Assembly (NCBI GenBank): GCA_020002185.1
Contig: CM034537.1
Span: forward strand, 9,266,409 to 9,330,408
DNA from: Paraescarpia echinospica
Lineage: Eukaryota; Annelida; Polychaeta; Sabellida; Siboglinidae
Direction: 5' to 3'
DNA length: 64,000 nucleotides
How positions within the stretch are numbered: the first letter of the stretch is position 1; the number at the start of each line of letters is the position of its first letter. Under the pieces are notes generated by a model. The model saw nothing but the letters and a program-made list of their open reading frames with translations, made no database searches and had not been told where the DNA came from. Shown in pieces: positions 1-64,000 of the stretch. The position numbers and the translations under genes were made by a program.

Positions 1-3000
1 TGACAATGTCCCATCTGGTCAGTGTGTGTCTACACTGCGTCAAGCCTCAAGTGGCCAAGTTGACCAGTGTAGGTGACCATCCACATAGTTACATGTCCAG
101 TGTCAGTCCCCCATTGGTCAGAGCTTAAAGTCCACACGCCGGTCAGAACGAGCATTAACACCGATCTACATGGCCGTCTTGCTTCCGGCAGTCACACACA
201 GTCAGACACAGTGACATCAACATTGACGCAGGAGCACTGCAACGCTATCGCAACCTGCCAGTTGTGACGACTGAAACATAGCCTGTTAGTGTATGAGGAG
301 GTCATAAGAGAGTGCAATGATTATAGTGGTTTAGTGCCAACAGCTGGCTGTCCTCATACCTTCATCTCCTCTCTTCACAGCCATGCCTCTATGGCCACTC
401 GTCACACTGAGGCTTTGCCAGAAACTGCTCAATGGGTCATAAATTATCATTTATGCATGTTATAATTGCACTGGCCCAATAAATATGTTATTCAAAGATA
501 ACAAAAGAAATGTAACACAGACTTATAACTCATTAATTAACTTTTCAGATTAATTTTTTTAATCAGATATTTATAATTTGATTAAGATTATTACACCAAG
601 AAACTCAATATTTTGAAAATTATTACATGTACAAAAGTTCTGGATGGTCTGGTAAGGTGATGTTTCTGGCAAAAAACCCTGTATATCACCTGAGAGACAG
701 TGCTAGATGTTATGGACATTATGGAGTGGTCTGAGAGGGCTGCCCTGTGTCTGTCAACCCCACCCATTACCTGCTTACTAGAGTAAATAACCACCCTGCC
801 TGGTGATGGGCACAGCTACTCCTCTGAGACAGGTGTATCTCCACCACAGGCCCACTGCCTTGGTAGAAGCAGCAAGCCATGTAGTTATCTAAATAAACAT
901 CACACATATCCAGTGGCCAGGCCCTGCTGCTAGGGTTTCACTTGGAGTACCAGCACTCAGTCAGTTCATATGGAATGGAAGTATGACAGTACATGAGCAA
1001 GGAACAATACCCCAACCCCCTATCCCCCCACACCAGCCCCCTCCAACCCTGCCAACATCTTAGAAGGAGAACTGAGTCAAGTCTGTGTGTAATGTGACAT
1101 GGAGCACCTGTCACATGACAAGGTACTAGCTGAGGTCACCAGTGCTGACAAATCTCATTTGTCACAGCACTCTCACCCCAGCCTGAACCAGTCCACAGGG
1201 ATGACAGGGCAGTGTGCCACGAAATAAATTACCCTCACACTCCAGCTTATCATGGCTAGCTAACACCCCCTGGATGATGCCCCTGATGGATGGGCAGCTG
1301 ACTGTCAGGTGGCAATAAAAGGTCTCATAGAACATGCTTCACTTAGCCAATTACCTTCAAATATAACTACTTAGATATTGCTATTCTACAGGAGTCCCAA
1401 ACGATCAAACGTCACAAAAGATGGCAATTCCTTTTGCAGGTAAACATTTGTTCTCACTTTTTTACCAACAGTGATCAGTTCTTTTGACACGTTTCTCTAA
1501 ATATTAATGAAGGATCCATACCACACATGTAATTCAATTTAAATCCATAAAGAAATAAGCAAAGGTTTCCAACACTAAAACATTGTTGTCTATATTTAGC
1601 ATCCACCATTCAGTCATTCACTGGTAGCACACGTCTGTATTTTATGAATCGCCGTATTTTAAATATGTGTTAGTTTTTAGGCCTTTTATATGGGCATCAC
1701 CACAAGAGCGCAGAGTGACACTGAGACAGATAAGGTCACAGCCATATTGCTGCAGTGTCATCTGTCCCATTTCATAACACAAGGTCAAGCAGTAATTTTT
1801 GAAATTATTTTGGATTACCTTATGTAAACGGCAGCATGGAATAAAGATTAATCATTTTCAAATGATTAGATTTTCCTCACACATCTCAACAGGCATCCAA
1901 CAGTAAATACAAATATTGACGGATCTATTAATCAGTATAGCATCGCTGTTGTTTTGAGGTAGGTAAGTATCACAAGTAAATGATGGATTATTTATTTACT
2001 ATTATACTAACCTAATTGGAAACAAATCATATCAAATTAAACTACCAATAATAATGAAATTTCATTTATAGATGAGTTTCACATAACCCAAAATTACCCA
2101 CCTTAACTGAACCAATGGGAAGAACTGATCTGTCTGATCAGTTAGTTATGTACAAACAATCATACATCATTAGATGTTTGGTCCAATGATATTTGACATT
2201 TTGAACTATTCCAATCCAATCTGCAGTCTTGACTGCTGATAGAACTAACCAACTGACAAGCTGACCTCATCAGTTTTAGTGGAGCTCTAGTATTTGTGAC
2301 ACTCAGGCCATGTAGCCATGTATGAATTATATTTATGAGTAACACCTGTTTTTATGAATATATACATAAGTAGTTTAATACTTTCATTTTATTTCTATCA
2401 GTGCACTGCTGTCTATGACATTACTGCATTGTCTACCCTCTAGTTGAGTATTTTCTCTGTCTACCTCTATCCCTGAATTTTGGTGGTGAAAAACAGTTGT
2501 AAAGATATTTGGGTCATTCTTCAGTAACTGTGCATTAGAAACAAATACTAGAAAATAAATTTGCAATTTTCACCATATAATGGTGTTTTTATTATGCTGA
2601 ATATATTTTTATCATCCTAAGTTAGGGGTAATATGATTGGCTGTGCTAAAAGAAGCCACTAAAATAGTAAAGGGAAACAAAATTAAATAATCTAATATGT
2701 AGCATTGGGCCAGGTAAAAAGGAAACATGTTTCTCATTCCAACCACTTTCTTGTTGGCAGTGGACTCTGTTATTATTTACAACTGAAAAAGTACTGATTA
2801 TTTTAAAACTTTTTAATGGGTCTGTGACAAAATCTCACCCCAAAACTTGTCATGCAAAATACTACTAGAATCTTCTGGTTCATACTTTACAGATCATAAA
2901 GAATATTGCACTATGGCCTTATGTGCATCATAGTCTAAAATAAGTGTGACACTTCCTTGCTTAAAACCAAAAAATAAATCATATCATTTTTGAAAAAGTA

Positions 3001-4070
3001 TGGATGAGAACTGATTGTTTTTTATTTGGCCTATAACATATAATAAAAACCTTGTTGAGATAAACAAGTTGTAAGTTTTCCAAGTGGCCAGTACCAGACA
3101 GACTGTGGCAGGTGCAATGACATACCCTGGAAGTTTATTAGTTGAGGTGATGTTTTCAAGACAACTATTACACTGATGCCTCCATACGTAGCCAGGCATC
3201 TGTCAGTTACTGGTTATGCCTTTTTCAGCCAACAGATAACATTTGACCTGATGAACGAGGCATCTGCAGCTGTGTTCCAGACCAAACACTACATTCTTGG
3301 GTCTGTATAGGGTCAGAAAACAACTTGGTTTTCAGCTGGTGAAAAGACAAACTTTTATCTGAGAAGAGCAATCTGACACAAGCTGATCAAGGCAAATAAA
3401 ACATTGAACAGTGCACACTAGTTGACAACACACCTTCTGTTAGACATATATATATATAAATATGTATATATATATATATATATCATATATACACACAAAC
3501 ACACATATTTTCTAACTGATGTTATGTAAAATGCCACATTTGTGGCCAAGCTCCATGCTTGAGAAATAGATGCATGCATGTTCCATTAGTTTCTAGAATG
3601 TTCCACAGTGCATGAGGATACATCAGATTGATATCGTTCAGACAACATTTAATTTGCTGGAATCACTGATTTATGAGCCGTGTAAATGACTGTTGATTCA
3701 GTGACAAGAGATATGAGTTGATGGCAAACACGGCTTCATACAATCAGGGGGCCATAAATTAACAATAAATCAAATATAATTTGGTATATGGCTATGCTGC
3801 AGCACTGACAGTGAGGGCATGTGCAGCACCAGCCATGCACTTTGTGCACTCTCATGAAATGTGCACCGAGTCAACTGTACTTAATGCAGTTATTAATAAT
3901 AAAAAATGAACAAATAATATAATTTATCTTACAAATCACACAAATGTCATACTTTTGTTTACACATATCGGTGCACTGCACTGATTGATGGTGTTCAAAC
4001 TGTTTAAATTACCATTACTACTATTACTTGTACACATAGTTGATAATTATGGTTGAAATAAATTGACTGA
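1..4070. other. Non-coding flank, no gene recognised
   Basis: No reading frame here shows a family motif, a credible exon with splice sites, or an RNA gene. The sequence is AT-rich with short tracts only; one TA microsatellite (3448-3483) is listed separately. It may hold introns or untranslated sequence of a gene outside the window, but nothing in it shows that. Confidence 0.6.
3448..3483. repeat. TA-rich microsatellite
   Basis: Runs of alternating TA, interrupted by a few bases, are followed by a short CA-rich stretch. It is a simple repeat with no coding content. Confidence 0.8.
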
Positions 4071-5207
4071 TTGAATGTCATCTCAACCTATGCCCCACAG
4101 GTCGGCAGGACACAAGATAAGAAGGATGCTTTCTGGGATATGTTGATTGAAATTGTGTCCAGGATACCAACAGGAGAAGCAGTTATCCTGGGCGGGGACC
4201 TTAATGGCCATGTGGGGTCAGCTGCAGATGGATACGAGGGTGTGCATGGAGAGATGGGCTTTAGGGCGAGGAATGCGGAGGGAGAAAGGATCCTAGAGTT
4301 TGGAGACGCGATGGAGATGGTGGTGTGCAACACGTTTTTCAAGAAGGAAGAGAGGCACCTAGTGTCATATGAGTCCGGTGGTCGCAGAAGTCAGATCGAC
4401 TTTCTGATGGTGAGGAAAGTGGACCGTAGACTGGTGAGGAACGTGAAGGTGATTGCTGGTGAGGAGTGTGTTTCGCAGCACCGTCTCGTTGTCGGAGACA
4501 TGACCCTGGGCAGCGGTAGGCGCATTAAGAAGAAACATGTGCCAAGGCTCAGAGTGTGGAAGCTTTCCGAAGAGAAAGCGAGGAATGAGTTCCGGGAGAA
4601 GGTAGCCCACTTGGCTGAGGAAGCAGCTGAAATGAAGGGCGTGGATGGGAGATGGAAAACGATGAAGAAGATATGGCTCAAGGCCACCGAGGAGATCTGC
4701 GGGTGGACAAAAGGTGCGCCTAGGCACAGGGAGACATGGTGGTGGAACGACGAGGTGAAAAGGGTGGTCGATGAGAAAAGGAGCTGCTTCAGAAGGTGGA
4801 AAAGGACGAAGGCGGAGGAGGACAGATTGGCGTACCTCAACGCGAAACGCGCGGCTCGGAGATCGGTGTGGCTGGCACAAGATGCCAAAAGGCAGGAGTT
4901 TGTTGAGGAACTGGCAAGCGAGGAGGGAAAACGGCAGTTCTTCAGGATCGCGAAACAGATGATGAAAGAAAGGCGGGACGTGACCGGCACAAGCTGTGTG
5001 AAGGATGAGCTCGGAAACATTGTGACAGATAGTAAAGGAATGAAAGAGGTGTGAAAAAAGTACATGGAGAAGCTGCTGAATGTCGAGAATGCCTGGGATG
5101 GCGAGGTGGAATGTGACGTGGTGGAGGGGCCGAGCTGCCGCATCACAGAGGAGGAAATATCGAAGGCTTTGAAGCACACTAAGACGGGGAAGGCAGCGGG
5201 TCCATCT
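4071..5207 (+). pseudogene. RTE LINE: endonuclease and start of RT region
   Basis: About 379 codons in one frame, with a single TGA at 5052-5054. The endonuclease part carries GGDLNGHVG, NTFFKKEERHLVSY, SQIDF and the SQHRLVV histidine motif of AP endonuclease-like LINE proteins. A basic, coiled-coil-like linker rich in K, R and E follows, then the segment T-G-K-A-A-G-P-S that opens the RT. The frame is broken at 5207 by the nested LINE and resumes at 6243 with G-V-V-S-E-M-M-K. The apparent methionine at 4071 is only the first ATG after the truncation point. Confidence 0.85.
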
Positions 5208-6242
5208 TCAAACTGGAAATCAGTTTTGAGTGGGGTTCCACAGGGATCAGTACTGGGACCTATATTATTCTTAATATATATAAACGATTTGGACGATGAT
5301 ATAGCTAGCAAGGTGTTGAAATTTGCAGATGATACAAGTGTTTAGAAGGATTAAAAGTGATGGGGATAGACAGCATTTATAAGATGATCTTGACAGGTTG
5401 ATCAAATGGTCTGAAAAGTGGCAAATGTTGTTCAATTTTGGGAAATGTAAATGCCTCCACACAGGACATGGGAACGAATATGTAGAATATACAATGGGGG
5501 GAACTGTACTAAGTACTACTGTAAAAGAAAAAGACTTAGGGCTGACAATTAGTGCTGACATGAAGGTTTCAGAGCAGTGTGGAATTGCAGCTTCAAAGGG
5601 AAATCAAATCCTTGGATTGATTAGGCGAAATATAGCATATAAAGAAAAAGAACTAATAATACCGCTGTACAAAACAATAGTTAGGCCTCATTTAGAATAT
5701 TGTATACAAGCGTGGAGGCCATACCGCAAGAAGGACATAGATATGCTAGAAAGAGTACAGAGGAGAGCGACTAAAATGATACCAAAACTGAGGGATCTTA
5801 GTTATGAAAAACGCCTAAAAGAATGTGGTTTAACAACACTAGAGACCAGGAGATTGAGAGGAGATCAGATAGAAGTGTTTAAAATATTGAATGGTTATGA
5901 AAATATTGATAGAAATATGTTTTTTTCAGTTAAGAAAGATAGAAAGACTAGAGGACATGAAGTTACATTAGTAAAGGAGCAGTGTAGATTAGACATGAGA
6001 AAGTTCTCATTTTCACAAAGGACTGTGAATGAATGGAACAGATTATCTGATGATTGTGTGGGTGCTAGTAGTGTGAATATGTTTAAAAATAAAATCGACA
6101 CATACCTCAGAAGGGCTGGATATATGTAGATAAAAGGGTTGGACTCTCGATAAGCCAAAGGGCTTCCTTGTCCACCTGCCATCTAGAGTTAATTCTCTGG
6201 ATGGCAATCTTGTTAAATCTTGTTAAAAATCTTGTTAAATCT
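5208..6242 (+). mobile_element. CR1-like LINE, 5'-truncated, nested in the RTE LINE
   Basis: A second non-LTR retrotransposon of a different clade sits inside the RTE reading frame. It begins in the RT domain ([25 protein letters not shown]). A frameshift follows near 5340 and a TAA shortly after. It then reads as one frame at 5398-6129, containing [23 protein letters not shown] and [21 protein letters not shown], a C-terminal region typical of CR1 and related elements. The 3' tail ends in repeats of TCTTGTTAAA. The flanks read CCATCT before and AAATCT at the end, so a short ATCT duplication is possible. The insert of 1035 bp is a multiple of three. A copy of the same family lies at 37583-38136 and a tail-only copy at 37207-37292. 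Confidence 0.87.
5398..6129 (+). pseudogene. CR1-like LINE: C-terminal part of the RT protein
   Basis: This open segment of 243 codons starts after the frameshift that separates it from the FADD box region. It carries W-S-E-K-W-Q-M-L-F-N, then [21 protein letters not shown] and the final [14 protein letters not shown] and FKNKIDTYLRRAGY segments. These are the thumb and C-terminal regions of CR1/jockey-like RT proteins. It ends at TAG 6127-6129, close to where the 3' UTR tail begins. It is not a host gene. Confidence 0.85.
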
Positions 6243-7844
6243 GGTGTTGTTTCAGAAATGATGAAGCCAGCAGGCGACATGGGCGTGGAATGGTTGACTA
6301 ACCTATGCAACAACATCGTGGCAGAGGGCCGCATTCCCACCGACTGGAAAAACAGCATCCTAGTCCCTCTATTCAAAGTGAAGGGCGATCCCCTAGAGTG
6401 TGGTTCTTTCAGGGCCATCAAGCTCCTGGAGCAGGCCATGAAGGTCATGGAGAGGGTGCTAGAAGTGAGAATGAGAGAGCAGGTGCAGATCAACGAGATG
6501 CAGTTTGGCTTTATGCCAGGGAAAGGGACGACAGATGCCATCTTCATCGTGCGACAAATGCAGGAGAAACACCTGGCCAAGAAGAAGAAGCTCTACCTAG
6601 CCTTTGTCGACCTGGAAAAGGCGTTTGACAACGTACCAAGGAAGGTGATGAGATGGGCCATGAGAAAATCGGGTGTGGAGGAGTGGCTGGTGAAGGCAGT
6701 GATTACGTTGTACAGTGAGGCGAGCACCGTGGTGAGGACAGGGCATGGAGACAGCAGCAGCTTTGAGGTGAAGGTAGGGGTGCACCAGGGCTCAGTATTG
6801 AGCCCACTGCTGTTTGCCATTGTGATGGACGTGGTGACGAAGGAGGCGAGAGGAGGACTGCCCTGGGAGCTGCTTTATGCAGATGATCTCGTCCTTATGG
6901 CAATGACCAGGGAAGAACTATGAAGGAAGCTGATGGAGTGGCGCACGAGATTGGTGGCCAAAGGACTGAAGGTGAACGCCGGGAAGTCGAAGGTGATGGT
7001 CAGCATAGGTGACAGAGGAGTGATGTCATAGTCTGGTACATGGCCATGTGGAGTCTGTAGCAAGGGTGTAGCCACAAACTCGCTTCAGTGTACATCGTGT
7101 ACAAAGTGGGTCCACAGGAGATGCAGTGGTGTGAAGGGTAGCCTGCAGGCAGTGAGCGCAACGTTTGTGTGCAAGAGGTGCCGGGGAGAGGTACCACCTG
7201 CAAAAGCGACGGAAGAAGGCTTGGAGGTGGATGAAGAGACATACAACAGAGTAGACAACTTCTGCTACCTGGGCGACATGCTTAGTGCGAAGGGTGGGGT
7301 GGATGCAGCGGTAACAGCGAGAGCGAAGTGTGCCTGGCAGAAGTTCAGGGAGTTAACACCCTTCTTGACTTCCAAAGCGCCCCCCCTGAAGATGAAGGGC
7401 CAGGTGTACACAGCTTGTGTCAGAAGTTGCCTGTTGTATGGGTGTGAGACGTGGGTCATGAGGACCGATCATGACACGAGGATGGAAAGGGTTGAGATGA
7501 GGATGGTGAGATGGATGTGTGGCGCATCACTCAGCTACAGACAGCCCAGTGCAGAGCTTAGAAGAAGAGTAGGAGTGGAGGTGATTGGGGATGTGATCAG
7601 AAGAAGCAGGCTGAGGTGGTATGGGCATGTAGAGCGAAAGGACGACGAGGACTGGGTGAAGGGCTGTACAAAGTTAGTGGTGGAGGGGACAGCTCCCGTC
7701 GGCAGACCAAGGAAGACCTGGCAGAACTCTGTGTCTGCAGACTTGAATCATCGGGATGCACGGGACCATGTCAAGTGGAAGAGGGCAATTGGAAGAAAGG
7801 TGAACCCAGCAGAGCCTGGAAACACCGCCTCTAAACGACGATGA
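6243..7844 (+). pseudogene. RTE LINE: RT core and 3' zinc-finger region
   Basis: The RTE frame resumes after the nested LINE. The RT core shows FGFMPGKGTTDAIF, FVDLEKAFDNVPR, GVHQGSVLSPLLF and the catalytic LLYADDLVL. A TGA follows at 6921 and a TAG at 7027. A Cys/His cluster at about 7036-7180 (CGVC, CTSC, WVHRRC, CKRC) resembles the zinc finger seen in this group. The C-terminal part carries NFCYLGDMLSAKGG, LLYGCETWVM and WYGHVERKDDEDW. The stop is TGA at 7842-7844. With these breaks the copy cannot encode a full protein. Confidence 0.87.
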
Positions 7845-7856
7845 TGATGATGATGA
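7838..7856. repeat. Short ATG repeat at the LINE 3' end
   Basis: Tandem GATGAT units overlap the LINE stop codon and mark the 3' terminus of the RTE-type element. Confidence 0.7.
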
Positions 7857-8350
7857 AATTCTACAAATATTTAATATCTTACAGACAATAAATAGTAGAC
7901 ATCATATAATCTACCCCAATATTAATGAAAATGTAAACTCTACACTCTCTGCATTGAACTGGTTAAAACGTAAGTTTACAAATAGCAGTCTATCTCAAGT
8001 GCAAGGACAGAGTACAATGGAGACTCTCTGCCACTGAAGTTGATGTCGACATTCACCACACATGTGACATGTGACAACTGGAGAGGTACATGAGTTCAAG
8101 ACGTCCCATGACAACTCACGGAGAGATGACACAAGCGAGACAACTATCACAACGTCACCACCCACCTCTTTGTTCCAGGGCACTTTTCATCTTGCCTCTG
8201 CTCCTCATCTCTCAGTTCAAGGTCAAACACACCATCTCTACAAGGTCAAATAGTACCATTAACACACACGCAACAATCATTTGTTACAATAAGTTTTTTT
8301 TTAATTTTATTATAATAATTAATATATTATCATTTATTTTATGCCATTCA
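7857..8350. other. Non-coding spacer
   Basis: No motif, exon or repeat is recognised here beyond an AT-rich stretch near 8290-8340. The short open frames in it overlap and show no family signature. Confidence 0.5.
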
Positions 8351-8911
8351 GTGGAACCTCAATATTAAGTTCACCTTTGGCACAGTGAACCTCACTATTA
8401 AGGTCACCCTTGACACAGTGAACCTCACTATTAAGGTCACCTTTGGCACAGTGAACCTCACTATTAAGGTCACCCTTGACACAGTGAACCTCACTATTAA
8501 GGTCTCCCTTGACACAGTGAACCTCACTATTAAGGTCTCCCTTGACACAGTGAACCTCACTATTAAGGTCTCCCTAGACACAGTGAACCTCACTATTAAG
8601 GTCTCCCTTGACACACTGAAACTCACTATTAAGGTCACCCTTGACACACTGAAACTCACTATTAAGGTCTCCCTTGACACAGTGAACCTCACAATTAAGG
8701 TCACCCTTGACACAGTGAACCTCACTATTAAGGTCTCCCTTGACACAGTGAACCTCACTATTAAGGTCACCCTTGGCACAGTGAACCTCACTATTAAGGT
8801 CTCCCTTGACACAGTGAACCTCACTATTAAGGTCTCCCTTGACACACTGAACCTCACTATTAAGGTCTCCCTTGACACAGTGAACCTCACTATTAAGGTC
8901 ACACTTGGCAC
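8351..8911. repeat. 33-bp minisatellite, about 17 copies
   Basis: The unit is 33 bp (for example GTGAACCTCACTATTAAGG followed by TCTCCCTTGACACA). Variants are TCTCCC/TCACCC and GACACA/GGCACA. Because 33 is a multiple of three and the units lack stops, both strands read open for about 180 codons. That openness is a by-product of the repeat and is not evidence for a protein. Confidence 0.95.
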
Positions 8912-11777
8912 TGGGCGTAACTAATGACGCTGAACTAATTTCCTATACTTTATGGAATATCGATGTAAGTTAGATAATAACTATTGTAGGGTGATATTAA
9001 TTGTGAGGTGGCTGTATTACAGAGTTGAACGTAAAGCGAGGTTCAACTGTACTTCGGGAAAACAAATCTGTTGAGAGAGCCAGGAGCATGTCACATATGT
9101 GTAACAATGTTAAAGTAAACCCAGTATTAGACTAACAATTATAGTCAAGTATTGCATGCATAAATAATAAACCAATACATGTTAGAGGACTGCTTGTACG
9201 TTGTTCAACCCGGTAAACCTTTGGACTTAAAATAAAGATGTTTAAGTCAACATACTTAAGAGTCGATACATTTGAGTTGGGCTTTCAACTAGCATACGCT
9301 TATAGACTCATTGACTACCTAACAGTATGGAGCACATTTAGCATTTCTACATGTATGTTAAGAGCAGTTCTTTCATTTCTGCACAACGGTTACACCTACT
9401 AAAGAATATGTTTAGCAACATAATAGGTAAGTGTACATTCCACTCTCTTGCACAAGGTCATTTGGATAGGTGAACAGTACAGTTTTCTACATTGTCAAGA
9501 ATGAATTAACACAGTGGTAGATGGCCATGCAATTGTCTGTAGTAATTGACAAGGTTATAACATTAACATGGAGAGAACGTGTGCCATTGCAGGAACATCA
9601 CAGCTGCAGGCCCGATCTAGTTGTAAAAGTCTCCACACTGGCTGCAAAATCTCAAACTGATAAAAAAAACACATCCAGTAAATCAAGTGCATCTATCAAG
9701 GAACCTCAGCTCGAGTATTCTGCAAACTGTCGTGATCACTTTGAGCAGAGGGGTGATTTAGGAGTCATTCCCTCGGGCTGCACCAGGTTACAGCCACCAG
9801 TGCTGTCACATAACAGATATACTGGGAAACATTGATGCAGTAGATAGGACATATCACACAGTACCAGCTGCTGTAGTCTTCTGACAGCTCAACCCTTGTG
9901 ACTACAAAGGACCCTGATGAGTAGATTTAACACAATTAAGGGTGGCAGCTGTGACCTGCCAAGGGGGTAATTCAATCACGGACACTCATTTTTTGTTGAG
10001 TCTACTCCATTAAACTAAGTCCCTGCTTGCCAAGTAGTAAAAACTGAATGCTAAATTTATGTTCACCATATCCGTTTCACAAAATAACTTTCATGGAATG
10101 TTCAGTCTTTAAATAAAAACGACAGCAGAACAAAACTGCTGCTTAGATCATTATAGTTTCAACAGTCCAACAATTCAACGGATGAAATACTTAAATATGT
10201 CCTACATGGAAGCTTAGGCTGACAAATAATACACAAATTATACAATAGCACATTAACTTTTAACATATGCACAAAAGAACATAATGACAAACTTTATATA
10301 TAAAAAATAAATAAATGCGAGTTCACTATGTACATTCAAATTTAATTGTTTTATGAAACACTAACACAAAACTTGTGCAGCACACATGCCACGTTCCTAC
10401 ACCAGAACTCATTCATTGCACTAGTTTAGTATTTCTGTACCGGCAGTAGCATGAGAAGCTGGTCATTTATGTGCAAGAATGTAAATTCACCCAACCAGTT
10501 TTAACCTAGAAACGTACAGATTGTTAACTTCTACCTGAGAGACACTTCAAGTGGACGTCCTTGTGTGTATTTACAGTAGTCTCTCTCCTGCAAACAAACT
10601 TCCGAACGGAGGCATTAAGTTGTCTAAATCCTGGTAGTCCTGATGCTATCAGACATCATCAGGACAGGGAGTGGCATTTCAACAAACTCACAGGAAATGT
10701 CCAACAGGACAGAGGAATGTGGGATTATATTCTGAGTAAACGGTATCAAAATAACTTATTAATTCTACTGTGAGCATGTCTTCAGCACAAAAAAACAGAT
10801 TATCGATCAATTTCAATCAATCTTAGCTGGTCACTGTGTCAGAAACGAGTGCACAGGGGGTGTAGTGGCCATCCAGTGTTTCATTACCAAATTAGTATAG
10901 ATGACCTGGGATGTCTTACAATGCATAACCAGGACACATCATTGGCATAATTTGCAATCATGTCTATTAAAGTTCTAGTTTACCAACACTCAGCAGACTG
11001 GGTCGAAATATGATATTCATGATTGATACGAGTGTTGTGAGTAAACTTATGACATCTGCCTTTCTAGATGCACTGCCAGGGTGCATGTCATCCTCAAGGG
11101 CTCTTTTACGTCACCAATTAATAAGATGGCCATTTGCTTGATCAACCAAGTTACAAGGGATACCAGACCGCAATGCTGAGAGCCAGATTTTTACACCTCC
11201 TGTGTCATACGTTTTGAACCCAGAACTCTGGCATGCAAGGTTGATATGCCAATCACAGAAGAACTGCACTAGTCAGTTAGAAATACTACCACATTTCTCT
11301 ACGTATAATTGACATTTATGAAACTGGCAATAAATTACGCATTTCGGAGACTTTTATACTGTACACCTAGGTACATGTTGACGTACCATCAGGTAGCAAT
11401 TTACTACCACTAACACTTCCACTACAGGGCACCAACCTCAACAAATCACTACCATCCAAGACATGATTGCTAGCCGAATGTGTTAGGCTGGGGCAATGAC
11501 ATATTTCTCACACATCGCGTCTGCACCAGTAGCTTCACTGAATCACCACCGGCTACTACAAGCACCTTACTGAAGGATATAAACACCAAACATAAAACGT
11601 GCCATTGTTTATAGTACATTTTATGGCCAGTTAATTATAACTGCTGGCTCTCCCAAGTTCCCTGCTGGTGTGGTGTCCTACATCTGGCCTGATACCCATC
11701 AACAGCCACTGTCTCACATAATGTCACTGAAGGAATGCTGTGCCCTCATAACTTGTCCCATAGGCTCACACTAGATT
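8912..11777. other. Non-coding stretch, no gene recognised
   Basis: About 2.9 kb without any recognised coding motif or array. Two short + frames (9521-9835 and 10561-10773) show no family signature. A minus-strand segment around 11150-11270 has a tRNA B-box-like GGGTTCAAAAC and could be a decayed SINE head, but no tail was found. Confidence 0.45.
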
Positions 11778-11782
11778 TAAGG
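11778..11782. repeat. Target-site duplication (left copy)
   Basis: TAAGG directly before the left LTR. The same five bases follow the right LTR at 16346-16350. A 5-bp duplication is normal for Ty3/gypsy integration. Confidence 0.9.
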
Positions 11783-11945
11783 TGTCATATATTCAGGATA
11801 TAATCAGACTGACTGAAGCTGGATTCGTTTATTAACATGAACAGAACAAAACCAAAACACACAAGCCGGCGGATATACTACTGCTGCGGCTCTGATAATA
11901 CGACGTAAACCGTGTAGTTCTTCCTAGCAATGCGACTACATTACA
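11783..11945 (-). repeat. 3' LTR of the Ty3/gypsy element
   Basis: This 163-bp direct repeat matches 16183-16345 with one mismatch. On the minus strand it begins TGTAATGTAG and ends ATATGACA. It is the downstream LTR because the coding strand is minus. Confidence 0.95.
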
Positions 11946-11956
11946 CTCCTCCACAC
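11946..11956 (-). other. Polypurine tract
   Basis: On the minus strand the bases directly upstream of the 3' LTR read GTGTGGAGGAG. This purine-rich run is in the position expected for the plus-strand primer of reverse transcription. Confidence 0.75.
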
Positions 11957-12096
11957 TAAATTAAAGAGTTCTCTACTACTAATGTTCAGTTCAGTTCTTG
12001 TATGGCAACACGGACAAGAAATGTAGTAAACGTCACAAACAACTTAAGTAATGCACAGGGGTATTATTATGACCCACGGGGTGCAGTGTTACGTAC

Positions 12097-14997
12097 TCAC
12101 AGGTCGAGCCGTACGACTGGTTTCCGATACCTTGGCGGATAGCTCCGTTGGGGAGAGTTCACACCATCAGTCGCCGGTGGTGTCGTCGCGGCACGTGCCC
12201 TCGGAGTCGTAATCACCTCAGGAGTGGTCATTACGGTCGGTGTCGTCATCACGCTTGGACGAGTCGTCTCGTTCGGTTGAGTCGTCGTGCTCGGTTGAGT
12301 CTTCACGACTGGTTGAGTCATCACGTCTGGTTGAGTCGTCACGCCCGGTTGAGTCGTCACGCACTGTTGAGTCGTCACGCCCGGTTGAGTCGACACTCGC
12401 AGATCGCGTCGCAGTGCGTCCTCCGTCACTGAAGTCGTCATCAGATGATCGGCGTGTACGTACCGGTTTGTCCCAGAAACACGAACGATGTACGTTCTGG
12501 GTCCCACCACTTTGACGATCGTTCCCGCGAGCCATTTCGCTACTCCACCTCGAGTGTTGCGCACCGCGACATGCTGATGTAGGATGAAGTAAAGATCCTT
12601 CACACCGGCTCGATCATGGAAGAGCTTCTGCTTCGCTTGTCGCTCCTCAAAATCTTCCTTCAGACTCGGCTTCAACAGAGTGAACCGGGTTCTCACCTGC
12701 CGTTTCAGGAACAGTTCGGCCGGTGTCCGCCCCGTCACACTGTGCGGAGTGTTCCTATATCGCAACAGGAAGTTCGCCAGGCGATGCTGAAGCGATATGT
12801 GAACGCCGCCATACTTCGCCTCGAGAACGTCCCTCAGCAGCGCCTACTTCAGGAGTCCCACTGCCCTCTCAGCCGCCCCATTGCTGGCTGCGTGATAGGG
12901 CGGCACCAACGTCTGCTTGATGCCATTCAGGCGACAGAAATCTCGGAAATCATGAGACGTAAATTGCGGCCCATTGTCACTAACGATCTCCTCAGGAAGA
13001 CCATGAGCTGCGAACAGGTTGCGTAGAATCTCAATCATACGCTGTGAAGTCGTCAGACGCATCTGAAACACCTCCACCCACTTCGTGTGGCTGTCAATCA
13101 GGACTAGGAAGTTGTTTCCATCTTTCTCTGCGTAATCTATGTGTACGCGCATCCACGGACGTACAGGCCATGACCACGGCTGCAATGGCACCACAGGCTG
13201 TGTGTTACTTGTAGCCATGCAAACCGCACACTCGTGGACACGTGACTCGATCTCCTGGTCCAGACGAGGCCACCAGAGGTAACTCCTTGCCACGCCTTTC
13301 ATCCGTGTCATGCCCATGTGACCCTCATGTAGGTCGTCCATGAGCCGTTGGCGCCAGTTCGGTGGCACGACCACTCTCAACCCCCATAGGATGCACCCCT
13401 GCTCGACTGAGAGTTCGTTTCGACGGATGAAGTAGGGTTGTAGGTCGTCATCATTCACTCTCGCAGGCCAGCCATTCATGATGAAGTTGAACACCTTGGC
13501 TAGCACGGGGTTCTTTCGAGTGGCCTCTTTGATCTGTTGGCTCGTGACTGGCAGTTCATCCACACACGTAAAGTGGAAAATGTCGTCACTCCCATCAGCT
13601 GTCTTCCCAGGATCGTTGTACGGCAGCCTGGAGAAGGCGTCAGCATGCAGCAGTTCCGAGCCAGGCCGATACTGGATGTCATAGGTGTAGGCCGACAGAA
13701 TCAACGCCCACCTCTGAAGACGAGCTGCTGTCATCGTAGGTATACCGCTCCTTGACCCCAGTATAGTGACTAGCGGCTTGTGGTCCGTCTCAAGTGTGAA
13801 GTGGCGGCCCCACAAATATTGTCGAAAGCGCTTCACCCCGAAAATGATGGCCAATGCCTCTCGTTCGACTTGCGAGTAGTTACGCTCGGCCGACGTCATC
13901 GTGCGGGAGGCGAATGCTATCGGCCTCTCCACGCCATCGGGTGAAACATGCGATATCACCGCACCAACTCCATACGAAGAGCCATCACAAGCGAGCTTCA
14001 AAGGCTTCTTCGCATCATAGTGGCACAGAATGTCCACATTACAGATTAGTTCCTTGGTGCGTTTGAACGCCTGTTCGCACGTCGTGTCCCATGACCACTC
14101 TGCACCCGAGTGTGTCAGCATGTGTAACGGCGCCAACAGCGTGGACAAGTCCGGCAAGAACTTCATGTAGTATTTTAGCAGCCCAAGATAGCTGCGCAGT
14201 TCTGTGGTGTTCGTCGGTCTCGGCGCTTCCTTGAGAGCCGCGATCTTGTCAGCCGTGGGAAGCAGTCCCTCCGCGGTGACCAGGTGACCCAGATACTCAA
14301 TCTGGTCCGCCATGAACTTGCACTTTGCGAGTTTCAATCGAATGCCGTAGTGTTGCAGTCGGCTCAGCACCTCATCAAGCCTCTGCAGATGTTGCTCGTT
14401 CGACCTCGCAGTAATCAAGATGTCGTCGAGATAACAAGCGACACCGTCTATCCCCGCCAACACCTGATCCATGGTTCGCTGGAATATGGCCGGGGCAGAG
14501 TTCGCACCATAACTAAGTCTGTTCGGCTGATACAGACCCTTATGTGTATTGATCGTCAGCAGGCGTTTGGACTCATCATCGAGCTCTAGCTGGTTGTACG
14601 CGTGTGCCAGGTCCAGTTTCGTGAACTTTGTTCCTCCCGCCAGCGTCGCGAAGATGTCTTCGGCTGTAGGAAGTGGATAGCGGTCCACCTCTACATGCGG
14701 GTTAACTGTGACCTTGTAGTCACCGCAGATTCGTACAGTTTTATCCGACTTCAACACATTGACCGTCGGTGTCGCCCAGTCAGAGCGCTCCACCTTCGTG
14801 ATGACCTTGTTAGCCTCCAACTTATCGAGCTCCGCGGCCACCATCTCTCGTCTAGCGTACGGCACTGGACGAGACTTCTTGAACACCGGAGTCGTATCCG
14901 GCCGCACATGAATCGTCACTTTGAAGTCGTTGATTCCACCATAGCCTTCCTCGAAGACCGGTAGGTGGCGCCTCACGACGTCATTGGCTGTCAAGCA
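12097..14997 (-). pseudogene. Ty3/gypsy pol: RT, RNase H, integrase and C-terminal tail
   Basis: One frame runs from about 14997 to 12097 on the minus strand with a single in-frame TAG at 12844-12846. The RT carries KLDLAHAYNQLELD, SAPAIFQR and the catalytic YLDDILI. RNase H shows LACDGSSYGVGAVI and ETDHKPL. Integrase has the HHCC zinc site (HEGHMG ... HECAVC) and the DDE residues in HIDYAEKDG, SDNGPQF and NGAAERA. The tail after integrase holds about a dozen T-T-Q-P-like five-residue repeats and ends SYPPRYRKPVVRLDL. The nonsense codon falls just after the catalytic Glu, so the catalytic core is intact in sequence but separated from its C-terminus. The first Met at 14994 is not a natural start; the real frame should join gag-protease upstream. 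Confidence 0.93.
12150..12420 (-). repeat. 15-bp repeats coding Thr/Gln/Pro tail of pol
   Basis: The minus-strand coding sequence repeats variants of a 15-bp unit coding T-T-Q-P-x, with V, D or S at the variable position, then T-T-P-rich variants. It is a small coding minisatellite at the end of the integrase frame. Confidence 0.8.
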
Positions 14998-15136
14998 AGA
15001 TTGCCCGAATGCTGGGCCAGTCCAGCTGGATTTGCGCCATCCAATTGCGACCTAGCAGCGCTGGTCTTAGCAGCAGGAGACCACCCTGATAGTCTCTCAG
15101 TTGCAGCTGTGTTGGCTCTAGTGCAAAGCGAGACAA

Positions 15137-16150
15137 CTATTCATTGTACAGCTGCTCGGACGCGACTGACACCACTGCGCCAGTATCGATCTCCATGTCG
15201 ATAGGCCTACCATCAACCCTGACAGTCACCATGTTCTTAGGTGTGCGCTGTCCCACCGTAATCGCGGACACGTCACTGTCGCTCGTCGATCTGGCCTCCG
15301 TGATGTGGTGAATTCCGAGTCCACTACTGCTGTCACTTTCCCCTCCGTCATCATGCACCAGGTTGGTGTTTCTGCGACTTTGGCACATTTTATGCAAATG
15401 TCCAATACGTCCGCACCCATAGCACTTAGCTTTGCGAAACTTGCAAGTCTGAGCATCGTGATTCAGCCCGCAACGCATACACGACTGCCTCGCTGTATTA
15501 TCGCCCGTTCTCCTCGACACCACATGCTCTTTCGTCAACACCTGCTGCTGCCGTCGTGGATGACCCATCACCCGGTGTACCTCCATCACACTTGCCTTGC
15601 CAGTCAGCTCCATCGTGTTGTGAGCTGCCAGCTCCATCGCTTGAGCGACCGTGCACGCCGTGATGAACGTCAAATCTTTGTCCGCTAGGAGGCGCTTCTG
15701 CGTAGCTTCGTTGTGTAGACCGCATACGAAACGCTCCCTCAACGCCTCATCCAGAAACGTCCCAAAGTCACACGTCGAGGCCAGCTGTTTCAGTGCCACT
15801 ATGTAGTCGGCTACTGACTCCCCGTCACCCTGGTTGCGTTTGTTGTACTGGAAGCGTTCAGCGATCACAATTCGCTGTGGTCGGTAGTGCGTCACCAGGG
15901 TCGCTGTCAGCACTGCAAAAGTCTGATCAGACGGCTTTGCTGGAGTGAGTAGGTTCCGTAGAAGGGCGTATGCTTTAGGCCCGATTACAGCTAGAAGCAC
16001 ACTCACACGACGATCCGCTGTGCCGGCCGGCGTAGGCTCACCAATAGCGTTAGCCAGCATCCACTGCTCCAGTCTTTCCAGATAGCTGTTGACCTCTTCT
16101 CTTCACTCATCGAACTCGCACATAGCACCGATGATGCTCGAGGAAGCCAT
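15137..16150 (-). pseudogene. Ty3/gypsy gag and protease start
   Basis: The likely initiator is the ATG at 16150-16148, 33 bp inside the 5' LTR, but a TGA at 16105-16103 interrupts after 15 codons and the long open part begins near 16100. The capsid-like region is helical and carries LVTHYRPQRIVIAERFQYNK. Two CCHC zinc knuckles follow (C-M-R-C-G-L-N-H-D-A-Q-T-C and C-Y-G-C-G-R-I-G-H-L-H-K-M-C). The protease active site is DTGAVVSVAS. A TAG at 15139-15137 ends the frame. Downstream sequence (ALLGRNW) shows that the protease end is present but shortened. Confidence 0.9.
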
Positions 16151-16171
16151 CGCGCAGGTTGGATTCAGATA

Positions 16172-16181
16172 CTCGTCGCCA
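16172..16181 (-). other. Primer-binding site, tRNA-Ser type
   Basis: One base inside the 5' LTR, the minus strand reads TGGCGACGAG. This is complementary to the 3' end CTCGTCGCCA of eukaryotic serine tRNA (GCT type), including the CCA. The match is ten bases, so the assignment is probable. Confidence 0.7.
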
Positions 16182-16182
16182 G

Positions 16183-16345
16183 TGTCATATATTCAGGATA
16201 TAATCAGACTGACTGAAGCTGGATTCGTTTATTAACATGAACAGAACAAAACCAAAACACACAAGCCGGCGGATATACTACTGCTGCGGCTCCGATAATA
16301 CGACGTAAACCGTGTAGTTCTTCCTAGCAATGCGACTACATTACA
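16183..16345 (-). repeat. 5' LTR of the Ty3/gypsy element
   Basis: This 163-bp terminal repeat is nearly identical to 11783-11945. On the minus strand it is the upstream LTR and would carry the promoter. No convincing TATA box is obvious. Confidence 0.95.
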
Positions 16346-16350
16346 TAAGG
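16346..16350. repeat. Target-site duplication (right copy)
   Basis: TAAGG, the partner of 11778-11782. If the element were absent, these sites would merge into one TAAGG. Confidence 0.9.
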
Positions 16351-16748
16351 TTTATGGTTTAAGCATGCAGATTATTGCTTTCGGTCTGTACTTTTTATTA
16401 ATTAGCCTCACAATAATTCTCAGTAGTGAAAGTACCGAACTGACACGAATATCAGTGTCGGATTTAGGACATTTTGTAGTTGCAACATCACTACCAAGAT
16501 GGGTTCACTGCTGTTGCCCTAGCGACAGACATTTTGTGGAACTGTCCACTGTAGACCTACTAAATCTGATTAAGGAATCATCCTAATTAGCACATGTAAC
16601 TGTCAGGATCATTATGCAGCAACGAACTGACCATTTACGGTGAATGAGTGGGCTATATCTTCGCGTTAACTGGCCTAATCCGCCTAAATTAGGGTAAGGA
16701 TTACTTGGTGATCAAAAGAAACATTCTACATATATACAGTTACAGTAT

Positions 16749-16825
16749 AGAGACTTTACAGTGTTTCTCCTGGTATATGACAAGCAAGGCGGCCGAGACT
16801 TTACAGTGTTTCTCCTGGTATATGC
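16749..16825. repeat. 30-bp direct repeat, two copies
   Basis: GAGACTTTACAGTGTTTCTC and the ten bases after it occur at about 16749 and again at 16796, separated by a short GGCGGCC-containing spacer. There is no coding link. Confidence 0.85.
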
Positions 16826-17012
16826 TGTTTTTTTATGCTGTCTCGCCCAAAATATGCCAAAATTGCCGCCTTGTAGCTATTTCATGCGGCTATTTTTTTC
16901 TTTCGCAATATATCCAGCATCGGCACGAAATGACACCATAATCACTTATATTCCTGCAAAATTGATGATTTGTAGCAACATTGTTTAGTCGTCTAGGATT
17001 TACCTCTTGGAA

Positions 17013-17258
17013 TTAACTCCATTGGACAACGTGAATTACACCAGTTGTCCAATCCCTGAATATTCCCGCGGGATCCACGGTGTCTCCAATGGTGACACCT
17101 TGCAGGGTTTCATAGAAATCTAGACGTTCATGTAACATGGCGCCCAAACAGTAACTGCGTTTGGGGGACATGTGGAACTCAGAGAAAAAAGTACGAAAAG
17201 GTAGCTGAACAAATTTTTCTTTTGCGCTCACTTTTACTATTATAGTATGTGCCCACAT
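17013..17258 (-). other. Unassigned 81-codon open frame
   Basis: A minus-strand frame containing GDTVDPAGIFRDWTTG. The codon content looks less random than its surroundings, but I recognise no family. It could be part of a degraded transposase or an exon remnant. No splice sites support it as a host exon. Confidence 0.25.
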
Positions 17259-18150
17259 TAACTCAGAATGCTGGTGTAGCTGATGTTGAATTTCTGGTTT
17301 ATGATGGTGGTGGGAGTAAAAATGAGCAGGCTGATGGTACTACGTCACTAGTAGGCACTTGTGTCGAATCCAGACCCTTTTGAAACCCAAATAAAAACCG
17401 TGCATCCTATTCACTAGTCGTCACTTGTATCGAATCCGGACCCTTTTGTAGCCCAAATAGCGACCCGGTTTGTACTAGTGTGCGCTGCTGAGGCCGTGCG
17501 TTACCGCACAGCGTGCGTAAAATGAGCGATATAGCAGCGTATGTTGATACAAATCAAGCCGCTATTTACGCCTCAAATGTGTGTAAGACGCAATATTCTT
17601 AAAGGTAAATATGCCTAGGATAACGTTGAATGATGGAACTATCTCACTGAGGTATCAAAGTTAGGCAAAACTCAAGTTATAACGGCAAAATTGAGGTGTG
17701 TCCGGATTCTACACAAATGCCCACAAGTCTATTCAACTAATGTTTTATGCCGGGTTTTTTTTTAGCAAAATAAGGAACGTGATTTGTAAAATATCTTTGT
17801 GCTAAATATATAACACATATTCCAACAAAGTTGTACAAACTAACTTTTAGGAAAGTTGATTTGAGTGAAGTACTTACGAATATAAACCACTGAAGTTCAC
17901 ATTTCATAGAAATTGGATATACTAAACAACTTTTTGTTTAGTTTTTTTTTTTAAAAAGGACACAATTTGAGAAACATTCTTGCGATTAATAGAAACATAT
18001 TTTTGTGGCATTCCAGAAATTACTGTTGAATTGACTGCATAACATGCTAGCAACAAATACAAAATATAATCTTTGGAAGATAATCCACCAATTTATCATA
18101 ATATTATTATATTATAATCATTTAAAGGTGATGATGAAATAGTCTTCAGA

Positions 18151-18284
18151 TGATACCACTGGATGCTTCCCAGAGAAGTCAAGATGGTGTTCGACTGAAC
18201 AGGTCTGCCAGGGAGTAAAGTGTAAAGCCCTTTGAGCAGTCCTTATAACTGGCTACTGCGCTATATATAAGAACTTACCTTTTA
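18151..18284 (+). mobile_element. SINE, 5'-truncated copy
   Basis: This segment matches the 3' half of the SINE at 47799-48060. Both carry GGATGCTTCCCAGAGAAGT, GAACAGGTCTGCCAGGGA, TAAAGTGTAAAGC and a CTGCGCTATATATAAG-like end before TTACCTTTTA. The tRNA-like head is missing. Confidence 0.8.
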
Positions 18285-18929
18285 CTGTTTTACTGACTCT
18301 GTCAGCATGGTAACAGGGCCTAGGGTTAGGGCAAGAAAAACATCACCACAACCAAGTACCAGTGGTCAAGTGGACACCACACCTCAACTGAGTACTGGTC
18401 AGTGGTAAAGTGGAAACCACACTTCAACACGATGAAACAGTCATGATTACTGACTTTTATCAACCATGATTACAACATTTACAAGTAGTGTCTTGTTGTT
18501 TTATATATTCCCCTCTATATTCAAGAGTTAAAACATATCTTTGAATGCACCATTTTAAGCTAGTTTTAAAAAATCTCCGGGGAGCACCCCCCCCCCTTAA
18601 CAACGCTTCGCGCCTGCTTGCGTACCCCACCCCTTGCGTTCCCCACCCCTACCACCTCGCCCACCATTTTACCCAGGGGGAACACTGCGTTATATATTTG
18701 TGTGTACATCGTCTGTAGACAGTGTAGTGTTTCTGCTATATGCGGCAGTACTTGTTGGGGTAGTATTTTTAAAAGCCACGTACGTAGGGCATACTGGAAG
18801 TTCTAGACCTAGTTAGTAGTTGAACTAGCTAGCTCCTAACTCCTGTCCTGTCAAGTGCTGAAGGGATGAGAACATGTGCACTAACAATGACATAGATTGA
18901 TAGAACACACGATATGCAGTCTATTCTAG

Positions 18930-19360
18930 ATAGGCTACTTCCCGTCTAACGTATCTCTTAAAAACGGCCCATCCTATCTGCGCTAACGTTATGTCGGTGG
19001 TGTGGCTATAACGAAAGCGCCGAGCGAGAAGACTGTAAACAATTAACGTGTCCGTCTACGGTCGGTGACCGAGCCAGCGTGGCATGGCGGCGTCAGGTCA
19101 AAGACGCCGCGCTGTAACTCGTTAGCGCCGCTCTCATCACCTAACGCAAACTGCAAGCGAAGACAATTTCACTGAGAACGTACCTTACCAAACTCTGGAA
19201 AGCATTTCGGGAACCAGAAAAGTGCTGACAACACATGAAGACGTCCAAATACAACGCGTTCGCACTTCCCAACAAACTTTCCAAATACCCGCTCAGTTAG
19301 GCCTGAAATACGATATGACGTCACTTCGACGTGCTTCTGAAGGACACGCACCAGTGACTA
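18930..19360. promoter_or_regulatory. CpG-rich island with a palindromic CRE
   Basis: This stretch is visibly richer in CG dinucleotides than the AT-rich sequence around it. It holds the palindrome TGACGTCA at 19316-19323, a cAMP-response element consensus. A minus-strand frame (19351-19169) ends beside a donor-like TTTG|GTAAGG near 19187. A promoter with a first exon on the minus strand is possible, but no downstream exon was found. Confidence 0.3.
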
Positions 19361-21037
19361 CCAATGTAAATAATAGCACGTGATCGTGGGCGCTTAGTTG
19401 GCGCGCTGTTCAAGTACTTGGATATGCACAAGTGGCAAGACATTCCCGCTCGGAATTATACTATGTTCCAATGGGCTCTGTTTAGCAGAAATGCGACTTC
19501 GTAACCACTACATAACCGGTGATGACCAAATTCACCAGTATAGCTATAGTGAATTAGGAACTTTCGAGTCATAACCACCATTATTTTTCAGAATGTAATA
19601 AGTGCATTACAACTTTCAAACATTTTAGATTTTGTCCACATATATCATTGGTTATAGTACATGGCGTTTGCAAGACACGGTTACTTATGGGTCATGTTTT
19701 GCTTAACATCAACTGTGACAAAAAATTGGTCAAAAAGCTGTTTTCCCACATGAGGCCTACTATTTATGTTAAACGCCGCCCACCAGGTACTGGTTCTGTA
19801 TGTAGGTCACTAGTTACACAGTAGGTTTTTTGCCGGTCTGGTTTTGGATTTTTATTTTAATGTGGGTTATTTAAACCAAATAAACAAAGTGTGATTACTT
19901 AACTATTGATGCTTTATATTTCAGGGTGTAATCGTTGTTGTCAACTTATTAATCTTTTCATAACTTTGGCCACGTGTTTCAATGTTTACGATTTTTTAGA
20001 AAAAAAATGGCCTCAGCGGGGGTGGGGTGCGTATGAACCGGTCGCACCATTCACCAGCCTGCGGGCCTGCCTTTAACTACTCCGACTGCATGAGACATAC
20101 TTGTGTTTTGACTTGTATCCGTATGTTACAAGGTCAATGAAGGCATCTGAAATTGCAGAAAGTCTTGAACAAACTTCAGCTAACCCCATGCGTGATTACG
20201 TTTTTAGGGAAACCCGAAGGTACGACTGTTTGCATTGCAGCATCTATCATTAGCCATACTTTCGCTCCTGGGCCCCCTTTCAAACATATCATCTTAACAC
20301 CTCCAAGTAAACACAAGGCACCCACCACACAACCTGTATATTAACTTTCTATGTGATGTTCGTATACCATGGGTTATTTTTAACTTAAAATCAAATTTGA
20401 CATAAAATTGGTCAAAAAGCTATTTTGTCTACACAAGGCCTATACAGTGTATATTACAAAGCGCCAATCTGTTTAATATTTCTATACATAGGATACTGAT
20501 TACGACATGATTTTTAGCCGTTTGGGCCATTTTGGTCTTACAAATTGCAACATTGAACCAAAATATTGTTAATTAAAAATTTTAAACCTCCTATTTCAGG
20601 ATACACTAAGTGCGTTACAACCTGCCAACGATATCAGATTGTTTTCACTTATATTAATGGATATAGCACAACGCGTTCACAAGATGCGTTCATCTCCAAA
20701 CGGATATGGAACACCACAGCACCTGCTGATGAACACTTTTATGTGTTCAACGTAGTGCCATCTCTTTCAACATTACCAAGTACATCCCAATGATTCGTCT
20801 TTTTGAATCCGGCCAGTGATGTTGTGGAGTCGCAACCTAACGATGTAATGCGCGAAATCCAAGAATGCTGTCCGTTGCTTGTCGTGAATGTTTAGTGGTA
20901 ACCTGACAAACAAGTAACATTTGTTTTGCTGAGCTGCACCACTTACCATCCTAACTTCAAATTCTTGTTTGTTTCAAATAAAGAGAAGCAGCAAGAGGAG
21001 AACGCATGTGTCTATGTACACGACCACTGTCCTGCTG

Positions 21038-21325
21038 TCACTGCTTCACATGCGTGTTATATGAAGCGCGTGTCTGCTTCCTCAGTGAAATGCACAACAT
21101 CTCTAACAGTTGATTTAGCGCTTTTGTTGTTTTGAAATCCCCCACCCACGACGAGTTCACATCCATCAGGCGGGTGTTTACCAATCTCCATTGTGTAATG
21201 GATGAGAAAGTGAGCCAGGTCAGGCTTGTTTTCATCTTGGGACATGAATGGACTCCACACTTTAGGGAACGGGACATCAACATCGTTGAATTAATTTGCG
21301 TATTCGCCTGTTCTTGGCAATTCAT
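21038..21325 (-). pseudogene. Remnant of a repetitive ORF with an E-A-D-T-R motif
   Basis: Two overlapping minus-strand frames contain SQDENKPDLAHFL, PDGCELVVGGGFQ and FTEEADTRFI. This pattern recurs in uncharacterised, transposon-associated proteins of many invertebrates and resembles the C-terminal segment of some PML proteins (from memory, not searched). The frame is short and has shifts, so it is a fossil. The function of the parent family is not known to me. Confidence 0.4.
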
Positions 21326-22448
21326 TATTTTTGACTGTTTCTTTAACTGTTTGGTTTAGGTGTCAAATACAACGTCTATCCGTATAACACTTGCAGTAAC
21401 ACAGCTAGTTACAGACACGTTAACGACGGGATTGATTATGGGAGTCATTGTGTCATTGTCATTTGCCGGTGCCTGGAGAACTGGAGGCACACAACGCGTT
21501 CAATGGATCAATGGTCCTGGTATCAATGAAATTTGACCAAGATTTTAGCTTGCGTCAGTGAAATGTGGGATAACATGCACCCATGCATCGTTCTCTGCAA
21601 ATCAGTCTTCTACATCTATCTTGTTGTCGGGGTGGAATACAGGGGATAGTGAAGTACCAGTGGCCTGCTTGGCATGGTGCAACGTGGGAAGCGTAGAATA
21701 TATCGTTCCATGTTGGATCGTGTTTTGGTTTGCCGATAGTACGATCATCATTAGATCATACACACTTGGAGACGTCAGTTAAGTCGGATATGATAATGTT
21801 TGAAAGGGGCACCAAGAGCTGGAAAAGCTACCACCAAAAATGTGCATTGGGATTACAGTTAGCTCGTCTATATTTCCAGGCGAAGGAGTGTCTATAGTAG
21901 TATTTGAACTATACGCTAACCCGGTGGTACTGACCACCTATTTTTCCGCCGGATCAGTAACGTTTTTGAGTTCCATGTTCCCATGACTGTCTACATTTTG
22001 TGGAACTAAGACATTTACAGCAATATTCATATCAGCTAATCATCAAAAGTGGCCGTTGTAAGAACCAAACGCTTGACACAAAGTTATTGCCCTGAAATGT
22101 TAGTGCAAAACGCGGCTCTCACGAAGTGCGCACGTTTATTGAATTGTATCGTCACCAGATCGTCCAGGACGTACCTAATGGTGATGTAATGTAAGTTTGA
22201 TAAATCATAACGAGACGCCATCAGTAGTGCAGATATCGTATCTAAACAAACTACGCGGATTGGTTTTTCGAAAAGGGAGAAGTCTGCGGCGTAACAAATC
22301 TTTTGAAAGATGTGAGACGTGAGGTCCGGTTATCCAGAACGCTAGTCTGAAGGCAGAAACAACAATGTAAACAATTGAACCATCGTATACAGGGAGTGGG
22401 CGAGTATTTGTTAAACAATTCTTGCAATTCCAGATATCTTTATTGAGC

Positions 22449-22480
22449 ATGTAACATGTAACATGTTACATGTTACATGT
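22449..22480. repeat. 32-bp perfect palindrome
   Basis: CATGTAACATGTAACA followed by its exact reverse complement, built from CATGTAA units. It could form a cruciform or hairpin. Confidence 0.95.
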
Positions 22481-23164
22481 AACATGGGTATGTGAGTGCA
22501 AATGTAGTACTGTCTCCTGCAGTCGGAGTAGCCCAATGCAGGCCCGTGTAATATGAGAGGGTGCAATGGGGGCGTACGCACCCCTCCGCTGAGGCAATTG
22601 TGTTTCCCGCACCGTAAACATTGAACATATGGCCAACCGTATTGTATGATTGACAAATGGTGTCTTACAAACGCCATGTACGATAACTGCTGATATACGT
22701 GAACAAAATATTTTAACTGGTTGGAAAGTTGTAACCCACTGATTACATTCTGAAAAATAATCGTTAACATAGTGGCTTAACTACATTTTGCTCAAATTGT
22801 TCATTTGTTTGGACAGAAATTACCCATATCTAGCCAAAACCCCAAACTAGACCAGCAAAAACTCCGTTTATGTAATGTGTGGCCTCTGTAGAGAACCTTT
22901 AAGCTGATTTGGGAACACGTAACATTGTTAGCATGTCTTACAGAACCATAATACGGTTATGGTCAAATTTATGTCAAATTATACATAAAACCCGTTTTCT
23001 GACCAAAATATAAAAAATCAAAAAGTCCAACAACCCACAACATAATCAGTAACATATAAAGAGAACATTTAAATTGTTTGGCTGCTTGTAACAAAACTGC
23101 CTACGAAAGCATTTTTCTTGACCTTGGCCGCCCGTCTATATGTGAGATAATTGTTTTCCAAAGC

Positions 23165-23390
23165 TTATCACTTTGTGTGCGTGAGCGTGTGTACATGTGT
23201 GCATGCGTGCGTATGCGTGTATGTATGTGCGTATTTCCACGTGTGTGCGTGTGCGCGTGTGTGCGCGTGTATGTGCGTGTGTGTGCGCGCGCGCGCGCGT
23301 GTGCGTGTGTGTGCATGTGTGTGCGTGTGTGTGCGTGTGTGCGTGTGTGCGTGTGTTTGTGTGTGTGCGTGAATGCGTGTGTGTATGGCC
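23165..23390. repeat. TG/CG alternating purine-pyrimidine tract
   Basis: About 225 bp of alternating GT and GC, with a pure (GC)n core near 23286-23300. All reading frames over it are open because of the composition. Sequences of this type can adopt Z-DNA. Confidence 0.9.
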
Positions 23391-24639
23391 ATCCATGAAG
23401 TACGTAATGTATTTATGGACATTTTGGAGATGCCTCCCTACCACTTGTCCCACTTGGACACCCCCTAAACGTACGTTAGTTTTCACAAAGATCCACCTTC
23501 CCTCTATATAATGCACGCATCATTAATAATTATTATAGTCGTTGTATGACTGTGTTGATGCATTGTTTGTACATAAAACATAAATCTGTGATAGTACTAA
23601 AAAAGCAGGCCTATATTGCTGGATTTCGGTTGGCGTGCTGTTGAAATCTACCCAAAACCTGGATGACATTAACAATTAATGCTATCCGCTTGATATCGAC
23701 AGTTCGTCGAGCTAACATTTATTTAAAAATCGTTACTTTAACATTTACCCAGGCGCTCCCCCACCCAAATGTAACGTTTCGTTACGCTTACCAATATATA
23801 CCCCCTACACACATACACCATGTACCACCACCACCACCCCAAAGCGTGGCCTACGTAGAGGAGACAGGGGCAACATGCACAGTGGGGCACCATACTCCTC
23901 GGATGTCATTGGCTCACTTTATGGTAATTTGCGCCGATAATGCAAACGCTCATGATTTTGCCGTAAGTTATCGAACTGAGTAGTTTTAGAGCACCATAAG
24001 TAATTATGTTCTGAAAGTGTAGTTCATTTGGCAGAATTGAATTAGTGTATACTATATGAAAGGTATTGTTCTGCCTGACATTGCATTAGTAAAACAGGTT
24101 CCACAGAGACTGATATTCTCTTCAATGATCATACACACTTGGATACGTCTCTTCTCTTTGTATGTTAGATACTACTGATGTCTCTCAAGAATGATAATTA
24201 AGAAATCATAATTATACTTATGGTGGTTCATTTTGTTTCGGTAAACATCTTGTTTACAAAAAATGATAAGATGTGGAAGTCATTTCCGTACTGGAACTGA
24301 AGTTTACGCACTCCACTAGAAACACACAATCTTCTTTTCTAGTCACCTTTAAAAGTGCAAGCTTGGGAAAATGTTTAAATAATTTGCTTTTGTGCCAACA
24401 AAATGCCATTTTGGGACATATCCAATGTGTTGCCCTTTTTAGAACTGAAAAGAAATTAACATTGTGTCCTTTTTACAATGAAAATGCTTATTACTATGTT
24501 CTTTTATGGCATTCTTTGCCCTTTCGATAACGAAACGTAACTTATCGGGACACCCCTTTTGTTTAGTGGACTTGCTTAATCATGTGTTCGTCCTCCTTGT
24601 TCCCTGTACATGGGTGAGGTCAGGTATAGTATTGTTAAA
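23391..24639. other. Non-coding stretch
   Basis: No recognised gene, repeat array or mobile element. Open frames are short and lack motifs. Confidence 0.45.
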
Positions 24640-25150
24640 CCACTCGTCCTGTTCGTTTTCTCCGTAGCTTCCTGTCAGTAGCCTCCTCTCTCTCTCTATT
24701 TCATCCCCACCCGCTCGTCTCATGTCCCTCCTCACACAGTCCTCCCATCTCAATTGTGGCTATCCCTTCTTCTGCGTCCTTGGTATTGTTCCGCCTCTGG
24801 TCTCTTTGTAAGTTTGCCTGCATCCATCCTTGCCTAGTGGCCTGCCCATCTCATCTGGCTTATTTTAACATTCAATCCCAACCTCTTTCCTCGGGTCGGT
24901 CATCCTTTTTTCTGTCCACCCTCTTTGTTCTTGTGATTCCTCGAACCCAGTTGTTCTCACAAACTTGCAACATCTGTTGTTGTAGTTCTTTTAGCGCCAC
25001 TCTATCTAGACCACACCGGAATGGTATGCCAGTGTAATACATGCTCTCAAAACGTTCCCTTTTAGCTTATTTGAAATTGCTCTATCCACCATAACTCTCT
25101 CTACGTTTTTCCAAGTATTCGCTCCTGCTTATATTCGTCATCGCACTCTG

Positions 25151-25325
25151 ACGCTCAACCTCCGCACCAATTCTTACGCCCAACCTCCGCACCCATTCCT
25201 ACGCCCAACCTCCGCACCCATTCCTACGCCCAACCTCCGCACCCATTCCTACGCCCAACCTCCGCACCTATTCCTACGCCCAACCTCCGCACCCATTCCT
25301 ACGCCCAATCTCCGCACTCATTCCT
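25151..25325. repeat. 25-bp minisatellite, 7 copies, inside the LINE
   Basis: The unit is ACGCCCAACCTCCGCACCCA plus TTCCT. It lies where the minus-strand LINE frame reads GGMSAE, so it grew from LINE coding sequence. Confidence 0.9.
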
Positions 25326-26323
25326 CCAAGGTACATAAAGCCTTCCACTTGCTTGATTTCCTTCCCATCCAACTTGATGCTCAACTCCTCTTTAGTGTCC
25401 AACCTACATAAATTCTGTCTTCTCCAGGCTCATTGTCGATCCATGCATCTTGAACACCCCGTTCCATTCCTCAAACCTTTCTTGTAGTTCTTAATTTTTC
25501 TCTTCTATCATGGCCACATCACCTCCATACGATGCCATACATCATCTTACTGAGATAAAAAATCCTTTGCGCTGATCTTCCTGCTGATTAGTTCCATCAC
25601 CATGCTAAACAATAAAGGGCTGAGGACACTTTCTTGCTTTGAGCCGATGCGAATTGAAAATTCTTCCGACATCCCAGATCTAACCACAGCTCTTCCTTTT
25701 GTTCTCTTATGCATTGCTTCCATCACCCTGGCTTCTGCTTTTGGCACACCCATCCATCTCAATGTTGCCATCACAATCTCTCTTGAGACTCTGTCATAGG
25801 CCTTCTCCAGGTCCACAAATCCCACTGCTATTCTCCCGTGCATTTCCAATCAGCTGTCTCAACATCCCACCCATCGTCCTACTGCACTTTCTCAATCAAT
25901 GCACTTTCTCAATCAAATTTTTGCTTTACTCTCTTTCGAATCCTCCCATCCAAAATCCTCTCTAGCGGCTTCAAGATGTGATTTAGAAGTGTGATGCCCA
26001 GCTCCCTTCCTCTTCCATATTGGAACAATTAGTTCTGTCCGCCATTCCTTTAGTATGTTCCCCATACACGTATTCAACAGCCTCTTTGTCCAACTGACTT
26101 CAATCTCATCTTCATCTCATCGATACCACGTGCTCTCCTCTTCTTCACCTCTTTCATCCCCGTTTCCATTTCTATATCAACTCCCTCCACTTCCTCCTCT
26201 ACATACGACGGTAGTTCCAGGTCGTTCTTATTTCCTCCCCGATTCAGTAGCTCACTGGTGTAATTTTCCCCTCCCTTCAGAATTGCCTCTTGTTTTGTCA
26301 CTACCTTCAAATTTCTGTCCTTG

Positions 26324-26466
26324 ATCATCGTCCCTCCCTTCACATCGTCCCTCCCTTCACATCGTCCCTCCCTTCACATCGTCCCTCCCTTCACATCGTC
26401 CCTCCCTTCACATCGTCCCTCCCTTCACATCGTCCCTCCCTTCACATCGTCCCTCCCTTCACATCC
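26324..26466. repeat. 17-bp minisatellite, about 8 copies, inside the LINE
   Basis: The unit is CACATCGTCCCTCCCTT. Since 17 is not a multiple of three, the unit disrupts the LINE frame. The apparent protein over it cycles every 51 bp and is an artefact. Confidence 0.95.
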
Positions 26467-27560
26467 TTTCTATTGTTATCCCTGTTGTCCCGGGCCATTT
26501 TGTATATAATCTTCTTGCCACTATCCTCATCTAGCTAGCTATATAAGTCTGCTTCCACATATCCCCTCGCCTTATCGACAGATTTGTTTGCTGTTTTCTT
26601 CTTCTGCCAACATGTGTGTATCATCCTTGCATCCGATTGATGATTCTGTGTCCTTATTTGTTATATTTCTTTCCAGGCTTCCTTCTTTTTGAATACTGCC
26701 TTTGCAGCTTCGTTTGTCCACCATCCTTGATTACTATTCTTTGACATTCCACTCCTTCCCGGTGTTCTTCCACACAGTTCCTTTGCAGCTTCCACAAACG
26801 CATCTTTGATCTTTTTCCATTCATCTTCCAAACTATCAAGTCAGCCCGATTCAGCAGCGACGTCCTCTTTGCACCGCCACCACCCAATAGTCCTGCGACC
26901 CACGGTCTTAGTTTGTTTCTTCTTCTGCGCATGCACACCGGACACTACTGGCTTACGCTGTGTCGTGACATGCTCTCCAGCCACAGGTTTGCAGTCCTTG
27001 TATATAGCTGTTGTTTCCGGACTACCAGCATATCTAATTCCGTCTCGTGTTGTCCACTTCTGTATGTAATAGTGTGGCTCTCCCGCTTATGGAAGAAATA
27101 GTTAGCCACTGCTAAACTATTTCTTGACGCTAACTCTATCAGGGTATCTACCCACGCTTCATTCTTCACCTTTACCTACACGATATCACCTACAGTTCAA
27201 CCAATCCTATCACCCTCCCCAAAGTATCACCAACTCATCTATCTTTGTCACCACTCTTCCTGTCTGTGGCTCGTAGCCTCGTACACCGACATAACACACA
27301 CCATATTTTTTCCAAACCGTCAGCTATGCCACCATTATGCACACTTTCCATCTCTCCTCTCTGACCACCGTCTCATTTATCTCTTCTGATACAATGATGC
27401 CAACTCCATTGCTTCTTCAATCTCCCCCTGTGTGCAGTAGCTTAATCCACCCTCATCGTTCCCATGAGATCAGACTGCCTAGTCGGACTTCACATCTGGA
27501 TCACTGCCAGACCAACGACTCCTTGGTCTTCGCTGTCTTCTCGCCGCAGAAAAGATAGAC

Positions 27561-28388
27561 GGCGAGTCGGTTAAACCGGATGTAATAATCGTCTTGTTCA
27601 ACATTACCTCTACTATCATGTGATTTGGGACATCATATCACTCAGAGGCGCTGCGCTGGCTGAAAAAGTGACATACTTGTGCGGTTTTCTTTCTCCTAGA
27701 TCACCTGCCTAGTGCCCAATGAGCGTGATGTATCCAGTGCTGTTTGTTCGTAGTTGGGGTTGTATACATGCTAATTCTTATTGGAAATCCGGAAGATTAA
27801 TCAGTGGTTCAGTATACTTCCTGCACCGCACTGTCTCGGATCTTGATTGATATCGGAAGATGGGGGAGGGAGAGGAGGGTTGCCGTTAGAGATTTTTCGC
27901 CGGAAATTCAGCGGTTCGCTGTCTCGATGACTCGAAGACTCGAACACGTCGAGTGTTGTTAGATATTTTCAACGAAAATCTAGAAAATGTTACTTTTTCC
28001 AAAAAAACCTAGTAGACTTCCTGGATTTCCGGGAATCTGCTGGAATAATGCAGCATCGGGAGGTCTCCACACGCTGGTGGGCCCTGCACACCACACCTTT
28101 AATAAGACTCTAACCTGTTCCGAGATCCCTAGCACATTCGCCTGGGGCCGCAAGGTGTCCAATGTCACTACCATGGCAAAGCAAAATTTCATTACATAAT
28201 GTGGTTGACAAGGCGGTTTAAAGTGAGTTACACAGCAGGAGATACCAGCAGAGTGGCAAATGGGGGTAATTGTGCCAATAGAGAGAGAGAAAGGGAACGG
28301 GAACATCTATGTCCCATGGAGATACATAGGCATCACATGACTGAGCCAAATCCTAAACTGAGTACAGTGGATACTAGGGTGATATACA
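27561..28388. other. Non-coding spacer
   Basis: No gene motif recognised. A short AGAGAG-rich run occurs near 28280-28300. Confidence 0.45.
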
Positions 28389-29068
28389 TTGTGGAGCGCT
28401 AGGATTAGCTGAGAATCAGCTGGGATTGAGAAAAGGGAAAGGAACAGCCGATGGATTGTTTGCCATCAGACACATTATTGAGAAGAGGAGAGAATTTTTA
28501 AAGGATTTAGCATTCGGTTTTGTCGATCTGGAAAAGGCATTTGACACCGTGCCGAGAGAACTTGCATTTGCAATCATGAGATGGATGGAGGGTGGAGAAG
28601 CATACATCAGAATGGTGGAGGTATTGTACAAGGAGACAACAGCACTGGTGAGAGTCGAAGGAGAAACATTCTGAACAATTTTGGAGTGGAAGTATGACTC
28701 AGACCGGGAAGTGTATTGAGTCACCAGCTTTTCATTATAGTGATGAAACATGAAGAACTTAAGAAGATATTGCATGCAGACAACCTAACAGTGGTGGCTG
28801 ATAAAAAGAGGAACAACAAAAACCATTGCAAGAATGGAGTAATACTTTTAGAATATATAGCCTCCGAATGACTATGGAGAATGATTAATGTGAATATGTA
28901 AACAGGAGGCAGATCTGCATGCAGTCATTGATGGAAAGACCATTAAACAAGTAAACAGCTTTGTTTACTCGAACGCATTGTCTTCAGTGTGAAGATGGAG
29001 GAAGCACTATGGAGGTACAGAGGAGGTTGCAAGCAGGTGCGGCAGCGTGGATGGGGTGGAAGGCATTC
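28389..29068 (+). mobile_element. RTE-type LINE fragment, RT domain
   Basis: A + strand fragment with LRKGKGTADGLFAIRHIIEK and AFGFVDLEKAFDTVPRE, followed by a degenerate catalytic region (LHADNL near 28770) and a fragment of the 3' domain. Stops and shifts are frequent. The orientation is opposite to the LINEs on each side. Confidence 0.75.
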
Positions 29069-31400
29069 GTCATCATCGGCGGTCCCTCGAAACGAGGATG
29101 ACGACCGCCAGGGGTTGGTTGCGGGTCCTGATGTGACTCAGGAACCAGATTCTCGAATTGCAGACTTTGCTGCAGTGTGGGCAAGGAGTTCCGGGTGGAA
29201 GGGAGATTGTAGATGTTAAAACATGTCCCTCTCCTTTTTCCTCTGCCCCTTCTCCGCCTCGTATGGTAATCGATTGGTCTCAAATTGGACCGTTGCATGG
29301 TGGATGTTGCGGCGCCATATTAGACGGTCCGCAGCCATGTCCTCCCAAGTGTTGATGTTGATTTGGTCTTTGTTCATGTAATATTTCGTTGTAACTTTTA
29401 ATCGCTTCCTCTGGCCACCGCGTATTCTGGAACCAGGCGTCAGATCGGAAAACAGTGTTTGTTGGGGGAGGCGAAAGTCTAGCATTCTGACACATTGGCC
29501 AATACAGCGGAGCTGATTCTGTCTCAATACTAGTTGTCTTCGCATCAGTGAGGAGGCTGGCGTTGATGCAGAGATCTTCCCACCGAATGTAAAGAATCTT
29601 CCTGATGCATCGCTGATGGAATTTCTCCAGGGTCGTCAACGTAACAACGATATGTGACCCAAGCTGAATTTCTGCTTCTGGGAGAGGTGACTCCCTAATT
29701 ACGGGAAATGGTTCAACAACTTCTAGGGTTCCCTCAATACTCTGATTCTGGGAGTTCCTTAATTGTTACCTGGAGTGAGTTGGTGGATAACCTAAGTTTT
29801 TCTGATATTGATGGAAAGTCCTAGACTTTGATAGGCTTTCGTAAAGATGTCTAGGCAAATCTGAAGCTCTTCTGCAGAGTGGGCAAGGGTGACACAGTCA
29901 TCAGCATATACTGAAGATCTATGACGGCAGTTTTCATCACTTTTGTCTTGGCCTTGAGACGACTCAAGTTGAATAGCCTCCCATCAAGCCGATTGTCAAG
30001 CCCAACGCCATAAGGAAGACGGTCACGAACGAGAAAAGGGTGGCACATAGGTAGACAGTGAAAAGGGTCGGTGCGATAACGCATCGTTGCTTGACCCCTG
30101 TTCGGATGGCGAAAGGCTTCGTTTATGTCCCATTGAAGAGGACGGTTGCGCTCATGTTGTCATGGAGAAGTTTCAGGATGATGACGAAGTTGGCAGGGGA
30201 TCCAAACATGGACAATACTTTCCAAAGAGCTTCACGATTGATAGAGTCGAAGGCGTTGATTAAATCATTGAAGGCAATGAATTGTTCATGGTTTTGTTCC
30301 CGACATTTCTCCTGAATTTGTCGGACCACAAACGTCATATCGGTGGTTCCTCGAGATGCCACACTGGGTTTCAGGGAGTACATCTTCGGTCAGCGGGAGT
30401 AAACGATTCACAAGAACGCGGATGGGTGTCTTTCCAGCAATGTAAAGTAGGGTAATCCCTCAGTATTTCCCACAGTCTGATTTATATCCCTTTTTACAGA
30501 GTGGAAAGACACTCCTGGAATTTGGTTCTTTTGTTTGGATCTTGGAGGGCTTTGATGGTGAACTTCTTGTTGCTGGACTTTGAACGTCTACGATATTTGG
30601 AAGCAAGGTAGATGTTCATGATTGATCACACAAGGCTATGGTCCGTTGAGTAGGCAACGTATCCACGTCTGGCCCGTGTAATGCGAGCATCTTTTCTGGT
30701 CACGAGCGCGAACAACAACATAATCCAAGAGGTGCCAATGTTTGGATCGTGGGTGCATCCATGTCATATTGTACATGTTCTTCTATCGAAAAGGTCATGT
30801 TCTGCGCATTTGCTTAACAGGAGGATAGCATACGAGTTAGTCTTTCCAACATCTTCCTTGCCGATGGTGTTATTCCACAGCCTAGAGTCACAGGCTACTC
30901 TAGCATTAAAATCCCCTGTATGATGAGCTTGTCTTCCGTGGGGATGGTGGTTAAAATTTGCTGGGAGTAGAAATGATCCTTGGTGTCATCCTCAGCATCA
31001 AGTGTTGGAGCGTAGACGCTGATGATGGTAGCTAGTTGATTGTTGTTTAGACATATCCGTAAGGTCATGAGGCGTTCGTTGACACCAACAGGGGGTTCTG
31101 TCAACTGGCTAACGATCGGATAGTTGATGGCAAAGCTGACTCCGTGTATTTGACTGTCATTGGTTTGTTTTCCTCTCCAGAAGAAGGTGTAGCCACCGCC
31201 ATCTATCTGAGCTGCCCTTCTTCGGGAAAACGTGTTTCGCTCAAGGCAGCGATGTCAATTACATACCTTGCAAGTTTTCTGGCAACGATGGCAGTCCTGG
31301 GTTCAGGACGGTTACTGTTAGGGTTGTCCATCGGGTTGCGTACATTCCATATTGTTCCCCCCTCAACCACGTCCATCAACCTTCCGGCATGCACCGCGCT
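29069..31400 (-). mobile_element. Decayed LINE, endonuclease to 3' domain
   Basis: On the minus strand the parts follow in order. First comes an N-terminal segment with NRPEPRTAIVARKLARY and ALSETRFPEEGQL (31394-31203). Endonuclease with IISVYAPTLDAEDD follows (31104-30895), then RT with SRGTTDMTFVVRQIQEK and AFDSINREALW (30383-30123). A catalytic Y-A-D-D box lies near 29898-29911, and a C-terminal segment with KILYIRWEDL near 29600. Every segment is separated by shifts or stops. The element is of a different family from the RTE-type copies; the clade was not determined. Confidence 0.78.
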
Positions 31401-31612
31401 CCCACGATCACCACGTCATCACATACGTTACCCCTAAAGCAAAACACCACTCGCCGCACTGACACAAGAAAACAATAACACCTCATTGGTCAAATATTTC
31501 CACCTTCTTTTTTCACGACTTCTGATAAGTAACGGGTCTGTTCCTGGAACAAGATCTTCAAAGGAGCCTCGTGGGTAGGACGGGTGGGATGGTAAATGAC
31601 CGTCTCTTAGCG

Positions 31613-31670
31613 GGTGCGTGTGCGTGTGCGTGTGCGTGTGCGTGTGCGTGTGCGTGTGCGTGTGCGTGTG
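31613..31670. repeat. GTGTGC microsatellite
   Basis: Tandem GTGTGC, about nine to ten units. Confidence 0.95.
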
Positions 31671-33290
31671 TAAGGGTAGGACGGGTCGGTGGACGGCTAA
31701 TGCTCGCCTCTTATTGGAAATATGTGTATGAAAAAACAAGTGCACACGTATTTTATTGAGCAAAGACACACGCGGATAACGATAATGACGTGACTTGAGG
31801 GTGTTTTACCACAACGCTAGCGGTCTGAGCTTACGGGTGTTGACCACTGTGCCATCGGCTCGATCGATGATGATACCTTGTCAATGGTGTCCTGCTCCGA
31901 CAACCACTGCCTGACGGCTCGTTTCGGTAGTAGGGTCACCCGTTCGGTGCAAGGCGTCGACGCCGCTGTAACTCCCCACGTGTTTCGAGACGAATGCGGC
32001 TTAGTACGTTGCGTTGTCGACCTTCCATGGCGTGTCGTTGCGTGCGACGAGCCCTCTGTTACACAAGGAGGAGGAGGATGACCTCCTAACAAATTGTATA
32101 ATATCGTACAAAAATTTATCAGGCAACTCCATCAATAAATTTATGAGCGTGTTTCGACCTTTTTTTTACCACCGTAGCCGACTCCCCAGAAAACCTTCTT
32201 TCGACGTTACCCTCTCCACCCGTTCAACGTTTCCAGTAGCCAGCAAACCCTAGCTTTCTCAACTCATTCGAGGTTGTGAACTTTGTCATCAATAAGTTCT
32301 GCATACAGTCGACATGGATGCTCTTCTCGTCTTCCTTATGGCCCTATTTCTCCATTTCGCAATGTACGCTGACCTTGCCTCTTTGATACTGTCCGCGCAT
32401 TCGGCGTCTTCATTAAACATCGCCTTTCTATACTGATAAGCGTGATCAACGACTTAAACACCTGACCGTACGCTTCGACTCGGTACGGGTAAAAATTCAA
32501 CAGGAAAGAAGCTGAACCACCAAACCGTATAGCCATATCCATCATATCTCCGTCTCTATACCACTGGCTCACCAACTCGTATAGACGTTTCTCCATCACC
32601 TGTCTCAGAACGTTTAAGCGATGACGAAGGTAACTACCTTATATTCATGACGGAAGTCACGTCTACAAATTAAGGAACACGGTCCCGTGCATGCGTCTAT
32701 GTAACAATGCGTGAGTGGACATGCATTCAAGCGTGTGTGGACATGTAAACAAGCGCGAACACGGGAATGAAGGAACCAATGAATGGTAGGTGTGGGCGTG
32801 GCCAGTAAGTGCGCTTGTACGAACGTGACATGTCAGACGTACGTGAAGATGATATGATGGACAAAGACAAAAGGTTACATCCTGTCCACTGGGTATTGCA
32901 ACTATGATAGACTTATGGGATCAGGCTATGACATGAATGATGGGTAAGACTATACAATTTATGTACAAGGCGTCCAAAGTCAGCACGTTCATAAGACAAA
33001 CATCTAGAAAAATCTAACGTTCGATAGATATGAAACACTAAACAACATACATACAAGACCACTAAAAGAAGCAAAGTCGCATATTTTCAACAGACATACA
33101 AGGCTAAACACCCACAAACCAGCAAACTGAGTACGTTCAATGGAAAAACATGTCCCACCCCAAGTGCTAAACGACCATCATACACCCGCCGCTTGCGTGT
33201 AGATCCGTAACTAAGGACTTCTAGATTTCACAGTCCTCTCCCCGTTGCCACTCGTACATCGCCGCAGGACTTTGTTGGTGCACTTTTAGC
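31671..33290. other. Mostly non-coding, possible repeat debris
   Basis: One minus-strand frame at 32599-32336 (MMEKRLYELVSQW start) resembles the linker after a LINE endonuclease but has no decisive motif. Otherwise nothing is recognised. Confidence 0.35.
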
Positions 33291-34030
33291 GTGATGTTGT
33301 TTAGTGTGGGGATGTCGAGGCGCCAGCGGCATCCGCACAATCTTAACAGGAAGACCTCTGTGACCCGGTGGCATGGTAAGCCACGACGACCGGGGGCTTC
33401 TCTCCTGATGCACCCATCGTCCGTCACAGCCGTTGGAACAGAGTGTGTCCACTTCCACCTGTTCCGCCGTTGTGGCTGGATCGCTGTTAGTCGGGCCCCT
33501 TACCTCGGACCTGCAGCGCCATGGGTGACCCTACCAGGAGTACAAGACTCCGGACGCTATAGCTCTAGTGGTCATTGGCGCTCACAAGCTTTTCCAATAG
33601 GTGTTGGAATCATGCATGATGCACCGATGGCGAGATAGGAGGAGAAGCTATCTGTAGCAGAAAAACAAGGTCAGAAGCGCATGCAAGGTAACCCGAAAAG
33701 ATAGAAAGAAAATATAGGAATTAGAGAAAAGATTGGCATAAAAACATATAAAATGAAAGTAGTTGGATCGAAGCAGATTGAGATGGGCAGGACATGTGAA
33801 ACGAATGAGCGAGCACAGACTGGGGGGAGGGGGTGACGAAGAGGAAGACCAACGCTGAGAGTGGACTGACAGCATGAAGCAGGTTCTTGGGAAGGCAGGT
33901 GTGAGCAGCCAAGAATGGAAGACCATTGCAGACGACGAAAGAGAGAGAACATTAGGCCTAATAAGCAAAAAGGAAGAAGGTATCAAGTGGTGTGGCCCCA
34001 CCCCCGCAAGGGAACAAGGGGAAGAAAGTG
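33291..34030 (+). mobile_element. LINE debris: non-coding part and 3' domain
   Basis: The segment at 33480-33600 reads LGPAAPWVTLPGVQDSGRYS, a translation I associate with LINE-derived sequence in invertebrates. From 33655 to 34030 the + strand, across several frames, gives RWAGH-like, RGRPTLR-like and WKTIADD-like pieces of a LINE C-terminus. Both segments are badly decayed. Confidence 0.5.
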
Positions 34031-34530
34031 GTATGGTCTGAAGAATGTAAACGATAATATATAGGAAAGATTATCACTGAGCACTGTTCAAAGTTGGCAG
34101 TTGACACCATTGCGGCCTTTCTCCAACGTCTAAGTAAATGTGACTGCGTATCATATTTGCAATTGCAAATGTGTTAACCGTTGCAGAAAGTCTTATTTTT
34201 AATACGGAAACTATAACGTGTCGCAGTCAATATTACTGTAAGTACATGCGTTCAACGTAATAATTAATTTTATTAGTTTCTTGTAAATTAAAAATGTCTT
34301 TCTTTTGTATTCTTTCATTGTGTTTGCTCTGGAGGTTAAGCCTAAAATGACAGTTATACCAATGCATGATAGCAATCGTTGGCCCAATCATGTTTTTTTG
34401 CAGCCATCATTGGTCAAGTCAATTTTGTTACCTGGGTAGCATGGTTGATTTTTAGGGTACGTTTTCGGCCTGTGATTGCACGTTTCCAACATCCACCCAT
34501 CACACAATTTGAGGAGGAGCCTTTCGAAAT

Positions 34531-34545
34531 GGGGGGGGGGGGGGG
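34531..34545. repeat. Poly-G run
   Basis: Fifteen consecutive G bases. The length is likely to be unreliable in any assembly. Confidence 0.9.
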
Positions 34546-34881
34546 CTGTAATGTTTACGATTTTTTTTCGCATTTGAGGGGGTAGTGCTATACATCATTC
34601 CAATTTGTTTTCGTCACAAATTAAAATCAAACACAACAAGTTTCTCCCAAGTGAGACTGGTTGCCTCGTACGCACCCTTGGCACCCCAGTATACGGGCAT
34701 GTGTATGCCATTTTTCGAAAGCAATGCGTATAAATTGAGCTAACTTTTTATTTCATGCCGGTTTCAGATTCAGATGACTCCAGTGAATTCATTTCTCTGA
34801 TGTGAAGTGAATATCGAAGACGTCTACATAAGGTCGTATTCCACTCGTTTGACGCCGCGTGTTGCAGTCGAGCAACGAAAC

Positions 34882-34950
34882 ATGGCGTCGTTGCCTAAAA
34901 TGTGGCGAACGGACGCATACGTGTATCACCTCACGAACAACGATGACACC
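34882..34950 (+). CDS. Candidate alternative first exon of the CLC gene
   Basis: The ATG at 34882 has good context (AACATGGCG) and opens 23 codons (M-A-S-L-P-K-M-W-R-T-D) that end exactly at the strong donor ACC|GTACGT. The exon leaves phase 0, as does exon 1 at 35697, so it could splice to exon 2 and give a channel with a different N-terminus. It lies 815 bp upstream of exon 1, and the surrounding sequence is CpG-richer than average. There is no homology support for the peptide. It might instead be the first exon of another gene. Confidence 0.35.
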
Positions 34951-35324
34951 GTACGTACAACCTATTTATGGTATATTTGCAGAAATAAAGTTGATCGAAT
35001 AGTTTGTACATATAAGGGACCTACTATTTAACGAATATAGTTTAATTTGTTTGTATTTGCTGTACGAAATAGTTTTGTCACATCGAACTATAATTATGTT
35101 ATATGGGGTGCATCTGTTAGAATAATGATGTTCAACAAATACAAAAAATACCAACTTCATTTAAATTAAATGTACGGTTTCGACCCGGTCAGCTGTTCGA
35201 TTTGTTTCGACACAAATCAGTAGGCCTAGCTCGTTAATTTGTATTAAAATATTACACAAGACGATAACGTGCGTGCTTGCGCGTGTTTAACACACAAACA
35301 CACATGTTCACGAATACGCACACG

Positions 35325-35325
35325 C

Positions 35326-35386
<61 letters not shown>
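35325..35386. repeat. TA-rich microsatellite
   Basis: Alternating TA with scattered C interruptions, upstream of exon 1. Confidence 0.9.
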
Positions 35387-35388
<2 letters not shown>

Positions 35389-35696
35389 AAGATCTTTGTT
35401 TTGAAACATAATAAACAGTGAAAAAAAAAAAATAGTGCAATTAAATTAAATTTATTAATAGTATTTATGGCTAAAATTAGTAGCTAGGGCACCTTTATAT
35501 TTGTTTATATAAAAATCATATAAGTTTATCGTAAAATACACCAGGTGAAACGTATAACAAAGACAACCATTAAATTTAGACTAACATAAAAACTCAAGGT
35601 GAGGTAAACATTACGGTCGAATGAGCACTAAATAAACGGGGGAGAATATTAACAGTTGCGACTCTACTGAAAGGGGAACGATCCGGATCAGTAGCA

Positions 35697-35786
35697 ATGG
35701 CGGCCGGAACGACAACAGAAGAGAAAAGTCGCCAAAATCTTTCACTTCCAGACCGACAACAAACATGGGAATTGGACGAAACTCTT
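35697..35786 (+). CDS. CLC exon 1 (N-terminus)
   Basis: Thirty codons starting ATGGCGGCC and ending W-E-L-D-E-T-L at the donor CTT|GTAAGC, phase 0. The junction E-T-L | M-Y-G-Q-Y matches the E-Q-T-L-M-Y-G-R-Y segment of vertebrate ClC-2, which supports both the exon and the start. The start is the only ATG in this short frame. Confidence 0.85.
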
Positions 35787-38700
35787 GTAAGCTTTAGCTA
35801 ATGCGGGTTTTAATCTATACACATAACAGCGACACCTTGTTACCGGACGTAAACGCCTTAAAACGGTTACTTCGTCATCGTCAATGTCGCGGGGAGGGGT
35901 GATCGGGCACCAGTTGTGACTTTTAGTAGGGAGGTTAAGAGAAAATGTATTTGCTGACGTACAAACCTTTAGCATATATCGTTGGATACCTCGTTTAATA
36001 CAGTGATATATGCTTTTGGAATTTTGAACATCGCTTTGATAGAAGTGAAGCTATAGTCATTTGAGTACTAAAAAATGTGGTGTTTTTGTTGGACAGGTTC
36101 TATTTATAAGGCATATAATGATATATATAAGCATAACCATTTCAGTACTACGTCTACAGCCCCCAGACGCTGTGATCACTGAATACTGCATTCCCAGTGA
36201 CTTCATATGAACATCGATTGCCTCACTTCAAATCAAGATTTCAGCAACTACAAATACGATACATTTTATTAATAGAACATTTTCTGGAAGTATAATAATC
36301 GATAAATAAAACAAGTTAAGTCTCTAAGACATATTTCAATTTTGTAGTCATGATAACCAGAATTTGATAATTACATAATTCGTCATTACCGTAATGATCG
36401 AATATACTGCTGCTGTTAGTTTCAGGCTTTCCGCCGTAGATAACGTCTGTAAAACGTTATTCCGATCAATACATCATTCAAACTATAAAACAATCTGTCT
36501 AACTAAGCTATTACATCGCAAATCGCCATCGCTATCATAACTAATATTGCCAGCCATTACCGCTCTTGAAGATTTTTGCAAACAGTTATACAAAAATCTT
36601 GAAATGAATAGCAGACATCGTCAATGCAAAAAAAACGGCCCGTCATACTGTAGTGTCACAGATCACGTGGCCAGTAATCCGGCCTATCATACTGAAATGG
36701 TTAATGCAGGAGCAAACGGCACCAAAATCGGAAATTTATGGTAATTTTTCTAGATAATTGAAACTATTTTGTATTAATTACTCATAAATTACTTAACACA
36801 GTGCCATCAAATTTGGCAGATTGTATACTCATTGTAAACTGTATGCATGTGTGGTCATAGTTAAGTGATATCTAATTTTTTAATTAATTAATGTTAATTA
36901 TCATAATTAATTTTCAAAACAGACATGTCCCATGGTCATGCATTTTGTTATGATGGTATAGTTGTATTGCTTACTAAACATTTTTATAGTTAACACAACA
37001 CTCATATGACAATATCCATTATTAGGTAAATATATGTTCATGTATTTTAAACTTATTTTCATAATTAATGATGATTATTTTTGTATTTATTTGTTCAGGG
37101 CTACCTCAGATTGGAGGGAGGCAGAGCGGGAGGCTCGTATATATTATTAATATAATATGTGATGGGGTCCAATGTATTCATGTACTAATATATATATATA
37201 TATATATGTATGGACTCTCGATAAACCAAAGGCTTATTTGACCACATGCCATCTGGAGTAAATTATCTGGGTGACAGTCCTGTTAAATCTTTTATATATA
37301 TATATGTAATATATATAATTATTGACGGATGTGATATATAACACTGTATATAAATGATATAATATATATATATATATATATATATTACATGTTTATATAA
37401 TATATATGACATAGCTGTGTCCTGTTTTAATGAACCTATTAACAAATGAAAACAAGTGACTTTATATTGGTGAAAAAACTGCATACAAAAATATATTGCA
37501 TAGAAAATATAATGTGTACTGTGCATTTGAGTTAATTAATTATTAAAATCAAAATTTTAGATAGTGATCAACACAACACTAACAATAGTTCGGCCTCATT
37601 TAGAATATTGCATTCAAGCATGGAGGCCATATCGCAGGAAGGACATAGATATGCTAGAAAGAGTACAGAGGAGAGCAACTAAAATGATACAAAAACTGAG
37701 GGATCTTAGTTACGAAATACGCTTTAAAAAATGTGGTTTAACAACTCTAGAGACCAGGAGATTGAGAGGAGATCAGATAGAAGTGTTTAAACTATTGAAT
37801 GGTTATGAAAAAATTAATAGAAATATTTTTTTCTCAGTTAAGAAAGATAGAAGGACTAGAAGAAATGAAGTTACATTAGTAAAGGAGCAGTGTAGATTAG
37901 ATATAAGAAAGTTCTCATTCTCACAAAGGACTGTAAATGACTGGAACAGATTATCTCCTGATTGTGTTGGTGCTAGTAGCGTGAATCTGTTTAAAAATAA
38001 AATCGACACATGCCTTAAAAGGGCGGGATACACGTAGATAAAAAGTATTGGACTCTCGATAAGCCAACAGGCTTCCTTGTCCACCTGCCATCTAGAGTTA
38101 ATTTTCTGGATGGCAATCTTGTTAAATCTTGTTAAACACCTTATATTGATATTGCAATGATCCAAATACAGATGGCGATATTTCCAATAATGATTATGTT
38201 TACTTACAATTTATAAAATGACGTGTGTGGTCTTAGACTTAGTGATAAACAATGTATAGAGTCAAATGAAGAAAGCATAAATAATTTAATCATTAAATTT
38301 AATGTTATTGACAGACTATTTTACAAACCAAAAACAAGACCATTTATTTTCACCAATTGGGACAGAATACAGCACTTTAATTTACACTTAATTTACGTTT
38401 TGAATTCTTATAACAGAAATATTAATGACACAACGTCAAAGAAATATAATTTAAATTAACACGAAATCACAGCTACACAAATCCTAGTGCATGTGCTGTG
38501 CTGCGAGATTGACATGGTAATTTGTATTCTCATCTGCAAAATGGCCTGGCACTTTTAATCAGAGGGTACACTTTGATGCCAAATCTGCGTGCTGTTGTAT
38601 GTAACATGGTACTGAAAATAAATATATTTAGAAAGATTTAATATCGCAGAAACTACATAGATTCCTACCATTTTTTTCTATCTTCAAATTCTTTAAAATA

Positions 38701-41700
38701 ATTAACTTTGAAAACTTCAAATTGTTGGTGATTCACCATCGTCTGACGCATAGAAACAGTAGCAAAGTCAGATTGAAGCCGAACATCTCCTCTTACAAAC
38801 TGTCTGATTGGCTGAATTTTATATGAAGTGGGAGTGTGCGGAAATGAATTTGTAAACACCCGGTGTCGGCCGAAGATGGCCGAGTTCGGCGCCTGTGGAG
38901 ACATAACATAATTTTCATCGAAATGTCAACTTCGCTTGTTAATGACTCGATAACAGTTATCAGGGCAATATATGAAAAAAATTTCCTATGTGAACTATTT
39001 ATTATGTTTTTATACAGTGTAAGTTTTATGTAACAATTTAGCCAATCAAGTGAGATAATGTGATGTTTTAATAAGTTGGTAGAATTAGGTGCTCTGTCCA
39101 ACGAGTCATGTGACACCTTTGACCTCCCTACTTTTAGAGTTTATTCTTCTTTGCTTGTTTACCTTTGACATTTTAGTTAGATTATATCTTATAAGGGGTA
39201 CTGAATAAAGTTAGGTTTATCCAGACAATTAGTATTTGTATAAAATAGATGCTCTCGTCAGTGATGTCGCAGTGACATCGATCTCATTATGCCTTTTGAA
39301 CTTTTTAAGGCTGAATTTAGATCATTCAAGGACAATAGGAAGAATTCACTGTTGTCACACTCAGTTTCAGTCAGTCCTATTATGTTTTTATAAATTTGAT
39401 TAAGCCACTTCACCATGCTTTACTTGGAAACAGTTGTTACTGTTAGACTTATCAGCATCTCGGACCAGTCTGCTTTTTAATTTCAACTTAAATACTGTCT
39501 TCAATTATTTGTTTAGATGACAGTTGAGTTACAGGTCTTAAATTAGAGCTTAGATATAGTCTTCAATTATTTGTTTAGATGAAAGTTGAGTTACAAGTCT
39601 TAAATTAAAGCTTAGATACTGTCTTCAATTATTTGTTTAGATGACAGTTGAGTTACAAGTCTTACATTAGAGCTTAGATACTGTCTTCAATTATTTGTTT
39701 AGATGACAGTTGAGTTACAAGTCTTACATTAGAGCTTAGATACTGTCTTCAATTATTTGTTTAGATGACAGTTGAGTTACAAGTCTTACATTAGAGCTTA
39801 GATACTGTCTTCAATTATTTGTTTAGATGACAGTTGAGTTACAAGTCTTACATTAGAGCTTAGATACTGTCTTCAATTATTTGTTTAGATGACAGTTGAG
39901 TTACAAGTCTTACATTAGAGCTTAGATACTGTCTTCAATTAGTTGTTTAGATGACAGTTGAGTTACATTAGGTGGTGGCAACTAAAGTTGTAGAAACAAA
40001 GCTACTCATGAAATAAATTAACCTAAATGATTACTAAGAGAAACCAAATACTGTTTTATGGGTAGTGGTTTAATTTATACAACATTTGATCAACTTTGTA
40101 GGTATAACCTGACAAACTGCCCATTTTTCGATTGGTTCACAATATATATATATATATATGTATACAAATAATATATAACAAGTTCTCACTCTAACACAAT
40201 GTACTACCAGACATGGGGTCAAATGCAAATGCATTTAAATGCGACTGATCCAGTATTTGCATTTGAAAATGTGGAGCCAAAACTATTTGCATTTGCATTT
40301 AAATACATTAAAAAAATATTTAAAAAAATCAAATACTTTTCAGATACTTTTTAAATACTTATAGCATTTAATTCTGTCAATGAAAACCGTTATCACAGCT
40401 GTGCTTAATTAAATTGTTGCTTGGTATAGGCAGTTGATACAGGTCACTCATGTTACTTATGTGATCACTGAGGCATGACATTCACTGAGAGAAAACTGAC
40501 CTTCCTATAGCTCGTTTATTAGCTGACCAACTGCAGCCAGTTGCATGCTTTGATCATTAACTCAGCTTTAACTTGGGTCATTATCAGATGGATGATCAGT
40601 GTATCAGCTGGCCTGCCACAGGGTCAGGTTAGCAAGCATTTAATTAACAGTGGGTGGCTTAATCTAATTTTATTGGAAGATGGTGCATCAGTGGGCACAG
40701 GAAATGGAAAACAGGATTAACCTGTCACAGGGGAAAAAATTAACAATGTGTGACCAATTATAGCATGGTACTATTGACTCAATGAACTCCCTTAATTATG
40801 GATAAAGAATGGTCAAGTAAGCTCTTTTTTGTCATTATTTATTGTGCACGAGCATGAGAACGTCAAGAGAATTAAAAAAGTATTTAAAATGTATTTGAAA
40901 TACTTTTGAAAAGTATTTGCATTTGACATAAACACAATGTATTTGAATTTGCATTTGAAATGTCAAAAGTATTTGCATTTGCATTTAAATACTTTTCAAT
41001 GTATTTGACCCCATGTCTGGGAACTACTTAAGGTAGATGCCATGATTTCACATAATGTCTGCATTGGTGTTGGTATCATGTTATGTTGGTATCATGTTAT
41101 GTTGGTATCATGTTATGAGGTATTGTTATGCCTTGCAAAATAATTAATAAACCTAGGCTGTCTATTTGGGACACATTAAACAAATTATGATGTTCTTAAT
41201 ACTAGAATAAATATATGTTGAAAACATACTCCTCTCTAAATTATATTTACTTAGTGCTCATGAAACAATGTACACAATTTAAATATTTCAACAGCAGAAT
41301 GTTCCAAATTTAGGAGCCATCCATGTAGTATGTAACACTAAATTGGGACTTGTTGAGAACCACCCACCCCCTTGTAACACTTCACAATGCCGGCCGGTAC
41401 ACCCCCCTATAATTACGATTGTTTTGAGAAAGACCTTCCATCTATTATACTTTATAGAGACATCAATTTTGTTTTTAACTTGTTGACTCGTAAATCACAC
41501 ATACAATAAAGTACATGTATATAATAACTAATATCATTAATCATCAGTGAGTGGGTTTCTGCAACGCCCTTTGATGTTCTGCCCATTAGCTAAGATGCTT
41601 GAAATCACTGATTCAGTGAACTGCCTCTTAATAATCACCCCTGCTGAATGCTGATTCTGGTTTACAGAACAGACAACATTGATCTAACACTTTAATTATT

Positions 41701-44700
41701 ATTATTATGAGTACAACTGTCCTGTTACATATGTCAGTACAGCCGTGACCTGTCTATGCAAGTGAAACACCTGAGTAAGATTGTCTTGTTACAGATGTAC
41801 GGCCAATACAGCCGCGACCTGTCTATGCAAGTGAAACACCTGAGTAAGATTGCCTTGTTACAGATATACGGCCAGTACAGTCGCGACCTGTCTATGCAAG
41901 TGAAACACCTGAGTAAGATTGCCTTGTTACAGATGTACGGCCAATACAGCCATGACCTGTCTATGCATGTGAAACACCTGAGTAAGATTGTCTTGTTACA
42001 GATGTACGGCCAGTACAGTCGCGACCTGTCTATGCAAGTGAAACACCTGAGTAAGATTGTCTTGTTACAGATGTACGGCCAATACAGCCATGACCTGTCT
42101 ATGCAAGTGAAACACCTGAGTAAGATTGTCTTGTTACAGATGTACGGCCAATACAGCCGCGACCTGTCTATGCAAGTGAAACACCTGAGTAAGGTTGTCT
42201 TGTTACAGATGCGGCCGAGGTACAGCTGGCGGTGACCTGTCTATGCAGAATTGGAAACACCTGAGTAAGATTGTCTTGTGTTACAGATGCGGCCAGTGCA
42301 GCCCGCGACCTGTCTATGCAAGTGAAACACCTGAGTAAGATTGCCTTGTTACAGATGTACGGCCAGTACAGCCGCGACCTGTCTATGCAAGTGAAACACC
42401 TGAGTAAGATTGTCTTGTTACAGATGTACGGCCAGTACAGCCACGACCTGTCTATGCAAGTGAAACACCTGAGTAAGATTGTCTTGTTACAGATGTACGG
42501 CCAATACAGCCACGACCTGTCTATGCAAGTGAAACACCTGAGTAAGATTGTCTTGTTACAGATGTACGGCCAATACAGCCGCGACCTGTCTATGCAAGTG
42601 AAACACCTGAGTAAGATTGTCTTGTTACAGATGTACGGCCAGTACAGCCACGACCTGTCTATGCAAGTGAAACACCTGAGTAAGATTGTCTTGTTACAGA
42701 TGTACGGCCAATACAGTGTCTATGCAAGTGAAACACCTGAGTAAGATTGCGAAAGTTACCTACAGCCACCTGTCTATGCAAGGAAACACGAGTAAAGATT
42801 GTCTTGACAGTAAGGCCAGTTGTGCCACGACCTGCTGCGGCGGAAACACCTGAGTAAGATTGTCACAGATGTAAATACAGCCATCTGTCTATGCAAGTGA
42901 AACACCTGAGTAAGATTGTCTTGTTACAGATGTACGGCCAGTACAGCCGCGACCTGTCTATGCAAGTGAAACACCTGAGTAAGATTGTCTTGTTACAGAT
43001 GTACGGCCAGTACAGCCACGACCTGTCTGTGCAAGTGAAACACCTGAGTAAGATTGTCTTGTTACAGATGTACGGCCAATACAGCCACGACCTGTCTATG
43101 CAAGTGAAACACCTGAGTAAGATTGTCTTGTTACACATGTACGGCCAATACAGCCACGACCTGTCTATGCAAGTGAAACACCTGAGTAAGATTGTCTTGT
43201 TACAGATGTACGGCCAGTACAGCCACGACCTGTCTATGCAAGGGAAACACCTGAGTAAGATTGTCTTGTTACAGATGTACGGCCAGTACAGCCACGAACT
43301 GTCTATGCAAGTGAAACACCTGAGTAAGATTGTCTTGTTACAGATGTACGGCCAATACAGCCATGACCTGTCTATGCAAGTGAAACACCTGAGTAAGATT
43401 GTCTTGTTACAGATGTACGGCCAGTACAGCCGCGACCTGTCTATGCAAGTGAAACACCTGAGTAAGATTGCCTTGTTACAGATGTACGGCCAGTACAGCC
43501 GCGACCTGTCTATGCAAGTGAAACACCTGAGTAAGATTGTCTTGTTACAGATGTACGGCCAGTACAGCCACGACCTGTCTATGCAAGTGAAACACCTGAG
43601 TAAGATTGTCTTGTTACAGATGTACGGCCAATACAGCCGCGACCTGTCTATGCAAGTGAAACACCTGAGTAAGATTGTCTTGTTACAGATGTACGGCCAA
43701 TACAGCCGCGACCTGTCTATGCAAGTGAAACACCTGAGTAAGATTGCCTTGTTACAGATATACGGCCAGTACAGTCGCGACCTGTCTATGCAAGTGAAAC
43801 ACCTGAGTAAGATTGCCTTGTTACAGATGTACGGCCAGTACAGTCGCGACCTGTCTATGCAAGTGAAACACCTGAGTAAGATTGTCTTGTTACAGATGTA
43901 CGGCCAATACAGCCGCGACCTGTCTATGCAAGTGAAACACCTGAGTAAGATTGTCTTGTTACAGATGTACGGCCAGTACAGCCGCGACCTGTCTATGCAA
44001 GTGAAACACCTGAGTAAGATTGTCTTGTTATAGATGTACGGCCAGTACAGCCGCGACCTGTCTATGCAAGTGAAACAGCTACTTCGCCAGTCAAAGAAAG
44101 AAGACATCCCAAAAGGACTTTACGCTCACCACACCAGTCGTACAAAGACCATACAACGTTAGTAACATTCTTCAAACATAATACTTATCAATTATAGTAC
44201 AGCTTTCTGCCAAGATGAATTAAAAAAAATCTAAATCTGCAAACCACCCATATGTGCCTGTCAGATAACATAGAATATTTCTGCCTCACATACAATATTT
44301 CTGCCCCATATATGCAAAAGTGACAGAGATATGGGTCCACAGACAGACAAACAGACCGAGAACTGTATTGTTTTATAATATAAATGTTAATTTATAGGCT
44401 GTATATCACAGTGTATGGCATCATTGGCATGTAAGGAGAATGGGGAAAATGAGATAAATTATATTTTACAATTCAAACAATGAAACTGTTGTTTCTGGGT
44501 GGATATTTTGTAAATAATCCTCTCCTTTATATCATATCATTGTATAACAATGGATTTCACAAAGTGCATTGACACAAACAAAAGTTTAAATTGTCAGGGA
44601 TTATTATAATTCCCCTTGTTCTTTCAGAATGCTGTCGATCATTTCACAACATTGTTATATCCAAAGTTGGAGAAGACTGGATATTTCTGACCATCCTTGG

Positions 44701-47700
44701 CGTCATCATGGCACTCCTCAGTTACGCCATGGACTTTATCATCCACAAGTGTGAATATGGTAAGTAGCTCACTGTCTCAGTGATGCTGTATGTTTAAGGA
44801 GATATCTTGTGTGTTAACAAGTTATCATCTTGTGTGTTAACAAGTTATCATCCATGTATGCGGATATGGTAAGGAGCTCACTGTCTCAGTGATGCTGTAT
44901 GTTTAAGGAGATATCTTGTGTGTTAACAAGTTATCATCTTGTATGTTAACAAGTTATCATCCATGTATGCGAATATGGTAAGGAGCTCACTGTCTCAGTG
45001 ATGCTGTATGTTTAAGGATATATTTTGTATGTTAACAAGTTATCATCTTGTGTGTTAACAAGTTATCATCTATGTATGCGAATATGGTAAGGAGCTCACT
45101 GTCTCAGTGATGCTGTATGTTTAAGGAGAGATCATGTATGTTGTTGTTAACAAGTTACAGAGTCTGCAAAAAAGGACTGCTCAAAGTGCTTTTCATTTTA
45201 CTCCTTGGCAGATCTGTTCAATTAAACACCATCTTGACATTTCTGGGATTGGGAAGCATTCAGCCATACTATAATTAATGCACAGAGTCTATTTGTAAAC
45301 AAATATCTACAGCCAGGTATTCATTCATACAGCTGAGTGAACTGGAGCAACATAGAGTGAACGAACTTGCCCAAGGTTCGACACCGCAGCACAGGATTTG
45401 AACCTGGGTTCTCTTGATTGACAGTCTCTAGTCAATGCGCTAGCCAATGTGCCATGGTGTTCCACTGAAGTTGATATCTTATAATTGGCTCTTGTTGTTT
45501 TTGGCTCATGTTGTTTTTGGCTCTTGTTGTTTGTTGGTTCTTCTTGTTGTTGACTCTGTTTGTTGTTGTGTTTCAGCGAGGAAGTGGCTGTATGATTCAT
45601 CGGAGGGTATGCCAGTCTTACAGTTCGTGCTGTGGATATTATTTCCCATTGTACTCATCTGTTTCTCCTCTGGCTTTGTTCATCTCGTCGGACCTAATGC
45701 AATAGGTAAGTTGTTGCTTTCAGTTCCAGGTGTTGTTAGCAGGTTCAGAGGGTGTAGGGTCATGTAGCTTGTAGGACACTTTTTAGAGTATCTTGTTCTA
45801 GAGTAATTTGCCAACCTTTAAGATTGTAAAATCATAGACAGTATTGGATGAAATGTCAGTGTTTCAACAAAATGTCATCTATGAGAGAAAAATGTGAACT
45901 TCAAAATAGCACATATTAATTAAACGTAGATTCATAACATATTATATAATATTATTCATTGAATCATTGCTGTTTGATTTGTTTGTGCTGCCAGGCTCTG
46001 GTATCCCCGAGATGAAGACGATCCTGCGAGGTGTTGTGCTCAAGGAATACCTCACACTGCGCACTCTCATAGCTAAGATCATTGGGCTGTGTACATCACT
46101 AGGGTGTGGCCTGCCCATTGGCAAAGAGGCAAGATGTATTCCTTCTTAAAGACGTGTGAAACTAAGGAGTTACCTGGATACCATGCAAACAGACTCAGTC
46201 TTTAGTATAACTCTGCTGTTGCAAATGTTTTCACTTGGTTAAAATCACGTACACATACAATTTTCTTCTTTCAGATTTGAGAGTCTTAAGATTGGTGCCA
46301 ACTCATCACTTGTGTTTGCTATATGTGTGCATGAAACTCTAAACTTATTCAGTTATATACTTGTTTTTTACATGTTGCTAGCCCTGCAGATATTTCTGCG
46401 CAAATATATTAAATTTACAAAGATAGATACATTTACCTGCTACCAAAATTGTATATATCTTGTAAATGTTGTCTACCACGTGGTATATTGATGTTGTTAT
46501 TACAGGGTCCATTTGTGCATGTTGCCAGCATCACAGCAACTCTTCTGAGTAAATTCATCACTTCTGTGACTGGCATCTATGAGGTCAGTCCACTATTGTT
46601 CAGTATCATGTCAATACTGTATTCTTAATGCAGGCATGTAATCAGCAAACCTGCTGCATTGAGATATTGGATTCGTCTGAAGACAAACCATTTTGTTTGG
46701 TCTTCACAAAACTATCTTGCTGATTGAATAAATAATTTATTATTTTGGTGTTGTATGTAATTTTGGCCAAGAAAAACCATTTAGTATGTTAAATGGCTTA
46801 AATCAATACACTAAACGTCATGTTCTAAAGATGTTCAACAAACTGTCAATATGATTTATCTTAGTAACGTTTCAGCAGCTTTAAGTTGCCTACTTGAAAC
46901 ATTGACTGCTATTGTGTTACCATTTAGTAGTAGTTAATCTGATTAAGGTAACTAATGGTTGTTTAAACAATGTTGCAAAACAAAGGCACATTGATAGAAA
47001 ATGAGACGAATGTATAATGCGTGTAAAAGTGTTAATATATGTTGCATGTAACAGTGTTAATGTATATTGCATGTAAAAGTGTTAATATATATTATTTTGT
47101 GCATGTAAAAGTGTTAAGCCTCAGTTTGAAACTGTAATGCGTGTGTTGTAGAATGAATCACGGACCAATGAGATGTTAGCGGCTGCTTGTGCGGTTGGGG
47201 TCGCATGTACATTCGCTGCACCCATCGGAGGTGAATCCATCGGGACAACAGCGACTAGCTTGCTGTTTAATAAATACCAACATTTCTAATTTACTGTTTT
47301 CAGAAACATATAAGTTTTTTCCGCATCATGTTAAGGTCTTAAGGATATTAGGATATTACAGACAGCGCCATTGTAATGAAACAGACACACCACCGACTTT
47401 TGGATGCTGGTTGCCTATCAACCAGATCCATCAAGCTTATAAACTGGCTGCAGCACATGTGACGCTCTCAGCCATTCCGTCTTATGTATTTTTTTGCTGA
47501 TATTAACATAATTTTCAGGATTCATCAACAAATGTGTTTAGATTGATGCATTTATTTGTGATAACAGTGTGTTGAGACTGATGTGTTTGTTTGCCAGGTG
47601 TGTTGTTCAGCATTGAGGTAACAGCAAGCTACTTTGCGGTGCGCAACTATTGGCGAGGATTCTACTCAGCTGTATGTGGCGCCCTCGTCTTCAGAATTCT

Positions 47701-50700
47701 TGCGATCATCTTCAGTCGTGAAGGTATGTACGAAAAAGTTTGGCCGTCTTAACTCGCACTGTAGTCATTTAAATATGGCAGGACCAGTGTATAGACACCA
47801 GTGGTGTAGTAGCTAGAGCTTCGAATTCTCGACTGAGAGAACCCGGGTTCGAATCCTGTGCTGCGGTGTCGAACCTTGTGCAAGTGGTAGATATTTGTGT
47901 ACGAATAGTCTTTGCGCATTAATTGCAGCGTGGATGGATGCTTCCCAGAGAAGTGGAGATGATGTTCGATTGAACAGGTCTGCCAGGGAATAAAGTGTAA
48001 AGCGCTTTAAGCAGTCCTGAGGACTGGATACTGCGCTGTATAAAAACTTAGCCTTTTAGTCAGTGGTTTATTAGAGGGTATTTATGCACTGATGGTATTA
48101 TGAATTCACTCCCTATTTTATTTGAGTAGTTCAATGTGGCTGTTTCCTTTCAGAAACGATCACAGCACTGTTCAAGACAAATCTACGACAGGAATTTCCG
48201 TTTGATGTTGTAGAGCTGATTGCCTTTGGTGTCATTGGGTAAGTGCGGGCTTCACTGAGTCACCGAGTCACCACTACTGTATAGTGTTTAGTGCATATCA
48301 CTGCATACCTCCTCAATCTTAATTGTATTTCCATCCACTATATGTGTTTGTCTGCAGTATTGCCCACTATTTGTGTTAGTATGCAATATTGTTCACTGTT
48401 TGTGTTAACATGCAATATCGTTCACTGTTTGTGATTGCTTTCATTATTATCCAATATTTGTATTTGTCTGTATTATTTTCCACTAATTTATTTATTTATT
48501 TATATTTACCTGCAGTAATTTCCACTACTCATGTTGTTGTCAAGTGTTGGTGTTTGCATGCAGTATTGCGTGTGGCTTCGCTGGCGCTCTCTTTGTGTAC
48601 ACGCACCGCAAGTTTGTGACGTTCATCCGAAGCCAGAAAAAACTGAAGGCTTTCCTGCAGAAGAAGTAAGTTCTCTGTTTCCTTCCCTCCTCCTTCTCTC
48701 CTCCTCTTCTCCTTCCCTGCTCCTTCCCTCCTTCTCTCCTCCTTCTCTCCTCCTTCCCTCCTCCTTCTCTCCTCCTTCCCCCTCCTTCCCCTCCTTCCCT
48801 CCTCCTTCTCTTCTTCCTTCCTTCTCTTCTCCTTCCCTCCTTCCCTCCTCCTTCTCTCCTCCTTCTCTTCTCCTGCCCTGCTCCTTCTCTCCTTCTCTGC
48901 TCCTTCCCTCCTTCCCTCCTCCTTCTCTTCTACTTCCCTGCTCCTTCTCTCCACCTTCCCTCCTCTCCTCCTTCCCTTATCCTTCCCTCCTCCTTCTCAC
49001 CTCCTTCCCTCCTCCTCCTCTCCTCCTTCCCTCCTCCTTCTCTTCTCCTTCCCTCATCTTTCCCTCTCATTCCCTCCTCCTCCCCTCCTCCTTCTCTCCT
49101 CCTGCATCAGGTATATAGGGCAATCATAAAGTTTAACAGGAACTTTGCATTTTGTATAAAGTGTAGCTTCTTAAATGCTCTATGATGTAACACTGACATC
49201 AATAATTGCGTGGCCTGAAGTGACTGATGGTGAGATTCTTCAACAAACAAAACTAACAGTGTCATGTTGTGTTGTGTTTCTCCAGTCGTTTCATCTTCCC
49301 AGCATCGGTGATGTTTCTCATTGCAACAGTGAACTACCCCGGCGGACTGGGGCAGTTCAATGCAGGGCGGGTAGGTGGTGCCATGTGTCTTGTATGGACA
49401 CTGTATATATGTAAATATGTATATATATATATATATATATTCTACTTTGATGCAGTGTTCGACATAAGGCTCAAAATGTCAAAGGCCAACCGGGCCTGTA
49501 ACCTGAAAATATTGTGAGGCCGACATAAAGATTTGAAGGCCCAGCGGTCTCAGCAGTCAAATCACTGCCGTCATTCTAATTATGTTATACCTTAAAAATA
49601 GTTATTTTGATATATATATATATATATTAGAAGTCCAAAGCACTGCTGGCAATTTGAATTTTCACCAACGAACCGTTAAAATTGAATGTGACATATTTCA
49701 AATAGTATACACAGGATAATAGATAATAGCGAAGGCCTGCACTTATGTTGAACACTGCTTTGATGTACAGTTGTTATTTTTATTGTTTTCTATAGCAAGT
49801 TACATTTTTATTGAATATAATTATTATATATAATAAATTATTTTATAGCTTAGTCATCACTCGCATAAAAGTATTTCTTAATATTAAGTTTAAATTTGGT
49901 AATTATGTATTTGTTTGTTTGTTGTTTTGTATGCATGTGTGTGCATGAGTGTGCATGTAAAACAGCCTCTGGTGCAGATGATTGAGAGATGTAATAAATG
50001 AACTAGGCTGAACTGGACTGTCTCTGACTGACGTCATGAATCACATAACTTCAGTTGACCAATGGCGAGGCCCTTGATGAGTTGTTCACAAACGTGACGT
50101 GGTCAGACCCGACGGTGTATCTCAACGTCAATGAGAAAGAGATATTGCAGCGCTGGGCTGGGCCTACCAACAATATCTTCCTTACCCTTATCTGCTTCAT
50201 TGTCATGAGGGTAAGTTCACTGTCATTAGGGTGAGTTGTGGTCATTGTCATGAGAGTAAGTTGTGGTCATTGTCATGAGAGTGAGTTGTGGTCATTGTCA
50301 TGAGAGTAAGTTGTGGTCATTGTCATGAGAGTGAGTTGTGTTCATTGTTACAAGGGTGAGTTGTGTTCATTGTCATGAAGGTGAATTGTATTCATTGTCA
50401 TGAGAGTGAATTGTTTTCATTGTCATGAGGGTGAGTTGTGTTCATTGTCACAAGGGTGAGTTGTGTTCATTGTCATGAGGGTGAATTGTGATCATTGTCA
50501 TGAGGGTGAGTTGGGTTCATTGTCACAAGGGTGAGTTGTGTTCATTGTCATGAGGGTGAGTTGTGTTCATTGTCACAAAGGTGAGTTGTGTTCATTGTCA
50601 TGAGGGTGAATTGTGTTCATTGTCACAAGGGTGAGTTGGGTTCATTGTCACAAGGGTGAGTTGTGTTCATTGTCATGAGGGTTAATTGTTGTCATTTTGA

Positions 50701-53700
50701 CAAGGGGGAATTGTGTTCACTGTCACAAGGGTTGTCATGAGGGTGATTTGGATTTACTGACACAAGGGTGAGTTGTGTTCATTGTCACAAGGGTGAATTG
50801 TGTTCATTGTCATGAGGGTGAGTTGGGTTCATTGACACAAGGGTGAGTTGTGTTCATTGTCATGCAGATGAGTTGTGTTAAAAATCATTGTATCTGTGAG
50901 CATCTATGGAAGAAGATCTTCTTAATGATTTTGCCCTCCTCAGTATACATAGGGCAACTGAAGAACTTAATAAACATTGAGCAAATTATTTACTAGTTTA
51001 CAGTAACCAAAATGAGAAATGTGGTCTTGATGTTAAGTTACCTTAAATGTGAATATAGTTGTTTGTCTTTGTAAATATGTTCATTTTGAGGGGATTTATT
51101 ATTTATTTTACCTTGAACAGTTCACAGTTCATATCAGATAAAATATGGTGAAGCGAGGGTGGTGCAGCCTCCTCGACATGCAGTGTGAACTTTACGTTTG
51201 GTGTTCATAATTATTTGCAATAGTGTACTACATTAAACTTTGCAAGTAGTTGTGAAATTGCATGGTAGCATGACCAGTTCAGTTTACTCAAAGAGGATAT
51301 GAAAACATGTCGGAAGGATGTATTAGGGTGGGGTTGGTGTCGGAAGGATGTATTAGGGTGGGGTTTTTGTCGGAAGGATGTATTAGGGTGGGGTTGGTGT
51401 CGGAAGGATGTATTAGGGTGGGGTTGGTGTCGGAAGGATGTATTAGGGTGGGGTTGGTGTCGGAAGGATGTATTAGGGTGAGGTTGGTGTCGGAAGGATG
51501 TATTAGGGTGAGGTTGGTGTCGGAAGGATGTATTAGGGTGGGGTTGGTGTCGGAAGGATGTATTAGGGTGAGGTTGGTGTCGGAAGGATGTATTAGGGTG
51601 AGGTTGGTGTCGGAAGGATGTATTAGGGTGAGGTTGGTGTCGGAAGGATGTATTAGGGTGGGGTTGGTGTCGGAAGGATGTATTAGGGTGGGGTTGGTGT
51701 CGGAAGGATGTATTAGGGTGCGGTTGGTGTCGGAAGGATGTATTAGGGTGAGGTTGGTGTCGGAAGGATGTATTAGGGTGAGGTTGGTGTCGGAAGGATG
51801 TATTAGGGTGAGGTTGGTGTCGGAAGGATGTATTAGGGTGAGGTTGGTGTCGGAAGGATGTATTAGGGTGAGGTTGGTGTCGGAAGGATGTATTAGGGTG
51901 GGGTTGGTGTCGGAAGGATGTATTAGGGTGGGGTTGGTGTCGGAAGGATGTATTAGGGTGGGGTTGGTGTCGGAAGGATGTATTAGGGTGGGGTTGGTGT
52001 CGGAAGGATGTATTAGGGTGAGGTTGGTGTCGGAAGGATGTATTAGGGTGAGGTTGGTGTCGGAAGGATGTATTAGGGTGAGGTTGGTGTCGGAAGGATG
52101 TATTAGGGTGAGGTTGGTGTCGGAAGGATGTATTAGGGTGAGGTTGGTGTCGGAAGGATGTATTAGGGTGGGGTTGGTGTCGGAAGGATGTATTAGGGTG
52201 AGGTTGGTGTCGGAAGGATGTATTAGGGTGAGGTTGGTTCGGAAGGATGTATTAGGGTGGGGTTGGTGTCGGAAGGATGTATTAGGGTGAGGTTGGTGTC
52301 GGAAGGATGTAAGGATGTATTAGGGTGAGGTTGGTGTCAGAAGGATGTATTAGGGTGAGGTTGGTGTCGGAAGGATGTATTAGGGTGAGGTTGGTGTCGG
52401 AAGGATGTATTAGGGTGAGGTTGGTGTCGGAAGGATGTATTAGGGTGAGGTTGGTGTCGGAAGGATGTATTAGGGTGGGGTTGGTGTCGGAAGGATGTAT
52501 TAGGGTGAGGTTGGTGTCGGAAGGATGTATTAGGGTGAGGTTGGTGTCGGAAGGATGTATTAGGGTGAGGTTGGTGTCGGAAGGATGTATTAGGGTGAGG
52601 TTGGTGTCGGAAGGATGTATTAGGGTGGGGTTGGTGTCGGAAGGATGTATTAGGGTGGGGTTGGTGTCGGAAGGATGTATTAGGGTGGGGTTGGTGTCGG
52701 AAGGATGTATTAGGGTGAGGTTGGTGTCGGAAGGATGTATTAGGGTGGGGTTGGTGGAGCTAAATGATGTTTTGCACCCAGGCACCAACAACACTCACTA
52801 CACCACTGGTGTATCAAGAGTTGTTTCAGCTCATCTGGGTGTGTCCGAGTGATGCCACTTTTTGCATATTTAACAGCTGCTTTATATTTCATAGAGAATG
52901 TTATTGCTTTCAGTTTCTGGGTGCTGCCATGGCGACGGCACTGCCTGTACCATCTGGCGTCTTCATGCCTATCTTTACCATCGGTGTGTATCCCACCAGC
53001 TTATATACCTCACTAGGTCATCTCTTATTTTCTATTGCCATGTTTGTGACACCACCAATGCTGTTTGTGACATTTGTAACATATCAAACAGACTTTATGA
53101 TATTCAGTAATATGTCTGCATTGGGTCCGCTGGATGTTGCAGGTGTGTAGGTAAGGGAATTACTGATTCAGTAATAATCCTGAAGCATATGTGACATTGA
53201 CACACATGACGAACATGTTATAAAACGTAAACAGTATAAAGAAACAGTACTATATGTCTTTATAAAGTAAAAGGAAGATGAGAAACAGAGTCTATATTTG
53301 CACATTTAGTGTAAGAGAAATCAACTATGTATACCCAGCTACTGTCGTACATTTCAACCATAATTTTGAAGTGTTAACACTGTTGTAACTAAATTGCCTA
53401 TTAGAATACAGGGGTATATAGAATGTGCTAGAGACAAATAAAATGAAGGAATTAATTCATGGCGTTGCAATGAATACAACGTTCCTCTGAAATCATTTTA
53501 TCCTTTTGTTATGAATACATCAGTTTGTGTTATTACCATGTAGTCTTTCATTTGCTTGTGAACTGGAAATAGATGAACTAGTTGATGTGTTTGCATTTTG
53601 TACAGGTGTGTATGTCACAAAGAGAATGACAAGTCTAGTTCCCTGTGCTTGTAGGTGCTGCGTTTGGCCGGTTGATGGGCGAATGTATGGCGGTCTGGTT

Positions 53701-56700
53701 CCCACAGGGCATTGGAGGTCAGACGATTGTCCCAGGTGGCTATGCTATTGTTGGTGCGGCCGCATTGTCTGGCAGTGTCACCCACACCATCTCAACAGCG
53801 GTCATCGTCTTTGAACTGACAGGTCAGATAGCTCATGTACTTCCATGTGTGGTAAGTTCAACTTTCACTTTCACTTCAGTCTTATGCTGCAAATATTAAA
53901 TATTATAATAATCAGAACACATTTTGAGGTAGATAATTATTAAGGATTAATGTGACATTAGTCTGTATTTTTCAGGATAATAAAAGTTTCCAAATCTGAT
54001 TTCTTTAAGAGTAACTGTATTATTTGGTTGTGTCTGCATTGATATAATAAACCAAGTTTATAGCATTGTGTTAAAGGAATGTTAATAGGCAGCTGGAGCA
54101 GTGTTTCATCATAAGAATAGCTTTCAAAATTTGGTTGTGTCTGCATTGATATAATAAACCAAGTTTATAGCATTGTGTTAAAGGAATGTTAATAGGCAGC
54201 TGGAGCAGTGTTTCATCATAAGAATAGCTTTCAAAATTTGGTTGTGTCTGCATTGATATAATAAACCAAGTTTATAGCATTGTGTTAAAGGAATGTTAAT
54301 AGGCAGGTGGAGCAGTGTTTCATCATAAGAATAGCTTTCAAAATTTATTAAGTTAATTTTTCTTCAGGCTAAGTAAATATGCACTACTCGGTTGATAAAT
54401 GTTATGTATATATATGTATATATGTTATATAATAATACTTGATTACTTAATGTATTATATGTCAAACTTTATTTCGTGCCTGTAATAACTTCAGTGTATA
54501 ACTCATACAGGTGGCTCGACATCATTTTCATGACCTTGTTTCCTGGCAATACAAGTCACCATCTCCACACCTCCTATCTCTTGCACTCTCTTCCCCTCCC
54601 TACCCCACTTCTACAGTGTATATATATATATACATATCTAGTTGTATATATAATGTATGTTTCACATGCCAGATTATGACTACAAACTAGTTTAGTAGTG
54701 ACAGTTACTGACATTATAAAAGCAAGGCATTGTGAATGTTTTGCATTTCTAACCACAGGTGACAAAGTGATGGGGTGCGGGTGTTGCCAGGGTAAAGTGA
54801 ATACCACCCCTTATCACCCACTAAGTGGGTTGCAGTGTGTTAGGTATTTCGTTCTGATGTGGCTAGAACTAAACATTAACTAGACTTAACAACTCGACAC
54901 TAGTAATGATAGCCATCACACACAATACAACAATCGTCGACATGCATATTGTTTAAAAATATCATAATTTTATAATGGTAAATATATCATTTATTATGCA
55001 CACTTCATAAATATCTGCTTTGAGACCTTTACATTGAAAACAAAAATGTGAACTTGATACATTTTGTGGCACATTGTGCATTTGACCGTGTTAAAGTTGC
55101 AGATTTTCACCGTAAGACTTTTTTGTCCAGATGTCGTCCTGCAGTACATGTGTTCTAGTACTGTGTTCTTCTGTCCAGATGTCCCGCAGTAAGCCGTTTA
55201 CTGTATTTTTCTGTCCAGATGTCCCACAGTAAGCCATGTACTGTGTTCTTCTGTCCAGATGTCCCACAGTAAGCCGTGTACTGTGTTCTTCTGTCCAGAT
55301 GTCCCACAGTAAGCCGTGTACTGTGTTCTTCTGTCCAGATGTCCCACAGTAAACCGTGTACTGTGTTCTTCTGTCCAGATGTCCCACAGTAAACCGTGTA
55401 CTGTGTTCTTCTGTCCAGATGTCCCACAGTAAGCCGTGTACTGTGTTCTTCTGTCCAGATGTCCCACAGTAAGCCGTGTACTGTGTTCTTCTGTCCAGAT
55501 GTCCCACAGTAAACCGTGTACTGTGTTCTTCTGTCCAGATGTCCCACAGTAAACCGTGTACTGTGTTCTTCTGTCCAGATGTCCCACAGTAAACCGTGTA
55601 CTGTGTTCTTCTGTCCAGATGTCCCCCAGTAAGCCGTGTACTGTGTTCTTCTGTCCAGATGTCCCACAGTAAACCGTGTACTGTGTTCTTCTGTCCAGAT
55701 GTCCCACAGTAAGCCGTGTACTGTGTTCTTCTGTCCAGATGTCCCACAGTAAACCGTGTACTGTGTTCTTCTGTCCAGATGTCCCACAGTAAGCCGTGTA
55801 CTGTGTTCTTCTGCCCAGATCTCCCACAGTAAGCCGTGTACTGTGTTCTTCTGTCCAGATCTCCCACAGTAAACCGTATACTGTGTTATTCTGTCCAGAT
55901 GTCCCACAGTAAGCCGTGTACTGTGTTCTTCTGTCCAGATCTCCCACAGTAAACCGTATACTGTGTTCTTCTGTCCAGATGTCCCACAGTAAGCCGTATA
56001 CTGTGTTATTCTGTCCAGATGTCCCACAGTAAGCCGTGTACTGTGTTCTTCTGTCCAGATGTTCCACAGTAAGCCGTGTACTGTGTTCTTCTGTCCAGAT
56101 GTCCCACAGTAAGCCGTGTACTGTGTTCTTCTGTCCAGATCTCCCACAGTAAACCGTATACTGTGTTATTCTGTCCAGATGTCCCACAGTAAGCCGTGTA
56201 CTGTGTTCTTCTGTCCAGATCTCCCACAGTAAACCGTATACTGTGTTCTTCTGTCCAGATGTCCCACAGTAAGCCGTATACTGTGTTATTCTGTCCAGAT
56301 GTCCCACAGTAAGCCGTGTACTGTGTTCTTCTGTCCAGATGTCCCACAGTAAGCCGTGTACTGTGTTATTCTGTCCAGATGTCCCACAGTAAACCGTATA
56401 CTGTGTTATTCTGTCCAGATGTCCCACAGTAAGCCGTATACTGTGTTATTCTGTCCAGATGTCCCACAGTAAGCCGTGTACTGTGTTCTTCTGTCCAGAT
56501 CTCCCACAGTAAACCGTATACTGTGTTCTTCTGTCCAGATGTCCCACAGTAAGCCGTATACTGTGTTATTCTGTCCAGATGTCCCACAGTAAGCCGTGTA
56601 CTGTGTTCTTCTGTCCAGATGTTCCACAGTAAGCCGTGTACTGTGTTCTTCTGTCCAGATGTCCCACAGTAAGCCGTGTACTGTGTTCTTCTGTCCAGAT

Positions 56701-59700
56701 CTCCCACAGTAAACCGTATACTGTGTTATTCTGTCCAGATGTCCCACAGTAAGCCGTGTACTGTGTTCTTCTGTCCAGATGTCCCACAGTAAACCGTGTA
56801 CTGTGTTCTTCTGTCCAGATGTCCCACAGTAAGCCATGTACTGTGTTCTTCTGTCCAGATCTCCGTAATGATAGCGAATGGTGTTGCGGCGTCACTTCAG
56901 CCTTCCTTCTATGACATGATCATCCAGATCAAACGACTGCCTTATCTACCAGAGACCCTCCTTAACACGAAGCTCTTCATCAAGTAATACACTTCTCCCT
57001 TGTCATCTGTGCATTGTGTCTTCCCTAATGCCCACATCTTGATGTTGTCTTTGGGATGCCTCAAGTGACACACCTTCACAAAATAGTTCCTCTGACCTCT
57101 CACCAGATGTTTGATGATGTTGGCTGTGGCTTAAACCTGTGTGCCATCTGCTTCCACTCACAGATGCTACTACTGCTTTCATTCACCAAGGTTACACTTG
57201 ATGGTAATGTTTCTTTCACCAGTGGTCCTGTGGAAAATATATTTCTTTTCTGCCTTCTTACAGCATGTTTTTTCAATAAACTTCTCTCCTCTGTTGTTCA
57301 ATATCTGCTGTGTGTCAACTTGTGCACCAAACTGTTTGCATAAAATACACAAAGTGTTTTGTGTGGAGGAACAGTTTGTCACTGCCTTGTGTTGATGCCA
57401 CGCCTCGTGAAACTATCGCACAGTGTGCATACCAAGTTTCTTAATCAGTTGACAGAGGAATTATTCTGAAGTTTGTTTGCCCACTGTGTGTTTGTGTCGT
57501 AACATAGTGTATGTCTGTCAGCTTGCTGTTGTCATTTACCCTCACCCCTCTGTGTGTCTGTAGGGTGGCCTAGAGTAGCCTTTAATACTGGTGTAGCATG
57601 ACGTCATATCATGAAGCCTGGGGTGCTGGTGTAAGTGGCTTTATTAACAATGCATACAAATGGCAGGACAACATTTCATGCGGGAAAGGTAACAAATGAA
57701 ACAGAAGATATACAGAAATATGTATCTTCCTTTTATGACACATTCTGAAAAGCTAATGATTCAATTTTCCATTTTTGCATGGGTAGTGTGAGCCAACTGA
57801 GGCTGTAGGGGAATAAAATGTAAGAATTTATAGGGGAGACAAATGGGCTGACTTATTCTCACTCTTCCTGAATTATATCTCACACGTAACAATACAAGTT
57901 TCCTGCATGAAATGTCTGTGTTCATTTGGCTGGAGGCAGTTTGTTTTGTGGAGCTTTTGTAGAACTTGGCAGTACCACTTGACCTGTGCCCTTGCTTCAT
58001 GAGCTGTTCTATCGCCCCATAAATCATGAATGGGTCAGTGCGTGACATTACTCTTATAGTTTCTCTTTCAGTTTCTCTTTCTCTTAGTGTGTTTCAGTTT
58101 CTTTTCAGTTTTGCTAATTAGCATTTTCTTCTAGTACATTGTCTTCATCCTGTGCTTCTGCATGTTTTCTCGCAGCAAATCTGTTTTCAGAAATGTTCTC
58201 TTGGTGGTGGTTTGTTTTGATTTTATGATTTTTTATGTTTTCAGTTTCTAAACTTGCATGTGGTGATTGTGGCTTGGATTATTTTATTTCAGTCTTTCAC
58301 AATGCTTTCCTATTTGCAGCACACCGTACAATTAGCTTATTTTCATTGTTCCAGTTTAGAAACAAATAATCACATGTAAAACGTAGTACATGGTAATGTA
58401 CTGATAGGGGGCATTGCCTTGTAGGGGTCACTGTGTAGGGGGCATGGGATGTCTTGCAATTTGTTATGGGTTAAGGCCATACACCCCAGGTGAAATGGTG
58501 TTTTTTTTACCAAAAATATTCAAAATGGTATTCTGCCAGATTATGATACCTTTGTATGCATCCTATCAAAAAAGTTCACGTTTGTGACAATTGCATACCT
58601 CTAAGTGAGTTTTAGTCATGGATCAAGCATGTCAATATCAATCAATGAAATCTATTATGCAATCTATGATGGCCATTTTCTCGCCAAAAAATTCTCAAAG
58701 TTCTGCATTTGGAAATGGGATATATTTGGAAGCAATTATGCTACACAAATAAGGTTTTCAGTGTTGCATCCAGCAGATTTTGTTGCGTGAAATAATCAGA
58801 CACCTTTAACAAATCATCAATAGTTTGAAAGATATAAGCATATTCGTTGCCAAAAACCAAGTTTTTTTCTTGCACTTTACAAAAAATAAAAACAAAACAT
58901 GGAAAATTGCTCTGATCATTTCACAGTAGAATGTATACAGAACATGGATTTGTAAGAATTATAATTATATATTTGCTTAAAAAAGAATGGCAGTGTTTCC
59001 AAATTTGCTAATATTGGCTCAAAATGGTGGCCATTTTGTTTGTTACCATAGAAAAAGGGGAGCCTGGCCAAAAAAGTTCAACATATTTTTTACTCAGTAT
59101 TATCCATTCCATACTTTGGGCAGAAATAAATCCACAATTTGCACAAATTAAAAAATAATCCTGTCTACCTGCCATGTCTGGCCTTAAAGATAATTCAAAC
59201 ATTTATTTTGCAGATGATTTAGTACAGTAAAATTGTGCTGTACTTTCTTGGAAATACATAATATTCAGCTATTCAGTTGATTCGCAAAGTCATTTGATAT
59301 GAACAAATTCAAGAATATCAACAACTGTCGATGGAATGTTGTACTGCTTGGATTAGAAAGTGTCAAGGCAAGTGCATCGCTTGGAACAATTTGGTTCAAT
59401 TAGTTAAGTCATGACCCTGTTCTGAAACACTGACTTGGCAAGAAAGGACACTTGATAATTGTGTGGATAAAGTGTATTTACCAGAATTGTTCATTATGTG
59501 TCAATAAGTGTAAATTGTAGTAGAGTATCCTACTGAGTGGCCCTTGTAAGAGCTGGGCCAAGCAAGCTGTGTCTGGAGTGGTATACTTGAAAAGACCGGA
59601 TTCTTCAATTGTCTTGTATATGCCACTGCAACTGATGACTGTTGTATGCCAGAGATACCAGTTTTTGAGCTTATAGGTCTTGGTAAAAAAGCCATTGCAC

Positions 59701-62700
59701 TGTGTACTCAAATGCTCATTACCATCTTGCATTTAATTGTCCAGAATGAAACTAAAATGAGATTACCCAGAATGCAGTAAGCCCAGTGTCATCATCAAAG
59801 GTAAAACAACAAGTTGCACTCCTCAATGCCTAGCCAGTGTCTGACTGAGTCGGGAGTGCACTAGCACTAGGTAGAATGCACTAACACTAACCACATAAGT
59901 AACAGATGACACTTAAGTATAGCATACACTAGCACTGCCAACACTATGTTACATGGCACACGTATCTTGCACCCTCACTGTTTAGTGCGCACTGTTACAT
60001 GGCACACGTATCTTGCACCCTCACTGTTTAGTGGGCACTGTTATTCCTACAAACACATGATGTTTTACGCTGTTACTGCAGACAGCTGATTTGCTTAGCT
60101 ATAGTGCTGAAGGCCTTGCCATAGCACTGATGGCCTTGTCATAGTGCTGATGGCCTTGCCATAGCACTGATGGCCTTGTCATAGTGCTGATGGCCTTGCC
60201 ATAGTGCTGATGGCCTTGCCATAGCACTGATGGCTTTGCCATAGCACTGATTACTTTGCCATAGCATTGGTGACTGTACAGTGGTGTTGATGGCTTTGCC
60301 ATAGTGCTGATGGCCTTGCCATAGTGTTGATGGCCTTGCCATAGCACTGATGAATTTGCCATAGCATTGGTGATCGTACAGTGGTGCTGATGGCTTTACT
60401 ATATTGCTGATGATCAGTAGCACTGATGTCATGGTATACTGATGGTCTTGTCATGGTACTGATTGACTTACCATAGCACTAATGACATTGCCATAGTACT
60501 GATGACCTTGTCATAGGACTGATTACCTTGCCATAGTTCTGATTACCTTGCCATAGTTCTGATTGCCTTGCCATAGTACTGATGGTCTTGCCATAGTACT
60601 GATGGTCTTGCCATAGTACTGATGGCCTTGCCATAGTACTGATGGCCTTACCATAGTACTGATGGCCTTGCTACAGGCTGATGACTAGTTGGTTTCTTCC
60701 TCTTGTTCTATGTGTTGGGTGTATATAACAAAGGTGTTTTCATATTTCATTTTGAAAAAAAGCTTATTATTTTTATTTGCTTTGGTTCTTCTTTGCATTT
60801 GTTCTATTGGATTATCATTATGGACATTTATGGCAGTTTTCAGTCAGTTATTAATAATGATAACAAGTGAAACAACAATTTAATGACATTTTCATTTTTT
60901 CGTTGTCAACAATGTCTCTGATTTTTTGTTATTATATTTACAAAAAAACAATCCTTCATGTGGTGCATGAATGAAGAAGACGATATCCCCGAGTATACAT
61001 AAAAGAATTTGTCGTGATTACAAATTTGAATTTTTTTGCATTAATACAAGTTTAAAACATCCCCAACTGATTGACAGTCCTTGCGGAACAGTCAAAGAAA
61101 ATACATGCAACTTTATGAACACTCGATTTAACTCTGTCTAACTCTAAAACTGGTAAGAACCTTAAAACAAAAAGAATTTCGAAAAAATACAGGTGCTACT
61201 TCTGAAGGGTTGTAGATTAATTCCTGGAAATTTGTGGAAACAGACGGTAAATGGATTTTAACATTTGAAGTGTTTTTATTTCAATATACACCTGTAATTA
61301 TATTTTTCAAAATGACATATGAATGTGCCTCAGTTATACAAACTTGGCTTGTTTGTACGTACTTTTATCACCAATTCACTGGGACGTCACTCTTAGGCAC
61401 ATTGATTGCCTTGTGTGTACTGGCACATTAGTGAGACACATGTCACCTCGTCTTGTTACCTCTCTCTTGTTTGTCCACATCAGATACTTCAATACCACAA
61501 CACATGATGCCATAAAGGTAACACAGGATAACACGACAGGATAACATAACCCAGAATGACAAGAAGCAGAATAACACAAGTAACATGATGTGACATAGGA
61601 TAACTTAAGAAATGATGATTTGATACAGGATAAACCAGGATAGCTTGACTCCTGCTAACTCAAGTAACAATAACTTAACTCAGGCTAACTCAACCCAGGA
61701 TAACTTAACCCAGACTAACTCAACTCAGGATAACTTAACTGACTAACTCCACCCAGAATAACTTGACTATGGCTAACACAACCCAGGATAACTTTACTCT
61801 GACTAACGCAACACATGATAACTTGCCTCTGGCAAACTCAAGTCAGGATAACTTGACCCAGGCCAAAACAATCCAGGATAACTTTACTCAAACCAGGATA
61901 ACGACTCTGGCTAACTCTTCCCAGGGTAACTTGACTCAAGGTAACTCAACCCAGGATAACTTTACTCTAACTCAACCCAGGATAACTTTACTCAGGGTAA
62001 CTCATCCCAGGGTAATTTGACTCTGGCTAACTCAACCCAGAATAACATGACTTGACTCTAGCTAACACATCTCAGGATAACTTCAATCTGGTTAACTGAA
62101 GTCAGGATAACATGACTCAGACTAACTCAACACAGAATAACTTGACTGGCTAACTCAACAAAGATAACTTGACTCAGGTCAGGCAAACTCAACCCAGGAC
62201 AATTTGACTCTTTCTAACTTGGAACCATCTGGTTAATTGATCACCACTCTACTGTCTCAAGTAAGAGAAAGGCCGTCCACAAAACATTTGCACATAAAAC
62301 ACATGTAAGCAAATAATGATTGCTGTGTTCTCTGAAATACATTGCCAGTTGCTAGATGAGAGGCCAAAGGTCTAGGGAAGTGAATGAAGACAGAGGTGAG
62401 TGCACCTTGGCACCATGGGGAGATGAACTAATGTTACGAGCTTCGGTATTGTGTTTAGTATTTTAATAAGCATATATAGGTGTATATGTTATGTTTGAAA
62501 ATAGACATAAAACATGCAGGTACATATGACACCCCTAAACAAGCCCAAGACTACCAGATGATGACCAGCTGAACCCTCTAATAGCCAGACGACAATGCCC
62601 CATAAAGTAGTATCCCATATGTTCATTTGAGTTTTCTGCAGGCCAGTTTTCATCCATGTTTAAACGGCACCAGGTCAAGCATACTGTTCAAAACAACCTT

Positions 62701-63129
62701 CATATACGTAGTTGTCTGCTTTCCCTGACCCCTTCTTCTCAGCCTTCCCCTGTCAATCTTCCCACCTCTATTCTTCTGTCTTTTTGCCATCCACTTATTT
62801 GGTTCGCTGTTGTATCGTGCACATTCAGTGGATGTGGCCCATGAAATATTGTTCATGGCTGTGTCACATGACACATGTCACATGACATGTGTCATCAAAC
62901 AATCTGTTTGTGCTGTACATTCACAATGTGAATGTTCAAGGCTGACATTGCTGGGACAAGTAGCAATGTCGACCTTGAAATAATGTCCCCTGTGTTTTGT
63001 TGCTTTGCAGGTTGCTGTGCTGTTCTCGAATATGGTAACACAAACACTGCAGCCATCCTTCTATGATAGTATCATTCAAATCAAGAAGCTTCCATATTTA
63101 CCAGACTTTATAAATGAGACCACTGTTAA
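35697..63129 (+). CDS. CLC-family chloride channel, ClC-2-like (3' end outside window)
   Basis: A plasma-membrane voltage-gated anion channel of the ClC-1/ClC-2 branch, built from 16 exons given separately: 14 constitutive plus the alternatives 15a and 15b. The joined frame is open for about 570 codons. Chloride-path motifs are GSGIPE (residues 159-164), GKEGPFVH (201-208, gating Glu at 203), GVFMP (455-459) and the pore Tyr in LQPSFYD (547). The position equivalent to the proton glutamate of exchangers is Val (I-E-V-T, 263). This indicates a channel, not a Cl-/H+ antiporter (family knowledge). A glycosylation site N-V-T at 401 sits where vertebrate ClC-2 has one. Phases agree at every junction, and all introns are GT-AG except intron 5 (GC-AG). 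The CBS domains should be encoded beyond 64000. Whether it is nearer ClC-2 or a lineage-specific paralogue cannot be told here. Confidence 0.95.
37207..37292 (+). mobile_element. CR1-like LINE, 3' tail only
   Basis: Matches the 3' ends of 5208-6242 and 37583-38136: GGACTCTCGATAAACCAAA, CATGCCATCTGGAG, and an end CTGTTAAATC. It is more diverged than the other two and is flanked by TA repeats. Confidence 0.75.
37583..38136 (+). mobile_element. CR1-like LINE, 5'-truncated copy
   Basis: The open part (37564-38037) gives [27 protein letters not shown] and [21 protein letters not shown], closely matching the copy at 5208-6242. The 3' tail matches too and ends in TCTTGTTAAA repeats. It lies in CLC intron 1 in the sense orientation. 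It is not a host exon. Confidence 0.88.
39487..39967. repeat. 62-bp minisatellite, about 8 copies
   Basis: The unit begins CTTAGATACTGTCTTCAATT and continues through GTTGAGTTACAAG. Copies after the second are almost identical. It lies in CLC intron 1. Confidence 0.95.
40208..41019. mobile_element. hAT-like non-autonomous DNA element
   Basis: An 812-bp element with perfect 17-bp terminal inverted repeats CAGACATGGGGTCAAAT. Subterminal regions are rich in ATTTGCATTT and AAATACTTT motifs in both orientations. The flanks TGTACTAC (40200-40207) and GGAACTAC (41020-41027) match at six of eight bases, consistent with a decayed 8-bp target duplication. There is no transposase frame. Family knowledge: hAT elements start CAG and make 8-bp duplications. 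Confidence 0.82.
41722..44033 (+). repeat. 69-bp minisatellite derived from the exon 2 acceptor
   Basis: About 33 tandem copies of a 69-bp unit. Each unit contains the intron end TTGTCTTGTTACAG, then about 44 bases matching the start of CLC exon 2 (ATGTACGGCCAGTACAGC onward), then CCTGAGTAAGATTG. Each therefore holds an acceptor-like site and, 49 bp later, a donor-like A|GTAAGA. The unit is 23 codons without stops, so long frames appear on both strands. Two patches (42208-42310 and 42705-42890) are irregular. The array ends at the authentic exon 2 acceptor. Confidence 0.95.
44034..44157 (+). CDS. CLC exon 2
   Basis: Begins ATG TAC GGC (M-Y-G-Q-Y-S-R-D-L) after TTATAG and ends at CAAC|GTTAGT. 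Phase in 0, phase out 1. It matches the M-Y-G-R-Y-T-Q-D-L segment of ClC-2. Its first 44 bases are the seed of the 69-bp array immediately upstream. Confidence 0.9.
44628..44759 (+). CDS. CLC exon 3 (helix B region)
   Basis: Codes VSKVGEDW-like [12 protein letters not shown] and the first membrane helix, ending C-E-Y-G. The acceptor is TTCTTTCAG and the donor TATG|GTAAGT. Phase 1 to 1. The end of this exon and its donor are repeated in the 109-bp array. Confidence 0.95.
44738..45130 (+). repeat. 109-bp repeat of the exon 3 donor, four copies
   Basis: Donor sequences ATATGGTAAG occur at 44760 (authentic), 44869, 44978 and 45087, exactly 109 bp apart, each followed by GAGCTCACTGTCTCAGTGAT or a close variant. 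The last 20 or so exon bases are copied with changes (TCATCCATGTATGCG). Each unit also has an internal TTAACAAGTTATCATC repeat. Confidence 0.93.
45158..45462 (-). mobile_element. tRNA-derived SINE, full-length copy in intron 3
   Basis: On the minus strand it starts with a tRNA-like head (GGCACATTGGCTAGCGC as A-box region and GGTTCAAATCC as B box). A body with TGTGCTGCGGTGTCGAAC follows, then the tail AACAGATCTGCCAAGGAGT and AAAGCACTTTGAGCAGTCC. The same family occurs at 47799-48060 and 18151-18284. Confidence 0.82.
45577..45705 (+). CDS. CLC exon 4 (helices C-D)
   Basis: Codes ARKWLYDS and a hydrophobic helix ending [12 protein letters not shown]. Acceptor GTGTTTCAG, donor ATAG|GTAAGT. Phase 1 to 1. 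Confidence 0.95.
   Translation, partial: RGSGCMIHRRVCQSYSSCCGYYFPLYSSVSPLALFISSDLMQ
45995..46128 (+). CDS. CLC exon 5 (GSGIPE anion site)
   Basis: Codes [20 protein letters not shown], the most conserved CLC segment, and ends P-I-G-K-E. Acceptor GTGCTGCCAG. The donor is GAG|GCAAGA, a GC type. Phase 1 to 0. The last codon is the gating glutamate. Confidence 0.95.
46129..46505 (+). other. CLC intron 5, GC-AG type
   Basis: The exon boundary is fixed by the conserved G-K-E | G-P-F-V-H motif. The intron begins GCAAGA and ends TTATTACAG. AG|GCAAG is the usual context of GC donors, and no GT donor gives the same protein. Confidence 0.9.
46506..46583 (+). CDS. CLC exon 6 (helix F)
   Basis: Codes [17 protein letters not shown] and ends G-I-Y-E at GAG|GTCAGT. 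Phase 0 to 0. Completes GKEGPFVH with exon 5. Confidence 0.95.
47152..47230 (+). CDS. CLC exon 7 (helix G)
   Basis: Codes [20 protein letters not shown] and FAAPIG. Acceptor TGTTGTAG, donor GGAG|GTGAAT. Phase 0 to 1. Confidence 0.95.
47598..47723 (+). CDS. CLC exon 8 (helices H-I)
   Basis: Codes [20 protein letters not shown] and a hydrophobic helix ending IIFSRE. The residue after I-E is Val, the channel signature. Acceptor TTGCCAG, donor AAG|GTATGT. Phase 1 to 1. Confidence 0.95.
47799..48066 (+). mobile_element. tRNA-derived SINE, full-length copy in intron 8
   Basis: The head has a B box GGTTCGAATCC and an A-box-like TAGTAGCTAGAGC. The body shares TGTGCTGCGGTGTCGAAC with the copy in intron 3. 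The tail reads CAGGTCTGCCAGGGAATAAA, GCGCTTTAAGCAGTCC and CTGCGCTGTATAAAAAC. CAGTGG at both ends (47799-47804 and 48061-48066) may be a short target duplication. Confidence 0.85.
48154..48238 (+). CDS. CLC exon 9
   Basis: Codes [20 protein letters not shown] and ELIAFGVIG. Acceptor TTCCTTTCAG, donor TTGG|GTAAGT. Phase 1 to 2. It covers the loop into helix J. Confidence 0.94.
48564..48665 (+). CDS. CLC exon 10 (helix J)
   Basis: Codes [20 protein letters not shown] and a basic end KKLKAFLQK. Acceptor GCATGCAG, donor AGAA|GTAAGT. Phase 2 to 2. A homopyrimidine tract begins just past the donor. Confidence 0.94.
48670..49110. repeat. 440-bp homopyrimidine tract
   Basis: Almost pure C/T on the + strand in CCTTCTCTCCTCC-like units, with very few purines. 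It starts a few bases after the exon 10 donor. Such tracts can form triplex DNA, and they provide an extended polypyrimidine run in the pre-mRNA. Confidence 0.93.
49286..49370 (+). CDS. CLC exon 11 (helix K)
   Basis: Codes [16 protein letters not shown] and [12 protein letters not shown]. Acceptor GTTTCTCCAG, donor GCGG|GTAGGT. Phase 2 to 0. Confidence 0.94.
50055..50210 (+). CDS. CLC exon 12 (L-M loop and helix M)
   Basis: Codes [16 protein letters not shown], with the glycosylation site N-V-T, then the helix [14 protein letters not shown]. Acceptor AACTTCAG, donor GAGG|GTAAGT. Phase 0 to 0. Its last 15 bases (TTCATTGTCATGAGG) seed the following 25-bp array. Confidence 0.95.
50196..50872 (+). 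repeat. 25-bp minisatellite derived from the exon 12 donor
   Basis: About 27 copies of a unit like TTCATTGTCATGAGGGTGAG plus TTGTG. The first unit is the exon 12 end and its donor. Most units keep a donor-like GAGG|GTGAGT or AAGG|GTGAGT. Because 25 is not a multiple of three, use of a later site would usually shift the frame. Confidence 0.94.
51306..52756. repeat. 30-bp G-rich minisatellite, about 48 copies
   Basis: The unit is GTCGGAAGGATGTATTAGGG plus TGAGGTTGGT (or TGGGGTTGGT). Two register slips occur at about 52239 and 52305. Each unit has four or more G runs, so G-quadruplex formation on the + strand is plausible. Stop-free frames result from the repeat. It lies in CLC intron 12. Confidence 0.95.
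52914..52983 (+). CDS. CLC exon 13 (helix N, GxFxP)
   Basis: Codes [20 protein letters not shown] and FTIG. Acceptor GCTTTCAG, donor ATCG|GTGTGT. Phase 0 to 1. G-V-F-M-P is the third anion-site motif. Confidence 0.94.
53655..53851 (+). CDS. CLC exon 14 (helices O-Q)
   Basis: Codes [30 protein letters not shown] and [17 protein letters not shown]. Acceptor GCTTGTAG, donor TGTG|GTAAGT. Phase 1 to 0. It is followed by a choice of exon 15a or 15b. Confidence 0.95.
54024..54345. repeat. 107-bp tandem repeat, three copies
   Basis: TTGGTTGTGTCTGCATTGAT starts at 54024, 54131 and 54238, and copies are almost identical. It lies in intron 14. Confidence 0.95.
55154..56858 (+). repeat. 40-bp minisatellite derived from the exon 15a acceptor
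   Basis: About 43 copies of GTCCCACAGTAAGCCGTGTA plus CTGTGTTCTTCTGTCCAGAT. Each has a polypyrimidine tract and CAG identical to the exon 15a acceptor, plus the first exon bases (ATCTCC or ATGTCC). Ten bases after the CAG is a donor-like ACA|GTAAGC. The array ends at the authentic exon, and higher-order duplications are visible (336 bp identical at an offset of 560 bp). Confidence 0.95.
56859..56983 (+). CDS. CLC exon 15a (helix R, alternative 1)
   Basis: Codes [20 protein letters not shown], then [16 protein letters not shown] and TKLFI. Acceptor TTCTGTCCAG, donor TCAA|GTAATA. Phase 0 to 2, 41 codons plus two bases. It aligns with the helix R segment of ClC-2, including the pore Tyr. The reading frame is intact, so it is not an obvious pseudo-exon. 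The donor is weaker than that of 15b. Confidence 0.9.
58475..59183. mobile_element. Candidate TTAA-flanked MITE
   Basis: The segment is bounded by TTAA at 58471-58474 and 59184-59187. The ends GGCCATACACCCCAGG and GGCCAGACATGGCAGG (second read on the minus strand) are similar inverted repeats. There is no transposase frame. TTAA targets are typical of piggyBac and Kolobok elements; which one applies is not known. Confidence 0.5.
60101..60676. repeat. 20-bp minisatellite, about 29 copies
   Basis: The unit is ATAGTGCTGATGGCCTTGCC, with many ATAGCACTGATGGCTTTGCC variants. It is more diverged than the other arrays in this gene. Confidence 0.92.
61525..62215. repeat. Degenerate 30-bp minisatellite
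   Basis: Repeats of the form AACTCAACCCAGGATAACTT followed by GACTCTGGCT, with many substitutions and length changes. The register is lost in places, so the copy number is uncertain. Confidence 0.85.
63011..63129 (+). CDS. CLC exon 15b (helix R, alternative 2)
   Basis: Codes [20 protein letters not shown], then [19 protein letters not shown]. Acceptor TGCTTTGCAG, donor TTAA|GTATGT. Phase 0 to 2, 39 codons plus two bases. It is homologous to 15a at LQPSFYD, IIQIK and LPYLP. [11 protein letters not shown] is closer to the vertebrate ClC-2 form. No minisatellite is attached to its acceptor. Confidence 0.92.
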
Positions 63130-64000
63130 GTATGTATTTATGTTACGCTTTTCTTACTGTACTTTCTGGTCTATTTCATTTTCTGCTTTCAATAATGCCT
63201 CTGAACTTAGCCACCAACAGATGATAGGGTCAGACAGAGCAGAACGGCACAACACCAACACAAGTCACAACCTTTCTTTTTCTTAGGTATAAGTCACCAC
63301 TCCTGGTGCATCATGGGATCACCACCACCACTCCTGGTGCATCATGGGATCACCACCACCACTGCGAGACTTAGGCAATTAGGTTGTTGCATCATTTGTC
63401 AGCAATGCGTGTACAGGGTAGGGTGTTGGTTGCAATCACCATGTCTGTCATAATCATGTGATGATGGGTGATGATGAAGAATCCGGTTTTATAAATGTCA
63501 AGATTTATCTAAACAATCTGTCATATTTTTATTTGGGGGTGTTGTTGAAGAATCCGATGTTAAGATTTACCAACACTGACAGCGTACATACTTAAGTTTC
63601 AAAGCTTTTCACACATTGTGTTTTGAAATGTTTCTTGAACATTCTACTAATGATGTGATGACTTCCACAGTGAAAAGTACTTACTGCTGTGAAAAGTACT
63701 TACTGCTGAGTGTCTCCTGTGAAGTGGAGTCACTTGTTACAAATGTCACTGCTAATACAGATACTACACTGTCTCTGATTTTTCTATTTCGTTATATGCT
63801 ATTATCGTCTTTGATTGTGTTGCATATATTATACAATAATTGTGTTGCATATATTATACAATAATTGTGATGGTGATTGGATGTTATCTATCATTTGTTA
63901 TGTTCAGTGACACCTCATTTTGTTGGTCTTCAGGAGATTCAAATGCACCAGTTGTGCAAAACTTGAAAGTGTATCACTATGTCAAAATGTGTCTCTGGTC
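63130..64000 (+). other. CLC intron after exon 15b (incomplete)
   Basis: Contains a 31-bp direct repeat (63295-63361, CTCCTGGTGCATCATGGGAT twice) and short direct repeats near 63670-63710 and 63815-63865. No continuation of the channel frame (phase 2) was found before the window ends. Confidence 0.6.

Follow-up and report, generated by a model that had tools for sequence, protein, structure and literature searches.

Tandem arrays built on exon-intron junctions in the CLC-2 gene of a vestimentiferan tubeworm

The window analysed here, a stretch of 64,000 nucleotides from contig CM034537.1 of Paraescarpia echinospica, contains a chloride-channel gene, CLC-2, that is host to four minisatellite arrays, each of which straddles an exon-intron junction. 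The exon model of this tubeworm gene is sound, since 14 exons join into an open 540-aa protein that matches a Ridgeia piscesae protein at 96% identity (93% of length covered), and since exon 1 could also be located. Identity to Branchiostoma proteins is 63–64%. The exons that bear on the arrays are as follows.

35697..35786, + strand: exon 1 with the start codon, found with the Ridgeia N-terminus as tblastn query (E 3e-14); donor CTT/gtaagc
44034..44157, + strand: exon 2; acceptor is the final copy of the 69-bp array
44628..44759, + strand: exon 3; donor lies in copy 1 of the 109-bp array
48564..48665, + strand: exon 10, from the 14-exon model
50055..50210, + strand: exon 12; donor lies in copy 1 of the 25-bp array
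56859..56983, + strand: exon 15a; acceptor is the final copy of the 40-bp array
63011..63129, + strand: exon 15b, which homology marks as an alternative to 15a; donor position putative

The junctions of exon 15b are without any array. Among public protein models, the closest one leaves the CLC-2 family pattern directly after exon 14, where it apparently reads into intron 14, the intron that carries the 40-bp array here.

Arrays were detected with TRF and by unit-by-unit alignment, which bore out the sequence-only reading that four arrays in this one gene are each built on an authentic junction.

41735..44077, + strand: 69-bp array at the exon 2 acceptor; unit of 44 exon-2 bases plus 25 intron bases with the AG
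44753..45142, + strand: 109-bp array at the exon 3 donor; 3.6 copies of 7 exon-3 bases, the donor (44759/44760) and intron
50196..50879, + strand: 25-bp array at the exon 12 donor; 15 exon-12 bases (FIVMR) plus the donor (50210/50211)
55158..56864, + strand: 40-bp array at the exon 15a acceptor; 43 rows of polypyrimidine tract, AG and 6 exon-15a bases (56858/56859)

In the 69-bp array the authentic acceptor (44033/44034) belongs to the terminal copy; a degenerate edge copy extends the array back to 41709, and an indel-rich stretch lies at about 42190–42880. The exon 2 end copied in this array is conserved CLC-2 sequence, with Y2, G3, Y5 and L9 nearly invariant. In the 109-bp array the authentic donor reads GTAAGT and the three remaining copies GTAAGG. 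The 25-bp array opens with a copy of 20 bp, and it was counted via unit alignment because the main TRF row starts 4 bp beyond the junction. The 40-bp array shows a higher-order period of 7 units. Introner-type mobile intron elements form one repeat family spread across many introns; a dispersed element of this type was rejected for the 69-bp unit, for which a genome search (1.08 Gb, best candidates scored) gave 34 matches, all inside its own array. Two of the units were also matched exactly against viral and prokaryote contigs, where nothing was found, as is expected for an animal locus.

The arrays multiply splice-site consensus, as had been read from the letters, and most scored copies retain it. 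The 69-bp array has 36 rows, of which 30 were scored (six gapped or inserted rows left out) and 28 keep the AG, as do 43/43 rows of the 40-bp array. GT is intact in 4/4 rows of the 109-bp array and, among the 29 rows of the 25-bp array, in 24 of the 26 scored (three gapped rows left out). When site strength was scored with a PWM, the authentic donors were stronger than nearly all decoys of their own arrays (exon 3, 10.6 versus 9.2; exon 12, 10.5 versus at most 9.9, except for one decoy at 12.1). By the same scoring, the exon 2 acceptor scored 6.7 versus 7.2–7.9 for its decoys, and that of exon 15a 9.4 versus 8.0–10.0. It is a point against a passive view of the arrays that these two authentic acceptors are no stronger than decoys which are supposedly ignored. 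In all four arrays the exon-derived columns of the unit vary at least as much as the intron-derived ones: 9/44 versus 3/25 variable columns in the 69-bp unit (28 rows), 11/15 versus 6/10 in the 25-bp unit (25 rows), 2/6 versus 8/34 in the 40-bp unit (42 rows) and 1/7 versus 6/102 in the 109-bp unit (3 rows). As the copies are not independent, this is given as description, without a test of selection.

Junction-straddling arrays recur outside the window. A 48-bp array at the exon 18 donor of CLC-2 is a fifth clean case, and six chaperonin loci, picked by family without regard to repeats, contain three more (CCT-epsilon, CCT-gamma and HSP60; one half read), all at acceptors and all with copied exon ends that sit in conserved chaperonin exons. 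In CCT-gamma, AG has been lost from both copies closest to the authentic site. The arrays thus occur in four genes of two families, on C1, C3 and C11 as well as C7, at donors (exons 3, 12 and 18) and at acceptors (exons 2 and 15a and the three chaperonins). A further array lies in intron 9.

48335..48433, + strand: 29-bp array in intron 9; 18/20 identical to the exon 10 acceptor (14 intron and 6 exon bases)

Its match to the exon 10 acceptor scored 30, versus 15 for the reverse complement (empirical p 0.002, 3041 windows; about 0.04 once corrected for some 22 tests), and it is probably a decayed copy series of that acceptor.

Most arrays of the gene are placed differently: 22 of the 27 in CLC-2 straddle no junction, although three of these stop within 15 bp of one. 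Examples include the following.

45485..45568, + strand: 16-bp array; ends 8 bp ahead of the exon 4 acceptor, abutting without spanning it
48680..49103, + strand: 11-bp pyrimidine array; begins 15 bp past the end of exon 10, junction not spanned
51308..52756, + strand: 30-bp array in intron 12, away from junctions; some likeness to the second copy in the 25-bp array
54022..54346, + strand: 107-bp array in intron 14; without similarity to the junctions of its own intron

Other arrays abut without spanning at the exon 16 acceptor, one CCT donor and a second CCT-gamma acceptor. The 30-bp array was not counted as a descendant of the exon 12 array. Its consensus scored 23 against a 50-base window of the exon 12 donor, above all 2089 null windows, but the match falls in the second copy of that 25-bp array; seven windows in the 64 kb score equally, three of them within the array and the other four at one unrelated site, and comparison with the donor itself in 40-base windows gave p 0.22. 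Likewise not counted was a 25-bp array in intron 6 as a derivative of the exon 7 acceptor (p 0.04 uncorrected, 0.87 with the consensus unit). Arrays ahead of exons 16 and 17, compared with their adjacent junctions, gave p values of 0.10, 0.28 and 0.59, and for arrays in introns 1 and 15 nothing fell below 0.09 against their own junctions. A segment is repeated 18.3 kb downstream, and in this single assembly its twin arrays are unequal in length (48-bp unit, 719 versus 679 bases; 44-bp unit, 2986 versus 1505).

The sequence-only reading had also proposed that four cases in one gene are more than chance, and this is modestly borne out. Under a null in which one repeat unit per array is placed at random, with array thresholds of our own choice (period of at least 10, at least 2.5 copies), 4 of 15 arrays of the gene in the window straddle a junction versus 1.23 expected (P(≥4) = 0.026), a post hoc test of a gene picked for its arrays. 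The value is 0.049 for the subset of 10 arrays from 41600 onward and 0.018 for an extended set of 19 up to exon 15b. Across exons 1 to 19 of CLC-2 the count is 5/27 (P 0.011), with the periods of three arrays and the first exon 12 copy set by hand. Beyond the window 4 of 20 arrays straddle, 12 of the 20 being chaperonin arrays tallied by hand, with P ranging from 0.003 to 0.035 for 50 to 150 assumed chaperonin junctions. Altogether, straddling arrays are about 2.5 to 7 times as frequent as random seeding would give, with P at 0.003–0.05 according to the null; the effect is modest and null-dependent.

Arrays of this kind have been described in amphioxus, as the earlier reading correctly noted. 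These 'mirages' are minisatellites whose unit spans an exon-intron boundary, in Adh3, the globins BflGb6 and BflGb9, and troponin C; PGBD5 repeats were compared to them, and RT-PCR suggests normal splicing (PMC3087553; PMC3902484). Their cause has been called unclear (PMC3087553). Common to both hosts are boundary-spanning units, involvement of donors and acceptors, and AG or GT in many but not all copies. Array length is unstable in amphioxus, somatically too, and may be so here, where twin arrays of one assembly differ. The amphioxus hosts are cephalochordates whereas the present one is an annelid, and the tubeworm arrays reach up to 43 copies, with five or more clean cases in a single gene. 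They are classed as a like structure in a new host and not as the same repeat lineage; literature searches listed no annelid case. Three other known systems invite comparison. In the AGGT model of intron gain, tandem genomic duplication within an exon makes a new intron (PMC3443670); it too copies splice-like sequence within a gene, but the tubeworm arrays multiply existing junctions, and intron gain was not seen. Human segmental-duplication genes have variable internal tandem repeats, half of them coding and some proposed as novel introns (PMC2812944); these minisatellites also alter gene structure, some at an exon-intron boundary, whereas the tubeworm arrays are intronic with one edge copy retained. 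Polyubiquitin likewise holds a tandem array of splice sites, of dual specificity, within one gene, but its units are coding monomers bounded by AGGT (PMC10809524), and those of the tubeworm are not in-frame coding monomers.

The reading preferred here, with a probability of about 0.72, is that the arrays are mirages born by tandem duplication across a junction and kept since one copy still splices. A duplication with ends on both sides of the junction would found the array, which would later grow by slippage or unequal exchange. The exon-adjacent copy would remain the working splice site while the others turned intronic, so that the protein is unharmed and the array free to reach dozens of units; arrays fully within coding exons would be purged, and a minisatellite-rich genome would thereby come to hold many junction-straddling arrays. 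As the copied exon ends are conserved in CLC-2 and, in the chaperonins, sit within conserved exons, the arrays derive from the exons and not the reverse. Unit lengths of 109, 25 and 40 cannot be divided by 3, as fits untranslated arrays, and the 22 of 27 arrays off junctions agree with random birth. Also in favour are the lack of extra conservation in the exon-derived columns, the 7-unit period of the 40-bp array, the unequal twin arrays and the strength of the authentic donors relative to nearly all their decoys.

The excess over random seeding means that neutral survival alone may not suffice. Under the earlier proposal, tandem duplication is nucleated by splice junctions or by transcription-coupled events there, to which splicing may be added, and junctions would be mutational hot spots; of this the recurrence stood (the fifth case at exon 18, the probable one at exon 10 and the three in six chaperonin loci) while nucleation itself did not follow. 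The excess appears in the 4/15, 5/27 and 4/20 sets, additional arrays abut junctions (the exon 4 and 16 acceptors, the exon 10 donor, a CCT donor and a CCT-gamma acceptor), and minisatellites occupy 34% of the gene, versus 3.6% upstream and 6.4% in arbitrary stretches totalling 160 kb. However, the effect is modest and depends on the null, the window gene was chosen for its arrays, most of them straddle nothing, and anchoring to an exon could merely keep arrays recognisable for longer. Active nucleation is possible but unproven, and as an explanation of the arrays it is rated less likely than not; a shade more doubtful is its broadest form, in which junctions are true birth hot spots of minisatellites through transcription- or splicing-coupled duplication, arising independently in lancelets and vestimentiferans and now affecting a large proportion of genes, among them housekeeping genes. 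Tolerance would account for the persistence of straddling arrays, and a hot spot would be required only for the excess, if that holds genome-wide.

It is unlikely that the arrays act as decoys kept by selection to regulate splicing, such as the 40-bp array before the alternative exon 15a, or that cassette-like units serve recursive splicing. AG or GT is kept in most scored copies, homology makes exons 15a and 15b alternatives, and the 69- and 40-bp units contain GTAAG in addition to the acceptor (chance expectation about 7% and 4%). Against this, the exon-derived columns show no unusual conservation, housekeeping chaperonins bear the same array type, and the AG is gone from the two CCT-gamma copies nearest the authentic site. 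Donor-like sites in five acceptor units are only weakly above chance (p 0.33, 0.085, 0.018, 0.17 and 0.28), and the acceptor unit as an acceptor-donor cassette is unconvincing. Misassembly of copies or of entire arrays is very improbable: the indels of the 69-bp array would suit it, and the repeated downstream segment could be a retained haplotype, but arrays recur at unrelated junctions in four genes, on C1, C3 and C11 as well as C7, with orderly unit variants, and the CLC-2 exons are intact outside them. A coding repeat was rejected, its probability being close to nil. At 23 codons the 69-bp unit has an open frame, seen as a 391-aa ORF at 42858–44033, but this ORF stops with TAG at the authentic exon 2 acceptor, ahead of the exon, the opposite strand is likewise open (418 aa), translated 43041–44030 matched no protein at E ≤ 0.001 (8000 candidates scored), and the other units do not keep frame.

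Amphioxus mirages are reported from a handful of genes (PMC3087553), and a second, distant phylum with many cases makes them testable, beyond a curiosity. Gene annotators may take the closest public CLC-2 model, with its apparent run into intron 14, as a warning. An annotated tubeworm genome together with RNA reads could tell whether junctions are mutational hot spots, how the spliceosome chooses a single site when dozens of nearly identical ones are on offer, and whether such arrays seed new introns.

The gene that carries these minisatellites encodes a CLC-2 type chloride channel on the + strand of the window. Four of its arrays, with units of 69 bp (exon 2 acceptor), 109 bp (exon 3 donor), 25 bp (exon 12 donor) and 40 bp (exon 15a acceptor), were described in the sequence-only reading as straddling exon–intron junctions, and TRF with unit-by-unit wrap-around alignment bore this out for all four. 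The authentic site is the final copy in the acceptor arrays and the first in the donor arrays, and each unit includes 44 (E2), 6 (E15a), 7 (E3) or 15 (E12) exon bases. Since the copied exon 2 bases encode conserved CLC-2 residues, exon 2 is the source of the 69-bp array. In an assembly of 1,083,790,144 bases and 3111 contigs, where the window occupies C7:9266409–9330408, the 69-bp unit matched 34 times among the best candidates scored, always inside its own array. The AG is intact in 28/30 scored rows of this array (6/36 gapped or inserted rows dropped) and in 43/43 of the 40-bp array, and the GT in 4/4 rows of the 109-bp array and 24/26 of the 25-bp array (3/29 dropped likewise). By a position weight matrix, the authentic E2 acceptor scores 6.7 and the other AG copies (decoys) 7.2–7.9, with values of 9.4 and 8.0–10.0 for E15a. 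Judged by sequence, dozens of acceptor copies equal or exceed the authentic site in strength yet would be passed over by the spliceosome. Many small indels occur in the 69-bp array at 42190–42880, which suggests local consensus errors or decay.

Fourteen joined exons, from 44034 to 56983, give an open protein of 540 residues. Among the 120 listed of 5905 matches, the best is Ridgeia piscesae (96% identity over 93%), followed by Capitella (67%), with Branchiostoma at 63–64%; among solved structures the best match is chloride channel protein 2. Exons 16–19 lie past the downstream end of the window, and the first exon is placed as follows:
35697–35786, + strand, CLC-2 exon 1
Intron 1 is therefore 8.2 kb long. 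Intron 5 has a GC donor (46129–46134, GAG|gcaaga). The same channel segment is encoded by both exon 15a (56859–56983) and exon 15b (63011–63129), and the array precedes 15a only, with no counterpart before 15b. By eye, the C-terminus of the Ridgeia protein model appears to read through the exon 14 donor to a stop inside the intron, perhaps caused by a long array there too.

Translation of the arrays was also considered. The 109-, 25- and 40-bp units are not multiples of three; the 69-bp array is open on both strands, with a TAG stop right before exon 2, and a protein search with its repeat peptide gave no match at E <= 0.001 among the 8000 candidates scored. As far as can be told from sequence, the four arrays would be untranslated. 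Other sequences in the window include two tRNA-like, SINE-type elements of one family, recognized by eye at 45310–45470 (intron 3) and 47785–48030 (intron 8), an intron 1 ORF (37561–38037) resembling, by eye, the ORF at 5383–6129, and the following:
4071–7844 and 12097–16102, reverse-transcriptase (non-LTR-like) and Gypsy-like retrotransposon remains

The remaining CLC-2 arrays were compared with the junctions of their own introns (about 22 tests). The 29-bp array of intron 9 shares 18/20 bases with the exon 10 acceptor over a junction-spanning stretch (p 0.002 against 3041 windows; about 0.04 corrected for the tests), its reverse complement matching far less well, and no second match stands. 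One more array was found downstream, in window numbering continued past 64000:
81715–82433, 48-bp array that opens with 15 exon 18 bases and the exon 18 donor
The segment with exons 18–19 recurs about 18.3 kb onward (about 71700–83232 and 90741–104000, continued coordinates, C7), and its twin arrays differ in length; either a genuine duplication or a retained haplotype could account for it.

To get away from the ascertained locus, the chaperonin family PF00118 was chosen (52 matches, about 10 multi-exon loci by our grouping), of which five, together with one half of a sixth locus (72.5 kb in all), were picked for compactness and not for repeats. Three of these have acceptor arrays with junction-spanning units:
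CCT-epsilon, 30-bp unit, degenerate, 7 exon bases
CCT-gamma, 54-bp unit, about 38 exon bases
HSP60, 50-bp unit, 30 exon bases
In CCT-gamma, the two decoys closest to the authentic site have lost the AG. No such array was seen at the exons identified in locus D or in the half-read locus F, the latter having a 4-kb array about 0.9 kb from the nearest identified exon. Locus E, a CCT locus on C3, has a 59-bp array that begins at base 2 of a donor (14199–15666 of the joined stretch L034-L035) and copies intron sequence only, its edge lying at the junction without exon bases; no relation to any exon was found for its 35-bp array.

Chance was assessed by setting one unit of each array at random, within introns or across one junction, in a version of the gene that kept a single unit of every array. 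In the window gene 4/15 arrays straddle a junction against 1.23 expected (P 0.026), in a test that is post hoc, the gene having been chosen for its arrays; P is 0.018 with E15b included (19 arrays) and 0.049 from 41600 on (10 arrays). Simulations agree, and arrays of at least 300 bp give 0.004–0.02. Across E1–E19 the count is 5/27 against 1.43 (P 0.011). Beyond the window it is 4/20 (8 arrays downstream in CLC-2, 12 in chaperonin loci) against 0.60 to 1.22 (P 0.003 to 0.035), the number of chaperonin junctions being assumed as 50 to 150 because some exons were not found. The claim of the sequence-only reading that the four cases exceed chance thus holds as an excess over random seeding, but a modest one. 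With a period of 10 or more and no fewer than 2.5 copies as thresholds, minisatellites cover 34% of the gene from E1 to E15b, against 3.6% of the 35.7 kb upstream and 6.4% across 16 arbitrarily placed stretches from eight contigs, 160 kb in total, which makes this gene extreme.

A tandem duplication across a junction would leave a usable junction beside the exon and shift the other copies into the intron; it would thus be tolerated and free to expand, where an equivalent duplication within an exon would be lost. Such tolerance most likely explains the anatomy, the recurrence and the lack of constraint. Alone, it predicts no excess over random seeding, and the modest excess present could come equally well from a mutational preference for junctions or from arrays lasting longer when a conserved exon copy anchors them.

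Boundary-spanning tandem repeats have been described as mirages in amphioxus Adh3, with others of this type in globin, troponin C and PGBD5 genes (PMC3087553, PMC3902484). None from annelids or other protostomes was among the literature matches listed. In earthworm metallothionein, intronic minisatellites and exon duplications absent from transcripts are reported, but the available portion of that account reports no boundary-spanning units (PMC12783039). Compared with the amphioxus mirages, as far as the accessible parts of those papers describe them (PMC3087553, PMC3902484), the tubeworm arrays exceed them in copy number and in the number of cases within one gene, but the kind of structure is the same and, by those accounts, the tubeworm arrays are mirage-type structures in a new phylum.
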